Below are positions 1-64,000 of a stretch of DNA of 64,000 nt, in pieces (position 1 is the stretch's first letter; each line of letters begins with the position of its first letter). Below the pieces are notes generated by a model that saw only the letters and a list, made by a program, of their open reading frames with translations, had not been told where the DNA came from and did no database searches. The stretch comes from Croceivirga thetidis (lineage in GTDB: Bacteria; Bacteroidota; Bacteroidia; Flavobacteriales; Flavobacteriaceae). The position numbers and the translations under genes were made by a program. The stretch lies in NCBI RefSeq assembly GCF_012272815.1, contig NZ_JAAWWL010000001.1, positions 62,001 through 126,000 of the forward strand. The letters are read 5' to 3'.

Positions 1-140
1 TGTACCTTTTACAACATGCCAATGTTGCTACTGTCACTGGTGACGCATTTGGTAATAGCAATGGTATTCGAATTTCTTACGCGGCCTCTGAAGACCAAAT
101 TCGCGAAGCCATTTCAAGAATAAAAAAGGCAGTCTCGTAA
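1..140 (+). CDS. Class I/II PLP-dependent aminotransferase, C-terminal end (partial)
   Basis: The window opens inside this gene: a frame is open from base 3 and stops at TAA 138-140, giving about 45 C-terminal residues. The segment GNSNGIRISYAAS matches the end of aspartate-aminotransferase-like enzymes, where the Arg of the IR(L/I)SYA motif binds the substrate alpha-carboxylate. Such enzymes move amino groups between aspartate-like amino acids and 2-oxoacids in the cytoplasm. The helix after it (EDQIREAISRIKKAVS) fits the usual C-terminal helix. The family call is good; the exact substrate cannot be told from this fragment. The gene is convergent with the next one. Confidence 0.75.
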   Translation, partial: YLLQHANVATVTGDAFGNSNGIRISYAASEDQIREAISRIKKAVS

Positions 141-172
141 TATTCTACTTTCTAGTTTTTCCGATTACCAGT

Positions 173-1336
173 TTAATTTGATGCATTGATAATAGCATTT
201 ACAATATCTGGAAATTGCCAAGAAGTAGTATTCCGATTTTGCAACATAAAATTACCTCCGTCATCCCAAACCACGGGCACAAAACCCCTACTTAAACTAG
301 CTTCTGCATAGAATTGGGCATACTCAACACGTTCGGAAAGGTTACCCTTGTTTCGGGTTCCCCATTCTCCTAAAATTACTTCTCGACCTTCTTCCACTTG
401 CCATTTTTGTCGAATTCTATCCATTTCGGTGTTTAATGCTGCTCTTTCGTCAGCACTACCCCAAGTAGTTGGACCGTTCTCATCGCCAGCAAAAGACCAA
501 GGGAAATAAGTATGCAAAGAGATGATAATATTTGGGTCGTTATTGGGAATGACTAAATCATTCATAGGACCATCCAAAGTGCTTGCTGCATAGGTTGATA
601 CCATTAAAAAACGTGATGTGTTGTTTCCACCAGTTGCTCTAACGGCGTCAACTCCTACCTGATGATACTCATTCAAAATGCTTCTACTCTCCGCATCACC
701 ACCTGTCCATTCCAATGATGTTCCCTTTAATCTGGGCTCGTTGAGAATATCAAAAATCAATTGTTCATTATAATCTTTAAAGTGGGTGGCTACTTGTTGC
801 CAAAGACTTGAAAGCCTAGACTTAACATATTCCTTTTCACTCGAAACCAACTGAACCCAGTCATCATCATGATGCACATTGATAATTACAAATAAGTCAT
901 TTTCAATACCATAATCAACAACCTTTTGCACACGATTTATATAATCTTGTTCAATGGTAAATGGCTCGGTAATGGATTGATGATATCCCCATGTGACAGG
1001 AATTCGCAATGTCTTGAAACCCGCAGATGCCACAAGGTCAATCATGGCTTTAGTTGGTAGCGGATTGCCCCAAAAGGTTTTATCTCGATTCTCGACATCA
1101 AAACTATTGCCCAAGTTCCAACCTACTCCCATTTGAGCGACCAGTGCACTAGCCGTTGATGAAGTATCAAAATCGACTGTGTCATCTCCTGAAGTTCCAT
1201 CATCATCAGTATCGATCATTCCATCTGATTGGGTATCTGGTACTGTATCACTTCCCGCATCACTTGAGCTGCAGGCTATCCAAAAAAATAAAACAAAGAG
1301 GATTGAGGTTATTGGGGCAACAAATTTTTTATTCAT
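173..1336 (-). CDS. Glycoside hydrolase family 5 lipoprotein (endo-beta-1,4-glucanase-like)
   Basis: This is a 387-residue exported lipoprotein. The N-terminal hydrophobic stretch ends in a lipobox (FWIAC, Cys22), followed by an Asp/Ser/Thr-rich linker to about residue 62, as in surface-anchored Bacteroidota enzymes. The rest is a GH5 TIM barrel. It shows GWNLGNSFD at 72-80, NVHHDDDW at 153-160, the acid/base Glu200 in ILNEP, the nucleophile Glu324 in ILGEWGT and substrate-stacking Trp357 in VVWDD. GWNLGNS plus this layout resembles subfamily GH5_4 (cellulase, xyloglucanase, lichenase), so a beta-1,4-glucan is the likely substrate. No other polysaccharide genes adjoin it, so it seems to be a lone enzyme rather than part of a utilization locus. 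Confidence 0.9.
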   Translation of the reverse strand: MNKKFVAPITSILFVLFFWIACSSSDAGSDTVPDTQSDGMIDTDDDGTSGDDTVDFDTSSTASALVAQMGVGWNLGNSFDVENRDKTFWGNPLPTKAMIDLVASAGFKTLRIPVTWGYHQSITEPFTIEQDYINRVQKVVDYGIENDLFVIINVHHDDDWVQLVSSEKEYVKSRLSSLWQQVATHFKDYNEQLIFDILNEPRLKGTSLEWTGGDAESRSILNEYHQVGVDAVRATGGNNTSRFLMVSTYAASTLDGPMNDLVIPNNDPNIIISLHTYFPWSFAGDENGPTTWGSADERAALNTEMDRIRQKWQVEEGREVILGEWGTRNKGNLSERVEYAQFYAEASLSRGFVPVVWDDGGNFMLQNRNTTSWQFPDIVNAIINASN

Positions 1337-1440
1337 AACTGGGGCTTTTTCTAAAATTAGGAATTTAATGTAAGGGAGTAAAATAAAGGTTTAATTGAAA
1401 ATCAGTTTAGAACTTAAAGATTTGGCCAACCTTGAAAGTC

Positions 1441-2505
1441 TCAACGCAGGATAAAACCACTTTTCATTGGATCTTCAGGATCAATTAAAAAGGTATGTTG
1501 TCCAGTAATATGAGCGGTACCCTCGACCTCCGGAATTACAGCATTGTACTTACCATATTTTTGTTCGGCAACTACACTTCCTTTAAAAACAGAACCCGTA
1601 ATACTTTCAATATTGACAGATTTACCCTGTTCAATTTCTCTTCTTTCCCAATGAATTGCCATTCTCCCTGATACTCCTGAGCCTGTAGGGCAACGGTCTA
1701 CTTCACCATCAGCAAAAATACAGACGTTTTTACTGTGTATATGATTCTTTTTCGATGGACCAATAAAAATTGTGCCGTACAAAAAGCTTAAATCATTTTC
1801 AAAGGGATGTTCAATTTCAGAATTAATGGACATTACTGCATGCTTAATGTCCATGCCGATTTGAATTAGTTTTTGATATGAAGCAGGCTCAAGGTCAATA
1901 TTTAACTTGTTCTTGTTCAAATCTACATATGCATAAAACGCTCCACCATAGGCCAAATCATAAATAACTTCCCCTACTCCTGGAACGATCACTTTTTTAT
2001 CAAGGCCAACGACAAAACTTGGAACACAATGAAATCGTACACCTTTGACCTTACTATCATCCACATTTACAAAGGATATAATTCTCCCACAGGGCGCATC
2101 AATCCTTAAGATGTTTTCACCTTCAACTACGGTAATCCAGTTCATTTCAATTGCTAAGGTGGAAATGGCAATAATGGCGTGACCGCACATAGTGCTATAG
2201 CCTTCATTATGTAAAAAAAGAATACCGAAATCAGCCTCATTATCATTTGGTGGTACTAGTAAACATCCATACATATCGGCATGACCCCTAGGTTCGAACA
2301 TGAGGGCTGTTCGCAAATAATCAAAATTCTCTTTGCAATATTGTCGGTATTCCAACACCGAATTTCCAATCAATTCAGGAAAACCATCAATGATTACCCT
2401 AAGGGGTTCGCCCCCTGTGTGCATATCAATGGTCTTTAGCCGTAACCAATCCTTATGAATTTTGAGTTCTTTGGTGGCTAATATTTTATCGTAGGTTGTT
2501 TGCAT
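1441..2505 (-). CDS. Proline racemase family: trans-3-hydroxy-L-proline dehydratase
   Basis: This member of the proline racemase superfamily opens with DMHTGGEPLRVI and has the catalytic Cys in STMCGHA. The second catalytic site reads DRCPTGSGVSGR: Thr stands where racemases and 4-hydroxyproline epimerases have Cys. That Cys-to-Thr change marks trans-3-hydroxy-L-proline dehydratases, which form delta1-pyrroline-2-carboxylate. The preceding gene encodes the matching reductase, which supports the call. I chose Met at 2505 (354 residues, Cys107/Thr274, close to the human enzyme's numbering); an in-frame Met at 2535 gives 364 residues. It overlaps the reductase gene by 20 bases, so the two are probably translated from one mRNA. 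The substrate arises from collagen-like proteins. Confidence 0.82.
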   Translation of the reverse strand: MQTTYDKILATKELKIHKDWLRLKTIDMHTGGEPLRVIIDGFPELIGNSVLEYRQYCKENFDYLRTALMFEPRGHADMYGCLLVPPNDNEADFGILFLHNEGYSTMCGHAIIAISTLAIEMNWITVVEGENILRIDAPCGRIISFVNVDDSKVKGVRFHCVPSFVVGLDKKVIVPGVGEVIYDLAYGGAFYAYVDLNKNKLNIDLEPASYQKLIQIGMDIKHAVMSINSEIEHPFENDLSFLYGTIFIGPSKKNHIHSKNVCIFADGEVDRCPTGSGVSGRMAIHWERREIEQGKSVNIESITGSVFKGSVVAEQKYGKYNAVIPEVEGTAHITGQHTFLIDPEDPMKSGFILR

Positions 2506-3460
2506 GGATAAATTTTTCGTAAAAATGGGCAGCACCGGCTAAATCTTCTAAGGCATGTCCTACCGATTTGAAAAGCGTAATTTGCTTGGAATTGGTTCTG
2601 CCTTTTTTCTTACCCGAGCATAGTTCGAATAAGTCCGCACCTATACTTTCTTCTTTTAAAACTCCACTTTGAAGCGGAATTGCAATATCTCCGCTCTCCT
2701 TTAGCCCACCTTCATAGCTATCTAAAAACACTGTCGCCTTCTTAATTGTATTATCATCAGCTTCACGCATATTGGGCTTATAGGACCCCACCAAATCAAT
2801 ATGCTGACCTTCGGTCAAATTTGCTCCCAAAACCAAGGGTGTTTCGGAAAGCGTGGCACATGAAACTATGGAGACCTCAGAAATTACTTCATCAATATCA
2901 GATACTGCCTTGATTTCGAAGGATTCAGCCTTAAATTGGTCAACTACTTTTCTAGCCTTACTCAGTTCTCTCCCCCATACGTAGACCTTTTTTATTGGGC
3001 GTACTGAGGTATGGGCCTTGATTAAATTAGGAGAAAGTGCACCAGTACCAATCATCAACAAGGAGTCGGATTCCGATTTAGATAAGTATTTCGATGCCAA
3101 AGCTGAAGTTGCTGCCGTTCTTTTGGCCGTTAAACTTTTTGCTTCCAGTATGGCCTTTAGCTGACCAGTAGTTGCATCCATATACAAATAACTGCCTTGA
3201 ATTGATGGCAATTTATATTTCGAATTATTTGGGTTAATTGTAACTACTTTAACTCCCGAATCTACTTTAGGGTTAAATGCAGGCATCAGTAACATCGTTG
3301 TTTCAGATTCAACCTCTGAATTCGAAAAATTATGATGGTGTCGTTGCGGAACAATAGTTTTATTGGAAGAAAATGCCACTTGTAGAACCGAAACCAACTC
3401 CTCAAAAAAGCAATTGGAATCAATAAAACCCTCGTCGATATAAATAGGATGCTTTTGCAT
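2486..3460 (-). CDS. Ornithine cyclodeaminase/mu-crystallin family: probable delta1-pyrroline-2-carboxylate reductase
   Basis: This cytoplasmic NAD(P)H enzyme has a Rossmann nucleotide site (MIGTGALSPNLIKAH) in the middle and the family N-terminus YIDEGF. The family includes ornithine cyclodeaminase and delta1-pyrroline-2-carboxylate (Pyr2C) reductase. Overlap with a trans-3-hydroxy-L-proline dehydratase gene points to Pyr2C reductase, which makes L-proline and completes the two-step pathway. I chose the Met at 3460 because MQKHPIYIDEGF matches family starts; an upstream Met at 3490 would add 10 residues. It lies 58 bases after trkH on the same strand, so it may be read through from the trk operon or have its own promoter. 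Substrate specificity is inferred from context. Confidence 0.8.
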   Translation of the reverse strand: MQKHPIYIDEGFIDSNCFFEELVSVLQVAFSSNKTIVPQRHHHNFSNSEVESETTMLLMPAFNPKVDSGVKVVTINPNNSKYKLPSIQGSYLYMDATTGQLKAILEAKSLTAKRTAATSALASKYLSKSESDSLLMIGTGALSPNLIKAHTSVRPIKKVYVWGRELSKARKVVDQFKAESFEIKAVSDIDEVISEVSIVSCATLSETPLVLGANLTEGQHIDLVGSYKPNMREADDNTIKKATVFLDSYEGGLKESGDIAIPLQSGVLKEESIGADLFELCSGKKKGRTNSKQITLFKSVGHALEDLAGAAHFYEKFIHANNLR

Positions 3461-3518
3461 TATTGCTGACCAGGTTGTTTTTAAATACAACTTGAAATCC
3501 AGATAAATATACCAAGTC

Positions 3519-5009
3519 TTAGGTACGCTTCCAGAAAACTGGGGTCAATAAAATTAAAACCGTAAAGAGTTCCAATCTCCCTAAAAGCATCAAAAAGCCA
3601 CACCACCACTTGCCGAAAGGGGGTAAAATACTAAAGTTCACCACTGGGTTTAAATCTCCTAAGGCCGGTCCTACATTTCCTAATGAGGAAGCTGCACCAC
3701 CAATTGCAGATTCAAAATCCAGACCTAAATATGCCAAAACCAACGCCCCAATTATAAATAGGAGCATGTAGAGCACAAAAAATCCAATGACATTGTAAAC
3801 AATGTGTTCACTGACCGATTTATTATTCAATCGCACCGGGATAATTGCATTCGAATGAAGGGTGCGTTTGAATTCAAGAATTCCATTTTTGATAATCAAT
3901 AAATGGCGAACTACTTTAATGCCACCACTTGTAGAACCTGCAGAACCTCCGAGAAACATTAAACCGAAAAAGAAGACTGTCAAAAAAGGTGTCCAATTGG
4001 TAAAATCAGCCGTTACAAAACCAGTCGTAGTGACCACTGCCAATACTTGAAATAAGCCATGTCTTATAGCACTTTCAGCGGCACCCCATACCATTGGATG
4101 ATAGTCCGAAATTTGAACATCGGCTTCAAAATAAACAAGAACCGCTGCTATAATGGTGAAGGAAAGAATGAAGAAAAAATACGTTCGAAACTCTTCATCC
4201 TTCAATACTTTTTGAACCTTTCCGGTGAAGGCCAAATAACTCATCACAAAATTGGTTCCAGCCAAAAACATGAACAACATTATGATGTATTGAATCCATG
4301 GGTTATCATTCCAAAAAGCAACGCTTTGGTTCTTTGTTGAAAAGCCTCCAGTAGAAAGTGTTGAAAGCGCATGGTTAATAGCATCAAAAAAAGACATTCC
4401 CGCCAATTTCAATAACAAGGTTTCCAAAAGCGTATACCCAACATAAATTAGCCAAAGTCGTTTTGCGGTATCGGTTATCCTCGGGTGTAACTTATCACTG
4501 CTGATACCCGGAGCTTCGGCAGTAAATAATTGCATGCCTCCGATACCCAGTAACGGCAGTATCGCAATGGCCAACACAATGATACCCATACCCCCAATCC
4601 AATGGGTTAAACTCCGCCAAAATAGAATACCTTCAGGCAAAGCTTCGATATCAGAGAGTATGGATGCACCAGTAGTTGTGTATCCTGAAATAGTCTCAAA
4701 AAAGGCGTTGGTTAAATTTGGAATGGAACCTGTAAATATATAGGGTAGAACTCCTGAAATGGACATCACCAACCAACCGGCGGTCACTATGATATAGCCC
4801 TCTTTGGGTTTTACCTCTTTTTTATGACCCCGAGTGTAGAACATGGCCATGGTACCTACTAACATGGTAACGATTGCGGCCATAAATATTTCTGGTGTCG
4901 CACCATCAGAATATACAACACTTACTAATGCAGCAAGGATCATAAAGGAGCCATTGCAAAGTAGCAGTAGACCCATGATGTGTGCAATAATTCTGAGATT
5001 AAGGCCCAT
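3519..5009 (-). CDS. trkH: TrkH-type potassium uptake channel subunit
   Basis: This inner-membrane protein of 496 residues has about 10-12 hydrophobic segments. Four pore-loop filter sequences of the Trk/Ktr family are visible: TTTGAS (about 111-116), STGGFST (about 220), TTTGFVT (about 327) and LGNVGPALG (about 443). It forms the K+-conducting subunit that works with the cytoplasmic gating protein TrkA. Its start codon overlaps the trkA stop by one base (TAATG, base 5009), so the two are translationally coupled in the order trkA-trkH. Confidence 0.95.
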   Translation of the reverse strand: MGLNLRIIAHIMGLLLLCNGSFMILAALVSVVYSDGATPEIFMAAIVTMLVGTMAMFYTRGHKKEVKPKEGYIIVTAGWLVMSISGVLPYIFTGSIPNLTNAFFETISGYTTTGASILSDIEALPEGILFWRSLTHWIGGMGIIVLAIAILPLLGIGGMQLFTAEAPGISSDKLHPRITDTAKRLWLIYVGYTLLETLLLKLAGMSFFDAINHALSTLSTGGFSTKNQSVAFWNDNPWIQYIIMLFMFLAGTNFVMSYLAFTGKVQKVLKDEEFRTYFFFILSFTIIAAVLVYFEADVQISDYHPMVWGAAESAIRHGLFQVLAVVTTTGFVTADFTNWTPFLTVFFFGLMFLGGSAGSTSGGIKVVRHLLIIKNGILEFKRTLHSNAIIPVRLNNKSVSEHIVYNVIGFFVLYMLLFIIGALVLAYLGLDFESAIGGAASSLGNVGPALGDLNPVVNFSILPPFGKWWCGFLMLLGRLELFTVLILLTPVFWKRT

Positions 5010-6358
5010 TACAGGAACATTTTTTCAATTCGTGGAATTGCTTTTGGCAGCGTACAAACTACCACCTTATCGCCTTCCCTTATAATGAAATCACCTAAGG
5101 CGATGATTCCTTTACCATCCCTAATAACACCACCAATGATGGCATCCCTTGGAAAATCAAGTTCCCTAATCAATTCACCATTTACCAATGAGGTGGATTT
5201 CACCTCGAATTCAAGAATTTCAGCATTAAGGTTATTTAGTCGGGTCAAAGCCAACACCTCACCCCTACGCACATGCCTAAAGATATTATTAGCGGCAAGT
5301 AGTTTTTTATTGATTAACGTATCTATGCCAATGGATTGGGAAAGCTGAAAATAATCCATGTTTTCTACCAGTGCTATTGTCTTTTTGATGCTCTTTGATT
5401 TGGCCACCAAACAAGACATGATGTTGGTTTCAGAATTACCAGTAACCGCAATAAAGGCATCCATCGAATCGAGGCTTTCTTCTTCTAGCAATTCCACATT
5501 GCGACCATCACCATTGATTACAAGTGCCCCAGGTATCTCGTCAGCAATATCAAATGCCTTTTGCTTGTCTTTTTCAATCAAGCGAACGTTGAACTTTTTC
5601 GCACATAAATCACGGGTAGTCTTATAACCTACTTTGCTACCACCAAGAACCATAACATTCTTGATTTCCTTTTTCTTCATCCCAGTAAGGTTGTACAATT
5701 CATCAACTCCCTCTGCAGAAGTAATGAAATATACTTGATCTCCTTCCTTAAAAATGGTATCACCTCGTGGTATTAAGGTATACTGGGTACCCTTTCTACG
5801 AAGGGCAATTGGCATAAAATGAAGTTCAGGAAAAATATTTGCTGCCTCTTTAACCATTTTTCCAACGAATGGTGCATTTTTTGGCAAAAACATTCCTGCC
5901 ATGGTCAAAAGGCCACCCTCAAATTCATAAGAATCACTAAAAGCAGATTGATTTAAAAGCAGTTGAATTTCTGATGCGGCCAACTCTTCGGGTGATATCA
6001 GTTCATCAATGCCCAGTTCATCAAAACGTAAAACCTCTTTATTATCAATAAATTCAGTATTTGAAATCCTGGCAATAGTACGTTTACAACCAAGTTGCTT
6101 GGCCAAAAAGCATAAGGTAATATTTGTCGTTTCAGAGGCTGTTACTCCAATTACCAAATCAGCATCTTCAACTTTAGCCTCACCTAAAACCGCAACTGAT
6201 GTTGCGTCGCCACGAAGAACCTTAATATCGAGATGAGCACTTGCGTAACTCAGGCTTTCTTTATGGGTGTCTACCAAGGTAATTTCTTGTGCCTCGTAAG
6301 ACAATAGCTTTGCCAAATGAAATCCAACTTCACCTGCCCCAGCAATTACTATTTTCAT
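5009..6358 (-). CDS. trkA: Trk potassium transport system NAD-binding protein TrkA
   Basis: This is the 449-residue regulatory subunit of the Trk system. It has two tandem RCK modules. The first Rossmann site is GAGEVGFHLAKLL near the N-terminus and the second is LGGSKVGYKTTRDL near residue 235; each is followed by an RCK-C (TrkA-C) ligand domain. It binds NAD(H) or nucleotides at the cytoplasmic face and gates TrkH, encoded immediately downstream with a one-base overlap. A promoter box fitting the Bacteroidota consensus lies about 115 bases upstream, back to back with the ubiE promoter. Start and length are typical of the family. Confidence 0.95.
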   Translation of the reverse strand: MKIVIAGAGEVGFHLAKLLSYEAQEITLVDTHKESLSYASAHLDIKVLRGDATSVAVLGEAKVEDADLVIGVTASETTNITLCFLAKQLGCKRTIARISNTEFIDNKEVLRFDELGIDELISPEELAASEIQLLLNQSAFSDSYEFEGGLLTMAGMFLPKNAPFVGKMVKEAANIFPELHFMPIALRRKGTQYTLIPRGDTIFKEGDQVYFITSAEGVDELYNLTGMKKKEIKNVMVLGGSKVGYKTTRDLCAKKFNVRLIEKDKQKAFDIADEIPGALVINGDGRNVELLEEESLDSMDAFIAVTGNSETNIMSCLVAKSKSIKKTIALVENMDYFQLSQSIGIDTLINKKLLAANNIFRHVRRGEVLALTRLNNLNAEILEFEVKSTSLVNGELIRELDFPRDAIIGGVIRDGKGIIALGDFIIREGDKVVVCTLPKAIPRIEKMFL

Positions 6359-6471
6359 TTTTTAAGCTATAGTTTTGAATTCGACCCTGACATAAGTTGA
6401 AGATAATCCGTCAGTATTTTTTTAGATACAAATGCACGTAATCCCATGAAAGGGTGTCTCTTTTAGTGAGG

Positions 6472-6479
6472 CAAAAGTA
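6472..6479 (-). promoter_or_regulatory. -7 promoter box of trkA-trkH (TACTTTTG)
   Basis: On the minus strand this reads TACTTTTG, a full match to the Bacteroidota -7 element TAnnTTTG. It predicts a transcript start near 6466 and a leader of about 110 bases before trkA. No clear -33 TTG is seen. It sits back to back with the ubiE promoter. Confidence 0.5.
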
Positions 6480-6506
6480 CATAATTTATTTATGGTGGTC
6501 TTCACG

Positions 6507-6514
6507 TATCTTTG
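6507..6514 (+). promoter_or_regulatory. -7 promoter box of ubiE-porT (TATCTTTG)
   Basis: TATCTTTG is an exact match to the Bacteroidota -7 consensus TAnnTTTG. It lies 15 bases before the ATG at 6530, giving a very short leader. It therefore rules out the longer in-frame start (TTG at 6512), which lies inside the box. Confidence 0.7.
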
Positions 6515-6529
6515 CCGGCAAAATTGCAT

Positions 6530-7258
6530 ATGTCGTCTCCAGTAAAACCTTATAACGATTCAGAGTCTGGTAAGAAAGAACAGGTTACCAAAATGTTCGA
6601 TACCATTTCAAAAAATTATGATGGTTTAAATCGCATCATTTCTTTGGGAATTGACACTTCTTGGAGAAAAAAAGTGGTCAAATTGGTTAATGAGGTAAAA
6701 CCTGAGACCATTCTTGACATTGCCACGGGTACAGGAGATTTAGCTGTAGCAATGGCAAGTACCGGTGCAAAACGAATTGTTGGACTCGACATCTCACCGG
6801 GTATGTTAGATGTGGGAAAAGAAAAGGTAACTAAGAACAAACTCAACAAAACTGTTGAAATGGTTCTGGGTGATAGTGAGAATTTAACTTACGAAGAGAA
6901 TTCTTTTGATGCTATAACCGTAGCTTTTGGGGTTCGCAATTTTGAGAACTTGGATAAAGGTTTAAAAGAAATCCATAGAGTCTTAAAACCTGGTGGAAGA
7001 TTTGTGGTGCTTGAAACTTCTGTACCCACAAAATTTCCCTTTAAACAAGGGTATAAAGTGTACGCAAACTACATTTTACCTTTAATGGGGAAACTTTTTT
7101 CAAAGGACAAGGTGGCCTACAACTATTTATCTAAATCTGCAGCTGCCTTTCCATATGGAGAGGCATTCAACAATATTTTGGGGAAAAATGGGTTTATAGC
7201 TATGGAACACAAACCCCAAACCTTTGGGGTGGCAACAATATATGTAGCCTCAAAATAA
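6530..7258 (+). CDS. ubiE: Demethylmenaquinone methyltransferase (UbiE/MenG)
   Basis: This cytoplasmic S-adenosylmethionine-dependent methyltransferase of 242 residues carries out the last step of menaquinone synthesis, methylating demethylmenaquinone. Visible motifs are the conserved MFDTISKNYDGLNRIIS N-terminus, the SAM loop LDIATGTGDLAVAM and the family segment DAITVAFGVRNFENLDKGL. The ATG at 6530 is preferred over a TTG at 6512, because the latter falls within the promoter box. porT follows after four bases, so the two form an operon; this ubiE-porT order is, to my knowledge, common in flavobacteria. Menaquinone is the usual quinone of this phylum. Confidence 0.95.
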   Translation: MSSPVKPYNDSESGKKEQVTKMFDTISKNYDGLNRIISLGIDTSWRKKVVKLVNEVKPETILDIATGTGDLAVAMASTGAKRIVGLDISPGMLDVGKEKVTKNKLNKTVEMVLGDSENLTYEENSFDAITVAFGVRNFENLDKGLKEIHRVLKPGGRFVVLETSVPTKFPFKQGYKVYANYILPLMGKLFSKDKVAYNYLSKSAAAFPYGEAFNNILGKNGFIAMEHKPQTFGVATIYVASK

Positions 7259-7262
7259 TTGA

Positions 7263-7961
7263 ATGAAAAACATATTTTTTTCCCTCATCTTTTGCCTATT
7301 TGGCTTACAGGCAAATTCTCAGCTATTTGGCAAAGATCCTATTTTGAATCTTCAAACTGAAGATAAGCGACTTTTAAATTGGGGATACTACCTTGGTCTA
7401 AATCAATATGACTTTCAATTTGAATACAAAAATGATATTGGTCAAGATATCTTGGTAGACCGAAGTTATGGCTTCAATGTTGGCCTGATTGGTGAAATGA
7501 GAATTAATGAATTTGTTGATCTTCGCTTTGAACCTGGTTTGCTATATACATCAAGACTACTTGGTTTTCCGGGTTTTACCACTGAACAAGACGCAATTAG
7601 AGAAGTTAGGTCAACATATATCAGATTCCCACTTTTGGCAAAATTAAGCACCAGACGAATGGGAAATATTAAGCCCTTTGTCGCTGTTGGTGGATATACC
7701 GCTATTAATTTAGGGAGTAACGAAGATAGCTTGGATGATAACAGAAGCGGGGAATTTCGAATGAAAACCAACGTTTATGGCTATGAACTAGGATTCGGAA
7801 TTGATGTTTATACCGAATTTTTTAAGTTCACCCCAAGTATTCGGGGCGTTTTTGCGCTAACCAACGAACTCATTCCTGACAATGATCCCAATAGCCCTTG
7901 GACAGGTAATATTGAAGCTATGCGCACTCGAGGCATTTTCATAAACTTCACGTTTGAGTAG
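7263..7961 (+). CDS. porT: PorT family outer-membrane protein (type IX secretion/gliding)
   Basis: This 232-residue protein has a cleavable signal peptide (hydrophobic residues 4-16, ANSQ at 17-20) and an alternating beta-strand pattern ending in an aromatic-rich strand (FINFTFE), as in eight-stranded outer-membrane barrels. Its length, its position four bases behind ubiE and segments such as FEPGLLYTSR and TYIRFPLLAK fit PorT/SprT. PorT is required for the type IX secretion system that exports surface enzymes and gliding adhesins in Bacteroidota. A generic outer-membrane barrel protein is the alternative. Its 3' end faces the methyltransferase gene, 13 bases away, with no obvious terminator. 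Confidence 0.75.
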   Translation: MKNIFFSLIFCLFGLQANSQLFGKDPILNLQTEDKRLLNWGYYLGLNQYDFQFEYKNDIGQDILVDRSYGFNVGLIGEMRINEFVDLRFEPGLLYTSRLLGFPGFTTEQDAIREVRSTYIRFPLLAKLSTRRMGNIKPFVAVGGYTAINLGSNEDSLDDNRSGEFRMKTNVYGYELGFGIDVYTEFFKFTPSIRGVFALTNELIPDNDPNSPWTGNIEAMRTRGIFINFTFE

Positions 7962-7974
7962 TCGGTTTTATTAA

Positions 7975-8700
7975 CTAGATTCTCCTAATTTCATTTAACA
8001 GAATACCTGTGGCCATTGCCACATTTAAACTTTCTGTGGTTTGATTGCCGAATTGAGGAATGGAAATTTTTTTGGATATAAGTGCCTCAAGGGTAGTAGA
8101 AATCCCGTTTGCTTCATTGCCCATTAATAGAACACCAGGCTTTCGAAAACTTTCATTATAAACCGAATTTCCATTCATAAAGGCTCCAAGAACTGGCACA
8201 TCAATATCATCTAGAAAATTTGATAAATCCAGATAATGGATATTAACTCGTGCTATAGAACCCATAGTCGCCTGTACTACTTTAGGATTAAAGCAATCAA
8301 CCGTATCATTTGAACAGACCAAATGTGCAATTCCGAACCAATCGCATAATCGTATAATGGTTCCCAAATTTCCGGGATCTTGTACAGCATCCAACGCCAA
8401 AATCCAATCTTCAAAATCTATACCCAAGTTCTTTGGATGATGAAAAACCCCAAAATACCCGTTCGGATTTTTTAAGGCACTAATAGTCTTTAAATCGTTG
8501 GCCGCGACTTTATCAACTTGGCTTCCCTGTGGGAAAGATTCAATTTTTTCTTCAGTAGCCAAAAGTTGAAAAGGCTTTAAACCCGAAGCCAACAAATCAG
8601 TTATGACCTTTATGCCCTCAACAAAAAATAGTTTATTTTCATTTCGGTACTTTTTTTGATGAAGCTTTTTAATGAGTTTTAATTGGCTTTTGGCAACCAT
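7975..8700 (-). CDS. TrmH/SpoU family RNA methyltransferase
   Basis: This 241-residue protein has an N-terminal RNA-binding SpoU_sub_bind-like domain (about 1-95) and a C-terminal SPOUT knot domain. The three SPOUT motifs are visible: DAVQDPGNLGTIIR (motif 1), LLMGNEANGIS (motif 2) and IPQFGNQTTESLNVAMATGI (motif 3). Such enzymes methylate the 2'-O-ribose of rRNA or tRNA using SAM. The exact target nucleotide cannot be read from sequence. The gene is divergent from tamL, with start codons 24 bases apart. Confidence 0.9.
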   Translation of the reverse strand: MVAKSQLKLIKKLHQKKYRNENKLFFVEGIKVITDLLASGLKPFQLLATEEKIESFPQGSQVDKVAANDLKTISALKNPNGYFGVFHHPKNLGIDFEDWILALDAVQDPGNLGTIIRLCDWFGIAHLVCSNDTVDCFNPKVVQATMGSIARVNIHYLDLSNFLDDIDVPVLGAFMNGNSVYNESFRKPGVLLMGNEANGISTTLEALISKKISIPQFGNQTTESLNVAMATGILLNEIRRI

Positions 8701-8710
8701 GTTAAATCTG

Positions 8711-8718
8711 TATTTTTG
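8711..8718 (+). promoter_or_regulatory. -7 promoter box of tamL (TATTTTTG)
   Basis: TATTTTTG matches TAnnTTTG and lies 6 bases before the ATG at 8725. A TTGG near 8689 could serve as the -33 element. The position indicates a nearly leaderless transcript and decides the start codon of the following gene. Confidence 0.6.
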
Positions 8719-8724
8719 GCCGTT

Positions 8725-11316
8725 ATGAAGCTTTTGTTAGGGTGTCGACAAGTTAGCCCAAAAATAGGTATACTGTTTTTGGTACTTTTTTTGGCTTCAT
8801 GTAATGCGGTTAAAAAGGTTGGCGAAGACGAGTTTTTGTTAACCAAAAATATAATTGAGGCAGATGGTAAAAAAATAACCGATGAAACAATTAAAGGTCT
8901 TATTCTGCAAAACCCAAACACCAGCATCCTCGGCTATCCTTTACGGCTAAACCTCTACAATCTTGCAAAGAAAAATCCTGATTCGCTTTACCAAAATTGG
9001 CTAAACAAAAAAGAAAAGCGTCAACAGCGATTGAATTCATTTCTATCCAAAAAACAAGTTGACCGGTTGGGTGAGTCTTTTGTAGTCAGGGGTTATAGTA
9101 ATTTATTTGAACGAATTGGAGAACCACCATCAATAATTGACACCGTAAAAACCAGAAAATCTACTGAACGACTACAATCATATTTTGGAAGTAAAGGCTA
9201 TTTTAATAGCACCTCAAATTTTAAAATAGTTTCAGAAGAGCGTAAAAAAAAAGCTCAAATTATATACGAGGTCAATAGAGGGAAACCCTATTTCATCGAT
9301 AGCTTGCAGTATAAAATTCCATCAACTGATTTAGATTCTTTGTACCAGTTGCATAAAAACGAATCTTTGGTCAAAAATGGAGCACAATTTGATTTGGAAA
9401 ATTTTAACGCCGAAAGAGGTCGATTGACTAATATTTTTCGAAATTCAGGTGTATACAATTTTCAAGAAAGTTCCATATCATTCAATATTTTAAGAGACAC
9501 CTCCTTGGTTGCTGACGATCAATTATTAGAGGTAGAATTAGATATAAAGAACCTACCTAAAGGCGATGGGAATCCTGATGGCGTAGACTACAAAATCCAC
9601 ACCTTTAAAGAGATTAATATTTTTGCTGATTACAGCTTTAATTCACAGACGGACTCACTTTTTTCTTTGGACTTCAAAGGCTACAAAATCTGGTATGACA
9701 AAGAACTCAAGTACCAACCCAAAGCCCTTACAGATGCGGTATTTTTTGAAAAGGATAGTGTGTATAGCGATATCAATAGAAAGCGTACATTAGGTCAGAT
9801 TACCAACCTAAACACCTTCAAATATCCAAACATAGAGTTCATTGCCGATTCAACGAACGCTGAATTGATTTCAAATATTTATTTAGCTCCTCGACCTAAA
9901 TATTCTTTTGATATCAATTTCGACATCTCTCGTTCTAATTTGCAACAAATCGGTGTTGGGTTAGGAACTTCCGTCATTACAAGAAATGTTTTTGGAGGTT
10001 CAGAAACATTAAGTCTATCTGCCCGGGGATCTGTGGGTATTTTAGATGACCCCGTTTCTGATGAAACCTTTACCTCCGAAATTGGAGGGGATATCAATCT
10101 AACCTTTCCGAGAATTTGGCTGCCCTTTAATACAGAGCAAATCATACCATATTATATGACACCCCAAACCCGTTTTTCAGTTGGTACCAATTTTCAACAA
10201 AATGTAGGTTTGGACAGGCAATCATTAAATTCTATACTTAGTTATAATTGGACACCGTCTAGTTTTGTTCGAAACACCTTTGAATTACTAAATATTGAAT
10301 TTGTCCGAAATACAAATACCGATGCCTTTTTTAATGTTTATGATGCAACATACAGTATCCTAAACGGAATTGCTGATGGCTTTGAAGACATTCCGGAATT
10401 TGCTGACTTTTATGATGAAAATGTTGACCCATCAATCGATGATGATGATTTACAAGATCTAATTGTACCAAATGGGGCTAATGATTTTATAGGTGCAGTT
10501 ACCGAACCTGGATTCGACATTACTGCTGAAGATTTAAGTACGGTTAGAAGTATAGAGGAACGAAGAGATCGATTAACCGAGGATAACCTGATTTTTTCTT
10601 CAAGTTTCACATTTCAAAAAAATAATCGCGAAGGTATAAACGATAATCAATTCTATTCTTTTAGAGGTCGATTTGAAAGTGCGGGTAATTTACTTTCCTT
10701 GGCCGAAAACTTTATTCCCTTCGAGCAACGAGATGGTAGTGGATTAGTATTTGGTGTTCCGTATACCCAATATGTCAAAACTGAATTCGATTTTATCAAA
10801 CACTGGGATTTTCGCAATACGAAAGTTTTAGCATTTCACAGTTTTATTGGATTGGCAATCCCATATGGTAATTCGGAAAGTGTTCCTTTCGTACGAAGTT
10901 ATTTTGGGGGTGGGTCTAACGACAATAGGGCTTGGAATCCTTATTCCCTGGGCCCAGGTAGAACCGATAATCAAAATGACTTTAATGAAGCTAATCTAAA
11001 GATAGCCTTGAATTTGGAATATCGTTTTCCACTATTGGGAGACTTCAAAGGTGCCTTTTTCGCTGATGCCGGAAATATTTGGAATGTCTTTGATAACGTT
11101 GAAGATCCTGAGGCCACATTTAACGGATTTTCTTCTCTGGAAGATATTGCATTGGGCACTGGTTTCGGCCTTCGCTATGACTTTACCTACTTTGTAATTC
11201 GCCTAGATACCGGTTTTAAAACTTTCAATCCTGCAAAAGAAGGATCGAGAAGGTGGTTTACTGATTTTAACCTAAGTGATGCGGTCTTAAATATCGGTAT
11301 TAACTATCCTTTTTAG
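8725..11316 (+). CDS. tamL: Omp85/BamA-superfamily outer-membrane lipoprotein (TamL-like)
   Basis: From the ATG at 8725 this is an 863-residue protein with a lipoprotein signal ending in FLASC (Cys26). POTRA-type repeats follow (to roughly residue 380), then a C-terminal 16-stranded Omp85 barrel ending in aromatic Phe (GINYPF). The loop-6 region reads FVRSYFGGGSNDNRAW, the variant of the Omp85 VRG(F/Y) motif usual in lipidated Bacteroidota TamA homologues (TamL). Members insert or move proteins into the outer membrane, with TamL partnering inner-membrane TamB; no tamB is nearby. A longer in-frame start at 8683 would overlap the divergent methyltransferase gene and the promoter box. BamA itself is less likely because BamA is not a lipoprotein. 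Confidence 0.82.
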   Translation: MKLLLGCRQVSPKIGILFLVLFLASCNAVKKVGEDEFLLTKNIIEADGKKITDETIKGLILQNPNTSILGYPLRLNLYNLAKKNPDSLYQNWLNKKEKRQQRLNSFLSKKQVDRLGESFVVRGYSNLFERIGEPPSIIDTVKTRKSTERLQSYFGSKGYFNSTSNFKIVSEERKKKAQIIYEVNRGKPYFIDSLQYKIPSTDLDSLYQLHKNESLVKNGAQFDLENFNAERGRLTNIFRNSGVYNFQESSISFNILRDTSLVADDQLLEVELDIKNLPKGDGNPDGVDYKIHTFKEINIFADYSFNSQTDSLFSLDFKGYKIWYDKELKYQPKALTDAVFFEKDSVYSDINRKRTLGQITNLNTFKYPNIEFIADSTNAELISNIYLAPRPKYSFDINFDISRSNLQQIGVGLGTSVITRNVFGGSETLSLSARGSVGILDDPVSDETFTSEIGGDINLTFPRIWLPFNTEQIIPYYMTPQTRFSVGTNFQQNVGLDRQSLNSILSYNWTPSSFVRNTFELLNIEFVRNTNTDAFFNVYDATYSILNGIADGFEDIPEFADFYDENVDPSIDDDDLQDLIVPNGANDFIGAVTEPGFDITAEDLSTVRSIEERRDRLTEDNLIFSSSFTFQKNNREGINDNQFYSFRGRFESAGNLLSLAENFIPFEQRDGSGLVFGVPYTQYVKTEFDFIKHWDFRNTKVLAFHSFIGLAIPYGNSESVPFVRSYFGGGSNDNRAWNPYSLGPGRTDNQNDFNEANLKIALNLEYRFPLLGDFKGAFFADAGNIWNVFDNVEDPEATFNGFSSLEDIALGTGFGLRYDFTYFVIRLDTGFKTFNPAKEGSRRWFTDFNLSDAVLNIGINYPF

Positions 11317-11331
11317 ACCTGAATTATTTCT

Positions 11332-11339
11332 TACTTTTG
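11332..11339 (+). promoter_or_regulatory. -7 promoter box of fbaA-accD (TACTTTTG)
   Basis: TACTTTTG matches TAnnTTTG. It lies 29 bases before the fbaA ATG and only about 15 bases after the tamL stop, so fbaA-accD has its own promoter. Confidence 0.65.
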
Positions 11340-11368
11340 TCACCTAATTTTATTCAACCGACTAAAAA

Positions 11369-12436
11369 ATGGCGCACAACATCAAGCCTGGTGTAGCAAC
11401 CGGAAACGAAGTTCAAGAGATTTTTAAATTGGCAAAAGAAAAGGCTTTTGCACTTCCTGCAGTTAATGTAATTGGCTCGAATACCGTCAATTCTGTATTG
11501 GAAACTGCCGCCGATTTAAATTCACCTGTAATTGTTCAATTTTCAAATGGAGGGGCACAGTTCAATGCTGGGAAAGGCCTTTCAAACGAAAATCAACGCT
11601 CAGCAATATTGGGCGGCATTGCTGGTGCAAAGCATGTTCATGAAATGGCAGAAGCTTATGGTGCTACGGTTATTTTACATACCGACCACTGTGCGAAAAA
11701 ATTGTTGCCATGGATAGATGGCTTACTTGACGCCAGTGAAGCTCATTTCAAGGCTACAGGAAAGCCATTATACAGCTCTCACATGATTGACCTTTCGGAA
11801 GAACCTATCGAAGAGAATATCGAAATATGCAAGCAATATCTGGAACGTATGTCCAAAATGGACATGACGCTAGAGATTGAATTAGGTGTGACAGGTGGTG
11901 AGGAAGATGGAGTTGACAATACTGATATCGATAGTTCAAAACTGTACACCCAGCCAGAAGAAGTGGCCTATGCGTACGAGGAGTTATCTAAAATCAGTCC
12001 AAGGTTTACCGTAGCGGCGGCTTTTGGTAATGTACATGGGGTATATAAACCAGGTAATGTGAAATTGACCCCTAAGATTTTGAAAAATTCGCAAGAATAT
12101 ATTTCTGATAAATATGGGGTTGGGCACAACCACATTGACTTTGTTTTTCACGGTGGATCGGGATCGACTTTAGAAGAAATTAGAGAAGCTATCGGTTATG
12201 GCGTTATCAAAATGAATATTGATACCGATTTGCAATATGCATTTATGGAAGGTGTTCGTGATTACGTTCAAGATAATTCTGCTTATTTGCAAGCACAAAT
12301 TGGAAATCCTGAAGGAGCAGATGTTCCGAATAAGAAAAAATACGACCCTCGAGTTTGGTTACGAGAAGGTGAAAAAGCCTTTCAAGCCAGATTAAAACAA
12401 GCTTTTGAAGACTTGAATAACGTGAATACACTTTAA
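11369..12436 (+). CDS. fbaA: Class II fructose-bisphosphate aldolase
   Basis: This 355-residue zinc enzyme of glycolysis and gluconeogenesis interconverts fructose 1,6-bisphosphate with dihydroxyacetone phosphate and glyceraldehyde 3-phosphate. Visible sites are LHTDHCAKK, with catalytic Asp106 and zinc ligand His107, MTLEIELGVTGGEEDGVDN, the phosphate-binding FHGGSGST loop and MNIDTDLQYAF. Length and motifs fit the E. coli FbaA type (class IIA). accD starts 15 bases downstream and is presumably co-transcribed. Confidence 0.97.
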   Translation: MAHNIKPGVATGNEVQEIFKLAKEKAFALPAVNVIGSNTVNSVLETAADLNSPVIVQFSNGGAQFNAGKGLSNENQRSAILGGIAGAKHVHEMAEAYGATVILHTDHCAKKLLPWIDGLLDASEAHFKATGKPLYSSHMIDLSEEPIEENIEICKQYLERMSKMDMTLEIELGVTGGEEDGVDNTDIDSSKLYTQPEEVAYAYEELSKISPRFTVAAAFGNVHGVYKPGNVKLTPKILKNSQEYISDKYGVGHNHIDFVFHGGSGSTLEEIREAIGYGVIKMNIDTDLQYAFMEGVRDYVQDNSAYLQAQIGNPEGADVPNKKKYDPRVWLREGEKAFQARLKQAFEDLNNVNTL

Positions 12437-12451
12437 TTAAAAACCTTTTTT

Positions 12452-13330
12452 ATGACGGCCTGGTTCAAGAGGAAAGAAAAGGGAATTCAAACGACTACCG
12501 AAGAAAAGAAAGACACTCCCAAAGGGTTGTGGTACAAATCGCCTACAGGTAAAATTGTTGAATCTGAAGATTTAGCCAAAAACTTTTACGTTAGTCCGGA
12601 AGACGATTACCATGTTCGAATTGGAAGCAAAGAGTATTTTGAAATTCTTTTCGATGATAATAAATTCAGGGAACTGGATGAGAAATTATCATCAAAAGAC
12701 CCTTTGAAATTTGAGGATACAAAAAAATACAGTGACCGACTAAAAGCTGCGAAATCGAAAACAGGATTGAACGATGCCGTTCGAACTGCCGTCGGAAAAT
12801 CTATGGGCAAAGACCTGGTAGTAGCTTGTATGGATTTTAGTTTTATAGGTGGCTCAATGGGTAGTGTTGTTGGGGAAAAAATTGCTCGTGCAATTGATTA
12901 TGCCAAAAAGAAAAAATTACCCTTTTTAATGATTTCAAAATCGGGAGGTGCCCGAATGATGGAGGCAGCACTTTCACTTATGCAATTGGCAAAAACTTCA
13001 GTGAAATTAGCGCAATTGGCTGAAGCTAAAGTTCCCTATATTTCATTATGTACCGACCCTACAACTGGTGGTACAACTGCCTCATATGCCATGTTGGGTG
13101 ACATCAACATCGGGGAACCTGGTGCGCTAATAGGTTTTGCAGGACCAAGGGTGGTAAAGGATACTGTTGGAAAAGATTTGCCTGAAGGTTTTCAAACAGC
13201 AGAATTTGTTCAGGAACACGGCTTTTTAGATTTTATCGTTCATAGACGTGAACTCAAGAAAAAGGTCAACCAATACATCGATTTGATTACAAATCAACCT
13301 TTCCGAAGAATGACCGAAGAAGTTGAGTAA
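12452..13330 (+). CDS. accD: Acetyl-CoA carboxylase carboxyltransferase subunit beta (zinc ribbon cysteines absent)
   Basis: This 292-residue beta subunit of acetyl-CoA carboxyltransferase works with AccA to move the carboxyl group from biotin to acetyl-CoA in fatty acid synthesis. The core is standard: [41 protein letters not shown] and [11 protein letters not shown]. The N-terminal zinc ribbon is unusual. The family normally has two CxxC pairs, but here the corresponding sites read KSPTGK (Ser30, Gly33) and VSPEDD (Ser48, Asp51), so no zinc ligand is left. I recall the same loss in other flavobacterial AccD, so it is probably lineage-wide rather than damage. A terminator follows. Confidence 0.95.
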
Positions 13331-13364
13331 AATGGTTGCTCAAAATATCATAAAAATGACATAG

Positions 13365-13393
13365 AAAAAGCCCACTCGTAAGTGGGCTTTTTT
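13365..13393 (+). terminator. Intrinsic terminator after fbaA-accD
   Basis: An AAAAAGCCCACT/AGTGGGCTTTTTT stem with loop CGTA is followed by a T run. Its A-rich 5' arm means it can also terminate the convergent lipoprotein gene on the minus strand. Confidence 0.85.
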
Positions 13394-13415
13394 ATAAAAC
13401 AAAAAATCCAAAAAA

Positions 13416-14288
13416 TTAATTCCAGAATCTTCGCAGAAAAACTTCTTCTTGGCTTCCATCTGGGGCTGTAAGTAGACCCTTGGCATCACAGCTACCATCA
13501 CCAAAATCAAGGGATGCAGTAGCATCGTTTCTTGAAATATCAACTACACCACTAACGATAAATCTACATGACATTTCCCTTCGAAGGGGTGTTGTGATTT
13601 CTTTTGAAAATGTATTTCCAGCTTTATTGATATACGTACCACTGCCAGTAATTTCAAAAACATTATCTCCCCAGAATCCAGTACCGAAACCTTCAATCCA
13701 TTCTCGAGTTCGGGTGCCGGTAATAGAAGCGGACTCCCCGTCAGGCCATGTAGCACTATAGTTACGGGTTGCCGTGGATTGGGGGTTTCCATTTTCATTT
13801 GAACGAACTCGTACTACAGACTTACTACCTTCTAAGGCGACATCATTTAAAGAGAAATTCTCAAGTTCAACCATAATGGTTTTGCTTACAGCTTCCATAT
13901 CCAAGGCATAACTCATTTTTAATATGCCTGAAAGTATATTCCCGTTGCGCAATTCACAGCCTTCACCAAAGTCAATGGTCTTCTCTTTGGAGGTTTCTGT
14001 TACAACTGTGGTAATGGTAACACAATCGGGTAGATAATCAGAAATATAGCTGCCTTTTGCAGTACTATTGATTTCATCCGACACATATACGTCTTCTATT
14101 ACTTCAGCAATATCATCCGACATTTGATCGGCCTCATCACTGTAATTGAGCTGCGTCGCACTTATAACAGCTTGGTTTTCAAATAATACCTCGTCTTGGG
14201 TTTCCTCGTTGGAACATCCAACTAAAAGCAATCCAGAAACCAATAAGGTTCCCATAAATTGAAATGATTTTGAATTCTTTTTCATCAT
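13416..14288 (-). CDS. Conserved hypothetical lipoprotein
   Basis: This 290-residue protein has a lipoprotein signal peptide (hydrophobic residues about 12-23, lipobox LLLVGCS). The mature part is rich in beta-strand-like, Thr/Ser/Gly segments. Four cysteines after the lipid-bound one occur in similar contexts: LPDCVTI, GEGCELRNG, EMSCRFI and DGSCDAKG; two follow Gly-Glu/Asp-Gly patterns, suggesting a duplicated module with disulfides. FGEGCELRNGNILSG and FGDGSCDAKGLLTAPDG look like repeats of one fold. I recognise no function. The start has two consecutive Met codons (14288 and 14285). It is monocistronic and ends at the shared terminator. Confidence 0.75.
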   Translation of the reverse strand: MMKKNSKSFQFMGTLLVSGLLLVGCSNEETQDEVLFENQAVISATQLNYSDEADQMSDDIAEVIEDVYVSDEINSTAKGSYISDYLPDCVTITTVVTETSKEKTIDFGEGCELRNGNILSGILKMSYALDMEAVSKTIMVELENFSLNDVALEGSKSVVRVRSNENGNPQSTATRNYSATWPDGESASITGTRTREWIEGFGTGFWGDNVFEITGSGTYINKAGNTFSKEITTPLRREMSCRFIVSGVVDISRNDATASLDFGDGSCDAKGLLTAPDGSQEEVFLRRFWN

Positions 14289-14463
14289 TTTAAATTTTAA
14301 TTGATTCTACATTTGGTGGGATGAAGCTTATGCCTAAATTTTAGCTAGCATTGTAATTTGGGGCAGGCATCATACTAACAAACTTTTAACGTTTGCTTCT
14401 TTGACGGTTTTCTTTTTAAAAGGTTTAATTCGACTATAAAATTTTTTATGAATGAAAATGGAT

Positions 14464-14471
14464 TATCTTTG
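14464..14471 (+). promoter_or_regulatory. -7 promoter box of rpsO (TATCTTTG)
   Basis: An exact TAnnTTTG match 53 bases before the rpsO ATG at 14525. It predicts a start near 14478 and a 5' leader of about 47 bases, long enough for S15 autoregulation. Confidence 0.65.
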
Positions 14472-14524
14472 CGCTCTGATTTATGGAAAATCAGGTACAT
14501 AAAAATCATTTTAACAATATTGGC

Positions 14525-14794
14525 ATGTATTTAGACAAAAAAGAAAAACAGACAATTTTTAAGAAACACGGTGGTTCTGAAACGAACACCGGATCAACCG
14601 AAGGTCAAATCGCATTGTTCACGTATCGAATCAATCACTTGACCCAACACCTAAAAAAGAACCATAAAGATTTTAATACTGAACGTTCTTTGGTGAAATT
14701 GGTAGGTAAAAGACGTAGTCTTTTGGATTACCTAAAGAAAAAAGATATTCAAAAATACCGTGAGCTCATTAAGGAGTTAGGTATTAGAAAATAA
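14525..14794 (+). CDS. rpsO: 30S ribosomal protein S15
   Basis: This is an 89-residue 16S rRNA-binding protein needed early in 30S assembly. It shows the family core HGGSETNTGSTEGQIALFT, NHLTQHLK and the C-terminal RSLLDYLKKKDIQKYRELI. I chose the ATG at 14525 (MYLDKKEKQTIF) because it gives the universal 89-residue length. The in-frame ATG at 14483 would add 14 residues unrelated to S15 and lies almost at the predicted transcript start. A strong terminator follows within seven bases, so it is monocistronic. Confidence 0.95.
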   Translation: MYLDKKEKQTIFKKHGGSETNTGSTEGQIALFTYRINHLTQHLKKNHKDFNTERSLVKLVGKRRSLLDYLKKKDIQKYRELIKELGIRK

Positions 14795-14800
14795 TTTTAC

Positions 14801-14828
14801 GGGGAGGTTTCGGCCTCCCCTATTTTTT
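14801..14828 (+). terminator. Intrinsic terminator of rpsO
   Basis: Stem GGGGAGG/CCTCCCC (14801-14807 and 14814-14820), loop TTTCGG, then TATTTTTTAT. Confidence 0.9.
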
Positions 14829-14959
14829 ATTGCCAATTGGCAATTCTAAAAGCTGCACCCGGTTTTTCATTGGTCTAACACAACAACACAACCCGACCGT
14901 CAGGCAGGCGGCAGACCAAATGTTTAACACCCCATTTATTTAGGGGCACATTTTAATTT
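14829..14959 (+). other. rpsO-pnp spacer with a 16-bp palindrome and a GC-rich repeat-like block
   Basis: This spacer holds a perfect 16-bp palindrome, ATTGCCAATTGGCAAT, at 14829-14844. At 14893-14915 a markedly GC-rich block (CCGACCGTCAGGCAGGC and following) differs from the AT-rich surroundings. It resembles the GGCAGG/CCTGCC-type intergenic repeats I recall from flavobacterial genomes. Near the pnp ATG, CCCC and GGGG flank an AT loop (14932-14946) and might form a weak leader hairpin. No -7 box was found for pnp. Confidence 0.4.
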
Positions 14960-17194
14960 ATGATTCCAAAAACTTTTAAAGAGGTCATTGACCTTGGTGA
15001 CGGTAGGGAGATTTCTATCGAAACCGGAAAATTAGCAAAACAGGCACATGGTTCTGTTGTAATCCAATCAGGTAAATGCATGTTGCTTTGTACTGTTGTA
15101 TCTAACTATCATGCTGCAGATGTGGATTTTTTACCACTTACCGTTGATTACAGGGAGAAATTTGCTGCAGCAGGTCGTTATCCTGGAGGATTTTTTAAAC
15201 GTGAAGCACGACCAAGTGATGGTGAGGTTTTAACCATGCGATTGGTTGACCGTGTATTGCGTCCACTATTTCCAAAAGATTACCACTCGGAGACACAGGT
15301 AATGATTCAGTTGATGTCTCATGACGAAACAGTAATGCCAGACGCCATGGCTGGTTTAGCTGCATCTGCGGCAATTCAACTTTCTGACCTTCCATTTGAA
15401 TGTCCAATTTCGGAAGTACGTGTAGGTCGTGTTGACGGTCAATTGATTATCAACCCAACTTTTGAACAGCTTGCTGCATCCGATATTGATATGGTTATCG
15501 GAGCCTCTGAAGATTCAGTAATGATGGTCGAAGGAGAAATGAGCGAAATCTCAGAAGAAGAAATGGTCGAGGCGATCAAATTTGCCCACGAAGCCATTAA
15601 AGTCCAATGTGCTGCACAGGTTAAATTGGCCGAAGCAGTTGGAAAAAAGGATATTAGAGAATACGATCCAGAACCAGAAGACGAAGAACTTAAGAAAAAG
15701 GTTTATGATATGGTATACGGCAAAGCGTACGCCATAGCAAAAGCCGGTAGTTCCAAACACGAACGCGGTCAAGCTTTTAGTGATTTAAAAGAAGAGGTCT
15801 TTGCTGCATTTCCAGAAGAGGAGCACGACGAAATTGGTGGTTTCATCCACAAATATTTCGGAAAAACCCAAAAAGAAGCCGTTCGTAACCTAACATTGGA
15901 TGAAGGACTGAGATTAGATGGAAGAAAAACCACTGATATCCGCCCAATTTGGTGTGAAGTTGATTACTTGCCATCTGTACACGGGTCTTCAATTTTTACA
16001 AGGGGTGAGACCCAGGCACTGGCAACGGTAACTTTAGGTACCTCTAGGGATGCCAATATCATTGACATGCCTTCTTACGAAGGTGAAGAACGTTTTTATC
16101 TGCACTACAATTTCCCACCGTTTTCAACTGGAGAGGCAAGACCAATTAGGGGAACCTCAAGACGGGAAGTTGGTCATGGTAACCTAGCCCAAAGGGCTTT
16201 AAAAAGAATGGTTCCAGAAGACTGCCCGTATACCGTACGTGTGGTTTCTGAAGTATTGGAAAGTAATGGTTCTTCTTCAATGGCGACCGTTTGTTCTGGT
16301 ACTATGGCAATGATGGATGCCGGTGTACAATTGATCAAGCCTGTTTCAGGTATAGCCATGGGATTAATTTCAGATGCGGAAACCGGTAAATATGCCGTAC
16401 TTTCTGATATCCTTGGAGATGAAGATCATTTGGGCGATATGGATTTCAAGGTTACAGGAACAGAAGACGGTATTACTGCATGTCAGATGGACATTAAGGT
16501 AAAAGGCCTTTCTTACGAAATCTTAATCCAAGCTTTGAAACAAGCACATGATGGCCGTCTTCATATTCTTAAGCATTTGACGGATACCATCGAGGCTCCA
16601 AGACCGGAAGTGAAATCTTATGCTCCGAAAATGGTGACGCGTATTATTCCTGGGGAGTACATCGGTGCTTTGATTGGAAAAGGTGGCGAGGTGATTCAAG
16701 AACTACAGAAAACTACTAAGACTACCATTGTTATTAACGAAGATCCTGAGACAGAAGAAGGAATCGTTGAAATTTTGGGTACTGACCAAGATGGAATAGA
16801 TGCCGTTTTGGCAAAAATCGACGCCATAATGTTCAAACCTGAAGTTGGTAGTGTCTATGAGGTTAAGGTTACCAAAATCATTGAATTCGGTGCTGTTGTT
16901 GAATATATGGATGCACCTGGTAACGATGTACTATTGCACATTTCAGAGTTAGCTTGGGAACGAACCAATAATGTGGAGGATGTTCTTAAACTTGGTGATG
17001 TTCTAGATGTAAAATACTTCGGATTTGACCCAAGAACCAAAAAAGAAAAGGTTTCTAGAAAAGCCTTGTTGCCGAAACCCGAAGGTTATGTAGAAAGACC
17101 ACCAAGACGTGATGGTGGCGGCAATCGTAGAAATAACGATCGTAGAGGTGGAAATCGTGATAACCGCGATAGAAAACCAAGAAACGAAGATTAG
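14960..17194 (+). CDS. pnp: Polyribonucleotide nucleotidyltransferase (PNPase)
   Basis: This 744-residue phosphorolytic 3'-5' exoribonuclease is a trimeric RNA decay and processing enzyme. Two RNase PH domains (about 1-230 and 320-550; [15 protein letters not shown] marks the second) flank the helical linker. A KH domain follows ([20 protein letters not shown]), then an S1 domain ([20 protein letters not shown]). The last about 30 residues form an Arg/Gly/Asn-rich, positively charged tail, common in Bacteroidota and likely an extra RNA-binding segment. The rpsO-pnp order is widely conserved, though here a terminator separates them. Confidence 0.97.
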
Positions 17195-17220
17195 TATTGA
17201 ACTTAAATATGTCTTTAATA

Positions 17221-17247
17221 AAGCCCTGATGCATATCAGGGCTTTTT
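17221..17247 (+). terminator. Intrinsic terminator of pnp
   Basis: A perfect 10-bp stem AAGCCCTGAT/ATCAGGGCTT with loop GCAT is followed by a T run. Confidence 0.9.
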
Positions 17248-17360
17248 CATTAACAAAATATTTTTGAAATAAATTTTATCAAAATGTAACTTTTTAGTAA
17301 TTCTTACGTATTAGTATATGCAGGCTATTGCCTACGTAATTAAATGATAGGGAAAATTAG

Positions 17361-18224
17361 ATGAGACAGTTAAAAATTACAAAACAGGTCACCAACAGGG
17401 AGACCGCATCGTTGGACAAGTACTTACAAGAAATCGGTAAAGTAGATTTGATTACTGCCGAAGAGGAAGTTGAATTGGCCCAACAAATCAAAGCAGGTGA
17501 CCAACTTGCTTTGGAAAAATTGACAAAAGCAAACCTAAGGTTCGTTGTTTCGGTTGCCAAGCAATATCAAAACCAAGGCTTAACCTTACCTGACTTAATC
17601 AATGAAGGTAACCTTGGCTTGATTAAAGCTGCACAACGATTTGATGAAACCCGTGGTTTTAAATTCATTTCATACGCAGTTTGGTGGATTCGACAATCAA
17701 TCCTTCAAGCATTGGCCGAACAATCACGTATTGTTCGATTGCCATTGAACAAAATCGGTAGCATCAATAAAATCAATAAGACTTTTGCCTTCTTAGAGCA
17801 AGCTCACGAACGTATGCCTTCTGCTGAAGAAATCGCAAAAGAATTGGACATGACCGTTGAAGATGTAAAACAATCTTTGAAAAATTCAGGTCGTCATGTA
17901 TCGATGGATGCACCATTAATCGATGGTGAAGATTCTAACCTATATGATGTTCTTCGTAGTGGTGAATCTCCAAATCCAGATAAAGACTTATTGCATGAAT
18001 CTTTACGCACTGAGATTGAAAGAGCCTTGGAAACATTAACACCAAGAGAGGCCGATGTAATTCGTCTTTATTTTGGTCTGGCAGGTCAACATAGCATGAC
18101 CTTGGAAGAAATTGGCGAAACCTTTGATTTAACTCGTGAAAGAGTTCGACAAATCAAAGAAAAAGCAATTCGTAGGTTAAAACATACATCAAGAAGTAAG
18201 ATTCTTAAGACATACTTAGGGTAA
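17361..18224 (+). CDS. rpoD: Primary RNA polymerase sigma factor (RpoD/SigA)
   Basis: This 287-residue housekeeping sigma factor has the short form typical of Bacteroidota and lacks region 1.1. Region 1.2 is [20 protein letters not shown], regions 2.1-2.4 run from [16 protein letters not shown] to [19 protein letters not shown], and region 4.2 contains [20 protein letters not shown]. This sigma factor recognises -7 TAnnTTTG promoters like those found through the window. It is flanked by terminators on both sides and so transcribed alone. No promoter box was recognised for it. Confidence 0.97.
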
Positions 18225-18335
18225 TTTTAAATTTTTTGCCGTTAAAAATGAGTTAAATTGGTTTTATGGCAAGAATGTTGTATTTTTACTAGATATAACA
18301 GTTTATCATGACTGTTCGTTTTTTGATTGATGAAT

Positions 18336-18365
18336 AAACTCCGGCTGATTACCGGAGTTTTTTCA
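18336..18365 (+). terminator. Intrinsic terminator of rpoD
   Basis: A 9-bp stem AAACTCCGG/CCGGAGTTT with a 7-base loop is followed by TTT and more Ts. It lies about 110 bases past the stop. Confidence 0.85.
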
Positions 18366-18417
18366 TTTTAGGACATTTCCTTTCGAATCCTCCCTGATTT
18401 TAATTCCTATTGTTCGC

Positions 18418-18425
18418 TATCTTTA
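18418..18425 (+). promoter_or_regulatory. Possible -7 box before the dehydrogenase/cytochrome gene (TATCTTTA)
   Basis: TATCTTTA matches seven of the eight positions of a TATCTTTG box; only the conserved final G is missing. It lies 20 bases before the ATG at 18446. Confidence 0.35.
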
Positions 18426-18445
18426 GAGGAAAATCCTAGGCTTTA

Positions 18446-20641
18446 ATGAAGCTTCGTCTATTTCTTATTTCACTAATTGCCCTCACCTATTCCTGCAAAA
18501 AAAATTATGTTGAGACCGTTGTTGATTTTTCTTCTTATGAGGTACAAGAAGGCCTATCACTTAAAGCAATTGCAGCCGAACCATTGGTAGAGGCACCTGT
18601 TGCCCTAAGTTTTGATGAAAAAGGTAATATCTGGGTTCTTGAAATGCCAGGGTATATGCGAACCTTAGAGGGTGTTAATGAAGAAGACCCAATTGGTCGT
18701 ATTCTAATACTTCAAGACAAGGATGGCGATGGTCAAGCTGACCATACAACCGTTTTTTTAGATAGCTTACAATTGGGGCGGGCCTTTGCTCATGTTTATG
18801 GGGGACTTTTGTATGCCGAACCTCCCAATCTTTATTTTACCCAAATCAACGATGATTTTACACCTGGCCGAACAGTTGTCGTTGATTCGGCTTATGCCGT
18901 CGGTGGAAATGTCGAGCACCAACCTAATGGGCTCCTACCCAATATCGACAATTGGATTTATAGTGCCAAAGACCCCAAAAGATACCGTATGAAAAATGGA
19001 GCTTGGTTAAAAGAAAAAACAACCTTTAGAGGTCAATGGGGAATAACCCGCGACGCTTCAGGTCGATTATACTACAACAATAACTCAAACCAACTTCGAG
19101 GTGACTATAGCCTACCTAATTTGGCGAATCAAAATCCAAAATATCGACCAACAAAAACGGTACGTCAAACCATTGTTCAGGATCAATCGGTTTATCCCAT
19201 AAATGCCACAGCGGTCAATAGAGGTTATATTCCTGGCATGTTGCATGAAAATGGCAAGTTGAAAAATTTTACAAGTGCTTGTGGACCTGTTTATTTTGAA
19301 GGAGTTGGCCTTGATGAAAACTATCAAAAAAACTTTTTTGTCTGTGGCCCTGAAGTTAATCTCATCAAACGAAATCTAGTCAATTTTGATGGGTTGCGAA
19401 TTTCTGGAACTCAAGCTTACAATGAAGCAGAATTTTTAAGAAGTAGTGATGAAGCTTTTAGACCAGTGAATTTATTTAATGGTCCAGATGGTGCAATGTA
19501 CATTGTTGATATGCACAAGGGTATTATCCAGCATAAGACCTACCTCACTAGCTATTTAAGGAACAAGTATATCGAAAAGGGGCTGGACACCATCAAAGGT
19601 ATGGGAAGAATCCTTCGTTTAGCCAATAATTCACATAGCTACTCAACTATAAACCTGGATGCCCAAACCTCAGTAGAATTGGTTGATTCACTTTCCTCCA
19701 AAAATATTTGGATTCGGGATATGGCACAGCGAATACTGATTCATAGAAATGATGATTCAGTAGTTGAAAAATTAGAAAATGTTATAGGCCAGTCTTCCAA
19801 TGAAATTGCCAAAATCCATGCAATGTACTGTTTAGAAGGTATGGGGCTGCTTGATTTATCAAAGATTTTCAATGAAAACCAAATTGTATTCCCCGAATTC
19901 ACTTCACATGCACTAAAACTCATGGCCGAAAATGATTACGAAATATCGAGTGCCCTTTTAGAAGCTTTTTTAAATCTAAAAAATGATAAAGTAGATTTTT
20001 ATTTCGCTTATTATCTATCCAAAAGATTTACTGCCGACAATTCGAATTACCTCATTACACTATTGGATGATCGAGATGAAAAAGAAGAACTGGTTGAAGC
20101 TGTTCTATCGGGCATTCACCCAAATGAAGAATCATTTCTTGAGTTAAAAGAGTCCGTTCTACTAACGAATACCCGTTCATTAATGGATTCCATTTCAATG
20201 ATTGAATTGGTTCAAAATGAAGACTTTAAAATTGGGGAAGATGGACTAACTCGTGGTAGATTGTTATATAACGCCAATTGTGCTACTTGCCACGGTCCTG
20301 ACGGTAGGGGTCTGGAAAACTTGGCTCCACCTTTGTTGAATTCCGAATTCGTGTCAGATAAAAAGGAACGCTTGGTTGCCATTATGCTGTATGGTATGCA
20401 TGGTCCGTTAACGGTAAATGATAAGGATTACAGCTTTTTAAATGCAATGCCCGGGATTGGCTCAAATGAAAACTTAACAAACGAAAACATACGTGATATC
20501 GGTAATTTTATTCGAAATGCCTTTACCACATCTCCTCAAAATATAAATGAACAAATGGTTGATAGCCTACGAAATATTAAGAGACCTTTCGACAAAACCT
20601 TTACTCAAAATGAATTGGATGAAATCTTTGCTTCAAACTAG
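18446..20641 (+). CDS. Secreted beta-propeller dehydrogenase-like lipoprotein with HEAT-like region and cytochrome c domain
   Basis: This 731-residue lipoprotein (lipobox LTYSC, Cys17) has three parts. Residues about 30-395 form an NHL/sorbosone-dehydrogenase-like beta-propeller with EGLSLKAIAAEPL, FDEKGNIWVLEMPGYM and NGPDGAMYIVDMHKGIIQH. Residues about 410-580 are helical and HEAT-like. The C-terminus is a c-type cytochrome with heme motif CATCH at 612-616 and likely axial Met668 in NAMPGIG. The architecture is the membrane-bound dehydrogenase type of Planctomycetes and Bacteroidota: periplasmic oxidation of a sugar or alcohol with electrons passed to heme. The substrate is unknown. Its 3' end overlaps a DUF1080 gene, a family that acts on 3-keto-glycosides, which hints at a sugar substrate. 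Confidence 0.82.
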   Translation: MKLRLFLISLIALTYSCKKNYVETVVDFSSYEVQEGLSLKAIAAEPLVEAPVALSFDEKGNIWVLEMPGYMRTLEGVNEEDPIGRILILQDKDGDGQADHTTVFLDSLQLGRAFAHVYGGLLYAEPPNLYFTQINDDFTPGRTVVVDSAYAVGGNVEHQPNGLLPNIDNWIYSAKDPKRYRMKNGAWLKEKTTFRGQWGITRDASGRLYYNNNSNQLRGDYSLPNLANQNPKYRPTKTVRQTIVQDQSVYPINATAVNRGYIPGMLHENGKLKNFTSACGPVYFEGVGLDENYQKNFFVCGPEVNLIKRNLVNFDGLRISGTQAYNEAEFLRSSDEAFRPVNLFNGPDGAMYIVDMHKGIIQHKTYLTSYLRNKYIEKGLDTIKGMGRILRLANNSHSYSTINLDAQTSVELVDSLSSKNIWIRDMAQRILIHRNDDSVVEKLENVIGQSSNEIAKIHAMYCLEGMGLLDLSKIFNENQIVFPEFTSHALKLMAENDYEISSALLEAFLNLKNDKVDFYFAYYLSKRFTADNSNYLITLLDDRDEKEELVEAVLSGIHPNEESFLELKESVLLTNTRSLMDSISMIELVQNEDFKIGEDGLTRGRLLYNANCATCHGPDGRGLENLAPPLLNSEFVSDKKERLVAIMLYGMHGPLTVNDKDYSFLNAMPGIGSNENLTNENIRDIGNFIRNAFTTSPQNINEQMVDSLRNIKRPFDKTFTQNELDEIFASN

Positions 20642-21311
20642 TATTTATGTTCTTTTTTGCCTTTCAACACTCTCCTGTCAAGAAGTAAATGAGCCTTGGA
20701 TCCAACTAATTGATGGTGAAAACCTTGATGGTTGGGAAGTGAAAAATGGAACTGCCAATTTTGAAATTGTAAATGGTACTATCATAGGTACTACCAAAAT
20801 GGATACGCCCAATACCTTTCTCTGCACAACTCAAGATTATGATGACTTTATTCTTGAGTTTGAAGTACGTGTAGATTCGGCTATTAATTCAGGGGTTCAA
20901 TTTCGTAGTAATAGTTTAAAAGAATACAACGACGGCCAAGTTCATGGATATCAAGCAGAAGTTGACCCTAGCAAAAGAGCTTGGAGTGGCGGCATTTACG
21001 AAGAGGGAAAACGAGGATGGCTTTACAATTTGGAAAAAAATGAAGCTGGGAGAAAAGCCTTTAAAAACGGAGAGTGGAACCATTATAGGATTGAAGCAAT
21101 CGGTAACCGGCTAGCAATTTGGGTAAACGGCATCAATACGGCCAATTTAGATGATGATGAAACATCATTAGGCTTTATTGGACTGCAAGTTCATAGTATT
21201 GGTAAAAAAAAGCATTCAGGTAAAAAAGTAGAATGGCGAAACATAAAAATAATTACGAATAATCCTGAAAAATACGTTAGGCAAACAACTGCTCCCTTAA
21301 TTCAAACCTGA
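20619..21311 (+). CDS. DUF1080 / 3-keto-disaccharide hydrolase-like lipoprotein
   Basis: This exported lipoprotein of about 230 residues has signal MKSLLQTSIYVLFC and lipobox LSTLSC. The mature part is one DUF1080 (concanavalin-like jelly roll) domain. It has WIQLIDGENLDGWEVKNG at the start, GVQFRSN, VHGYQAEVDPSKRAWSGGIY and the closing GFIGLQVHSIG. Characterised relatives hydrolyse 3-keto-glycosides. The ATG at 20619 gives a clean signal peptide; ATGs at 20610 and 20547 are in frame but add non-hydrophobic residues. It overlaps the cytochrome/dehydrogenase gene by 23 bases, so the two likely act together in periplasmic sugar oxidation and cleavage. Confidence 0.82.
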   Translation: MKSLLQTSIYVLFCLSTLSCQEVNEPWIQLIDGENLDGWEVKNGTANFEIVNGTIIGTTKMDTPNTFLCTTQDYDDFILEFEVRVDSAINSGVQFRSNSLKEYNDGQVHGYQAEVDPSKRAWSGGIYEEGKRGWLYNLEKNEAGRKAFKNGEWNHYRIEAIGNRLAIWVNGINTANLDDDETSLGFIGLQVHSIGKKKHSGKKVEWRNIKIITNNPEKYVRQTTAPLIQT

Positions 21312-21324
21312 AATTCTATTTCTG

Positions 21325-21332
21325 TAATTTTG
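21325..21332 (+). promoter_or_regulatory. -7 promoter box of rpe (TAATTTTG)
   Basis: TAATTTTG matches TAnnTTTG and lies 16 bases before the rpe ATG, directly after the DUF1080 stop. rpe therefore begins a new transcript. Confidence 0.65.
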
Positions 21333-21348
21333 CGGTAAGAAGTAACAT

Positions 21349-22008
21349 ATGTCACAGAAAAAAATAGCCCCCTCCCTACTCGCAGCTGATTTTGCCAATT
21401 TACAACGTGATGTGGAAATGGTGAACCAAAGTGAAGCTGATTGGTTTCATTTGGATGTAATGGATGGGGTATTTGTACCAAATATTTCTTTTGGTATGCC
21501 GGTTATTCGTGATATAGCCAAGCATGCCAAAAAAACACTTGATGTGCATTTAATGATTGTTGAACCTGACCGATACATTCAAACCTTTGCAGATTTAGGT
21601 GCAGATATCCTTACGGTACACTATGAAGCTTGCACGCATCTTCATCGCACGCTGCAAGCCATTAAGGCAGCTGGTATGAAGGCTGGTGTGGCATTAAACC
21701 CGCATACTTCGGTTAACCTATTGACCGATACCATAAATGACATTGATTTGGTCTGTTTAATGAGTGTTAATCCAGGTTTTGGAGGGCAGTCTTTTATTGA
21801 GAACACCTATACTAAAGTTGCTGACTTGAAGAATATCATCATTTCAAAAAAGACGGATACCTTAATTGAAATTGATGGGGGTGTAACTTCTGCTAATGCC
21901 AAAAAGTTGACCCAAACAGGTGCCGATGTATTAGTTGCCGGTAGTTCCGTTTTTAAGAGTTCTAACCCAACCGAAACCATTCAATCACTGAAAAAGGAAA
22001 TTGCCTAA
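21349..22008 (+). CDS. rpe: Ribulose-phosphate 3-epimerase
   Basis: This 219-residue TIM-barrel metalloenzyme of the pentose phosphate pathway interconverts ribulose 5-phosphate and xylulose 5-phosphate. Signature segments are IAPSLLAADFANL, WFHLDVMDGVFVPNISFG with metal and catalytic residues, VHLMIVEP, MSVNPGFGGQSFI and EIDGGVTSANA, which binds phosphate. The last base of its TAA is the first base of the next gene's ATG (TAATG at 22008), so the two are translationally coupled. Confidence 0.97.
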   Translation: MSQKKIAPSLLAADFANLQRDVEMVNQSEADWFHLDVMDGVFVPNISFGMPVIRDIAKHAKKTLDVHLMIVEPDRYIQTFADLGADILTVHYEACTHLHRTLQAIKAAGMKAGVALNPHTSVNLLTDTINDIDLVCLMSVNPGFGGQSFIENTYTKVADLKNIIISKKTDTLIEIDGGVTSANAKKLTQTGADVLVAGSSVFKSSNPTETIQSLKKEIA

Positions 22009-22985
22009 TGTCGCATTTTGATGTTATCATTATTGGTGGAGGCCCCATAGGCATTGCCTGTGGGCTGGAAGCTAAAAAAAATGGACTTAATTATCTGATT
22101 TTAGAAAAAGGGGCAATTGTCAATTCACTTTTTAATTACCCCATCAATATGCAGTTTTTCTCATCATCAGAAAAACTTGAAATAGACGGGATTCCATTTA
22201 TCAGTAAGGAGGCAAAACCAAAAAGGAACGAAGCCTTGGAATACTATCGCCGAATAGTAACATCAAATGAACTAAACATCCATCTCTTCGAGAGGGTTGA
22301 AAAAGTCCAAAAGGACAATAATTTATTTACTATTGATTCTTCCAAAGCCTCCTATACTTCAACTAATATTATCGTTGCCACTGGATTTTATGACATTCCA
22401 AACTTGATTGGCGTTCCTGGTGAAGAATTACCAAAGGTTTCCCATTACTACAAGGATCCGCACTTTTATGCCAGTCAAAAGTTAGCGGTAATTGGGGCTA
22501 GTAATTCTGCTATCGATGCAGCCTTGGAGTGTTGGCGCAAGGGTTCAGAAGTAACTTTGATTATTCGTGGCCCAGAAGTTGGTCAACGTGTAAAATATTG
22601 GGTTAGGCCAGACATAATCAATCGAATAGAAGAAGGTAGTATTAAAGCGCTTTACAATGCCGAAGTCAAAGAGATTAAGGAGGGTAGTCTTATAGTTTCT
22701 ATCAATGAAGGTGACATCGAAATAGAAAATGATTTCGTATTGGCATTGACCGGCTACATGCCCAATTTCAACTTCCTTGAAAATTTAGGGGTATCACTAT
22801 CCCCAGATGAAAAGAGATTACCTGAGTACAATCCTGAAACAATGGAATCAAACATTGAAGGCCTGTACTTAGCTGGAGTTATCTGCGGCGGAATGGAGAC
22901 TCACAAATGGTTCATTGAGAATTCGAGAATTCATGCACCAATTATCATAAATTCTATCCTAAAGCGCTCAGAAGCTGTTAACTAG
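22008..22985 (+). CDS. ypdA: YpdA family FAD/NAD(P)-binding oxidoreductase (putative bacillithiol disulfide reductase)
   Basis: This 325-residue flavoprotein resembles thioredoxin reductase but has no CxxC redox pair. The FAD motif IIIGGGPIGIACG is at the N-terminus, the NAD(P) motif LAVIGASNSAIDAALECW is central, and GLYLAGVICGGMETHKWFIENSR near the C-terminus fits YpdA proteins. Family members reduce bacillithiol disulfide. Whether this organism makes bacillithiol cannot be seen here, as no bshA, bshB or bshC is in the window. It is coupled to rpe by a one-base overlap. Confidence 0.82.
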   Translation: MSHFDVIIIGGGPIGIACGLEAKKNGLNYLILEKGAIVNSLFNYPINMQFFSSSEKLEIDGIPFISKEAKPKRNEALEYYRRIVTSNELNIHLFERVEKVQKDNNLFTIDSSKASYTSTNIIVATGFYDIPNLIGVPGEELPKVSHYYKDPHFYASQKLAVIGASNSAIDAALECWRKGSEVTLIIRGPEVGQRVKYWVRPDIINRIEEGSIKALYNAEVKEIKEGSLIVSINEGDIEIENDFVLALTGYMPNFNFLENLGVSLSPDEKRLPEYNPETMESNIEGLYLAGVICGGMETHKWFIENSRIHAPIIINSILKRSEAVN

Positions 22986-23049
22986 GAGAATATCTTACGA
23001 CTTAATCGAAGTAGGTAGTCATAAATCCTATATTAAAAGTCAACAACCA

Positions 23050-23784
23050 ATGAGCAATCAAATTCATTTCATAACGCAATACCTGGCAATGGCCGGAAAG
23101 AGATTTTTAGAACCAAAACCCGATGACAGTCATACCAATTTGTGTTTTAATTCAGAAAATAAGTCGTTTGAGACATGGAGCCTAAATCAAAATGGCCTAA
23201 AACTGCAATTTGACTTGCCCGATTTTCGATTACAATGGTCTACGGGTACTTCATTCGAGTTGGATGGAAAAACACATGCCACGGTGGTCCAATGGCTTGA
23301 GTCTTCGGCAAACGAGTTTGATTTTAATAAACCCTATAATTTTGAACTTCACTATGAACTCCCCTTTAAGTGGGATGATTCATTCACTTTTGAAATGCCT
23401 GATAATTCGCTATTACGAAGCGAAATCGAATTGCGAACAATGGCAAATAATGCACTGCAAGAATTTTTGACCGAAAATAATCTTAGTTCAGCTATTCGTA
23501 TTTGGCCCCACCATTTTGACACGGGTGCATTTGTTTTATTAGAGGGGACAGAAAAATCTGTAGGGATGGGAATGGCCATTCCTGACACATTATTAGATGA
23601 GCATTACCTCTATCTAAGTGGATATGTTGGACATAATGGGATTGACACTTCCAATTTTAATCCATTGAGCTTGGGTCAATGGAAGAATGAGGGATTTAAG
23701 GGCGCCGTACTACCCGTCTCAGATATTTCACAAAACCACGCAGTTCAATTTCTAAATGAAGCACTTTCCCAATATAAAAAGTAG
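23050..23784 (+). CDS. Conserved hypothetical cytoplasmic protein with WPHHFD motif
   Basis: This 244-residue protein has no signal peptide or membrane segment and is acidic. The most distinctive stretch is IRIWPHHFDTGAF near residue 156, followed by VGMGMAIPDTLLDEHYLYLSGY. A WPHHFD segment also occurs in DUF5996-type proteins, but overall similarity cannot be judged by eye. I cannot assign a function. The His pair could bind a metal; that is a guess. It starts 64 bases after ypdA, possibly in the same transcript, and ends seven bases before a convergent gene. Confidence 0.65.
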   Translation: MSNQIHFITQYLAMAGKRFLEPKPDDSHTNLCFNSENKSFETWSLNQNGLKLQFDLPDFRLQWSTGTSFELDGKTHATVVQWLESSANEFDFNKPYNFELHYELPFKWDDSFTFEMPDNSLLRSEIELRTMANNALQEFLTENNLSSAIRIWPHHFDTGAFVLLEGTEKSVGMGMAIPDTLLDEHYLYLSGYVGHNGIDTSNFNPLSLGQWKNEGFKGAVLPVSDISQNHAVQFLNEALSQYKK

Positions 23785-23791
23785 GATATAA

Positions 23792-24550
23792 TTATCGCTT
23801 GTGTTCAGGACTGTCAAATCCTGCTTGGCATCCTGCAGCCCATTCATCAGGTTGATTACCATAAGCAGGTATTCCTCCTTGGTCTTTGAGCATTCTTGCT
23901 AAATGTAAACAGTTCCATACTAAAAAGGTGGTGTTTCGATTGGTAAAATCGTTTTCGGGTCCGCCAGAGCCTTCGTCCCGATAAGAAGGGCCTGGTCCTG
24001 CCTCACCCATCCATCCAGCATCAGCTTGTGGTGGTACCGTGTAACCAATATGTGAAAGCGAGAAAAGAATATTCATGGCACAATGCTTAACCCCATCTTC
24101 ATTACCAGTTATGAGTGTAGCACCAACCTTACCGTAATCACGATATTGACCTTTTTCATTGAACTGATGGGTATAGCCATACATGCGTTCTAAAGTTCTA
24201 TTGCAAACAGATGATTTTTCGCCCAACCAAACAGAGGTACAAACAATCAAAATATCACAGGCATCGATTTCTTTTTGTATCTGTGGCCAATCATCTCTGT
24301 CCCATTCTGGAGTTTGAGACATATCCAATCCCAATCCCGCTGGTATTACATAATCAACTGGTCGAATGACTTTGGTACTTACACCATTTTTCTCAAATAT
24401 ATTTTTGGCCACATTAATCAGACCTTCGGTATGCGATAAAACCGGTGTTCTGTTCAAAGTACAATTCAGAAAAAGGACCTTTAGGTCATCATATCTTGCT
24501 GGTGGATTTTCGCAGTGTTTTTCAGTTAGTTGATGTAATTGCTCACTCAT
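23792..24550 (-). CDS. Flavodoxin-fold NAD(P)H-dependent oxidoreductase family protein
   Basis: This 252-residue protein has a flavodoxin-like core: LKVLFLNCTLNRTP with the flavin phosphate loop, CDILIVCTSVWLGEKSS around residue 100, and KVGATLITGNEDGVKHCAMNI. The pattern fits NADPH-dependent FMN reductases or flavodoxin-like quinone/nitroreductases. The C-terminal third (GWMGEAGPGPSYRDEGSGG) is Gly-rich and typical of a widespread but poorly characterised subfamily. No partner gene is adjacent; upstream is an untranscribed-looking spacer (24551-24692) in which I see nothing else. Confidence 0.78.
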   Translation of the reverse strand: MSEQLHQLTEKHCENPPARYDDLKVLFLNCTLNRTPVLSHTEGLINVAKNIFEKNGVSTKVIRPVDYVIPAGLGLDMSQTPEWDRDDWPQIQKEIDACDILIVCTSVWLGEKSSVCNRTLERMYGYTHQFNEKGQYRDYGKVGATLITGNEDGVKHCAMNILFSLSHIGYTVPPQADAGWMGEAGPGPSYRDEGSGGPENDFTNRNTTFLVWNCLHLARMLKDQGGIPAYGNQPDEWAAGCQAGFDSPEHKR

Positions 24551-24692
24551 CTTTAGTGTCGTTTGTTACGGAATAGTTTTTTGGTATTTTTTTAGGTGTT
24601 CTCACCAAGATTATGGTAATATCAATAACCAGTAATTTACATAAAATTAAACGATAAAACTAGGCTGTGTTTTGATGACAATTAGAAGGAAT

Positions 24693-24724
24693 AAAAAAGC
24701 CCGGGAACGTTAAAACCGGGCTTT
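24693..24724 (-). terminator. Intrinsic terminator of the ECF sigma operon
   Basis: Stem AAAGCCCGG/CCGGGCTTT with an 11-base loop. On the minus strand it is followed by a run of Ts, and it lies about 60 bases after the Spy-like gene. Confidence 0.88.
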
Positions 24725-24785
24725 AAAAAAAACCAAATCATCAACCAACTATGGCATGAATACGTTTAGATGCATTTACAAAGAA

Positions 24786-25238
24786 TTACTTGTGCATTGG
24801 AGGTGGTGGTGGACCATTACCAGGCTTAGGTCTTTGAATTATTCTCCTCAATTTCTTTTTTTGGTCTTGGGTACATAATTTATCTACTGCGACAAAGAAA
24901 GAAAACAACTCCTTATTTTTCTCCTCCTCATATTCTCCTATTAGACGAATCAGTGAGTCTCTTTCAGATTTTGAAAAGTTTATATTATCAATTTCATTCA
25001 ACAGTTTATCCTTTAATCTCCATTGTTCTTGTGATAATTCACGCATCTTATCGTGATGTTCTACATCTAAAAGTTGAAACTGTTCTGCTTGGCTCGCATC
25101 AAAATTTAGAACCTCTGACATTAATACTCTGGGTAGCCGTTCATTTTGTTTATCCTTTCGGAATAACAACAAAATCAAGGCGGCATTCATGGCCATCAGA
25201 AATATCAATAAAATCGTAAATGGTAAATTCTTCTTCAT
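24786..25238 (-). CDS. Spy/CpxP-like periplasmic sensor or chaperone protein, membrane-anchored
   Basis: This 150-residue protein has one N-terminal membrane segment (about residues 6-26), then a helical, strongly charged domain. It has the layout of LTxxQ-family or heavy-metal sensor proteins (FDASQAEQFQLLDVEHHDKM and LCTQDQKKKLRRI). The tail is His/Pro/Met-rich (GPPPPPMHK), which could contact metal. Its ATG overlaps the anti-sigma stop (ATGA, four bases), so it is the third gene of an ECF sigma operon. Likely role: envelope stress or metal sensing linked to the sigma factor, inferred from context. Confidence 0.72.
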   Translation of the reverse strand: MKKNLPFTILLIFLMAMNAALILLLFRKDKQNERLPRVLMSEVLNFDASQAEQFQLLDVEHHDKMRELSQEQWRLKDKLLNEIDNINFSKSERDSLIRLIGEYEEEKNKELFSFFVAVDKLCTQDQKKKLRRIIQRPKPGNGPPPPPMHK

Positions 25239-25543
25239 AGTGACGATTCATTTTCTGTGGTTGTAATACCATAACTATTGGCTAAACTTTCGAGTTTTTC
25301 TTCTTGCAAGGTAGTATTGTAGTAAAATAGTGCTGAGAGATTAATGACCAAAAACGTCAATACAGCAGCAATTTGATATTTGGGTGTAAACCAAGGGAGA
25401 AATTCAACAACCTTTGATTGCTGATTGGCAAGCTTGTCTATGACGTTTTTCTTAAAATCGGGGCTTACCTCTACTTTTTCTATTGCACTAAGTGAATTTA
25501 AAAGATTTTCTACCTGGTCTGGTGTAGTATTCTTATCATTCAT
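25235..25543 (-). CDS. Probable anti-sigma factor (single membrane segment)
   Basis: This protein of about 102 residues has a cytoplasmic N-terminal part (about 1-60, EVSPDFKKNVIDKLANQ), one membrane segment (YQIAAVLTFLVINLSALFYY) and a short periplasmic tail. No zinc-binding anti-sigma motif (HxxxCxxC) is seen. Position right after an ECF sigma gene and this topology suggest an anti-sigma factor holding the sigma at the membrane. I prefer the Met at 25543; one at 25573 adds 10 basic residues. The stop overlaps the next ATG by four bases. Confidence 0.65.
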   Translation of the reverse strand: MNDKNTTPDQVENLLNSLSAIEKVEVSPDFKKNVIDKLANQQSKVVEFLPWFTPKYQIAAVLTFLVINLSALFYYNTTLQEEKLESLANSYGITTTENESSL

Positions 25544-25594
25544 GGTTCTTTTTGATTTCAACAGTTTAGACAATATTTATTCTAAAAACTTGCG

Positions 25595-26176
25595 TTACCA
25601 ACCTTCTTTTTTATAGAATTCGGTAAGCTTTTGCTTTAAATTTTTTCTAGCCCTAAATAAAAGGGACTCGATGGAGGAAATACTCTTCTGCGTTACCTCA
25701 CCAATTTCTTTATAACTGAGTCCATCGATATTACTCAAGGTAAAAACTACCTTTTGTGCTTCTGGTAGTTCATTTATTGCAGAAAATAATATCTCTGTCT
25801 TCTCTTTATTTTCGAGTTGTATACCAGGGTGGTTAAACTCTGTAAAATAACTTTTTCGGTCTAATGGTATCTCTCCGCCCGATATTGATTCCATAAAACC
25901 AAATCTTTTTTTGGTTTTCTTTTTCCGGATAAATTCAAGGCATTTATTAACTGAAATTCGGTAAATCCAAGTTGAGAGCTTTGCGTTCCCTTTAAACTTA
26001 TCTATTGAATTAAATACCTCTAAAAAAACTTCTTGAGCTAAATCTTCTGCATCTTCGGCATTGGGCACAAATGATAAGCATGTATTGAACACTTTTTTTT
26101 GATAGGTATCCAATAATATCGAATAGGCCGCTTGGTCTTTGTTTTTTAATTGCTCTAAGAGTTTTTTATCCTCCAA
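25595..26176 (-). CDS. ECF-type RNA polymerase sigma factor
   Basis: This 193-residue sigma-70 family protein has only regions 2 and 4. Region 2 includes DAEDLAQEVFLEVFNSIDKF and LSTWIYRISVNKCLEFIRK; region 4 includes LPEAQKVVFTLSNIDGLSYKEIGE and ISSIESLLFRARKNLKQKL. It directs polymerase to envelope-stress promoters and is probably controlled by the membrane protein encoded next. The start codon is TTG: a stop triplet directly precedes it in frame and no early ATG exists. It is divergent from the EF-hand/YHYH/SCO operon, which is a plausible target. Confidence 0.92.
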   Translation of the reverse strand: MEDKKLLEQLKNKDQAAYSILLDTYQKKVFNTCLSFVPNAEDAEDLAQEVFLEVFNSIDKFKGNAKLSTWIYRISVNKCLEFIRKKKTKKRFGFMESISGGEIPLDRKSYFTEFNHPGIQLENKEKTEILFSAINELPEAQKVVFTLSNIDGLSYKEIGEVTQKSISSIESLLFRARKNLKQKLTEFYKKEGW

Positions 26177-26213
26177 TTAGAAATCTCTAAGATTTATTTC
26201 CATAAATGTATTT

Positions 26214-26247
26214 GAAAAAAAATTGTTTGGAGCACAAGTTTTTTTTC
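26214..26247. other. Stem-loop in the divergent ECF sigma / EF-hand spacer
   Basis: GAAAAAAAATTGT and ACAAGTTTTTTTTC form a long A:T-rich inverted repeat (one bulged G) around the loop TTGGAGC. It lies in the only divergent spacer of the module (26177-26287). It could be a shared control element or simply promoter-like AT DNA. No TAnnTTTG box is seen in this spacer. Confidence 0.4.
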
Positions 26248-26287
26248 CAAGTCACATCTAACCCTAAAACGATAAAGAATTATTTAA

Positions 26288-26575
26288 ATGAAAACTAAAG
26301 CAATTTTAACCAGTATAGTTATTAGCACAATTTGCATGATATCAGTTAACGCACAGCAATCAAATAATAGGGAGAGACGACAACCCCCAAGTATAGATAA
26401 GTTATTTGAGCATATGGATAAAAATGAAGACGGCTTCCTCTCAGAAGAAGAAGTAAAAGGACCTCTTAAAGAAATGTTTGCAAAAATTGATGCAAACGAA
26501 GATGGTCTCCTTTCAAGAGAAGAAATCGAGAAAGCGCCAAAACCAGAAAGAAGAGATAGACCTAACAGAAATTAA
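26288..26575 (+). CDS. Exported EF-hand calcium-binding protein
   Basis: This 95-residue protein has an N-terminal signal peptide ending near NAQQ. Two canonical 12-residue EF-hand loops follow, DKNEDGFLSEEE and DANEDGLLSREE, with Asp1, Asn3, Asp5, Gly6, Ser9 and Glu12. The tail is basic and Pro/Arg-rich. It likely binds Ca2+ in the periplasm; the target is unknown. It is the first gene of the run opposite the ECF sigma operon and is followed 11 bases later by the YHYH lipoprotein. Confidence 0.85.
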   Translation: MKTKAILTSIVISTICMISVNAQQSNNRERRQPPSIDKLFEHMDKNEDGFLSEEEVKGPLKEMFAKIDANEDGLLSREEIEKAPKPERRDRPNRN

Positions 26576-26586
26576 AAAACAAAGTC

Positions 26587-27363
26587 ATGAAAGTAAAAAC
26601 AGCAATATTGATTTTAAGTATTGGTATAATGGCAGTACTAGCCTGTAGTTCAGATGCTGATGATTCAATTGTATTCACGGATGACGAATCAACAACCGAT
26701 GACGATGGTACGGCAGAAGAGGTTACGCTTAGTGCGGCATTCAGTGAATTTGACGCTAACGAGACAACCATCTATTTGGATGGAAACAATGTGGTTATTG
26801 AAACAACAGGTTTTCCCAACCATGAAACTGTCTATTGGGGGGTCGGCAATGAACTATACCGCGAAGAACCCGATGTTGATTTAACACCAAGTAGAATACC
26901 AAATTTTGATGGATCGGCAACCTTGGTAGTTTCAGCCAATCCACAATTGGCGTCTTCAAGTACTTCTACCAGTCTAGGCGCAATTGGGATTGCAGTCAGT
27001 GGTGCGGCAATTTTCAATGACCAAGAAGGGAATGGTCCCTTATCCGGTGCAGCAGGAAGTCTTGATTGGACAGGAGCCCATATTGGACCCAGTGTTTATC
27101 ATTATCATCTTGAGCCTAAAGCATGGTCAGATGATGACGGTGCTTTAATTGGGATTTTAGCCGATGGTTTCTTCATTTATGGACGACGGGATTATGACGG
27201 AAATTACCCCACAGATTTGGATGAATCGGGAGGACATTTTGGACCTACACCGCATAATCCTGAAGAGGAATATCATTACCACATACAGAATGAACTCTAC
27301 TTAAATCAGTACTATGTCATATTTCCAGGTGATTACCAGGGTACCCCTAGCAGCATCAATTAA
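26587..27363 (+). CDS. YHYH domain lipoprotein
   Basis: This 258-residue lipoprotein has the signal MKVKTAILILSIGIMAVLAC (lipid-bound Cys20) and an Asp/Thr-rich linker. It then has a YHYH domain defined by two YHYH motifs at 171-174 and 229-232. Conserved neighbours are HIGPSVYHYH, DGFFIYGRRDYDG and HFGPTPHNPEEEYHYH. The paired His/Tyr motifs and acidic residues suggest a metal site, but the family has no established function that I know of. It sits between EF-hand and MORN/SCO1 genes; its 3' end overlaps the next gene by 50 bases in another frame. Confidence 0.85.
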   Translation: MKVKTAILILSIGIMAVLACSSDADDSIVFTDDESTTDDDGTAEEVTLSAAFSEFDANETTIYLDGNNVVIETTGFPNHETVYWGVGNELYREEPDVDLTPSRIPNFDGSATLVVSANPQLASSSTSTSLGAIGIAVSGAAIFNDQEGNGPLSGAAGSLDWTGAHIGPSVYHYHLEPKAWSDDDGALIGILADGFFIYGRRDYDGNYPTDLDESGGHFGPTPHNPEEEYHYHIQNELYLNQYYVIFPGDYQGTPSSIN

Positions 27364-27943
27364 GTCTATTATCCTCGTAATAGTTTTCGGAATAATGTCG
27401 TTGATTGGATTAGACCAAGAAAAGAAGGAAAACGGTCCTCTGATTAAAGAAATATGGATTGAAAAAGACAAATTAGAACTAAACAAACTAGAAGGAAGAT
27501 GGTATTTTAATCAGACAGTTTTCAATGGTTACGCCATCACTAGATTTGAAAATGGACGACTCAAAGAGAAAATAGGATTCTCTAATGGGAAAAAACAAGG
27601 TCCCGCATACTCTTGGCACAATGATGGTGCTCTAGCAAGCGAAAAAAATTATATAGCGAATCGACAAGAAGGAATAGCCAAAACCTGGTGGTCCAATGGA
27701 CAATTAAGTTCTGAATCCAACTACAAAAATAGGATTCGACATGGTGAACAAAAAAGATGGTACCCTAATGGGTTATTGGCAAGAGTCATGCATTTTAATG
27801 AAGGTAAAGAGGAAGGCCTACAACAAGCTTGGTTACCATCTGGCAAGCTTTATGTCAATTATGAAGCCAAACATGGTCGTTTTTTTGGATTAAGGCGTTC
27901 AAATCTTTGTTATGAATTAAAGGATGAAGTGGTTCAAAAGTAA
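27314..27943 (+). CDS. MORN-repeat (YwqK-type) protein with N-terminal membrane segment
   Basis: This 209-residue protein has an N-terminal hydrophobic segment (IKSIILVIVFGIMSLIGL) and about four MORN_2-type repeats of the form NG-x-L-x(10)-G-x(3)-G. Examples are FENGRLKEKIGFSNGKKQG, WWSNGQLSSESNYKN and WYPNGLLARVMHFNEGKEEG. Such proteins are often labelled YwqK antitoxins by similarity, but no toxin is evident here, so I do not adopt that role. The ATG at 27314 lies inside the YHYH gene (50-base overlap) and is needed for the full membrane segment; the next Met is at 27395. It overlaps the SCO1-like gene by 20 bases. Confidence 0.78.
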   Translation: MSYFQVITRVPLAASIKSIILVIVFGIMSLIGLDQEKKENGPLIKEIWIEKDKLELNKLEGRWYFNQTVFNGYAITRFENGRLKEKIGFSNGKKQGPAYSWHNDGALASEKNYIANRQEGIAKTWWSNGQLSSESNYKNRIRHGEQKRWYPNGLLARVMHFNEGKEEGLQQAWLPSGKLYVNYEAKHGRFFGLRRSNLCYELKDEVVQK

Positions 27944-28586
27944 ATTTGGTATTTGTATTCTGACACTATTGGTCAGTTGCAATACACAGGTTAAAAAAGA
28001 GAAATCAAGTAGGGTTGAAAAGTTGCCATTTTATAATGATGCATCTTTCACTCCACATTGGGTAGATTCTGAGAGTGAACAAAGTGGTTTGCACCAAATT
28101 CCACCGTTTGAAGTTATAAATCAGTTCGGTGATACTATCACCGAACAAACTTTCAATGACAAAATTTATGTGACAGATTTCTTTTTTACATCCTGCCCTG
28201 GTATTTGCCCTAAAATGACCAATAATATGCTCTTGGTTCAGGAAGCATTTGAAGAAGATGAGGAGGTTCTTCTACTTTCTCATTCTGTGACTCCTGAATA
28301 TGATTCGGTACCAGTACTAAAACATTATGCGGATGCTAAGGGAGTATTGGAACAAAAATGGCATTTAGTTACCGGTAATAGAAACGAAATTTATAAGCTT
28401 GGGCGTACCGCCTATTTCGTCGATGAGGACCTGGGTGAACCAAAAGGCTTAGAAGACTTTTTACACACCGAAAACTTCATTTTGATAGATAAAAACCGTC
28501 ATATACGTGGTATCTACAACGGGCTCAACAAAACAGCTATTTCCCAATTAATTGCTGATATAAAAACTCTCAAAAAGGAAGGATGA
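27924..28586 (+). CDS. SCO1/SenC/PrrC family lipoprotein
   Basis: This 220-residue lipoprotein (lipobox LLVSC, Cys19) has a thioredoxin-like fold. The copper or redox motif CPGICP places Cys at 91 and 95, and the third copper ligand is likely His181 in FLHTENFILID. SCO proteins deliver Cu to the CuA site of cytochrome c oxidase or act as periplasmic thiol reductases. No oxidase genes are nearby, so a role with the YHYH and EF-hand proteins is possible. It overlaps the MORN gene by 20 bases, pointing to translational coupling. Confidence 0.88.
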   Translation: MKWFKSKFGICILTLLVSCNTQVKKEKSSRVEKLPFYNDASFTPHWVDSESEQSGLHQIPPFEVINQFGDTITEQTFNDKIYVTDFFFTSCPGICPKMTNNMLLVQEAFEEDEEVLLLSHSVTPEYDSVPVLKHYADAKGVLEQKWHLVTGNRNEIYKLGRTAYFVDEDLGEPKGLEDFLHTENFILIDKNRHIRGIYNGLNKTAISQLIADIKTLKKEG

Positions 28587-28589
28587 AAT

Positions 28590-28622
28590 ATTTCTAAAGC
28601 TTCTTTCGTTTGCTTTAGAAAT
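28590..28622 (+). other. Stem-loop between the SCO1-like and second EF-hand genes
   Basis: A perfect 11-bp inverted repeat ATTTCTAAAGC/GCTTTAGAAAT has an 11-base loop and no following T run. It starts a few bases after the SCO1 stop. It could adjust expression of the distal EF-hand gene by RNA processing or weak attenuation. Confidence 0.5.
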
Positions 28623-28632
28623 AAATCTTACC

Positions 28633-28914
28633 ATGATAAAAGCGCTAACCAAATTCACAGTATTTTCTTTCTCTATATTTAGTTTTTCAAGCAGTCTAGC
28701 CCAAGAGGACAAAGTTGAAAAACAATCCCAAAAACAAGTTTTAAAAGATATGTTTGAGAAGATGGATGAAAACAAAGATGGTAAACTTACTTTAGGAGAA
28801 GCAAAGGGCACTCTTCTTTTAAATTTTACCACATTGGATGCCAATAAAGATGGGGTTTTAACCAAAGAAGATCTCGAAAAATTCGACCTGCCAAATCAAC
28901 CTAAACCAGAATAA
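28633..28914 (+). CDS. Second exported EF-hand protein
   Basis: This 93-residue protein has a signal peptide (hydrophobic about 8-22, cleavage near SLAQ) and two EF-hand loops, DENKDGKLTLGE and DANKDGVLTKED. The second loop ends in Asp rather than Glu. It is a paralogue of the EF-hand protein at 26288-26575 with a similar layout, so the operon is bracketed by two related Ca2+-binding proteins. It ends three bases before the convergent glycerate kinase gene, with no visible terminator. Confidence 0.85.
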   Translation: MIKALTKFTVFSFSIFSFSSSLAQEDKVEKQSQKQVLKDMFEKMDENKDGKLTLGEAKGTLLLNFTTLDANKDGVLTKEDLEKFDLPNQPKPE

Positions 28915-28917
28915 CTT

Positions 28918-30048
28918 TTAGCTATTTTTCTTTAAAATAGATGCAAAGTTATAAATCGCAAAAGCGAGGTTTTCTTTTGCATTTACCATTGCTTCCTCGA
29001 GATTACTTATACCTTTTGAAACGGAGACCGCATAGTCCAGACCCATTGTGCTCTGGTCTTCAACACTGAGTTCAATTCCACCACAAAAAGCGGCTACAGG
29101 TATATTTTTAGACTTGGCCGAAGACAGAACACCGCCAATTGTTTTACCCGAAAGTGTTTGTGAATCCAAATTACCTTCGCCGGTAATAATCCAATCCGCC
29201 CCTTCAATTTGATTGTCAAAGTCTGCAATTTCCTTAATCAAATCAATTCCTGAGACCAAATCACCATTTAAAAAGGCTACCGCACCACCACCAAGACCGC
29301 CGGCTGCACCAGCACCCGGTATTTTTTGAAGATTTAGACCAAAAGTACTTTGAATCAATCCTGCGAAATTTTCCAATCCTTTATCAAGTAATTCAATTTC
29401 TTGAGGTGTAGCTCCTTTTTGTTTGGCATAGACTTGAGCTGCCCCATTTTTTCCATAAAATGGATTATCAACATCACAAGCAACTTGAACTTTAACCGCC
29501 TCCATCATATCCAGTTCAGGTTTTTCAATTCTGGCAACCTTGTTCAAGTTTTTTCCTGTAGGACTTAATTCCTCTCCATTTATATCCATAAAACGATAAC
29601 CAAGAGCTTGAGCAACCCCCATTCCACCATCATTGGTGGCACTTCCTCCGATTCCTAAGATGATGTTTTTTGCACCTTTTTGAATGGCGTCAAAAATGAG
29701 TTCTCCGGTCCCCAGGGTGGTAGCCTCTTTACAATCTAATTCTGAGTGATCTAGTAATCGATGACCTGAAGCTGTTGACATTTCAATAAAGGCGGTCTTC
29801 TTAGATTGTGAATAGAGATAAGTAGCAGAAACTGATCTAAAAAAAGGATCGGAAACTGTTTTATTTACCACTGAAGCATCCAAATATCGCTCGACGACTT
29901 CCAAAGTTCCATCTCCACCATCCGCAAGCGGAAGCTGTACCAATTCTGCACTTGGATAAATCTTTTTAATCTCCGTAGCTACAATTTCACAGAATTCCTG
30001 GCCTGAAAGCGAACCTTTAAATTTATCGGGTGCAATAACAAATTTCAT
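28918..30048 (-). CDS. Glycerate kinase (GK-I type)
   Basis: This 376-residue enzyme phosphorylates D-glycerate. It has the family N-terminus MKFVIAPDKFKGSLSG, LPLADGGDGTLEVVERYL, GIGGSATNDGGMG around residues 135-148 and PGAGAAGGLGGG further on. GK-I enzymes usually make 2-phosphoglycerate (GarK/GlxK type). It is the last gene of the minus-strand locus containing a GH63 glycosylglycerate hydrolase-like gene, which would release glycerate, so the pair forms a sensible pathway into lower glycolysis. It lies eight bases after the symporter gene. Confidence 0.93.
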   Translation of the reverse strand: MKFVIAPDKFKGSLSGQEFCEIVATEIKKIYPSAELVQLPLADGGDGTLEVVERYLDASVVNKTVSDPFFRSVSATYLYSQSKKTAFIEMSTASGHRLLDHSELDCKEATTLGTGELIFDAIQKGAKNIILGIGGSATNDGGMGVAQALGYRFMDINGEELSPTGKNLNKVARIEKPELDMMEAVKVQVACDVDNPFYGKNGAAQVYAKQKGATPQEIELLDKGLENFAGLIQSTFGLNLQKIPGAGAAGGLGGGAVAFLNGDLVSGIDLIKEIADFDNQIEGADWIITGEGNLDSQTLSGKTIGGVLSSAKSKNIPVAAFCGGIELSVEDQSTMGLDYAVSVSKGISNLEEAMVNAKENLAFAIYNFASILKKNS

Positions 30049-30056
30049 GCTTGTAA

Positions 30057-31661
30057 CTAGCTTAGGATATTCGGCAGGGCTATACTAATTGCTATAATGA
30101 ACAAGAAAAAACCGACCAAAATCAACACCTCTTTTTTACCAGAGTAATATACCACAGGCAATCCTTCATTAGCCTGCTTCTTAACTATCACACTGACAAA
30201 ATAGGCTACGATCATCGTTACCAAACAACCAATGGCATTCCACCAGAACCAGAATACCTCAGGCACATATAACCACAAGTACATATTGAACAAAACTCCT
30301 ACCACAATACCGATATTTGCTCCTAGTGCGTGTGTCTTTTTCGTAAGAATCGCCAAAATGAACGCTGCCAATATTGGACCATAGAATACAGAACTAATTT
30401 TATTGATCACCTCAATGACAGTACCTTCAATCTCACCTGCAAATAGTGCAAAGGCCAAGCAAACCACACCCCAAAAAAGAGAAAGCAAACGAGAATTGAA
30501 CACATAAGCCTTATCACTCATCTCAGGTTTAAATCGTTTTACAAAATCCTCCATAGTTACCGCTGAAAGTGAATTAACTGTTGAACTTAATGATGACATG
30601 GCAGCCGACATAATAGCTACAATCAAAACACCAATTACACCATTCGGCAAATATTTCAAAATAAAAACAGGCACCATTAAATCAGCCTTTTTACCCTCTA
30701 ACGAACTTATGTTCGTTTGATACGTTGAATCTAATAGTTCTTGAAAACCTGCATCTTGTAAAAGCAAGGTTCCTAAAACAAGACCCATAATGCAATAGGT
30801 CAAGGTCAATGGAAAACGGAAAAGACCATTGGCCAACAATAACTTTTTAATTGTGGGCATTCCACTTGCAGAAAGCAATCGTTGTGATTGGGTCTGATCT
30901 GTACCGTAATAAGAGGCATATAGAAAGAAACCACCTATTATCATTGGCCAAAAACCAAATTCATCATTCTTGTCAGCATTGTTAAAACCCCATTTTGAAA
31001 AATCGACGGCTGTTAAACGGTCCTTATCCACATGGGTCAAGAAGTTATCAAAGCCACCCAATTCACTGAGACCGTAAATCAAACAAATAACAATACCCAA
31101 AAAGAGAATGATCATTTGAATTACATCACCCCATATTACTGCTTTCATTCCCCCTTGGAATGAATACACAAGGGTAATTACTCCAATTATTAAAATTGAA
31201 ATCAAGAAATTAACACCAACAGTTGCTTGCAAAATCAACGCCATAGTATAAACCATAACCCCTGTAGCAACTGACCGACTTATTTGAAATACAAAGCTTA
31301 TCAATAGTCGAGATGAAGCATCGAATCGTTTTTCCAAATACTCGTAAACACTAACAATACCAGATTTATAAAGTGTCGGAATTACTGCAATCAATAAAAA
31401 CGCCATTGCCAAAGGCACACCAAATTCGTAGGTAAGCCATTGCAATCCCCCACCCTCTTTTAAACCTACAAATGCGGGAGCCGAAATAAAACTAATGGCC
31501 GACAACTGTGTTGCCATAGTTGACAAACTCAATGGAAACCAGCCCATACTTCTTCCCCCCAAAAAGTAATCACCAGAACTTTTATTTTCTTTAAACAGGT
31601 ATCCAATACCCAGAAAACCAACGAGGTAAACTATGATGATGACATAATCGACAATATTCAT
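30057..31661 (-). CDS. Sodium:solute symporter (SSS family)
   Basis: This 534-residue inner-membrane transporter has about 13 hydrophobic segments. Family markers are NKSSGDYFLGGRSMGWFPLS, ATQLSAISFISAPAF and MSAAMSSLSSTVNSLSAVTM. It drives uptake of a solute with Na+, as common in marine bacteria. Between an acetyltransferase and glycerate kinase in the locus, it probably imports a glycosylglycerate or its product; the substrate is inferred only. Its ATG overlaps the preceding stop by four bases (ATGA). Confidence 0.92.
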   Translation of the reverse strand: MNIVDYVIIIVYLVGFLGIGYLFKENKSSGDYFLGGRSMGWFPLSLSTMATQLSAISFISAPAFVGLKEGGGLQWLTYEFGVPLAMAFLLIAVIPTLYKSGIVSVYEYLEKRFDASSRLLISFVFQISRSVATGVMVYTMALILQATVGVNFLISILIIGVITLVYSFQGGMKAVIWGDVIQMIILFLGIVICLIYGLSELGGFDNFLTHVDKDRLTAVDFSKWGFNNADKNDEFGFWPMIIGGFFLYASYYGTDQTQSQRLLSASGMPTIKKLLLANGLFRFPLTLTYCIMGLVLGTLLLQDAGFQELLDSTYQTNISSLEGKKADLMVPVFILKYLPNGVIGVLIVAIMSAAMSSLSSTVNSLSAVTMEDFVKRFKPEMSDKAYVFNSRLLSLFWGVVCLAFALFAGEIEGTVIEVINKISSVFYGPILAAFILAILTKKTHALGANIGIVVGVLFNMYLWLYVPEVFWFWWNAIGCLVTMIVAYFVSVIVKKQANEGLPVVYYSGKKEVLILVGFFLFIIAISIALPNILS

Positions 31662-32251
31662 AATTTGTTTTTTAAAATTTCTTTTTCGGTACTAAACCAC
31701 TCATCTTTCAAAATACCCAATAAAACAGCATCGGAACGACCAATACTGTTTATGGATGGAAATGCATTTCTAATTCTCCCCTCTTCCTTACACCCTACAC
31801 TTTTCATGGCCGCTATACTTACTTTGTTTTCAATATGGGCACCCAGTCCTACACGCTCAAGGTTTAGTTTCTCGAAGGCGAATTGGAACATAAGATACTT
31901 ACAATTCTTATTGAGTCCGGTTCCTCTGAATTCTTGTCCATACCAAGTGTACCCCAACCTGATGATCCTTAAATCAGATTGGTAGTCGAAAAAACGAGTG
32001 CATCCAGCATATTTTGACTTTTTCTTGTCGTATATGGCAAAGGGGTATTCTTTTTTCAGCTTACGGAAATCAATTGCATCCGAAATGTAGTGTTTAAAGT
32101 CATGGGCACCATTTGAACGACCTAAAAAATAGGTCCAAATTTCCTTTTCTTTTGCCCAAATAGTTAATGTTTGATAATGATGCTCTTCAAGGGGTTCAAG
32201 ACGTACCCGATTGTTTTCTAGAACATAATTTTCATTGAAATCAAACAACAT
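31658..32251 (-). CDS. GNAT family N-acetyltransferase (RimJ/RimL-like)
   Basis: This 197-residue protein has the acetyl-CoA binding region GYTWYGQEFRGTGLNKNCKY and the later GLGAHIENKVSIAAMKSVGC, typical of RimJ/RimL-like GNAT enzymes. These acetylate ribosomal proteins, antibiotics or small amines. Its role within a sugar locus is unclear. It starts four bases after the GH63-like gene and overlaps the symporter gene by four, so it is co-translated and may modify a pathway intermediate or may be incidental. Confidence 0.85.
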   Translation of the reverse strand: MLFDFNENYVLENNRVRLEPLEEHHYQTLTIWAKEKEIWTYFLGRSNGAHDFKHYISDAIDFRKLKKEYPFAIYDKKKSKYAGCTRFFDYQSDLRIIRLGYTWYGQEFRGTGLNKNCKYLMFQFAFEKLNLERVGLGAHIENKVSIAAMKSVGCKEEGRIRNAFPSINSIGRSDAVLLGILKDEWFSTEKEILKNKL

Positions 32252-32254
32252 AGT

Positions 32255-33568
32255 TTAATCTGAGAGCAAAAAGTCTATTAAAAGTGCGGCTGTCCAAGAA
32301 AAGTTGTCTCCGCCATAACCGCTATTTTCCGCATCAGGATTTTCCTTTCTAGCATCAAAATATTCGAAAAATCCATTTTGTTTTACCAGTTCAATGGAAT
32401 CATTTTTTATTCTTGAAGCAAGTTCATTGTAACCATGATTTTTTAATCCTTGATAAAGCATCCAGTTCACATTTATCCAAACCGGACCCCTCCAGTATTT
32501 TCTTGGATTAAATCTTTCATGGGTAGGGTCAAATGATGCACACAAGTATTTATCTTCTCCACCAAAGCGTTCAAGCATGGTACTAACAAGTCGTTCGGCC
32601 TTTATGGCGTCAGGCACCTCAGAATACAGAGGTGTGAACGAAGAGGAACAAATGTAGGGCAGTTGTTTACCTTGTCGTAAATCATAGTGAACGTATGCTC
32701 CCAAATCTTCATTGAACAATTTTGTATTCATGCCCGAAATACTCAAAGCTTGTTTCTCTCTTAAAAGTGCGGTTATGTCTTCATTACCACCGAGCAATTC
32801 ATAAAGTCTTATCAATGAAGCATTGGACTGTATGAGCATTGTGTTGAACAACGGGTCTTGGACCAAGAAAGGTGAATGTTCGGCTATTGCTTTATCATCA
32901 TAGTTATATTTTTTGGCAATATCAATGATATATAAGTAGTGATCATATTCCCTTTTTGTTGGACGCTGGGCAGCATCAACATGGGTGGTATCGCGCCTTT
33001 CAAATGTATATTCTGGAGGATTCATGGTCTTCCAGATATCATCCCAAATAGGAGAGTTATCGGTACCCGATTCCCAATTGTGATAAATATAAACCAGCCC
33101 TTCTTTATGGATATCACGATTTTCGTAGAAGTACATATGGTTATTGAAAACCTTGTCAATGTGTTTTTCAATAAATGCCAACATATCATTTTTATCCTCG
33201 GCAATCCGGTACAAATGCTCTAGGATAAATCCAAAAACTGGCGGTTGGGTCATACCTGTAGAAGGATACTCTTTTGATGATTTTGGATGAAGACTTGACT
33301 CATGAAAATCCTTACCAGGAAAATAGGTGTCAGTTTCTGTATGAAATACTATGTGGGGAATAAAACCATTACCCCATTGGGCATTCAATATTGTTTCAAC
33401 CTCCTTTTTGGCCTTAGCAACGTCATAATGGGCAAAACCCAAGGCGATGAAACCCGAATCCCATTTCCATTGAAAAGGATAAAGACCTTTACTGGGAATT
33501 GTAAATCCACCATCTTGATAGTTGTCGTTTAAGACCTTTTTAGCTTTCGCCAACAGTTCTTCACTCAT
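32255..33568 (-). CDS. GH63 MGH1-like glycoside hydrolase (mannosylglycerate/glucosylglycerate hydrolase type)
   Basis: This 437-residue protein has no signal peptide and is thus cytoplasmic. It shows the (alpha/alpha)6-barrel pattern of mannosylglycerate/glucosylglycerate hydrolases: FQWKWDSGFIALG near the N-terminus, WESGTDNSPIWDD with the likely general acid Asp170, and FFEYFDAR with likely base Glu402, followed by GYGGDNFSWTAALLI. Length agrees with characterised MgH/GgH enzymes (about 420-450). It would split alpha-mannosylglycerate (digeneaside) or glucosylglycerate into hexose and D-glycerate. A glycerate kinase gene three places downstream strongly supports that. Other GH63 substrates remain possible. 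It lies just past a terminator-like hairpin after the TonB receptor gene. Confidence 0.85.
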   Translation of the reverse strand: MSEELLAKAKKVLNDNYQDGGFTIPSKGLYPFQWKWDSGFIALGFAHYDVAKAKKEVETILNAQWGNGFIPHIVFHTETDTYFPGKDFHESSLHPKSSKEYPSTGMTQPPVFGFILEHLYRIAEDKNDMLAFIEKHIDKVFNNHMYFYENRDIHKEGLVYIYHNWESGTDNSPIWDDIWKTMNPPEYTFERRDTTHVDAAQRPTKREYDHYLYIIDIAKKYNYDDKAIAEHSPFLVQDPLFNTMLIQSNASLIRLYELLGGNEDITALLREKQALSISGMNTKLFNEDLGAYVHYDLRQGKQLPYICSSSFTPLYSEVPDAIKAERLVSTMLERFGGEDKYLCASFDPTHERFNPRKYWRGPVWINVNWMLYQGLKNHGYNELASRIKNDSIELVKQNGFFEYFDARKENPDAENSGYGGDNFSWTAALLIDFLLSD

Positions 33569-33584
33569 TGATTTGGTTTATAGA

Positions 33585-33620
33585 AAAACACTGGTGACTG
33601 CAACCCATCACCAGTGTTTT
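33585..33620 (-). terminator. Terminator or attenuator after the TonB receptor gene
   Basis: A perfect 13-bp stem AAAACACTGGTGA/TCACCAGTGTTTT with a 10-base loop ends in Ts on both strands. It lies between the receptor stop (33657) and the GH63-like start (33568). It would let the receptor be expressed more strongly than the enzymes behind it. Confidence 0.8.
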
Positions 33621-33656
33621 AATGAACTAAACTAACTTAAACTAATTCGTACAATT

Positions 33657-36320
33657 CTAAAAATTAAATGTGGCGGTCAAAAAGAATCTTCTTGGTAATA
33701 TGGGGCGACCAAAGAAAAAATCACCATCATCTACCTGACCACCAATTCCTGCACGTGGGTTACCTTCGGTAAGTCCAACACTGTCAAACAAATTAAATAC
33801 TGATGCTCCCAAACGAACTGTATTCACATCTGCTGTTCTAAATGTATATCCGAAGCCCAGTCTTGCAATTGTAATGGCGTCTAGTTCAACATTATTGCCA
33901 TCATCAGTAAATTTGCTACCAGTGTGGTTTAGGGTGAAATTGGCATCAAACTTCTTATCGTCGTAGTTTAACCCTAAACTACCTAAGAAGTTAGGTTGAC
34001 GACCAATTTCATTGCCTTCGTTAATGGTTGTGACATCTCCGGTAAGGAGGTTTGTGGTTTCATTTTTAGTGATTTCGTGATTTTGATAGGTTGCCGTACC
34101 GTTAAAACTGAAATTATCAGTAAAGCGATATAACCACGAAGCTTCCAAACCGACTGTAGAAGTTGTTTGCTCACTTCTTGCCTGATCTTCCAATTGACCA
34201 TTTACAATCGCTTGGTCTATACGAATCCTATCTTGTAAGGTTACATAATACCCGGCAATCGAACCAGAAAATTTAGAGGTTCCGAATTTTGCACCCGTTT
34301 CAAATTGGAGTATAGTTTCTCCATCATAATTTGATTCACGAATTCCAGGTGTTGGAACAAATCCTCTTTGTTGTGGCCAGAAGAATCCTCGAGAAAAGTT
34401 AGCGTAGAGATTTGTTGCTTCAGTTAGTTCATACAAACCTGCTAAGGAAACAGCCCAATCCGTTGCATTTATTTCAGCAGTGGTAAAACTGCCATCAGCA
34501 AAACGAACATTGGCTAATTCTGCTGTCAATTCAGGATTGTCATAAACTTGGCTTTCTTCAAGACCACCATTGTTAAATGTACCAGTCGTTGACTCTACAC
34601 GAACTCCAACGTCAAAACGCCATCTGTCAAAAATCATCTCATCGGTTACATAAAAGGCTGTTCTACTTTGAGATAAAAACCTATTTGAGGTCATACCGAT
34701 TCTATTGTAAATACCGCCATCCGAATACACAACATTACCACCTCCTGCATCGGTGTAACTCAAGTTTACCAATCTAGGGTTATTATTGAATTCTGAAAGA
34801 ACTCGATACTGCCAGTTAACATCCTCGGCTTCAGTTCTGGCCATATAAGTACCCAATGTAAATGTATGCTCCCTACTATTGGTTCTAAGAATCAAGTTTG
34901 CATCACCCGAATAATCAGTCATCGGTCTTAAACGATCTACATGCAAATTTTCAACGACAAGGTCGCTTCCGTTTATTTGATCACCGCTACCACCTTGGTA
35001 AGTTGCATTAAAGGCTGTATTGTCTGGCGCAACTTGTGCAACATAGTTGCTAAGCGTCAGTGGATTTCCAAATGTTCCGTTACCGCCAACATATAGTGCA
35101 AAATTGTGCTCGTAATTAGCGTATCTGATTTTCGATTTGAAACTTACCAAATCACTAAAATTGTAGACAAAATCTCCCATTAAATAACCACCTTTCGCGG
35201 AAACCCCATCTTCAATCGGGCTTTTATAGACACCACCAGGAGTTAAGAATGACGTTTCGGCCAATTCGCCAGAAAGTAATTGCTCTACATCTTCACCATC
35301 GTTACCTGCAATACGCTCCCTATCAGAACCAAGGGGCAATGGCAAGAAGAACTGTGCATTGTCATCAATGTATTGACCATGTATGGTGAATGAACCATTT
35401 TCAAAACGTTTCTTAATGTTACCCCTGAATTGTACACCTCTGGTAGTCAAGCCTGTTTCTATAGGACCGTCATCTTTACGAACAAAACCAGTAAATGCAT
35501 AAAAGGTGTTCGAATCTTCACCACCCAATTGACCACCGCTGTAGAAATCAGTTTTGAGACGCCCGCGGCTTCCCCATTCCACATTAATGATGTTACCAGG
35601 GTTGGTGTCACCGGTTTTACTGGTGTAGTTGATCAAACCTGCGACCGAACCCGCACCGTACAGCACTGCAGCACCACCACGAACAAATTCAACTCCTTTG
35701 AATCCGATATCAGGTCGTGCATACACATCGTGTGCAGATGAGTTTAAACCAAACGTACTCATCAAAGGCATTCCATCATATTGTAATGGATTGAAAACGT
35801 ATTGACCTCCAGAGGGTAAACCTCTAACAAATAAGTTTGTGGCTGTTTCACCACCACCACCTTCAGCGGTTATACCTGGTACATCACGTAAAATATCTGC
35901 CTGTGAATTGGCTGATAATTTTGTAATCTCAGCAATCTTTTTAGAACTGATCGACAATGGTGCCTGCTTTTGAGACCTAAAAGTTGTAGAGGCAGATATT
36001 ACGACCTCATCCAATTGTTGACCGCTCTCTTGTAAAACGACATCCAAAGTCACTTGACTTCCATTTAAATCCACCGTTCGTTCAACAGTGGTAAATCCAA
36101 TAAAGGAAAATTGGACCGTTTGAGAACCAGTAAGGTTTGTGGTCAACACAAAGTTGCCATCAAAATCAGTTGTGGTACCTTCAGTCGAACCAGCAATTAG
36201 TACGTTTGTACCTAATATAGGAACACCAGCTTCATCTTTAACGGAACCAACAATTTCTGTCTGGGCATATACCGTAGTAAAACCAAACAGAACAAGTACC
36301 GCAATAAGTAAATTTTTCAT
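33657..36320 (-). CDS. TonB-dependent outer-membrane receptor with CarboxypepD_reg domain
   Basis: This 887-residue receptor has a signal peptide (MKNLLIAVLVLFGF to VYAQ, about 1-20). A carboxypeptidase-like regulatory domain follows (about 21-110, starting IVGSVKDEAGVPILGTNV), then the plug (ILRDVPGITAEGGGG, FVRGLPSGGQ, GVEFVRGGAAVLYGAGSVAG) and a 22-strand barrel ending in Phe (LTATFNF). It takes up a ligand too large or scarce for porins. No SusD partner is adjacent, so it is a stand-alone FecA/oligomer-type receptor. Its divergent position from the LacI gene, with LacI-type operators between, suggests regulation by it. Confidence 0.93.
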   Translation of the reverse strand: MKNLLIAVLVLFGFTTVYAQTEIVGSVKDEAGVPILGTNVLIAGSTEGTTTDFDGNFVLTTNLTGSQTVQFSFIGFTTVERTVDLNGSQVTLDVVLQESGQQLDEVVISASTTFRSQKQAPLSISSKKIAEITKLSANSQADILRDVPGITAEGGGGETATNLFVRGLPSGGQYVFNPLQYDGMPLMSTFGLNSSAHDVYARPDIGFKGVEFVRGGAAVLYGAGSVAGLINYTSKTGDTNPGNIINVEWGSRGRLKTDFYSGGQLGGEDSNTFYAFTGFVRKDDGPIETGLTTRGVQFRGNIKKRFENGSFTIHGQYIDDNAQFFLPLPLGSDRERIAGNDGEDVEQLLSGELAETSFLTPGGVYKSPIEDGVSAKGGYLMGDFVYNFSDLVSFKSKIRYANYEHNFALYVGGNGTFGNPLTLSNYVAQVAPDNTAFNATYQGGSGDQINGSDLVVENLHVDRLRPMTDYSGDANLILRTNSREHTFTLGTYMARTEAEDVNWQYRVLSEFNNNPRLVNLSYTDAGGGNVVYSDGGIYNRIGMTSNRFLSQSRTAFYVTDEMIFDRWRFDVGVRVESTTGTFNNGGLEESQVYDNPELTAELANVRFADGSFTTAEINATDWAVSLAGLYELTEATNLYANFSRGFFWPQQRGFVPTPGIRESNYDGETILQFETGAKFGTSKFSGSIAGYYVTLQDRIRIDQAIVNGQLEDQARSEQTTSTVGLEASWLYRFTDNFSFNGTATYQNHEITKNETTNLLTGDVTTINEGNEIGRQPNFLGSLGLNYDDKKFDANFTLNHTGSKFTDDGNNVELDAITIARLGFGYTFRTADVNTVRLGASVFNLFDSVGLTEGNPRAGIGGQVDDGDFFFGRPILPRRFFLTATFNF

Positions 36321-36438
36321 GATTGATAGTTGTTAGTTAAACACTTTTTTCAGTTAATTTTTAATAAATTCTCAGTTTATAGGCTAAAAATATTTGAATA
36401 TGATGCCTGATACCCCTAAAAAATCAGCAAATTCTTAT

Positions 36439-36462
36439 GCAAACGTTTGCGGAAACGATTGC
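36439..36462. promoter_or_regulatory. Tandem LacI-family operators
   Basis: GCAAACGTTTGC at 36439-36450 is a perfect 12-bp palindrome centred on CG, the classic LacI/PurR-family operator form. It runs directly into a second, imperfect copy (GCGGAAACGATTGC, 36449-36462). Both lie between the divergent receptor and regulator genes, 33 bases before the LacI start at 36495 and about 120 bases before the receptor start. They likely mediate autoregulation and control of both arms. Confidence 0.75.
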
Positions 36463-36494
36463 AAAACGTATTATTGCCTTCACAAAACCTGACA

Positions 36495-37517
36495 ATGCGG
36501 CAAAACATTACTTTAAAAGGACTGGCCAAAAAATTGGACTTATCAATATCTACAATCTCAAGGGCGCTTAAAGATCATCCCGACATCAGTGACAAGACCA
36601 AAGAACGTGTACAAAAACTGGCCAAAGAACTGAACTACTCCCCCAATGTATTTGCTCAAGGTTTTCGCTCACATCGTTCCCACATCCTTGGGGTTATCGT
36701 TCCGAATGTTTCACACTACTTCACTACTACAATGCTCAAGGGAATCATGGATGAAGGGGAGGCACTGGGATATCGCATTATCGTTTCAGAATCAAAAGGC
36801 GAAGAAAAAAAACAGATTGAAATGCTTCAGACGATGATTCAATTTGGGGTGGATGGCATTCTAATGTCCTTGGCCAGAAGAACCAAGTCGATAGCAGAAA
36901 TATTGAATATCATGAATCAAATACCCTTGGTACTCTTTGACAAGGTATCCGATAAAATTCCATGTACCCAGGTCGTTATTGATGAAGAAGTAGCTGCCTA
37001 TAATGCCGTGGAACACCTAATCCATACCGGAAAAAGGAGGATTGCCATTATTAAAGAAACCGAGAATTCTTATAATTCGGAAAAACGATTTAAGGGATAT
37101 CTCAAAGCTTTACGAGATAATGATATTGAAATTGATGAAAAGATAATATTAAGTACGGAGGACATCTCACTTGAAAAAGGAAAATCGATGGGAAATATCT
37201 TGCTCAGTCAAAAAAATAGACCTGATGCCGTATTTGCTATAACCGATAGTGCGGCTATTGGGGTAATTAAAGCTTTGAATAAATTCAAGGTCAAAATCCC
37301 AGAAGAAATCGCAGTGGTTGGTTTCAGTAATTCTAAAAGTTCCACCATTGTGAGTCCAAGTTTGACAACCGTAGATCAACCCGGAAATAGAATCGGAAGG
37401 ACCGCACTAAAATACTTGGTTGATGAAATCGAAAATCCTTCAGAAGACTCATTTTCAAAAACTATAGAGGTAAAGACGAATCTCATTATCCGTGACTCCT
37501 CATTTTTACCTGCTTAA
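36495..37517 (+). CDS. LacI family transcriptional regulator
   Basis: This 340-residue regulator has an N-terminal helix-turn-helix (ITLKGLAKKLDLSISTISRA) and hinge (LNYSPNVFAQGFRSHRSHI). A periplasmic-binding-like ligand domain follows from about residue 60 (LGVIVPNVSHYFTTTMLKGI to AVVGFSNSKSSTIVSPSLT). It would bind a sugar-type effector and control the divergent receptor operon and/or the downstream genes. A longer frame with TTG at 36447 exists but would run through the operators, so the ATG at 36495 is the start. The Ala-Leu pair of the hinge helix (often LAR) is replaced by FAQG, a minor variation. Confidence 0.92.
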   Translation: MRQNITLKGLAKKLDLSISTISRALKDHPDISDKTKERVQKLAKELNYSPNVFAQGFRSHRSHILGVIVPNVSHYFTTTMLKGIMDEGEALGYRIIVSESKGEEKKQIEMLQTMIQFGVDGILMSLARRTKSIAEILNIMNQIPLVLFDKVSDKIPCTQVVIDEEVAAYNAVEHLIHTGKRRIAIIKETENSYNSEKRFKGYLKALRDNDIEIDEKIILSTEDISLEKGKSMGNILLSQKNRPDAVFAITDSAAIGVIKALNKFKVKIPEEIAVVGFSNSKSSTIVSPSLTTVDQPGNRIGRTALKYLVDEIENPSEDSFSKTIEVKTNLIIRDSSFLPA

Positions 37518-37612
37518 TGGTCTTCATACTTCTAAATAATTTTTATCAACCAAGCGACTTTTACAATTGTTCCTATTTTTAAATTTTTCAAACTGACTTA
37601 ACGCTAAACTAA

Positions 37613-38764
37613 ATGACGAAAATTAATATCCGTTCCAAAGATTTAGACGGTGCTGAAATTTCATGGTTTGCTCCAATTTGTGATGGTGATGATCGCTATT
37701 TAGGTGAGCGCGATCCAAATTTTAAAAGCAATTGGAAAAATACATCAGACATACTGCTAACCGCTGACGAACTAGGGTACCGAAACATCTTATGCCCATC
37801 TTCATATCAAGTAGGTCAAGATACCCTACCTTTTGTTTCAGCTGTAGCACCCTTGACAAAGAACATTAATCTTTTGGCGGCGATTCGCTGTGGCGAAATA
37901 CACCCACCGATGTTGGCTCGTACCTTGGCAACAATAGATCACATTTTAGAAGGAAGGCTGACCGTAAATATCATCTCATCCAATCTGCCAGGCGAAGAAT
38001 TGAGTTCTGAAGACCGTTATCAACGTTCACGAGAGGTCATTGAAGTTTTGAAACAGGCTTGGACCAAAGATGAAATTGAAATTGATGGTAACTTTTACAA
38101 GTTAAAATTACCCTCAAATCCTGGTAAACCCTATCAAAAAAATGGCCCCTTGCTATATTTCGGCGGATACTCTCCACCAGCAGTTGACCTATGTGCCGAA
38201 CATTGTGATGTTTACCTCATGTGGCCGGAAACTGAGGGAAATTTGGAAAAACACATGCGCAACATGAGTGCAAAAGCAGCCGCCCACGGCAGAACCGTTG
38301 ATTTCGGTCTTCGGGTTCATATGGTTGTCCGGGAAACGGAGGAAGAAGCACGAGCTTATGCCGATAGTATTATTTCAAAATTGGATTTGGAGCAAGGGAA
38401 AGAGATTCGTGAGCGCGCATTGGATGCCAAATCTTATGGGGTCAGCAAGCAAACAGCAATGCGCGACCAAGCAGATAATGATGGTTATATTGAATCCCAT
38501 TTATGGACGGGAATAGGTAAAGGCCGATCGGGTTGTGGGGCTGCCTTGGTTGGAAATCCTGATCAAATAGTAAATAAAATCAATAGGTATATGGAAATGG
38601 GTATCCGTTCCTTTATTTTTTCTGGTTATCCACATCTAGAGGAATGCAAGCGTTTTGCTGAACTGGTTTTACCCCGACTAAAAACAGTCTCCTTCCCGAT
38701 ATCACAAGGAAAAGTAACTGATCAAATCCCTAGTTCTCCATTAGCTGGTGGAATTCGTATTTAA
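37613..38764 (+). CDS. SsuD-like FMNH2-dependent sulfonate monooxygenase (LLM family)
   Basis: This 383-residue bacterial luciferase-like flavin monooxygenase closely matches alkanesulfonate monooxygenase SsuD. Conserved segments include YLGERDPNF, LLAAIRCGEIHPPMLARTLA and LLYFGGYSPPAVDL. The sulfonate-site Arg and His lie in FGLRVHMVVRE (Arg234, His236), with WTGIGKGRSGCGAALVG and SGYPHLEE near the end. These enzymes cut C-S bonds of sulfonates, releasing sulfite; sulfoquinovose monooxygenases belong here too. No flavin reductase partner is nearby, so it must borrow one. It follows the LacI gene by 95 bases and is 10 bases before a sugar-type symporter, suggesting a sulfosugar substrate (inference). 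Confidence 0.85.
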   Translation: MTKINIRSKDLDGAEISWFAPICDGDDRYLGERDPNFKSNWKNTSDILLTADELGYRNILCPSSYQVGQDTLPFVSAVAPLTKNINLLAAIRCGEIHPPMLARTLATIDHILEGRLTVNIISSNLPGEELSSEDRYQRSREVIEVLKQAWTKDEIEIDGNFYKLKLPSNPGKPYQKNGPLLYFGGYSPPAVDLCAEHCDVYLMWPETEGNLEKHMRNMSAKAAAHGRTVDFGLRVHMVVRETEEEARAYADSIISKLDLEQGKEIRERALDAKSYGVSKQTAMRDQADNDGYIESHLWTGIGKGRSGCGAALVGNPDQIVNKINRYMEMGIRSFIFSGYPHLEECKRFAELVLPRLKTVSFPISQGKVTDQIPSSPLAGGIRI

Positions 38765-38774
38765 ATAATATTAA

Positions 38775-40319
38775 ATGGTTGATTTAGTATTGGTACTGGT
38801 CTATTTCGCAGCTGTAATGATTGCAGCTATTTCTGGCCGGCAAAAAGGTGAAGTTACGAGTGAAGACTATTTTTTAAGTTCTAGAAGCTTAAAATGGCCC
38901 TCCATAGCATTTTCGACCATTGCGACAAACGTTCAGGGCTATCAGTTTTTAGGCATGATGGGCTCGGCCTACCTCTACGGACTGGCACAAGCAAGTCTCG
39001 AAATTAATGCCATACAAGGTATTCTTTTGGCTGCCTTCATTTTTGTACCACTTTACCTCAAAGAAAAGGTGGTGACCATTACCCAGTTCATTAAAACTAG
39101 ATTGGGCAAAAAAGTAGCACTAGCCTATTCACTTTCAAACATATTTTTGTTCTCGACCATCACTATAGGCGCTGCGTTGTTTTGGGGGGCCTATGCAGCA
39201 GACATTGTTTTTGGTGAATACCTTGCCTTAATACATGAAGATCGCTTGACTAGAATAACCATCTTGATTTTTATTCTGGGATTGTTTTCTGCTATCTACA
39301 CCTATCTTGGCGGACTAAGTGCTGTGGTCAAGACCGATGTCATTCAATTTTTGATTCTATTCGCTGGGGGTATTACAGTGTTGTTCATTGCCATTCATCA
39401 TCTTGGAGGTTGGTCTCAGCTATATCAAAAAACACCTGAGTTGATGCATTTACACCTTCCAGCGGATCATGAAAAATTACCTTGGCCCCATATTTTTGGA
39501 CTGTTCCTATTGAATATCAATTATTGGTGCGCCAACCAATCGGTTGTGCAACGATCATTGGCTGCCAAGAATTTAAAACAGGCCCAAATTGGCCTTATGG
39601 TCGGAGGCCTGATGAAATACGCAATGGCTATAATTATTGTAGTACCTGGAATAGCATTGGTTGGTATTTTAGGTTCGAAAGGTCTTGGAGACCCAGACAT
39701 GGCTTTCCCTTATTTGGTCAACACCTATTTACCTATTGGTGCTAAAGGATTAGTGCTTTGTGCCCTTTTCGCCTCTTTAATGAGTACTGTCGATTCAACC
39801 TTCAACTCATTGGCTACGTTGTGGTCAATTGATATTTATAAAGGATATTTAAAAAAGGATGCTCCGGATAAAGAAGTAGTAAAGGCTGGCAAACGTGCAA
39901 TTTTATTTGCATTCATATCTGGGGTGACCATCGGTGTGGTTCTACTGTATCTGAAATTTTCGGATCCGGACGCTGCGTTCACCCATACCTTGAATGAATT
40001 GCGTTATTACATTAATTGTGCAATTGTGGTCTTGATATGCGCTGCGGTATTCTTATTTGCTCCAAAGCACAAAGTGGCTTTTTTGGCCTTTTTTGCCACT
40101 ATTGCACTACAATTTGTCTTTAAAGCCGCATTCCCTGAAATGAATTACTTCATTCGGGCTATGTGGGTTATTGTTTGTGGTTTTTTGATAATTGCTTTGG
40201 GTTCTATGACCAAATTCACCTCTTGGAAGGAGCTTTTTAACCCTGCTTCGAAGAAAATCACCCAATTCGGAATTGGGATGTTAGCTTCGCTGGTACTGCT
40301 ACATATTATTTTTCATTGA
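38775..40319 (+). CDS. Sodium:solute symporter (SSS family, SGLT-like)
   Basis: This 514-residue inner-membrane protein has about 14 hydrophobic segments. It begins in the SSS style (TSEDYFLSSRSLKWPSIAFS) and carries NINYWCANQSVVQRSLAAKN, like the NQxxVQR segment of sugar-type (SGLT) symporters. ASLMSTVDSTFNSLATLW further on fits the Na+ site region. It likely imports a sugar or sulfosugar with Na+ for the adjacent monooxygenase. It is a different subtype from the symporter at 30057-31661, so the locus has two distinct transporters. It is convergent with the PfpI-like gene, 87 bases away. Confidence 0.9.
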   Translation: MVDLVLVLVYFAAVMIAAISGRQKGEVTSEDYFLSSRSLKWPSIAFSTIATNVQGYQFLGMMGSAYLYGLAQASLEINAIQGILLAAFIFVPLYLKEKVVTITQFIKTRLGKKVALAYSLSNIFLFSTITIGAALFWGAYAADIVFGEYLALIHEDRLTRITILIFILGLFSAIYTYLGGLSAVVKTDVIQFLILFAGGITVLFIAIHHLGGWSQLYQKTPELMHLHLPADHEKLPWPHIFGLFLLNINYWCANQSVVQRSLAAKNLKQAQIGLMVGGLMKYAMAIIIVVPGIALVGILGSKGLGDPDMAFPYLVNTYLPIGAKGLVLCALFASLMSTVDSTFNSLATLWSIDIYKGYLKKDAPDKEVVKAGKRAILFAFISGVTIGVVLLYLKFSDPDAAFTHTLNELRYYINCAIVVLICAAVFLFAPKHKVAFLAFFATIALQFVFKAAFPEMNYFIRAMWVIVCGFLIIALGSMTKFTSWKELFNPASKKITQFGIGMLASLVLLHIIFH

Positions 40320-40406
40320 TATCGCTACGGGTGAAAAAATCAATATGATATTTATCTGCAAGATAGACTTGAATGTTCCTTCAAAGTCTCCACTAAAAGG
40401 TCGCTG

Positions 40407-41123
40407 TCATTCGACTACAAAACTATCATTGTCCTTATCCTCAATCCAATTGTATTCAATCTCTTTAGCAACTTTTCTCGCAAAGTCAATTCCATGTCTA
40501 TCCGCTAAGAAACCTAATGTCATGTCCATTCCAGCACTTACTCCTGAAGAAGTATAATATTTGCCATCAATTGCCCATCTTGCTTTCTTATTCCAATCTA
40601 CATTTTGATTTTGGGAAGCTACCCAAGCAAAAGCCCGTTTATTTGAGGTTGCCTTTTTGCCGTTCAAAAGTCCAGACTTTGCAAGAAGCGCACTACCCGT
40701 ACAAACTGTAAGCACATAATTACTAGATTGAGCGAGTTCTTTTATTTTGTCGATAAGAAGTAAATTATCCACCTCTTTTCTTGTCCCCCAACCTCCAGGG
40801 ATTAAGACTATTTCGGGTATACTGTTAATGATTTCCAATTTTTCTGTCATTATCGGTACTCCATGCCGGTTTGAAATCACCCCTCCTTTCAACGAATAGA
40901 ATTTGAGATTATAAATGTCGGTCAATCGACCAAAAATCTCGGCTGGGCCAAATACATCCAAAGTTTCATAATCATCGAACATGATGATAGCGATTTCCAT
41001 AGTCGTGTCTTTTTTAGTAGCATCAATTTTTTTCTGAGCGCTTAAGGTATTTCCATCGACCAAAATGAGTATTAAAGCGAACAAAAGTGAAAATCTTCTT
41101 TTCAAAAAAAACTTCAGACCCAT
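40407..41123 (-). CDS. Exported DJ-1/PfpI family protein (isonitrile hydratase-like)
   Basis: This 238-residue protein is of the DJ-1/PfpI (GATase1-like) superfamily. It has the family N-strand IAIIMFDDYETLDVFGPAEI, the turn IVLIPGGWGTRKE and the nucleophile elbow TVCTGSALLAKSGLL with Cys141. This pattern matches isonitrile hydratase-like and AraC-partner DJ-1 proteins. Unusually, the family core is preceded by about 40 residues that look like a signal peptide (RRFSLLFALILILVDGNTLSAQ), so it would be periplasmic. An internal Met42 sits where cytoplasmic relatives start. An 18-base motif at 41143 is shared with the next gene upstream. Confidence 0.82.
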   Translation of the reverse strand: MGLKFFLKRRFSLLFALILILVDGNTLSAQKKIDATKKDTTMEIAIIMFDDYETLDVFGPAEIFGRLTDIYNLKFYSLKGGVISNRHGVPIMTEKLEIINSIPEIVLIPGGWGTRKEVDNLLLIDKIKELAQSSNYVLTVCTGSALLAKSGLLNGKKATSNKRAFAWVASQNQNVDWNKKARWAIDGKYYTSSGVSAGMDMTLGFLADRHGIDFARKVAKEIEYNWIEDKDNDSFVVE

Positions 41124-41142
41124 ATTATTTTAATCGATTTAT

Positions 41143-41160
41143 TTACCAATGCGTTATTCG
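41143..41160 (-). promoter_or_regulatory. Shared upstream motif, copy 1
   Basis: TTACCAATGCGTTATTCG on the plus strand matches the copy at 41823-41840 in 16 of 18 positions. Both copies begin exactly 20 bases before the start codon of a minus-strand gene. It is not a TAnnTTTG box. It may be a regulator site or a duplicated leader. Confidence 0.45.
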
Positions 41161-41239
41161 AAAACTTCTTTGACCATTACTACCTTTAAGATTGGATAAT
41201 CATAAGCCAATACATTTTTAGTTTCCTGTTTGGAATTAA

Positions 41240-41803
41240 TTATTTGGGCAGTCGATTCATGATTGTAGCAATTTGTCCCATATGGTTCGCAGAATGCTCC
41301 ATGACGTGGTACCAGACGTAATGGTAATTGATTCCCTCTTCAAGATTTGAAGCAAACCATTCATCGTCCTTGGTTTTGAGTCCAGCCAGAGACTTTTCAC
41401 GAACTTTGGTCCACAAGTCCAAATAGTAGTCTATTGGCTTGCCAATGAGCATTTCTTTTACCCTTGGATTTAATTCACCTGCCATTTCCAAGGTCCTTAA
41501 CTCCTCTTCGGTCCAGTCAATTCCTTCAAGGGTTCCCAGTTGGTAGTAAACTTCCGTGGATACCAAGTGCATTAACAATGACCCTATGCTATTCGCATTA
41601 GCATCGTATAAAAAATCAGTTTGCGATTGGTCGAGATCTTTGACTTGTTCAGTAATTCTACTTTTTAAATCCTCCATCATAAAGACCATGTTCCCGATTT
41701 GAGGGGAGTACCCTTCTAAGGGTTTTAATTCTCCTTGTGCGCTTACCGGTGAACTGCACAAAACAAAGAGAAAATAGAGGGCGATAATCGCTATAAATCT
41801 CAT
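41240..41803 (-). CDS. Exported DinB family protein
   Basis: This 187-residue protein has a signal peptide (hydrophobic about 4-18, cleavage near VSAQG). It then has a four-helix DinB fold with the metal-binding His triad in SLLMHLVSTEVYYQLG and WYHVMEHSANHMGQIATI. DinB-superfamily proteins are often thiol transferases or have unknown roles, and most are cytoplasmic; export is unusual. It is followed by the exported PfpI-like gene 116 bases later, with a near-identical upstream motif, so the two may be co-regulated. Function is not assigned. Confidence 0.82.
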   Translation of the reverse strand: MRFIAIIALYFLFVLCSSPVSAQGELKPLEGYSPQIGNMVFMMEDLKSRITEQVKDLDQSQTDFLYDANANSIGSLLMHLVSTEVYYQLGTLEGIDWTEEELRTLEMAGELNPRVKEMLIGKPIDYYLDLWTKVREKSLAGLKTKDDEWFASNLEEGINYHYVWYHVMEHSANHMGQIATIMNRLPK

Positions 41804-41822
41804 TACTTAACTATTTGAATTA

Positions 41823-41840
41823 TTACCAATGCAATATTCG
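41823..41840 (-). promoter_or_regulatory. Shared upstream motif, copy 2
   Basis: TTACCAATGCAATATTCG lies 20 bases before the DinB-like start at 41803. It differs from copy 1 at two adjacent positions and has identical spacing to the start codon. Confidence 0.45.
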
Positions 41841-41908
41841 TTTGTTGTTTTCTTAAGAGTCTGAACGGGTTTTTATAGTTCATTATGCTGAGCCTCAACA
41901 GCAATCAA

Positions 41909-42499
41909 TTAAAATCGCCAACCAAAGTTGAGCCCTCCTCGCAATTGCACTTCTTCTCCGACAAACTCTTCTGATGGTAAACCAAGATTTCTTCCCACTC
42001 CAATACCTAAGTCAACCAAAAAACCACTTTGACTAATCCATTTCCAACCGATACCTGCCCCTATGGAAGTATCAAAGTAGCTTTCTTCATTAAAATTGGA
42101 ATCAAAGTCTTCAAATACGAATTCCTTAAACGTAAAAAACTTCACAAAGCCTTCTGCGTAAAAGCCTTTCGCACCATAATCCTCCTTCGAAAAGAAATAT
42201 TGACGATAATATGGCGTAATAGAAAAAGACTCCAATTCTGAATAGTCATCAAGTTCCCCACCGTCAAGTGTCACGAATAAATCAACCCCAACCCCGGAAT
42301 AACGACCTAAAATATATTCGTACCTGGGATTCAACGCGGGAATTGCAATTGCAGATAAAACGTCAAGACTTAATTCGTTTCGTTTATCAATAGAGAAGGT
42401 TGCAATTCGCTTTTGGGAATCCGTAGGTTCATCTTCTTGGCAAATTGCACTTAAGGATAGAAAGAAAACGAAAATTGAAATTGGGAAAACTTTTTTCAT
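41909..42499 (-). CDS. Outer-membrane beta-barrel protein of unknown function
   Basis: This 196-residue protein has a signal peptide (MKKVFPISIFVFFLSLSA, cleavage near AICQ). Its beta-strand pattern has alternating aromatic and small residues (YYRQYFF, GFYAEGFVKFFTF, GAGIGWKW, LGIGVGRNLG), ending in FGWRF with a terminal aromatic. This fits a small eight-stranded porin-like barrel similar to DUF3575-type proteins. No specific role is visible. Confidence 0.72.
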   Translation of the reverse strand: MKKVFPISIFVFFLSLSAICQEDEPTDSQKRIATFSIDKRNELSLDVLSAIAIPALNPRYEYILGRYSGVGVDLFVTLDGGELDDYSELESFSITPYYRQYFFSKEDYGAKGFYAEGFVKFFTFKEFVFEDFDSNFNEESYFDTSIGAGIGWKWISQSGFLVDLGIGVGRNLGLPSEEFVGEEVQLRGGLNFGWRF

Positions 42500-42655
42500 T
42501 CGAGTAATAGTTAGCGGTTTTAGTTATAGACAATAATAATTAAATAGAATCTTCTAAATGGATACAATTTTGACTTTATAGTTGCTTTAACGCTTTTCGA
42601 AAAAATAAATCCCGTCTTACTTGGCTAAAAATTATCATACTAATTTTAGTCTCTT

Positions 42656-43918
42656 TCACGATTTAGCGGTATTGATTTTTTCAGCTAAAAAAGTGGAGAA
42701 ATAGTAAACTCCTATTTTTATGACCTCTTCATCAACTTCAAATTCCGAGGTATGCGGCAAGGCATAGATTCCCTTTTCATGATTTGAAGCTCCCAATAGG
42801 AACATTACGCCTGGTTTTTTATTCTGATAATAAATAAAATCCTCATTCGAATACGGCATCTGACCGTAAAATAGGTTGACATTCTCTTTACCATGTAAAC
42901 CCTTTAAAAGGGAAATGCTTTCACTGGTCAATTTTGGGTCATTCATTACTGTTGGTCGTTCAGCAGTAAATGAGGTATTGATGTAGAATTCACCAAATTC
43001 AGAATTAATGACAGTATCGGTAATACGATCCAATCTTTCAGCATCCGTCTCATAATAGGTGCATTCGAATGAGGTTGTGTTCTTTTCATAACGCGTAGCT
43101 ATAGTTGAGCCTAAAATGAAATAATCACTATAAATCGTATTTGGATTGGAAAGGCCATTTTGGGGGTCGGTCAAAAAGTCCAAAGACCAGGGTTCAGTGT
43201 TGGTTTTGTGACGAACCAAACCTTCTAATATCTTTTGAAAGAAATCACTAAAAGCATCTTGTTCAATAGTATTTTCGAACGTCAATTTGATTCTTCTCTG
43301 ATAAGCGAACAATTCATTTGGTTTCGAACTAATAGAACCTATTTCAGTCGGAAAAACATGAAGGCCAAAAATTTCATCAGTTTGAATTTCCTCGAACAAC
43401 CCATCTTCTAGCATTGATTTTGCTCCCTCAAAAGATTCTTCGGCAGGTTGGAAAATAAAATACACAGTACCTTGAATGTCAGCTTTACACTTGGAAAGAA
43501 CGTTGGCCATACCTAGGGCGATTGTGGTATGTACATCATGGCCGCAGATATGGGCTACTTGTGGTTTATGATTGAGCTTGTTGTCAAACACATGAAGCGC
43601 AGCGTCCATATCGGCGCGCCAGGCAATTTTCTTTCCTTTTTTATTTCCATTTAAAATTCCAACTACTCCATAACCCCCGATTCCTGTTTTCACTTCTAAA
43701 CCTAAATTCAACAAATAGTCCTCCACTATTTTTGCAGTTCTTTTCTCTTTCCCTGCCAGTTCAGGGTGGTCATGTAAATCGTTTCGAATAGCGATGAGTT
43801 CATCAAAAATCTCTCGGGAGAGGTTTGCTATTTTCTCATTTGATCTGAGATGTTTAATTGAATCGTTGGAAATACTAAATAGTAGAATAAAAAAAGTAAT
43901 AACCAATTTAAATTTCAT
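42656..43918 (-). CDS. M20 family metallopeptidase/amidohydrolase, exported
   Basis: This protein of 420 residues (Met at 43918; a Met at 43942 would add eight) begins with a signal-like hydrophobic stretch (FKLVITFFILLFSIS). The M20D catalytic pattern is present: WRADMDAAL, metal ligands in HICGHDVHTTIALG, QPAEES with the catalytic Glu, GLHVFPTEIG and a late HTSEFEVDEEVI His. Relatives hydrolyse N-acyl amino acids or small peptides (hippurate hydrolase, IAA-amino acid hydrolase). Export suggests peptide or N-acyl substrate processing in the periplasm. The substrate is unknown. Confidence 0.88.
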   Translation of the reverse strand: MKFKLVITFFILLFSISNDSIKHLRSNEKIANLSREIFDELIAIRNDLHDHPELAGKEKRTAKIVEDYLLNLGLEVKTGIGGYGVVGILNGNKKGKKIAWRADMDAALHVFDNKLNHKPQVAHICGHDVHTTIALGMANVLSKCKADIQGTVYFIFQPAEESFEGAKSMLEDGLFEEIQTDEIFGLHVFPTEIGSISSKPNELFAYQRRIKLTFENTIEQDAFSDFFQKILEGLVRHKTNTEPWSLDFLTDPQNGLSNPNTIYSDYFILGSTIATRYEKNTTSFECTYYETDAERLDRITDTVINSEFGEFYINTSFTAERPTVMNDPKLTSESISLLKGLHGKENVNLFYGQMPYSNEDFIYYQNKKPGVMFLLGASNHEKGIYALPHTSEFEVDEEVIKIGVYYFSTFLAEKINTAKS

Positions 43919-44105
43919 TTCTGTCTTTTTTAAGCAGGCCATTTAAAGTTTCTTTAGTTGCAAAAAGAGACTTTCTAGAACGCCTATATTTTTAAATCAC
44001 TTTTCAAAGAGAATTCAAGAATCTTAGGCTCGCCAAAAAGAGTGATGGATAGGTATTCTTCTTGATGAAACAATATATAATGGGCCCAAATCGTAAATTT
44101 TAGGG

Positions 44106-44924
44106 CTAAAGTGGTAAGGCGGATTTCACTTTTTTATAGTAGGTATTTGATAAGGGAATTTCCAAATTGAGATGAAATTGAATCTTGGCATTTTGCGAAT
44201 TACCCTTTATCCGTTTTATGTTAGAAGTGTTTACGAGATAGGAACGGTGACAATAGCTTAAAAATGAAGCCTGCTCTTTAATGGAGGATAACTTATTTCT
44301 GAATATGGTATGTTTTATGTCATTTTCTACTTCGTAAAAAATCTCAACATAATTCTCTGATGATTTCACAAATAGTATTTGGTTTTTTTGCAAAACCAGT
44401 TTCTCACCCTTATTCACCCCGAAAATCTCTATTTCCGTTGTTTTTCCCTCTGAATGAACTTTTCCCAGCCTATTCCTTAAATAGAGAAAGAAGGGTAGAA
44501 TCAGTAACATTATCGGGATTAAGGTTTCCCGAAAAAACCAAATCCCGTGCTTTACATAATTGTTATAAGATTCATTTTGATTGAACCAATCGTTTAAAAA
44601 GATTTGGTTGTAAAAATGAATGGGAATACTGGTAATCAAGACCAAAGCTATAAAAGCAAAAATCTCATCGGTTACCGTCCATTTATAATTTCGGGTAGAG
44701 AACCACAAGCTTTCAATTCTTGAGTTTACCAAATAAAAAATTGAAAACACGATGCCAAAACCCGCCAATATTAAATGCTTGTAACTTGACTGAAAATCAT
44801 AAGTGCCAAATGGACCCAAAAAAATCATGATAAGAGAGAGAAGACAACCTAGGACGAACGCTATCACCAGTTGATTCTTTACCCTAAAATTAAATGGTAT
44901 ATGCTTGTTTAGAAGCTTTATCAT
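44106..44924 (-). CDS. Membrane-anchored LytTR family DNA-binding regulator
   Basis: This 272-residue protein has four hydrophobic segments (about 20-40, 48-68, 88-108, 132-150). A C-terminal LytTR DNA-binding domain follows (about 170-270; ILFVKSSENYVEIFYEVEN and FLSYCHRSYLVNTSNIKRI). It has no receiver domain and no histidine kinase next to it. The membrane-LytTR architecture is recurrent in Bacteroidota and suggests one-component signalling straight from membrane to DNA. The target is unknown; a gene-free region follows upstream. Confidence 0.85.
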   Translation of the reverse strand: MIKLLNKHIPFNFRVKNQLVIAFVLGCLLSLIMIFLGPFGTYDFQSSYKHLILAGFGIVFSIFYLVNSRIESLWFSTRNYKWTVTDEIFAFIALVLITSIPIHFYNQIFLNDWFNQNESYNNYVKHGIWFFRETLIPIMLLILPFFLYLRNRLGKVHSEGKTTEIEIFGVNKGEKLVLQKNQILFVKSSENYVEIFYEVENDIKHTIFRNKLSSIKEQASFLSYCHRSYLVNTSNIKRIKGNSQNAKIQFHLNLEIPLSNTYYKKVKSALPL

Positions 44925-45225
44925 TAGCGTTTATACTAAATCTAGTTTTGACTTTTAAACCCTCTTTTAAATTTCATCATGAATATAACCTATTATCAAA
45001 AAATGATAAAAAAGATGCTTGGGGAAACAGATTTGGAGCTGGTGTTTAAAGATTTCTTCCCATAAAGCTCCTTATTAAGGCTGTTGCCTAAGTCAAAAAT
45101 TTGAGAAAGTTCAAGTAAGCAAATTGTAATTTGCAATTGAATGATACGATGCAGATTCAGCGCTACGCTATCCTTCCCTACAAAGCTCCGTTTTGAGAAT
45201 CGAAAAAACAATCTTTCACTTTATT
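44925..45225. other. Gene-free stretch between the LytTR gene and the tRNA region
   Basis: About 300 bases hold no convincing gene. A 71-codon minus-strand frame (44996-45211) has no signal peptide, no recognisable domain and mixed composition, so I treat it as chance. AAGCTCC occurs twice (45065 and 45184) as a weak direct repeat. No promoter box was recognised. Confidence 0.5.
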
Positions 45226-45261
45226 TCAAAATAAAAGCGAGCTTCTGTTTTGAAACTCGCT
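45226..45261 (-). terminator. Terminator of the tRNA-Arg gene
   Basis: On the minus strand, AGCGAG and CTCGCT pair around a 14-base loop and are followed by TTTATTTT. It lies 30 bases past the tRNA 3' end. Confidence 0.65.
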
Positions 45262-45290
45262 CAATTTTGAATCTTTTTTCGATTCATTCG

Positions 45291-45364
45291 TGACCACGGA
45301 GGGATTCAAACCCCCGACCGCTGGAGCCGAAATCCAGTGCTCTATTCAGCTGAGCTACGTGGCC
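45291..45364 (-). tRNA. tRNA-Arg (anticodon UCG)
   Basis: The minus strand folds as a full cloverleaf of 74 bases. The acceptor is GGCCACG/CGTGGTC (one G:T), D stem GCTC/GAGC, and anticodon stem CTGGA/TCCAG with loop TTTCGGC, giving anticodon TCG for CGA codons. The T arm is GGGGG/CCCTC (one G:T) with loop TTTGAAT. The discriminator is A at 45291. CCA is not encoded. It lies between the yqeY-like gene and a terminator. Confidence 0.93.
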
Positions 45365-45401
45365 TTTTTTAACACAATCCTTTTACTCGAAGAGTACAGT
45401 T

Positions 45402-45851
45402 TTATGCCAATTTATTTTTGACAATAGTAGAAATGGTCTTTCCGTCAGCCTGACCTGCCAACTCTTTTGATACCATACCCATAACCTTGCCCATATCTTT
45501 CATTCCAGATGCACCTATAGCATCTATGGTCTGAACGACTACTTTTTCTATTTCTTCCTCAGTTAATTGTTCTGGTAGAAATTTTTCAATTACTGCTACT
45601 TGTGCCAACTCAGGTGCAGCCAAATCATCACGCCCCTGCTCTGTAAAAATAGCAGCACTGTCTTTGCGCTGTTTCACCAACTTTTGCACCAACTTTATTT
45701 CATCAGCTTCTGCAAGTTCGTCGCCACCTCCCTTTTCTGTTTTAGCTAATAAAATTGCGGATTTAATAGCACGTAATGATTCTAAAGCCACGGTATCCTT
45801 AGCTTTCATCGCAGCCTTCATTTCTTCCATTACCTTTGCTTGCAAACTCAT
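45402..45851 (-). CDS. yqeY: GatB/YqeY domain-containing protein
   Basis: This 149-residue helical protein resembles the tRNA-binding tail domain of GatB. It shows MSLQAKVMEEMKAAMKAKDT, LESLRAIKSAILLAKTEKGG, KLVKQRKDSAAIFTEQGR and MKDMGKVMGMVSKELAGQADG. The domain is thought to bind tRNA; the stand-alone role is unclear. The Met at 45851 matches family starts; an in-frame Met at 45896 would add a non-conserved tail. It follows the ftsZ terminator and likely has its own promoter. Confidence 0.92.
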   Translation of the reverse strand: MSLQAKVMEEMKAAMKAKDTVALESLRAIKSAILLAKTEKGGGDELAEADEIKLVQKLVKQRKDSAAIFTEQGRDDLAAPELAQVAVIEKFLPEQLTEEEIEKVVVQTIDAIGASGMKDMGKVMGMVSKELAGQADGKTISTIVKNKLA

Positions 45852-45871
45852 TTTTTGTGCATTTTGGGCTG

Positions 45872-45879
45872 CGAAGATA
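45872..45879 (-). promoter_or_regulatory. Possible -7 box of the yqeY-like gene (TATCTTCG)
   Basis: On the minus strand TATCTTCG differs from TAnnTTTG at one position and lies 20 bases before the ATG at 45851. It also argues against the longer start at 45896. Confidence 0.35.
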
Positions 45880-45944
45880 AGAAAGAATTTTGGCAATTAT
45901 ATGCTCTCATATACTAGGGGGCCCTTGTACCAATACCATCAAAT

Positions 45945-45975
45945 AAAAAACCCGAAAGCAGGAAACTTTCGGGTA
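45945..45975 (-). terminator. Terminator of the dcw operon after ftsZ
   Basis: Stem CCCGAAAG/CTTTCGGG with a 7-base loop is followed by TTTTTTAT on the minus strand, about 35 bases past the ftsZ stop. Confidence 0.88.
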
Positions 45976-46010
45976 TATTCCTTTCCTCAGAAAGGGAAAT
46001 TTAAACACTA

Positions 46011-47957
46011 CTAATCAACATTATCGTGAAGAAATGAGTTGTTTGAGCGTAACTGCATTTCATCGTTACTATCCTCACCTAGTGAAGTTCTAGATAGCTT
46101 TTGCTCTTTAGGTTTTTGCTCAATATCAACCCCCTGTCTTTTATAGGCAGGCTCCTTTTCAATCTCATCAATGCTGTTCACATTGTTGTTCTTGAATTTA
46201 TAATTGAAGTCTTTAAGCTTCTTTTTACGCTCATCAGCCCTCTCTTTAAGCAAGTCACTTATAGAACTATTAAAAGGGTCTACTTTCTCTTCAGCCTCAG
46301 CATGGGTTTCCTCAACAGCTACGGTCTTCTTTTCCAATTTTAATTCCTCTTCCAGAACAACCGGCTCATCTGATTGAGCAGACACCAATTGAGATTCCAA
46401 CTCCATGTATTCTTCTAGATCATATCGCTTTTCGGCAACAGGCTCCGCCAATACCTCCGGAGTAACCTCATCATAGTCTACTTCAATGTTTTTTATTGAA
46501 TCGGTCAGATCAAATTCAATTGGTGTTTCTTCGACCTTCTTCTCCACCTCTTTAATTGGCAAATCGAATGTAAACGCGAATTGTTCTTCTTGTGAATCCA
46601 CAGGTTCAACAACTATTGCATCTTTAACTTCAATATCAAGAATGTCTTTTGATTCAATGATGATAAAGTCATCTTCAGAAACCGGAACGTCAATTTTTTC
46701 TTCCACTTGAGTTGCTTCTACGGTTACTTCCTCATAAAAAACAAAAAGGTTCTTTATCTGATTGGTTGTTGGTATCAACTCATTTTCTTTCGGTTCTTCT
46801 GGTAACTCTTCCAATTGGTGCTTAATAACAGGCTCTTCGATGCCAAGTGGTTGGTCAATATCCAACTTACGCATTGGTTTTTCACCACCAGTTAAATCGT
46901 GAACCGCCTTTTGTTCATCCTCAAGGGTATGAATAATTTTCTTTGATTCCGTATTTACAATATCATCTTGCTGATCTATATGAAAACCCGTAGCAATTAC
47001 GGTTACTGCAATCGCATCACCTAAGCTTTCATCTTCCCCGACACCCATAATAATATTGGCACTATGACCGGCTTCAATCTGTATATGATCATTGATTTCA
47101 CCAATCTCGTCTATGGTTATTTCTTGTGCACCTGAAACGATAAGCAACAATACGTTCTTGGCTCCTGTGATTTTGTTATCATTCAATAGAGGCGAATCCA
47201 AGGCTTTCATTATAGCTTCTTGTGCTCTTGAGGAACCCGACGCCTGTGCTGAACCCATGATGGACGTTCCACTATTTGAGAGAACCGTCTTTGCATCCCG
47301 TAAGTCAATATTTTGGGTATAATGATGCGTAATAACTTCGGCAATGCCCTTAGCTGCCGTGGATAACACCTCATCTGCTTTTGAGAATCCAGCCTTAAAA
47401 CCTAAGTTACCATAGACCTCTCGTAATTTATTGTTATTGATAACAATAAGTGAGTCAACATTTGCACGTAACTTTTCAATACCCTCTTGGGCTTGTGTAC
47501 AACGCATTGCGCCTTCAAATTGAAATGGTGTAGTGACAATACCAACGGTAAGGATATCCATTTCTCGAGCTAGCTTCGCAATGATTGGGGCAGCACCCGT
47601 ACCTGTTCCACCTCCCATACCGGCAGTTATAAAAGCCATTTTAGTAGAGGTCTCCAACATTGCCTTAATGTCTTCCAAGCTTTCGATGGCAGCTTGTTCC
47701 CCTATATCGGGATTTGCACCCGCTCCCAATCCTTCGGTCAATGATACCCCTAGTTGAATCTTATTAGGTACCTGACTATTTTGAAGCGCCTGTGAATCTG
47801 TGTTACAGATGACGAAATCAACACCATTTATACCCGACTCAAACATGTGGTTAATTGCGTTACCGCCACCACCACCTACACCAATAACCTTGATGACATT
47901 GCTTTTGTTCTTGGGGAGATCGAAATTAATACTATCCAATTCGTTGCTCTTGCTCAT
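46011..47957 (-). CDS. ftsZ: Cell division protein FtsZ with long acidic C-terminal extension
   Basis: This tubulin-like GTPase forms the division ring. The GTPase core (about 20-325) has GVGGGGGNAINHM, the tubulin signature GMGGGTGTGAAP (about 113-124) and NNNKLREVYGNLGFKAGFSKADEV. At 648 residues it is far longer than E. coli FtsZ (383). Residues about 325-600 form an acidic, low-complexity linker rich in Glu, Val and Asp, followed by a basic patch (LLKERADERKKKLKDF). The C-terminus NNSFLHDNVD probably contacts FtsA and other partners. Long linkers are usual in flavobacteria. It is the last dcw gene, 25 bases after ftsA. Confidence 0.97.
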   Translation of the reverse strand: MSKSNELDSINFDLPKNKSNVIKVIGVGGGGGNAINHMFESGINGVDFVICNTDSQALQNSQVPNKIQLGVSLTEGLGAGANPDIGEQAAIESLEDIKAMLETSTKMAFITAGMGGGTGTGAAPIIAKLAREMDILTVGIVTTPFQFEGAMRCTQAQEGIEKLRANVDSLIVINNNKLREVYGNLGFKAGFSKADEVLSTAAKGIAEVITHHYTQNIDLRDAKTVLSNSGTSIMGSAQASGSSRAQEAIMKALDSPLLNDNKITGAKNVLLLIVSGAQEITIDEIGEINDHIQIEAGHSANIIMGVGEDESLGDAIAVTVIATGFHIDQQDDIVNTESKKIIHTLEDEQKAVHDLTGGEKPMRKLDIDQPLGIEEPVIKHQLEELPEEPKENELIPTTNQIKNLFVFYEEVTVEATQVEEKIDVPVSEDDFIIIESKDILDIEVKDAIVVEPVDSQEEQFAFTFDLPIKEVEKKVEETPIEFDLTDSIKNIEVDYDEVTPEVLAEPVAEKRYDLEEYMELESQLVSAQSDEPVVLEEELKLEKKTVAVEETHAEAEEKVDPFNSSISDLLKERADERKKKLKDFNYKFKNNNVNSIDEIEKEPAYKRQGVDIEQKPKEQKLSRTSLGEDSNDEMQLRSNNSFLHDNVD

Positions 47958-47982
47958 TTTATTAGGTTTTTGTGGGGTTTTC

Positions 47983-49314
47983 TTATTCTGCGTTATCTAA
48001 AAATTCCTTCAATTTTTCAGACCATTTGTCGAAAATTGATTTACGTCCTTTTTGCTGTGCTCTAGCCAAGGTTTCTGCCCTGGAATCAACGTCTTTTGGG
48101 GAAGCTTCCTTCTCTTTATCTTCTATCTCCGGTTCAATTTGAATTGGCTTTCGGTCACCATCTATGGCCTTCATTAAAAGACCAACTGCCGTAGCGTATA
48201 AAGGGCTTGCCACTTCCTCGTCAGAATCACCAGCCAAATGTTCGTTAGGATACCCTATTCTTGTATCCATTCCAGTGATGTATTCCACTAACTGCTTAAG
48301 ATGCTTTAGCTGGCTACCACCGCCGGTCAAAACAATGCCTGCGATTAATTTCTTCTTCTGTTCCTCGTGCCCGTAATTCTTAATTTCAACATAGACCTGT
48401 TCCACTATTTCCACGACACGGGCATGAATGATTTTGGAAAGACTTTTAAGTGTGATTTCTTTGGGTTCACGACCACGTAAACCAGGTATTGATACTATCT
48501 CGTTATCCTTGTTCTCTCCAGGCCATGCCGAACCAAATTTCATCTTTAATAACTCGGCTTGCTTTTCAATGATGGAGCAACCTTCTTTGATGTCTTCGGT
48601 AATTACATTGCCACCAAAAGGTATTACAGCAGTATGGCGAATTATACCATCTTTAAAAATGGCCAAATCAGTTGTACCACCACCTATATCAATTAAAGCA
48701 ACACCAGCTTCCTTTTCTTCTTGACTCAAAACGGCATCTGCAGAAGCTAAAGGTTCCAAGGTAATATTACCAAGATCTAAGCCGGCACTTTTAATGCATC
48801 GGCCAATATTCTTAATTGAGGAAACTTGACCTACAACAACATGGAAGTTAGCTTCCAATCTGCCCCCGTACATCCCTACCGGATGTTTGATTTCAGATTG
48901 TCCATCAACCCTATATTCCTGCGGTAACACATGGATGATTTCTTCACCTGGAAGCATCACCAGTTTGTAAACTTGATTGCAGAGTCGCTCCAAATCATCT
49001 TCATTGATAACCTCTTCTGCATTCGGTCTTGTGATGTAGTCACTATGCTGCAAACTGCGAATGTGTTGACCGGCAATACCTACAACAACAGAACCTATTT
49101 TCAGTCCAGCATTTAGTTCGGCTTGCTCCACAGCCATCTGTATCGATTCAATCGTTTGGGTTATGTTATTAACTACCCCACGATGAACACCAAGGCTTTT
49201 GCTTCTACCGGAACCTAAAACCTCTATTTTCCCATATTCGTTCTCACGACCTATTATGGCCACAATTTTTGTTGTTCCAATATCAAGGCCGACCGAAAAA
49301 TTTTCTGCTTCCAT
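47983..49314 (-). CDS. ftsA: Cell division protein FtsA
   Basis: This actin-like ATPase of about 443 residues tethers FtsZ to the membrane. It has VGLDIGTTKIVAIIGRENEY at the N-terminus, the phosphate-2 motif ALIDIGGGTTDLAIF and the adenosine motif IVLTGGGSQLKHL. The C-terminus (SIFDKWSEKLKEFLDNAE) is an amphipathic membrane-targeting helix. The ATG at 49314 is preferred over 49332, because the longer start overlaps ftsQ. Gap to ftsQ is two bases. Confidence 0.96.
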   Translation of the reverse strand: MEAENFSVGLDIGTTKIVAIIGRENEYGKIEVLGSGRSKSLGVHRGVVNNITQTIESIQMAVEQAELNAGLKIGSVVVGIAGQHIRSLQHSDYITRPNAEEVINEDDLERLCNQVYKLVMLPGEEIIHVLPQEYRVDGQSEIKHPVGMYGGRLEANFHVVVGQVSSIKNIGRCIKSAGLDLGNITLEPLASADAVLSQEEKEAGVALIDIGGGTTDLAIFKDGIIRHTAVIPFGGNVITEDIKEGCSIIEKQAELLKMKFGSAWPGENKDNEIVSIPGLRGREPKEITLKSLSKIIHARVVEIVEQVYVEIKNYGHEEQKKKLIAGIVLTGGGSQLKHLKQLVEYITGMDTRIGYPNEHLAGDSDEEVASPLYATAVGLLMKAIDGDRKPIQIEPEIEDKEKEASPKDVDSRAETLARAQQKGRKSIFDKWSEKLKEFLDNAE

Positions 49315-49316
49315 AG

Positions 49317-50036
49317 TTATAGTTTTGTGCATACTACCTGATTATCAAATTCTAAACTTATCGCCGCGTAGGCGTTCAAGGTTTTGTCTTTTGTTGCCTT
49401 TAAATAAAAGGCGATAAAATTTTTGAACTTGTGATCCAAATCTTCTGCACCACCCAACCGAACCTCAAAGTTTTCAAGTCGCAATTTTAGAATGTAACTG
49501 CCTTTATCTTCGATATGGATTCCTATGATATTTTTTCGTAGAAACTCATCAAGATTGACATGCTCCAAAATTTTATAAACGTCTTTGAGGGCCTCTCCGG
49601 AAATCTTGCCTGTAATCAGCGGAACGCGTGCTGAGTGATACTTTGACAACGGCATACGTTCACCAATGTCATCCAGATAAAACTGGTCAACTCCCGCAAT
49701 ACGGGCAATAGGTTTCCGTAGTTGAATTTCTGAAATAAGCTCCCCCTTAACCGAAAGGTAAACTTGGGCATTTTTGACCATAGGATTGGCCTCAATGACC
49801 TCCTCTATATCGTTCAAAATTATCGCATCCTTAGACCTATTTTTTACGCTACCATGATTTTGTATTAACAATTTATTAACCGCTTCTTCGGTTAGGTATA
49901 AATTATTGTCACCCAGAAATTTGATCTGTATATCTTCAATAGATTTGCTATTTACCCGATAATTGGCAAAGCCAAACAGACCAGCCAAGACCAATAACAA
50001 AACAATAATTTTTATAGGTATCCAGTTAACTCGCAT
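49317..50036 (-). CDS. ftsQ: Cell division protein FtsQ
   Basis: This 239-residue bitopic membrane protein has a short cytoplasmic tail and one membrane segment (IKIIVLLLVLAGLFGFANYRV, about 8-27). A POTRA-like domain follows (EDIQIKFLGDNNLYLTEEAVNK), then the beta domain with IAGVDQFYLDDIGERMPLS. It links FtsA/FtsZ assembly with periplasmic synthesis enzymes. Divergent sequence is normal for FtsQ; position after murC supports the call. It overlaps murC by 11 bases. Confidence 0.88.
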   Translation of the reverse strand: MRVNWIPIKIIVLLLVLAGLFGFANYRVNSKSIEDIQIKFLGDNNLYLTEEAVNKLLIQNHGSVKNRSKDAIILNDIEEVIEANPMVKNAQVYLSVKGELISEIQLRKPIARIAGVDQFYLDDIGERMPLSKYHSARVPLITGKISGEALKDVYKILEHVNLDEFLRKNIIGIHIEDKGSYILKLRLENFEVRLGGAEDLDHKFKNFIAFYLKATKDKTLNAYAAISLEFDNQVVCTKL

Positions 50037-51378
50037 GCGCTAATACTTTTTTAATCTTCGGCACTTCAAGACCTATGTCGCCAGCGCCAAGTGTTACCAA
50101 AACATCTGTTTTACAATTAGTTATCTTTTCAATTAAATTGTGCTTCTCAACCAACTCTTTATTGGGATTGTCAATTTTATCCAACAACCAAGCAGAAGTT
50201 ATACCCGCAATCGGTTCTTCTCTTGCTGGATAGATTTCCAACAAAATAACTTCGTCAAACTGCCCAAGTGATACTGCAAAATCATTTGCAAAATCTTGTG
50301 TTCGTGAATACAAATGGGGCTGAAAAACAACAGTTACCTTTAGATTGGGATGCATCTGTCGAATGGCCTGATGAACCGCCTCAATTTCAGTTGGATGATG
50401 CGCGTAATCGTCAATAAAAACAAAATCGTTTTCCCTAATGTGATATGTAAATCGGCGTTGCACTCCTTTAAAGGTCGAAAGGGCTTTTACAAGGCGGTCG
50501 GTGGGGCATTCAATTTCGACCGCCATTGCAAAAGCTGATAATGCATTAAGTAAGTTATGCTCGCCGGGTTTATAAAATTTAATATCAGTCAAAAACTCCG
50601 TAGGCGTTTGTATATCGAATACATAAGAGCCATCTTCGATTTTGATATTTTTGATACTATAATCAGAACCGTCTTCTATACCGTACGTTAATCCTTCCAG
50701 AGGTAGGCCATTACGTACAATCAGTTTACCATTCGGAACAATCTTATTTACAAAATCTTCGAAGGCTGTTTTCAATTCATCATGGGAACCGTAGATATCT
50801 AAATGGTCAGCATCCATGGAGGTTATACTGGCAATATCTGGAGAAAGCCTCAAAAAGGAACGGTCAAATTCATCGGCTTCAACCACGGTATATTTTTCAC
50901 CTTCAAAAACAAAATTGCTATTAAAGTCTTCCGAAACACCACCTAAAAAAGCAGTAAAAGGAAAGTCACATTCTGCCAAAAGATGCGCTAAGATACTTGT
51001 CGTAGTGGTCTTACCATGGGTACCTGCTACTGCAAGACAAATACTATCTTGAGTAATCAAACCTAATACCTCTGAGCGCTTTTTTATGTGAAAATCATTG
51101 CCTTGAAAATAGCGAAGCTCTACATGTGAATTTGGCACTGCAGGGGTATATACCACAAGAGTGCTAGTACTATTTTTAAATGGAGTTGGAATAGCCGCAA
51201 CTGCTTCATCAAAATGGATTTCGATACCAAGCTTTTCCATTTCATCGGTAAGTGGTGTACGGGTTTTGTCATACCCGGCAACCTTTTTTCCAATGAACTG
51301 AAAATATTTTGCCAAGGCTGACATGCCTATGCCCCCAATGCCCACAAAATAAACACTATGGATATCCTTCAGGTTCAC
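50026..51378 (-). CDS. murC: UDP-N-acetylmuramate-L-alanine ligase (MurC)
   Basis: This 450-residue Mur ligase adds L-Ala to UDP-MurNAc. It has the UDP-binding loop [17 protein letters not shown], the ATP P-loop [17 protein letters not shown] and the central segment [16 protein letters not shown] typical of MurC. The start codon is GTG and overlaps the murG stop (GTGA, four bases), which indicates coupled translation. Its 3' end overlaps ftsQ by 11 bases. Confidence 0.97.
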
Positions 51379-52463
51379 TTTAATAATTTTTCAATTTCAT
51401 CCACTATCTCTTCCGTTGCTTTTGGTTTTCCCAATTGCTTGATATTGTTTGCCAGTTCTTTTTGTTGGTCTGGAGAATCTAGTAGTGTTTTAAAAATCGT
51501 CTCAAAATCAGAATCAATAGTTGACTCTTTTAATAGTATTGCTGCATTCTTCTCGACCAGGGCTTCAGCATTTTTTGTTTGATGGTCTTCCGCAACATTT
51601 GGAGATGGAATGAAAATAGTAGGCTTACCTACCAAACACAATTCAGAAACTGACCCTGCACCGGCCCTTGATATGATAATATCGGCTGCAGTAAAGGCAA
51701 AATTCATTTTGTTGATAAAGGCCAAGACCTTGACTGTTTCCGATTCAAATCCCTTGTATTCATCGAAATAGAGTCTACCACACTGCCAAATCAATTGAAC
51801 ATTCAACTGTTCGAAAAAATCCAACTTTTCTGCAACCAATTGATTGATTCTTCTTGCCCCCAAACTACCTCCAAGAATTAAGAGTGTTTTTTGGTTTGGA
51901 TTTAATTTAAAATGCTCACTTGCAGTTTCGCGTGTCACATTCAATTTTACCAAGTCTGCGCGAACAGGGTTACCGGTTTTGACCAATTTCCCTTTCGGGA
52001 AAAAGCGCTCCATACCGTCATAAGCAACACAAATTTTTGCAGCATTTTTTGCCAGAAGTTTGTTCGTAATCCCAGCAAATGAATTCTGTTCTTGAAGTAT
52101 ATAGGGTATTTTGGAAGATGCAGCAGCTTTTAAGGTTGGGCCACTTGCAAAACCACCTGTTCCAATAGCCACATCGGGTTTAAATCTTCGTATAATCCCT
52201 CTTGCCTTTAACAAACTTTGAATCAGTTTTATAGGAAATAATAGGTTCTTGATGGTCAATTTTCGTTGTAGTCCACTTATCCAAAGACCTTTGATTTCAT
52301 AGCCCGCTTTTGGAACCTTTTCCATTTCCATTTTATCCTTAGCCCCAACAAACAAAAACTCGGCATTGGAATGGCGTTTTTTCAATTCATTGGCAATGGC
52401 TATGGCAGGATAGATATGTCCTCCTGTACCGCCCCCTGATATGATGAATCTATAATTGCCCAC
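51375..52463 (-). CDS. murG: MurG N-acetylglucosaminyltransferase
   Basis: This 362-residue GT28 enzyme makes lipid II from lipid I at the inner membrane. It begins with the phosphate-binding [20 protein letters not shown] and has [31 protein letters not shown] and [20 protein letters not shown]. The start codon is GTG. It overlaps ftsW by 14 bases at the start and murC by four at the end. Confidence 0.97.
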
Positions 52464-53661
52464 TCAATACTTCTAAAGGATTACTTTCATCGATGGTCGC
52501 AGTTTTACGCTCCTCATGTTGCTTCTTATCGCTCGCGCTTAATATGATTCCAATAGCCAAACAGGTCATCCAAATAGATGTACCACCTCTACTTATAAGT
52601 GGCAGGGGTTGACCTGTCGTAGGAAGCAATCCTACGGAAACTGCCATATGGAATAGGGCTTGGAACACAATCGGAAGTCCAACACCAATGACGACAAGCT
52701 TTGAAAAAATGCTTTTAGCCGAATTGGCGACAACTACAATTCTAAATAATAAGAGTAGATAAAAGAACAGTAATGCAAATCCTCCAGCAAGGCCATATTC
52801 TTCAACAACAATTGCAAAAATGAAATCTGAGTCACTTTCAGGAAGAATGTTTTTCATTACACTTTTCCCCGCCCCTTTACCAAGTAATCCGCCCTCGGCA
52901 ATTGCCATTTTGGCCTTATCCAATTGTGTGAGAATCTGCCCATCGGTTTGATTCTGCTCGCCATTCCAATAATTCTCTATTCTATTTTTCCAAGTAACCG
53001 CCCTCGAAGATGGAATTACATCAGGATTCGTGAATAGCACAAACAAAAACATACCTGCAACCGCAATACCTGAAATCAGTATCCTGGCCAGATGACGAAT
53101 TGGATAACCGCCTAAGAAACATAGCAATAGTGCCAAAAAACCGACCAAGGCCGCTGTAGAAAAATTAGCAGGAAGAATGAGTCCAACAACAAGAATTATG
53201 GGTAACCATAATGGCACAAAACTTTCGTTGAAACTAATATCCTTATCTCGAACTTTTGTTAAATAACGGGCTATCCAGACCATCAAAACCACGGATGCCA
53301 AAGTTGAAGTCTGAAAGTTCATACCGATTACTGGAATTCGAATCCAGCGGTTGGCCGAAGCTGCACCGATTGTGGTTTCTACGGTAAGGGTATAGGCCAA
53401 TAAAAGCAATACAATAGGCATTGCTATTAACGAAAGTCCTTTAAAATAATGGGTAGGGACGCGATGCACCACGAACATTATGGCAAAGCCCAAAATCCAA
53501 AGCAAAGACTGCTTAATCATCAAATAACCAAATGAGGAGCCCTTATTAAAAACTTGTTCGGCAGTGGCGCTGTAGACCGGCAAAAAGGAAAATAACGCCA
53601 ATAGGGCAATGATGCCCCAAATAGCTTTATCTCCACGTAAACCTTTTGCTAGTCTAAACAT
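52450..53661 (-). CDS. ftsW: FtsW lipid II polymerase/SEDS family protein
   Basis: This 403-residue multi-spanning SEDS glycosyltransferase works with the class B PBP at the septum. About 10 membrane segments are visible. Family regions are [55 protein letters not shown] and [17 protein letters not shown]. It lies two bases after murD and overlaps murG. The Glu-rich C-terminal tail is cytoplasmic. Confidence 0.96.
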
Positions 53662-53663
53662 GA

Positions 53664-54998
53664 TTATAATTTTCTAATTGCTGCTTTAAATTGATCGCCT
53701 CTGTCTTCGTAATTCTGAAACAAATCAAAACTTGCACAGGCAGGCGACAACAGAACAGTATCGCCACGCTCTCCAATTTTATAGGCCATCTTAACGGCTT
53801 CTTCCATTGAAAAGGCCTCCACCATAAAATCCATGACGTTACCAAAAGTGTCTTTTAGTTTACTGTTATCCATACCCAAACAAATAATAGCCTTTACCTT
53901 TTCGCGAACCATGGGCATCAGTGAAGAATAATCATTGCCTTTATCTACCCCACCAACAATCCATACTATTGGTTTTTTAACTCCTTCAAGTGCGTAATAG
54001 GTTGCATTTACATTCGTTGCCTTAGAGTCATTGATATATTCAACGTGGTTGATTTTCAGAACTTTTTCCAATCGATGAGGAGCCCCTTGAAACGTCTGAA
54101 TACTCTGGCGAATGGTTTCTTTTCTAACATTCACCAACAGCGAGGCAAGACCGGCTGCCATGGCATTCTTTACATTGTGCTGACCATCCAAGGCCAAAAT
54201 ATCTGTACTCATTTCAAAGGTTTTTGGTTCTACTTTTATTTTAATCATTCCGTTCTCTACCCACGCTCCAAATTTCTGTGCTGACTGCAACGAAAAAGGG
54301 ACTAATTTGGATTGAATAGGGTTGGATTTTAACCAGCTGACGATTACTTCGTCATCAGCATCATAAATCAGGTAATCGTTTGAATCTTGATTCATCGCAA
54401 TTCTGAATTTGGAGGCAATGTAATTTTCAAATTTGTAGTTATAGCGGTCCAAATGATCAGGTGTGATATTGGTAATAATTGCAATCTTCGGTTTAAAATC
54501 AACTATCCCATCTAGCTGAAAGCTGCTGATTTCAAGCACATATTGGCTAAAATCATTTTCGGCGACCATTTTGGCAAAACTGTCACCAATATTTCCGGCC
54601 ATTCCAACGTGCGAACCACCATTTTTTACCAAATGATGTGTCAGCATTGTGGTCGTGGTCTTACCGTTACTACCCGTAATTCCAATGATTTCGGCCTTCG
54701 TGTACCTAGTGGCGAATTCTATTTCAGAAATTACCGGTATTCCCATTGCAACCAGTTGCAATACCAGTGGAACAGTATCTGGAATACCCGGGCTCTTCAT
54801 TACCAAATCGGCATTTAAAATCCGTGCTTCGGAATGCTGTTTTTCCTCCCATTCAATCTCAATATGTTCAAGAACTTCTTTGTATTCTTTTTTGATTTCG
54901 CCTTTGTCAGAAACAAAGACTTCAAATCCTTCTTTTTTTCCTAAAATGGCCGTTCCTACTCCACTTTCTCCCGCACCAAGCACGACCAACCGTTGCAT
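53664..54998 (-). CDS. murD: UDP-N-acetylmuramoylalanine-D-glutamate ligase (MurD)
   Basis: This 444-residue Mur ligase adds D-Glu to UDP-MurNAc-L-Ala. It has the N-terminal nucleotide loop VVLGAGESGVGTAILGKKEG, KSPGIPDTVPLV, the P-loop GITGSNGKTTTTMLTHHLV and HRLEKVLKINHVEYINDSKA, which is distinctive for MurD. It sits one base after mraY and two bases before ftsW. Confidence 0.96.
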   Translation of the reverse strand: MQRLVVLGAGESGVGTAILGKKEGFEVFVSDKGEIKKEYKEVLEHIEIEWEEKQHSEARILNADLVMKSPGIPDTVPLVLQLVAMGIPVISEIEFATRYTKAEIIGITGSNGKTTTTMLTHHLVKNGGSHVGMAGNIGDSFAKMVAENDFSQYVLEISSFQLDGIVDFKPKIAIITNITPDHLDRYNYKFENYIASKFRIAMNQDSNDYLIYDADDEVIVSWLKSNPIQSKLVPFSLQSAQKFGAWVENGMIKIKVEPKTFEMSTDILALDGQHNVKNAMAAGLASLLVNVRKETIRQSIQTFQGAPHRLEKVLKINHVEYINDSKATNVNATYYALEGVKKPIVWIVGGVDKGNDYSSLMPMVREKVKAIICLGMDNSKLKDTFGNVMDFMVEAFSMEEAVKMAYKIGERGDTVLLSPACASFDLFQNYEDRGDQFKAAIRKL

Positions 54999-54999
54999 C

Positions 55000-56220
55000 C
55001 TATCTTACTTTTAAGGTCACAATGCTCACAATGGCCAAAAGAATTCCTATAATCCAAAAGCGGGTAACAATCTTACTCTCATGGTATAGTTTCTTTTGGT
55101 AATGATGGTGTAATGGCGCCATTAGAAAAATTCGACGACCCTCACCGTATTTCTTTTTGGTATGCTTGAAATAACCCACTTGCAGCATGACCGAAAGCGA
55201 TTCAGCAAAAAAGATTCCGCATAAAATGGGAATCAATAATTCCTTTCGAACAATGATTGCAATGACAGCTATAATTCCACCAATGGTCAGACTACCCGTA
55301 TCGCCCATAAAAACCTGTGCCGGATAGGCATTATACCAAAGAAAACCTATCAAGCCCCCAACAAAAGCGCCGAGAAATACAACCAATTCACCCACCCTTG
55401 GGATGTAGAATATGTCCAGGTAATCAGAAAATTCGATATTACCCGATACCCATGCAAAGATGGCAAGGGTCATCACCATAATCGCTGATGACCCCGCAGC
55501 TAATCCATCGATACCATCTGTTAAATTTGCGCCATTGGAAACCGCAGTCACTATGAGTATGACAATCGGTATGAATATGAGAAAGGCATAGTCTTCGGCC
55601 CCCTCACCCATCCAAGAAATAAATTCGGTGTAATCCAATTCATTGTCCTTAAAAAAGGGAACATTGGTCCGTAGTGCTTTGGATTCTTCGCCGTATACTT
55701 TTTCAACTTTAAAATCAGTTGTAATTCTAGAGCCATCTTTTTCTTTAATGGTTACCTCTGGATGGAAATAAAGTATAGCACCAACCAACAGGCCAAGAAC
55801 TACTTGCCCCATTATCTTGAACCTACCCTTGAGTCCCTTTTTGTCCTTCTTGAAAATCTTAATGTAGTCATCTATAAAGCCGATGATACCCATCCAAACC
55901 GTCGTGAGGATGAGGAGGATAACATATATATTACCTAAATCACCAAATAACAGTACGGGAATTAGGGTGGCAAGAATAATAATGATACCGCCCATGGTAG
56001 GGGTTCCGGCTTTCTGTGTTTGGCCTTCAAGACCTAAATCACGAATACTCTCACCTATTTGCTTCTTCTGTAGAAAAAGAATTACCCGTTTACCATAGAC
56101 CATGGCCAATAGCAACGACAGGATAACTGCCATACCAGCCCTGAACGTAAGGTATTGGAACAATGAGGCACCCGGTAATTGGTACGCTTCTTCCAAATAT
56201 TCAAATAGATAGTATAGCAT
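55000..56220 (-). CDS. mraY: Phospho-N-acetylmuramoyl-pentapeptide transferase (MraY)
   Basis: This 406-residue integral membrane enzyme forms lipid I from UDP-MurNAc-pentapeptide and undecaprenyl phosphate. It has [34 protein letters not shown] with the Mg-binding Asp pair, [16 protein letters not shown] and a basic [11 protein letters not shown] loop. It exceeds E. coli MraY (360) by an insertion of about 50 residues around positions 160-215 in the soluble region after a membrane segment; I believe this is common in Bacteroidota. It lies six bases after murE. Confidence 0.96.
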
Positions 56221-56226
56221 TGGTCT

Positions 56227-57690
56227 TTATTTCTCTAATTCGTTTAAGGCGCTTTGAACTTCTTTGAAATCATCAAAGTCTGTTCGAACACCATTTGTTT
56301 CTTGATAGGTTTCGTGCCCCTTGCCCGCCACAAGGATTATATCGTTGGTCATTGCGAGTTTACAAGCCGTTTTTATAGCCTGCTTTCTATTTTCTATTGC
56401 GATTACCTTTCGCACATTCTGGGGCTCCACACCCGCTTCCATTTCCTCAATGATTTTAGTAGGTGATTCGCTTCGCGGATTATCAGAGGTAAAAATGGCC
56501 TGGTTGCTCAGCTCGGAAGCAATATGACCCATAACCGGGCGCTTAGAACCGTCACGGTCACCACCACACCCCACAACGGTGATGACACTTTCATTTCCAG
56601 TTCTCAACGTATTGATAGTGTTCAACACATTTTTAAGCGCATCCGGTGTATGGGCATAATCAACAATAGCAGTAATTTTCCCTTTTGATACGTAATGCTG
56701 AAATCGACCGTCAACATTTTCAAGTTGACTGAGCAATTGCAGCAGTTCCATTTTTTCAAGACCGAGTAATGTGCCAGTAGCATAAATGGCCAGCATATTG
56801 TAGGCATTGAAATTGCCTATCAGTTTTGACCAAACTTCATTATCATCGAGCTTTAGTAATTGTCCATCAAGTTGATGTTCCAAGATTTGGGCCCTGAAAT
56901 CAGCAAAGGATTTTAGGGCATAGGTATGTTTTTTCGCTTTGGTGTTTTGCAACATGACCATACCGTTCTTGTCGTCTAGGTTCGTCAGTGCAAAAGCAGA
57001 CTTAGACAGTTCGTCAAAAAGCACTTTTTTGGTATCGCGATATTCTGCAAAGGTTTTATGGTAGTCTAAGTGATCATGCGACAGATTGGTAAATACAGCA
57101 CCGGCAAAAGTTAGACCTTTGGTCCGCTTTTGGTGAATACCGTGTGAACTCGCTTCCATAAAGCAATACTCTACTCCTGCATCGTTCATCAATTTCAAAT
57201 GTTTATTGATGGTCAACGCATCTGGTGTGGTATGCGAAGTATCGTATTCCTTTTTATCCACCTTGATTTTAATCGTTGAAATCAAGCCAACTTTGTACCC
57301 TGCCTTTTCAAAAAGATTGCTCAACAAGGTGGTCACGGTGGTTTTTCCGTTGGTACCCGTTACCCCAACCAGTTTGAGGTTTTTTGAAGGATTATCATAA
57401 AAGTTACTCGCCATAATGGCCAAGGCCTCATTTGAACTTTCAACCTTTAAATAGGTAATACCATTGACCAATAACTCTGGAAATTCTTCGCAAACGATTG
57501 CCTTTGCCCCAGACTCGACAGCCTTTTGAATGTATTTATGACCATCAGTTATTAAGCCGCGTACGGCAATAAAGGCATCATCCATCTCAACCTTTCTAGA
57601 GTCAAAATGCAAGTTGTTCACCAAAACATTGGTATCACCGTTTACAGCAGATAGCCGTACCCCAAACAATATGTCTTTCAACAATTTCAT
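56227..57690 (-). CDS. murE: UDP-MurNAc-tripeptide synthetase (MurE), meso-diaminopimelate type
   Basis: This 487-residue Mur ligase adds the third residue of the stem peptide. The P-loop GVTGTNGKTTVTTLLSNLF contains GTNGKTT at 112-118; ASSHGIHQKRTKG and VVDYAHTPDALKNVL follow. SDNPRSE with the DNPR motif (403-406) marks enzymes specific for meso-diaminopimelate, so the wall is of the DAP type. The ATG overlaps the ftsI stop by four bases (ATGA). Confidence 0.97.
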   Translation of the reverse strand: MKLLKDILFGVRLSAVNGDTNVLVNNLHFDSRKVEMDDAFIAVRGLITDGHKYIQKAVESGAKAIVCEEFPELLVNGITYLKVESSNEALAIMASNFYDNPSKNLKLVGVTGTNGKTTVTTLLSNLFEKAGYKVGLISTIKIKVDKKEYDTSHTTPDALTINKHLKLMNDAGVEYCFMEASSHGIHQKRTKGLTFAGAVFTNLSHDHLDYHKTFAEYRDTKKVLFDELSKSAFALTNLDDKNGMVMLQNTKAKKHTYALKSFADFRAQILEHQLDGQLLKLDDNEVWSKLIGNFNAYNMLAIYATGTLLGLEKMELLQLLSQLENVDGRFQHYVSKGKITAIVDYAHTPDALKNVLNTINTLRTGNESVITVVGCGGDRDGSKRPVMGHIASELSNQAIFTSDNPRSESPTKIIEEMEAGVEPQNVRKVIAIENRKQAIKTACKLAMTNDIILVAGKGHETYQETNGVRTDFDDFKEVQSALNELEK

Positions 57691-59693
57691 TGTAGCGTTA
57701 GGGTTATTTTTTTGACTTCGTTCAGGGCAGTTCCTTTTTCAACGGATTGCTCTACCACTTTTCCATTGCTTTGCAACGCGACTTCAACCCCTAAGTTTTC
57801 TAAAAGGGAAACCGCATCCATACCGCTCATACCCAATAGATTGGGCATCTTTTTAGTCTCTTCTTGAGCTTTGGCGTAATAATCTTCGTATTTCTTGTTC
57901 AGCTCCTCGTTTTCAGGAATATCCACTTCAACCTTATCGATTACTGGCGAGGAGAGGTATATTTTTTTGGCCATTGATTTGAAAACGGGCCCAGCAACAT
58001 CTGCCCCGTAAATGCCCTTTTCTTGATTGGGTTCGTGAATGATAACAATGCAGGAATACTTAGGATCATCAGCTGGAAAATACCCTGCAAAGGAGGAGAT
58101 ATAGTCCCTATCGTCAGCATTCGCCCAATAATTCTTCCAGCTCGTACCGGTTTTCCCGGCCATGGAGAAGTTCGGGTCGTAAAGACCACTACCTGTGCCA
58201 AAGTCTTTCTCTACCACATCTTTCAATAAGCGCTGAACCTTTTTGATATTTTCAGTCGAGGCAATTGATTTGGACATCACTTCCTTTTCAAATTTTTCAA
58301 CTTCGCGATTACCTACTCTCGCCTTGCTCAAAAATCGTGGACGTACCATTTCACCATCATTGGCAATGGCATTATAAAACGTAAGTGTTTGAAGCGGAGT
58401 AAGTGCAACCTCGTACCCTTGTGACATCCATGCCAAAGACAATCCGGACCAAAGCTTATCGCCAGGGTATCTAATAATTGGTTGGCCTTCACCTATTATT
58501 GGTAAGTCCAATTTCTTGTGAAGCCCAAAATTCATTAATCGATTGACGAATTTTTCGGGCTGGTCTTCATAACCATTGTTGATCATTTGAGCGAAAACGG
58601 TATTTGAAGAGACGGCAAAACCCTTTGCAATGGAAATTTGACCATAACCTCCCCAACGAGAATCTTTGACCAATTTATTGTAGACCTTCCAACGCCCTTT
58701 ATGGGTATCTAAAATCTGGGTGGTATCTGCAACATTATCTTCCAAAGCTGCCAAAAGGGACATCAGTTTAAACGTAGATCCTGGTTCATGGGCTTCCCAA
58801 ACAGCATAATTACGCAGCTCGATGTAGTTGCCATCTTCATCCTTGCCCAAATTGGCGATGGCCTTCACAGCTCCGGTCTCTACTTCCATCACCACTACAC
58901 AGCCATGATCTGCATCGTACGCTTGAAGTTGCTTTTTTAGCTCATTGTGGGCGATATCTTGAAAATTAATATTTAAGGTGGTAAGCACATCTAGACCGTC
59001 TTGCGGTTCTACGATATTATTGGCACCCATTGGTTTCCATTGACCGCCACCACTCTTTTGTTCCATTCGCTTACCGACCACTCCACGTAGGAAGTCTTTA
59101 CCAAAAGCACCATCAATACCTACACGGGTATAGTAGCCGTTTTCATCGACCTTTTCATAACCAATACTTCGCCATGCCATTTGACCAAGTGGATACTCTC
59201 GAACCACCTTGTAGTCAGATTTCATTCCACCTTTATAAGGATGGTATTTTAAAAGCGGAAAATTTCGCATTCTGGCGAATTCTGGATAATCGATATCACG
59301 CGCCAAAAGCACATGTCGCTTTTTATTGGCCCTGGCCTTTCGCAATTTTTGCAGGTAATGCGATGAAGGTTTACCAAAAAGAGTGCCTAACGAATCACAA
59401 AGGGCTTTGTGCTCATCTTCCCAAAGTTTACTCTTTGGGGTAAGTGCGTCTAAGTGTACCGTGTATTTTGCTACAGATGCGGCCAAAAGACTCCCATCAT
59501 CTGAAAAAATATTTCCCCGAATGGGTGGTATAGTAGCGACGCGTTCTGTTTTCTCAAGGGCCCATTGCTTATATTTTTCACCTTCGACCGTTGAGACTCC
59601 AATAAGTTTGAAGGCTACTAGACCAGCGAAGATGACCATACCTACCACAATTAGGTATAATCGACTCATGATATTTTTATCACTTACTGGCAA
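57687..59693 (-). CDS. ftsI: FtsI-type penicillin-binding protein with PASTA domain
   Basis: This 668-residue class B PBP is the septal transpeptidase. It has a membrane segment near residues 12-30, an N-terminal pedestal with RGNIFSDDGSLLA, and transpeptidase motifs SxxK (STFK, Ser306), SSN (362-364) and KTG (514-516). A C-terminal PASTA-like domain (about 612-668; MPNLLGMSGMDAVSLLENLG) is also present in Bacteroidota FtsI. The conserved N-terminus (VSDKNIMSRLYL) extends past the first ATG at 59669, so I take the TTG at 59693 as the start, three bases after ftsL. The stop overlaps murE. Confidence 0.94.
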   Translation of the reverse strand: MPVSDKNIMSRLYLIVVGMVIFAGLVAFKLIGVSTVEGEKYKQWALEKTERVATIPPIRGNIFSDDGSLLAASVAKYTVHLDALTPKSKLWEDEHKALCDSLGTLFGKPSSHYLQKLRKARANKKRHVLLARDIDYPEFARMRNFPLLKYHPYKGGMKSDYKVVREYPLGQMAWRSIGYEKVDENGYYTRVGIDGAFGKDFLRGVVGKRMEQKSGGGQWKPMGANNIVEPQDGLDVLTTLNINFQDIAHNELKKQLQAYDADHGCVVVMEVETGAVKAIANLGKDEDGNYIELRNYAVWEAHEPGSTFKLMSLLAALEDNVADTTQILDTHKGRWKVYNKLVKDSRWGGYGQISIAKGFAVSSNTVFAQMINNGYEDQPEKFVNRLMNFGLHKKLDLPIIGEGQPIIRYPGDKLWSGLSLAWMSQGYEVALTPLQTLTFYNAIANDGEMVRPRFLSKARVGNREVEKFEKEVMSKSIASTENIKKVQRLLKDVVEKDFGTGSGLYDPNFSMAGKTGTSWKNYWANADDRDYISSFAGYFPADDPKYSCIVIIHEPNQEKGIYGADVAGPVFKSMAKKIYLSSPVIDKVEVDIPENEELNKKYEDYYAKAQEETKKMPNLLGMSGMDAVSLLENLGVEVALQSNGKVVEQSVEKGTALNEVKKITLTLQ

Positions 59694-59696
59694 GGG

Positions 59697-60014
59697 CTAT
59701 TTATTCGATTTAACTACTATTTTTTGAGGAGGATTCTCAGAGGTTCGCAACCCACGTCCTTCTACACGTAAGGTCAGGGTCGATTCCATCTTCAATTGCT
59801 GTACATTTCTACGGTTGGCAAAAAACTCACTTCGCAGTGCCCGTACCTCTTCATTTAAGTTTGAAATACGCTTCACCTTCAAATCTGCCTGATGGCTACT
59901 TGAAATCATGAAAATGGCCAATAGGGAAATGAACAAGAGAAACCTCCAATTCTTAGGGGCGTCTCCGCTCACTAAAAATTTTCCCTTAAGTATGTCCAAA
60001 ACTCCTTTTTTCAT
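59697..60014 (-). CDS. ftsL: FtsL-like cell division protein
   Basis: This 105-residue bitopic protein has a cytoplasmic N-terminus, one membrane segment (WRFLLFISLLAIFMISS, about 23-40) and a coiled-coil-like periplasmic region (RISNLNEEVRALRSEFFANR). A short Pro/Lys tail ends the protein. Size, topology and position between rsmH and ftsI identify it as FtsL despite weak sequence conservation. It would form the FtsQLB-type divisome subcomplex. It is separated from rsmH by a 102-base spacer that holds a palindromic repeat. Confidence 0.85.
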   Translation of the reverse strand: MKKGVLDILKGKFLVSGDAPKNWRFLLFISLLAIFMISSSHQADLKVKRISNLNEEVRALRSEFFANRRNVQQLKMESTLTLRVEGRGLRTSENPPQKIVVKSNK

Positions 60015-60067
60015 TTATTGGTTCTTTTTATTCATTCTTTCAATCGAAGCAAAACCTTATTCTACAT

Positions 60068-60110
60068 CCCCCGACTTGGCTTTGCCAAGCCACCCCCTTT
60101 CATTAGGGGG
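60068..60110. repeat. Palindromic intergenic element in the rsmH-ftsL spacer
   Basis: Two hairpins lie within 43 bases: CTTGGC-TTT-GCCAAG (60075-60089) and CCCCC-N8-GGGGG (60093-60110), preceded by another CCCCC (60068-60072). The GC-rich composition stands out from the AT-rich spacer. It looks like a REP-type or small miniature repeat element placed inside the dcw operon. Copies elsewhere cannot be checked here. Confidence 0.5.
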
Positions 60111-60116
60111 ATTGAA

Positions 60117-61025
60117 TTATATTTTTTCTGCTACTCGAAGCTTTGCACTTCGCGCTCTGTTATTCTTTTCTATTTCTTCAGTTGATGGTGTAATCAATCC
60201 GTTTATTTTTTTCAGCGGAACATCAATGTTTCCATAAAAATCTTTCTCTGCCTGACCTTCGAATTTTCCATCACGTATAAATCGTTTTACCAATCTGTCC
60301 TCTAGGGAGTGATAGCTAATTACACTCAGTCGCCCTCCTTCTTTCAACACTTGGGGCACTTGCTCCAAAAACTCCTTCAACACGTCAACTTCTTCGTTTA
60401 CCTCAATTCGTATTGCTTGAAAGAGCTGTGCAAGAATCTTGTTTTCCCGCATTTTTGGTATAAACCGTCGCAACGCGGTCTTCAGGTCTTCGGTAGTTTT
60501 TATGGGGTTGGAATTTCTTTCTGCTACAATTTGATTTGCCAAGGCCTTCGCGTTTCGGAGCTCACCATATTCCTTAAAAACACGGGTCAGCTCATCGACT
60601 TTATAGGTATTGACCACTTCAAAGGCACTTTTACCGCCCTTCTGGTTCATACGCATATCCAATTCTGCATCAAAACGAATGGAGAATCCTCGTGAGGCTT
60701 CATCAAACTGATGTGAAGACACCCCGAAATCCCCTAGAATTCCATCAACTTCAGTAATGCCATAGAACTTTAAAAATCGTTTGAGGTATCTGAAATTCTC
60801 ATTAATGAGCTGAAACCTCTCATCTTCAATTGCATTGGCGAGGGCATCTTCATCTTGATCAAAGGCGACCAATCTTCCTTCTGGCCCGAGCCGTCTCAAT
60901 ATTTCTTTTGAATGTCCACCTCCACCGAAGGTTACATCCACATAAACACCATCTTCTTTAATGTCAAGACCATCTACCGATGCTGCAAGCAAAACGGGAT
61001 CATGGTAACGGTTGCCCTCCTCCAT
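60117..61025 (-). CDS. rsmH: 16S rRNA (cytosine1402-N4)-methyltransferase RsmH
   Basis: This SAM-dependent enzyme of 302 residues methylates N4 of C1402 in the 30S decoding center. It starts MEEGNRYHDPVLLAA and shows VDVTFGGGGHSKEILRRLG, LGDFGVSSHQFDEASRGFS, RFDAELDMRMNQ and SVISYHSLEDRLVKRFIRD. The ATG at 61025 matches family starts and overlaps mraZ by 26 bases; a longer frame from 61061 would overlap more. mraW is an older name for this gene. The rsmH-ftsL spacer carries a palindromic repeat. Confidence 0.96.
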   Translation of the reverse strand: MEEGNRYHDPVLLAASVDGLDIKEDGVYVDVTFGGGGHSKEILRRLGPEGRLVAFDQDEDALANAIEDERFQLINENFRYLKRFLKFYGITEVDGILGDFGVSSHQFDEASRGFSIRFDAELDMRMNQKGGKSAFEVVNTYKVDELTRVFKEYGELRNAKALANQIVAERNSNPIKTTEDLKTALRRFIPKMRENKILAQLFQAIRIEVNEEVDVLKEFLEQVPQVLKEGGRLSVISYHSLEDRLVKRFIRDGKFEGQAEKDFYGNIDVPLKKINGLITPSTEEIEKNNRARSAKLRVAEKI

Positions 61026-61473
61026 TGAAAATTTCTTCAGAAATTTCGTCGTAACGCTCATCGCTCATTGAGTCAAGCATGCCCTCATATTTGGCCTTGT
61101 CCCAAATTTCTATGACCGTGTGCGCCGCGTTCAAAACCACCGCTTTGCCCAGACCCACATGGTCAAACAATACTTTGGGTATCTGCATTCGACCGCTATC
61201 CTTATCAATGGTGACATCATCTTTTAAGCCTGCGGTGAATTTGCGCAGCCATATCCTAAAGTCTTTGCCTTTATTGGGGTGGGACATGACCTGCGCCATC
61301 ATTTCATCAAATTTTACTTGGGGGTAGAGTTCCAAACAATCCTGATCTATGGAACGTTTGATAACAAAATCATTACCCATAAAGGGCATGAGTTTGTTCT
61401 TTAGCGATGTCGGCAGGGTTATACGCCCTTTGGCATCGGCCTTACATTCATATTGTCCGACGATTGATGTCAC
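61000..61473 (-). CDS. mraZ: Transcriptional regulator MraZ
   Basis: This 157-residue protein has two AbrB-like SpoVT motifs: GQYECKADAKGRITLPTSLK at the N-terminus and DDVTIDKDSGRMQIPKVLFD in the middle. MraZ rings bind DNA upstream of dcw operons and regulate them, including their own gene. The start codon is GTG, since TAG lies in frame two codons earlier and no ATG precedes the conserved start. It is the first gene of the dcw run. An 18-bp perfect palindrome lies just upstream. The TGGG repeats bound by E. coli MraZ are not evident. Confidence 0.93.
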   Translation of the reverse strand: MTSIVGQYECKADAKGRITLPTSLKNKLMPFMGNDFVIKRSIDQDCLELYPQVKFDEMMAQVMSHPNKGKDFRIWLRKFTAGLKDDVTIDKDSGRMQIPKVLFDHVGLGKAVVLNAAHTVIEIWDKAKYEGMLDSMSDERYDEISEEIFNGGGQPLP

Positions 61474-61480
61474 TCCGTAC

Positions 61481-61498
61481 TAATAATTGCAATTATTA
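61481..61498. promoter_or_regulatory. Perfect 18-bp palindrome upstream of mraZ
   Basis: TAATAATTGCAATTATTA is self-complementary across all 18 bases and lies 8 bases before the GTG start of mraZ. A further TTACC/GGTAA inverted pair (61496-61512) follows it. The site could bind a dimeric regulator or be a leader hairpin of the dcw transcript. Confidence 0.45.
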
Positions 61499-61639
61499 CC
61501 CAAATATGGTAATTATTTTGCAGAAAAAGCCACTTTATACCACTTTGTTAATAAATTTTCCACTAGAATTTCTAAAAAACAGTTTGATTGGAAGCACATC
61601 GCGCTGAAAAACAGCAGTTACATTCATTAGTGAATTACC

Positions 61640-61647
61640 TATATTTG
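61640..61647 (+). promoter_or_regulatory. -7 promoter box of the alpha/beta hydrolase gene (TATATTTG)
   Basis: TATATTTG matches TAnnTTTG and lies 24 bases before the ATG at 61672, divergent from mraZ. It supports the short start, since the longer frame from 61588 runs through the box. Confidence 0.6.
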
Positions 61648-61671
61648 CGCTTCGATTTCGAACCAGACCAA

Positions 61672-62436
61672 ATGGAGGACCAAATCATTAAAGAGGGTAA
61701 ATTCCGATACATTGAGCATGGAGAGGGCACGCCCATAATCATCCTTCACGGTTTGATGGGCGGACTGAGCAATTTTCATGGGGTAACCGACCATTTTCCG
61801 GCCAAGGGCTACAAGGTTTTGGTACCTGAACTGCCCATCTATGACATGCCCATGTTAAAGACCACGGTAAAGAATTTTGCCCAATTTTTAGAAGAATTTA
61901 TTGACCACAAAGGGTTTGATGAAGTCATTCTTTTGGGGAATTCACTCGGAGGTCATATTGGTCTGTTACATACCAAAATGTTTCCTGAAAAGGTTAAGGC
62001 ATTGGTCATTACCGGCAGTTCTGGTCTCTACGAAAGTGCCATGGGCGACGGATACCCAAAACGCGGGGACTACGAATTCATCAAAAAGAAGGCCGAAGAC
62101 GTTTTTTACGACCCTAAAGTGGCCACCAAAGAAATAGTCGACGAGGTTTTTGCCACGGTCAATGACCGTATGAAATTGGTCAAGACTTTGGCCATTGCCA
62201 AAAGCGCCATACGTCATAACATGTCGAAAGACCTGCCTAAAATGAACACGCCAACCTGCATTATTTGGGGCAAGCAAGACAGTGTAACCCCACCTAATGT
62301 GGCCGAAGAGTTTCACGAACTCTTACCCGATTCCGATTTATTTTGGATTGACAAATGCGGTCATGCTCCCATGATGGAGCATCCTGATGAATTCAATCAG
62401 GTATTGGACGCTTGGTTGGAGCAACGCGGTTTTTAG
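61672..62436 (+). CDS. Alpha/beta hydrolase
   Basis: This 254-residue alpha/beta-fold hydrolase has oxyanion region ILHGLMGGLSN, nucleophile elbow LLGNSLGGHIGLL with Ser, a late Asp in WGKQDSVTPP and catalytic His in CGHAPMMEHPDEF. It resembles esterases or C-C hydrolases; the substrate cannot be told. It is divergent from the dcw cluster. The ATG at 61672 is chosen because the promoter box lies inside the longer frame. Confidence 0.9.
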   Translation: MEDQIIKEGKFRYIEHGEGTPIIILHGLMGGLSNFHGVTDHFPAKGYKVLVPELPIYDMPMLKTTVKNFAQFLEEFIDHKGFDEVILLGNSLGGHIGLLHTKMFPEKVKALVITGSSGLYESAMGDGYPKRGDYEFIKKKAEDVFYDPKVATKEIVDEVFATVNDRMKLVKTLAIAKSAIRHNMSKDLPKMNTPTCIIWGKQDSVTPPNVAEEFHELLPDSDLFWIDKCGHAPMMEHPDEFNQVLDAWLEQRGF

Positions 62437-62488
62437 ATTAGGGTAAACGACCTATACTTCAATACTATTTTTCAGACCTTAAGAACGC

Positions 62489-62496
62489 TATCTTTG
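62489..62496 (+). promoter_or_regulatory. -7 promoter box of engB (TATCTTTG)
   Basis: TATCTTTG is an exact match to TAnnTTTG, 50 bases before the engB ATG. Confidence 0.6.
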
Positions 62497-62546
62497 TTTT
62501 AGGAAATTGTTTTGCGACATACGTTCAATCTGTAGTACAGCAACCA

Positions 62547-63149
62547 ATGAAAATAACCTCTGCCGAATTTGTAATGAGCAATAGCGATGTGGCCAAGTGC
62601 CCCAACGAACCCTTGCCCGAATACGCCTTTATAGGTCGTTCAAATGTGGGGAAGTCTTCGCTCATCAATATGTTGGTCGACAATAAGAATCTGGCCAAAA
62701 CATCGGGCAGACCAGGTAAGACCCAACTCATCAACCATTTTAAAATCAACAAAAATTGGTTTTTGGTCGATTTGCCCGGTTACGGTTACGCGAGGGTTTC
62801 CAAAAAAGAAAAGAAAACCTTTCAGAAGTACATTACCCAATATTTTTTAAAACGCAAACAATTGGTCTGTGGTTTTGTGTTGGTTGATATACGCCATACC
62901 CCACAACCTGTAGATTTAGAATTTATGGAATGGTTGGGAACCAATGGTATACCGTTTGCCATTATTTTCACCAAAGCGGACAAGCTTAAATCTGAAGAAA
63001 TTGAGCAGCATGTTTCGAAGTATCTGCAAATTTTGTTGGAAGGAGCTTGGGAAGAAGCTCCACCCCATTTTGTGACCTCATCGACCAAGCACATGGGCCG
63101 CGATGCACTCTTAAACTACATCGGTCAAATCAACGCCGAAGTCACCTAA
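62547..63149 (+). CDS. engB: Ribosome biogenesis GTP-binding protein EngB/YsxC
   Basis: This 200-residue small GTPase aids 50S subunit assembly. G1 is FIGRSNVGKSSLINML, G3 is DLPGYGYARVS, G4 is TKADKL and G5 is near VTSSTKHMG. Length and motif spacing fit the YihA/YsxC/EngB family. The promoter box 50 bases upstream leaves a short leader. An AraC-family gene follows after nine bases and may be co-transcribed. Confidence 0.96.
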   Translation: MKITSAEFVMSNSDVAKCPNEPLPEYAFIGRSNVGKSSLINMLVDNKNLAKTSGRPGKTQLINHFKINKNWFLVDLPGYGYARVSKKEKKTFQKYITQYFLKRKQLVCGFVLVDIRHTPQPVDLEFMEWLGTNGIPFAIIFTKADKLKSEEIEQHVSKYLQILLEGAWEEAPPHFVTSSTKHMGRDALLNYIGQINAEVT

Positions 63150-63158
63150 TGGTCACCC

Positions 63159-64000
63159 ATGGATGCTGTAAAAACCTACCGTAACATCAACCGTTCAGAT
63201 GCCAATGCAAGTTTTGGCATTTCGCGAATGGAAGACATTTTTGAAAACCGGAAGGGAGCTCCCGATGCGCCACATCGCCATGATTTCTATACCGTTCTAT
63301 TTGTAAAATCGGCCAAAGGTCAGCACCGCATTGACTTCAACTCCTATGCACTGGATAAAAATCAGGTCTATTTTATAAGTCCAGGGCAAGTACATCAATT
63401 GATTGAAGATGAACAATCCATAGGCTATTCCCTAGTGTTTTCAGAAGAATTTTTAGTCTTAAACCAAATCTCGGTTTCGTTTATCGAAGATATCAACCTC
63501 TTTCAAGACAGTGGTGCCAACCCACCGCTTTCTGTTGATGACACCTCATCTCAGGCCTTGGCAACATTGACCGAACAAATGCTAATCCAATTCAGCAGCA
63601 GCCACAAATACAAGTTTGAAGCCCTTGGCGCTTTATTGAAACTGTTTTTGATTCAATGCCACTCCCTTTGTTCGTTGAACGAATTGGATGTGCAGACCCA
63701 AGAAACAGGTGCTAACCTCGTGCGTAATTTTAAAAAATTGGTACATACCAAATACAAAGAATGGCACCATGCCAATAGCTATGCAGAAGCATTGCATATT
63801 ACCCCAGACCATTTGAACCGGGTCATCAAATCATTGACGGGCAAGACCACGAAAGAGCATTTGCAGAGTAGGATCACTACGGCTGCAAAACGACTTTTGT
63901 ACTTCAGTGAATTGTCGAACAAAGAAATCGCCTTTGAACTAGGGTTTTCAGAGCCCGCAAATTTCAGTGCATTTTTTAAAAAATGTACCGGGATTTCACC
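63159..64000 (+). CDS. AraC family transcriptional regulator (partial, cut by window end)
   Basis: The frame is open from the ATG at 63159 to the window end, at least 280 residues. The N-terminus is a cupin-type sensor (APHRHDFYTVLF, FISPGQVHQLI). The C-terminus has an AraC HTH pair: YAEALHITPDHLNRVIKSLT and SNKEIAFELGFSEPANFSAF, with FKKCTGISP at the edge. Only a few residues seem to be missing. It probably responds to a small molecule; the target genes lie beyond the window. It starts nine bases after engB. Confidence 0.9.
   Translation, partial: MDAVKTYRNINRSDANASFGISRMEDIFENRKGAPDAPHRHDFYTVLFVKSAKGQHRIDFNSYALDKNQVYFISPGQVHQLIEDEQSIGYSLVFSEEFLVLNQISVSFIEDINLFQDSGANPPLSVDDTSSQALATLTEQMLIQFSSSHKYKFEALGALLKLFLIQCHSLCSLNELDVQTQETGANLVRNFKKLVHTKYKEWHHANSYAEALHITPDHLNRVIKSLTGKTTKEHLQSRITTAAKRLLYFSELSNKEIAFELGFSEPANFSAFFKKCTGIS

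Follow-up and report, generated by a model that had tools for sequence, protein, structure and literature searches.

A putative LacI-repressed operon for the use of glycosylglycerate, most likely mannosylglycerate, in Croceivirga thetidis

Known glycosylglycerate systems and layout of the locus

Genes for digeneaside (mannosylglycerate) degradation have been reported in Zobellia galactanivorans, with homologues in Maribacter dokdonensis 62-1 (PMC8072126). Two enzymes with solved structures can be compared with the hydrolase described here: the mannosylglycerate hydrolase (MgH) of Thermus thermophilus (PDB 2z07, 4wva), and the glucosylglycerate hydrolase (GgH) of Mycolicibacterium hassiacum (MhGgH; PDB 5ohc), which is reported to mobilise the cell's own store (PMC6608630). 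A preliminary description of the present DNA called mannosylglycerate a major red-algal solute. The compound is indeed a solute of some red algae, but "major" is too broad, because digeneaside is reported as mainly a product of the Ceramiales with a minor osmotic role (PMC8523428). Low-molecular-weight solutes of algae and cyanobacteria serve as food for marine bacteria and are hard to spot in genomes.

In the window (the whole 64,000-nucleotide stretch of DNA from the marine flavobacterium C. thetidis that was analysed), all five co-oriented genes of the preliminary description were found on the minus strand between 28918 and 36320, in the same order: a TonB-dependent receptor (TBDT; 33657..36320; 887 aa; Pfam PF00593 and PF07715, 82 and 57 bits), a predicted GH63/MGH1-like glycosylglycerate hydrolase (32255..33568; 437 aa), a RimJ/RimL-like GNAT acetyltransferase (31658..32251; Pfam PF13302, 60 bits), an SLC5-like sodium:solute symporter (SSS; 30057..31661; 534 aa; Pfam PF00474, 164 bits) and, at the end, a glycerate kinase (GK; 28918..30048; 376 aa; PF02595, 442 bits; TIGR00045, 421 bits with a cut-off of 168). 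From glycerate kinase to receptor the intergenic gaps are 8, -4, 3 and 88 bp, the 4-nt overlap (ATGA) lying between the GNAT reading frame and the symporter start. The unit is larger than first noted: lacI and its putative operator belong to it too. Both the divergent lacI and the operator were absent from the preliminary description.

That this is not a standard polysaccharide locus proved right. Like SusCD polysaccharide loci, it combines a glycoside hydrolase with a TonB-dependent receptor that has a carboxypeptidase-D-like N-terminal domain behind a signal peptide (MKNLLIAVLVLFGFTTVYAQ, by eye). However, the receptor is flanked by GH63 and lacI, no SusD was found among the 10 proteins scanned (27314-40319), the receptor scored 92 bits with the SusC model, whose cut-off is 368, and the hydrolase is apparently cytosolic, with no signal peptide seen by eye.

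Gene order, put forward earlier as a check, was compared in the window and the best 80 of 110 relatives, a sample that is therefore biased to close homologues. Of the 71 loci whose flanks were long enough, the window among them, 56 had the full set of lacI, receptor, GH63, symporter and glycerate kinase. The order lacI-TBDT-GH63-SSS-GK was present in Zobellia (L014, L018-L020 and L022) and in most Maribacter loci compared (L012, L023, L026, L027, L029, L030, L040 and L043; L024 and L033 had the same order plus a GNAT gene or GNAT remnant), while Maribacter L013 and L016 were without the TBDT and the flank of L007 was too short to tell. This likeness to the published digeneaside genes lies in the gene order of genomes of those genera, from strains other than the two named above, and not in the published gene list; unlike the window, the Zobellia loci are without GNAT. 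The same operon was found in Emticicia, of another Bacteroidota class, on a 38.6-kb plasmid. The mannosylglycerate operon is a well-supported new example and not a surprise, because the same proposal has already been published for relatives of this bacterium.

Hydrolase, glycerate kinase and transport

The GH63 protein carries both motifs noted earlier, WESGTDNSP and FFEYFD, and matches Pfam PF22422 over the full profile (1-356 of 356; 306 bits, cut-off 27). Its closest solved structure was the Thermus mannosylglycerate hydrolase at 297 bits, with mycobacterial entries at 197-205 bits. Alignment to D182 and E419 of MhGgH predicts D170 as the acid and E402 as the base in the window protein. Thirteen MhGgH residues have been assigned to catalysis, sugar contact or glycerate contact (PMC6608630), and all of them (Y36, W40, W42, D43, Y88, Q115, W177, D182, R216, Y222, Y375, W376 and E419, in MhGgH numbers) were invariant in 81/81 GH63 rows, that is, the window plus 80 relatives. 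The catalytic Asp182 and Glu419 and the glycerate-contacting Tyr36, Trp40, Tyr88, Arg216 and Tyr375 were thus kept in every row. The window protein shares 38.5% identity and all catalytic and substrate residues with Thermus MgH, and 30.9% identity, the same catalytic pair and the same glycerate contacts with MhGgH.

The match of the protein to the Trehalase model PF01204 (53 bits, cut-off 21), and plasmid records that label several GH63 relatives "trehalase family glycosidase", would suit a different small alpha-glycoside as substrate (trehalose-like, glucosylglycerol or an oligosaccharide), with glycerate kinase as a mere neighbour. We regard this as highly improbable, given the full conservation of the five glycerate contacts. 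MhGgH is reported to leave glucosylglycerol and glucosylglycolate uncleaved (PMC6608630). Moreover, glycerate kinase was present in 74 of the 77 rows with enough downstream sequence, and it occurred again with GH63 in three Alphaproteobacteria whose transporters are unrelated. On its residues the window protein is not trehalase- or glucosidase-like, in agreement with the preliminary assignment; several substrate-contact residues were missing from each of the four controls, namely three further PF22422 matches in the same genome and one Streptomyces homologue.

In 60 of the 74 rows whose upstream sequence reached 3.5 kb or more, a receptor homologue lay upstream of GH63; because the other 14 were without it, the receptor is not essential to the scheme. 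The symporter, whose best solved match was a sodium/iodide cotransporter, was found in 75 of the 77 rows with enough downstream sequence, and together with glycerate kinase in 73. Linkage of GH63 and glycerate kinase was also seen on four plasmids outside Flavobacteriia. The conserved glycerate contacts, the frequent pairing of symporter and kinase and the plasmid linkage give good support to the earlier proposal that the locus imports and consumes a glycosylglycerate. As the operon stands on the Emticicia plasmid and other transporters are used in Alphaproteobacteria, transport seems to have been swapped, with the hydrolase and, in several cases, glycerate kinase kept.

Judging from sequence, the locus is probably a catabolic operon under LacI repression whose substrate is an alpha-glycosylglycerate, most likely mannosylglycerate (digeneaside). 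When substrate is absent, LacI would occupy GCAAACGTTTGC, which lies between the divergent promoters, and block lacI itself as well as the operon. Passage of the anionic glycoside through the outer membrane would fall to the receptor, and the sodium symporter is presumed to import it intact across the inner membrane. Cytosolic GH63 would then release mannose and D-glycerate, the latter being converted by glycerate kinase into phosphoglycerate, which would enter glycolysis. Phosphorylation and isomerisation of mannose would be left to products of genes outside the operon, the genome having one phosphomannose isomerase (PMI) match and two ROK-family matches; in some relatives, mannose may be isomerised by a PMI within the operon.

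Mannosylglycerate or glucosylglycerate

Marine cyanobacteria make glucosylglycerate, as plausible a food as the mannosyl compound, and the natural substrate of the same operon could be this compound, or both glycosides equally, with glucose and glycerate as products in the glucosyl case. The sugar cannot be told from the enzyme by itself, because the MgHs of Thermus and Selaginella, which are close homologues, are reported to cleave both glycosides with similar efficiency (PMC6608630). The best model in NCBIfam was that of glucosylglycerate hydrolase (NF047898), although its 312.7 bits fall far under the cut-off of 550. Phylogeny, which had been suggested as the judge between MgH and GgH, was tried with two trees. 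In the GH63 tree, the Bacteroidota rows fell together with Nonomuraea and a plasmid protein of Rubrobacter (86/82, not starred). AU tests did not reject their grouping with MhGgH (p = 0.30) or with the Rubrobacter protein (p = 0.299) but did reject a clade with Thermus MgH alone (p = 0.012), an outcome that leans towards the glucosyl compound. However, these trees are proof neither way, since the MhGgH branch is long and the branches deep in the tree are weak. The Rubrobacter protein (L135) was kept out of the reference enzymes, its identity with the characterised R. radiotolerans MgH being uncertain. Loci without lacI and TBDT (L067, L068, L074 and L077) occur in uncultured single-cell or MAG genomes, which we take to be from the open ocean; if so, they would fit a picocyanobacterial solute.

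The genes that adjoin the operon point the other way. PMI directly followed glycerate kinase in 4/81 rows from 3 genera, with gaps of -4, 3, 2 and 0 bp (PMI identity by Pfam scan was obtained for the L066 copy only), and in the other 77 rows, the window included, the fetched flanks, some of them short, showed no PMI. A D-lyxose/D-mannose isomerase followed GH63 in 5 of the 7 fetched Rhodobacterales plasmid loci, with glycerate kinase next in three, and was absent from the other two. The only glucose-side queries, the genome's own two ROK kinases, gave a single weak match in 80 loci (L051, 24% identity). Furthermore, at the position of Q434, which touches the sugar in MhGgH, Phe stands in the window protein, Thermus MgH and 81/81 rows, a point that is weak as evidence on the sugar because every other homologue in the tree set has Phe too. 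From the recurrent mannose-type isomerases, a mannosyl substrate is favoured over a glucosyl one, though not proven, and glucosylglycerate as the natural substrate seems unlikely. A ROK gene, which could serve either sugar, was observed near GH63 on a Deinococcus plasmid.

A marker set of GH63 residues, glycerate kinase, LacI box and SusD-less receptor would make it possible to score genomes and metagenomes for glycosylglycerate use, and would prevent such genes from being named trehalases or such loci from being counted as polysaccharide loci.

LacI operator, GNAT gene and neighbouring genes

The divergent LacI-family gene was listed with a TTG start at 36447 (36447-37517); based on its sequence and the length of its relatives, the start was corrected to ATG 36495 (36495..37517, plus strand). 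The lacI cluster was present in 62/81 rows with a median of 343 aa. The predicted operator GCAAACGTTTGC (36439..36450) is an exact palindrome and the sole exact copy in the 3.7-Mb genome, and a weaker copy, GGAAACGATTGC, adjoins it (36451..36462). The operator was found exactly in 49/62 lacI spacers and with at most one mismatch in 61/62, compared with 0.08% in mononucleotide shuffles, the motif having been derived from the same spacers. Genome-wide, 15 places had at most one mismatch, and a reversed-pattern control gave 10. A simple ORF call placed only three of the 15 between genes, namely the operator itself and two others, beside which no obvious sugar gene (mannose or glucose) was seen when the neighbours were inspected by eye. 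With so few intergenic sites and no such neighbour, the LacI regulon looks local on sequence grounds.

The GNAT gene is an optional, dispensable member of the operon. A full reading frame was present in 21/81 rows, and at least 7 changes of state were counted on the tree when L033 was coded as present; loss is suggested by the remnants that are left in L033 (106 aa at 50%) and in L063 (23 aa at 48%). The structure of the protein was predicted with a mean pLDDT of 92. Solved relatives of the GNAT were mainly RimJ/RimL or GCN5-type acetyltransferases (at most 55 bits), while aminoglycoside N6'-acetyltransferases matched more weakly (28 and 25 bits).

After lacI come two genes (37613-40319) for a flavin (LLM) monooxygenase (37613-38764) and then a sugar-type symporter. 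Their membership of the operon was weighed and dismissed: none of the 80 loci had an LLM match of at least 90 bits, and where the monooxygenase gene does occur, in two relatives, it makes a separate pair with the symporter. The closest PDB entries to the monooxygenase were 7olf and 7oh2, presumably sulfoquinovose monooxygenases. Control of this pair by the same LacI is quite unlikely; if it were true, the island would couple the use of mannosylglycerate with oxidative desulfonation of sulfoquinovose, both being small algal compounds, in a flavobacterium. Oxidative sulfoquinovose desulfonation is described in a review as mainly alpha- and beta-proteobacterial (PMC12890257).

Operon layout and predicted repression

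The five minus-strand genes of the preliminary description (28918-36320) are present exactly as claimed, and family searches bore out the name of each: a TonB-dependent receptor (TBDT), a GH63 hydrolase (32255-33568), a GNAT acetyltransferase, a sodium:solute symporter (SSS) and a glycerate kinase (GK). From GK up to GH63 the genes are separated by 8, -4 and 3 bp, the GNAT stop and the symporter ATG overlapping as ATGA, and 88 bp lie between GH63 and the receptor. The interpretation of the locus as one for glycosylglycerate use was supported and also refined. The operon is larger than five genes, as a divergent LacI-family gene belongs to the unit, and the repressor-operator pair, the linkage to mannose genes and a plasmid-borne copy are additions to a known kind of operon. 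Because a signal peptide was seen by eye at the start of the receptor and none in the hydrolase, hydrolysis is expected to be cytosolic; the intact glycoside would be taken up first and cleaved afterwards. Glycerate kinase of this family supplies glycolysis.

The lacI gene starts at ATG 36495 (it was listed earlier from TTG 36447), 174 bp from the receptor, and encodes 340 aa, the median in relatives being 343 aa. For comparison, the best 80 of 110 hydrolase relatives in a scan of a genome contig collection, all from Bacteroidota, were kept, giving 81 rows with the window. A spacer scan of these related loci revealed a recurrent palindrome, of which the window holds an exact copy at 36439-36450. 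When the spacer was searched together with 80 nt of the lacI reading frame in the 62 rows having lacI and a following gene, 49 matches were exact, 12 had one mismatch and one had two. Mononucleotide-shuffled spacers reached one mismatch or fewer in 0.08%, a figure that describes the spread of the motif and is not an independent test, since the motif came from these same spacers. Across 1.58 Mb of related loci, 50 of the 52 exact copies sit in the lacI spacer; the others are in L065, where a partial lacI match and the receptor flank it, and in L021. The window operator is the sole exact copy in its own 3.7-Mb genome. Such a distribution points to a putative repressor that would be dedicated, local and self-regulating.

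The hydrolase and its sugar

The best solved matches to the hydrolase were Thermus mannosylglycerate hydrolase (MgH, 297 bits) and mycobacterial entries (197-205 bits). The available text on the glucosylglycerate hydrolase of Mycolicibacterium hassiacum (MhGgH) names Asp182 and Glu419 as catalytic, together with glycerate contacts (PMC6608630). In our alignment, the catalytic and glycerate-contact residues were kept in 81/81 rows (D170, E402, Y30, W34, Y82, R202 and Y358 in the window protein). The test discriminates, since all four controls, a Streptomyces homologue and three other PF22422 matches of the own genome (one of them a 21-bit match), each lack several substrate contacts. The sugar-contacting Gln434 of MhGgH is Phe in Thermus MgH, the window protein and all 81 rows; as every other homologue in the tree also has Phe, this position mainly marks MhGgH as unusual. 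In the trees the Bacteroidota rows clustered (starred) and the deep branching order was weakly supported. AU tests did not reject grouping these rows with MhGgH (p = 0.30) or with the Rubrobacter protein (p = 0.299) and rejected grouping them with Thermus MgH alone (p = 0.012), so the phylogeny suggested as a check in the preliminary description did not separate MgH from GgH. MgH enzymes accept both sugars, according to the same partly available source (PMC6608630).

The natural substrate is most likely mannosylglycerate, with glucosylglycerate as a live rival. Four loci, from three genera, have a type I phosphomannose isomerase (PMI) gene directly after GK (Aquimarina L038, -4 bp; Lutibacter L052 and L059, 3 and 2 bp; Spongiivirga L066, 0 bp). 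The L066 copy was named by Pfam, and the other three were identified through their similarity to it and to the PMI of the own genome. Among plasmid records, seven of the eight listed for Rhodobacterales were considered (Fuscovulum, Jannaschia, Ruegeria, SC52, one of two Loktanella, Paracoccus and Marinovum), and in five of the seven (L137, L145-L148) a D-lyxose/D-mannose isomerase immediately follows GH63, with GK next after it in Jannaschia, Loktanella and Paracoccus. The Marinovum isomerase, misannotated as an ATP synthase delta chain, is 78-86% identical to the others. These loci use an ABC transport system, so that the hydrolase and downstream logic are all they share with the operon. Counted against mannose were the absence of the isomerase after GH63 in Ruegeria and Fuscovulum and the failure to find PMI in the fetched flank of 77/81 Bacteroidota rows. 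Nor was a mannose gene annotated in nine other plasmid loci (Emticicia, Rubrobacter, Rhizobium, Streptomyces, Nonomuraea, Chelatococcus, Thalassospira, Deinococcus and Roseomonas), whose gene tables are incomplete, Nonomuraea having no annotated feature there. The Deinococcus plasmid carries a ROK gene and a gene of the glycerate-kinase-like DUF4147 family beside GH63. The own genome, with one PMI match above cut-off and two ROK matches, would in principle be equipped for mannose and glucose alike; its two ROK kinases as queries gave one weak match in the 80 loci. In Fuscovulum (L136, 6242-6937) and Chelatococcus (L149, 5747-6430), a PIG-L deacetylase gene takes the isomerase's place after GH63 (49.5% mutual identity), a hint that the substrate differs in these two and may be acetylated.

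Mannosylglycerate had been described as a major red-algal solute. Because digeneaside is typical of Ceramiales and osmotically minor, as far as the accessible text states (PMC8523428), the ecological claim has to be narrowed. Zobellia digeneaside degradation genes have homologues in Maribacter dokdonensis 62-1 (PMC8072126, in part), and digeneaside is among predicted flavobacterial substrates (PMC6298971, in part). Among the papers listed in searches on mannosylglycerate and digeneaside, most of them judged by title and abstract opening, no title describes an experimental study of this operon.

Distribution among relatives

Neighbour clustering of the 81 rows showed that six families alone recur widely near GH63 (GH63 81, SSS 78, GK 75, LacI 62, TBDT 62, GNAT 25), every other family reaching at most 11/81. 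Conservation of the proposed gene order was counted in the 71 rows whose flanks reach 3.5 kb or more on either side of GH63: lacI, TBDT, SSS and GK accompany it in 56, 15 of which have GNAT between GH63 and SSS. The remainder have SSS and GK alone (8), lacI, SSS and GK (3) or other patterns (4). The receptor is absent from 14/74 rows with enough upstream sequence. A complete GNAT ORF lies between GH63 and SSS in 21/81 rows, with remnants in two more, and the hydrolase tree requires seven or more changes between presence and absence. Most GNAT relatives of known structure are RimJ/RimL-like. The pathway does not need GNAT.

The trait is patchy, since in a separate kinship sample 13/149 genomes, the own one counted, gave a strong hydrolase match (E <=1e-160). 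The 38.6-kb plasmid pEMTOL04 of Emticicia oligotrophica (L134) carries the complete lacI-TBDT-GH63-SSS-GK set at 1919-10056, with a hydrolase of 44% identity and, by eye, an operator-like sequence ahead of lacI. As its host belongs to Cytophagales, the gene set is probably mobile.

Two main symporter types were observed, about 73-89% versus about 51-57% identical to that of the window. The second is often paired with a more distant GK (38-50%; L024, L033, L039, L047 and others), as if the pair had been swapped jointly. Exceptions are L063, L075, L078 and L082, with a distant symporter and a 54-57% kinase, and the reverse combination in L067, L068, L074 and L077. The locus of Wenyingzhuangia heitensis (L078) has an inserted GH97 glycosidase gene at 11269-13272, with GH63 on one side and the symporter on the other.

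Flanking genes

On the plus strand at 37613-40319, a flavin monooxygenase gene is followed after 10 bp by one for a YidK-like symporter. The best PDB matches of the monooxygenase, nearly full length, were 7olf and 7oh2 (504 and 500 bits), named methanesulfonate sulfonatase and alkanesulfonate monooxygenase, which we take to be sulfoquinovose monooxygenases. The gene occurs in 3/149 genomes including the own one, and the other two carry the same symporter pair. The sulfoquinovose monooxygenase pathway is mainly alpha- and beta-proteobacterial, according to the part of the source available (PMC12890257). Next to the operon, 26288-26575 and 28633-28914 (plus strand) each encode a small protein that looks secreted and, as judged by eye, has paired EF-hand-like motifs; between them lie a gene in which a YHYH motif was seen by eye, one with MORN repeats and a SCO1 gene.
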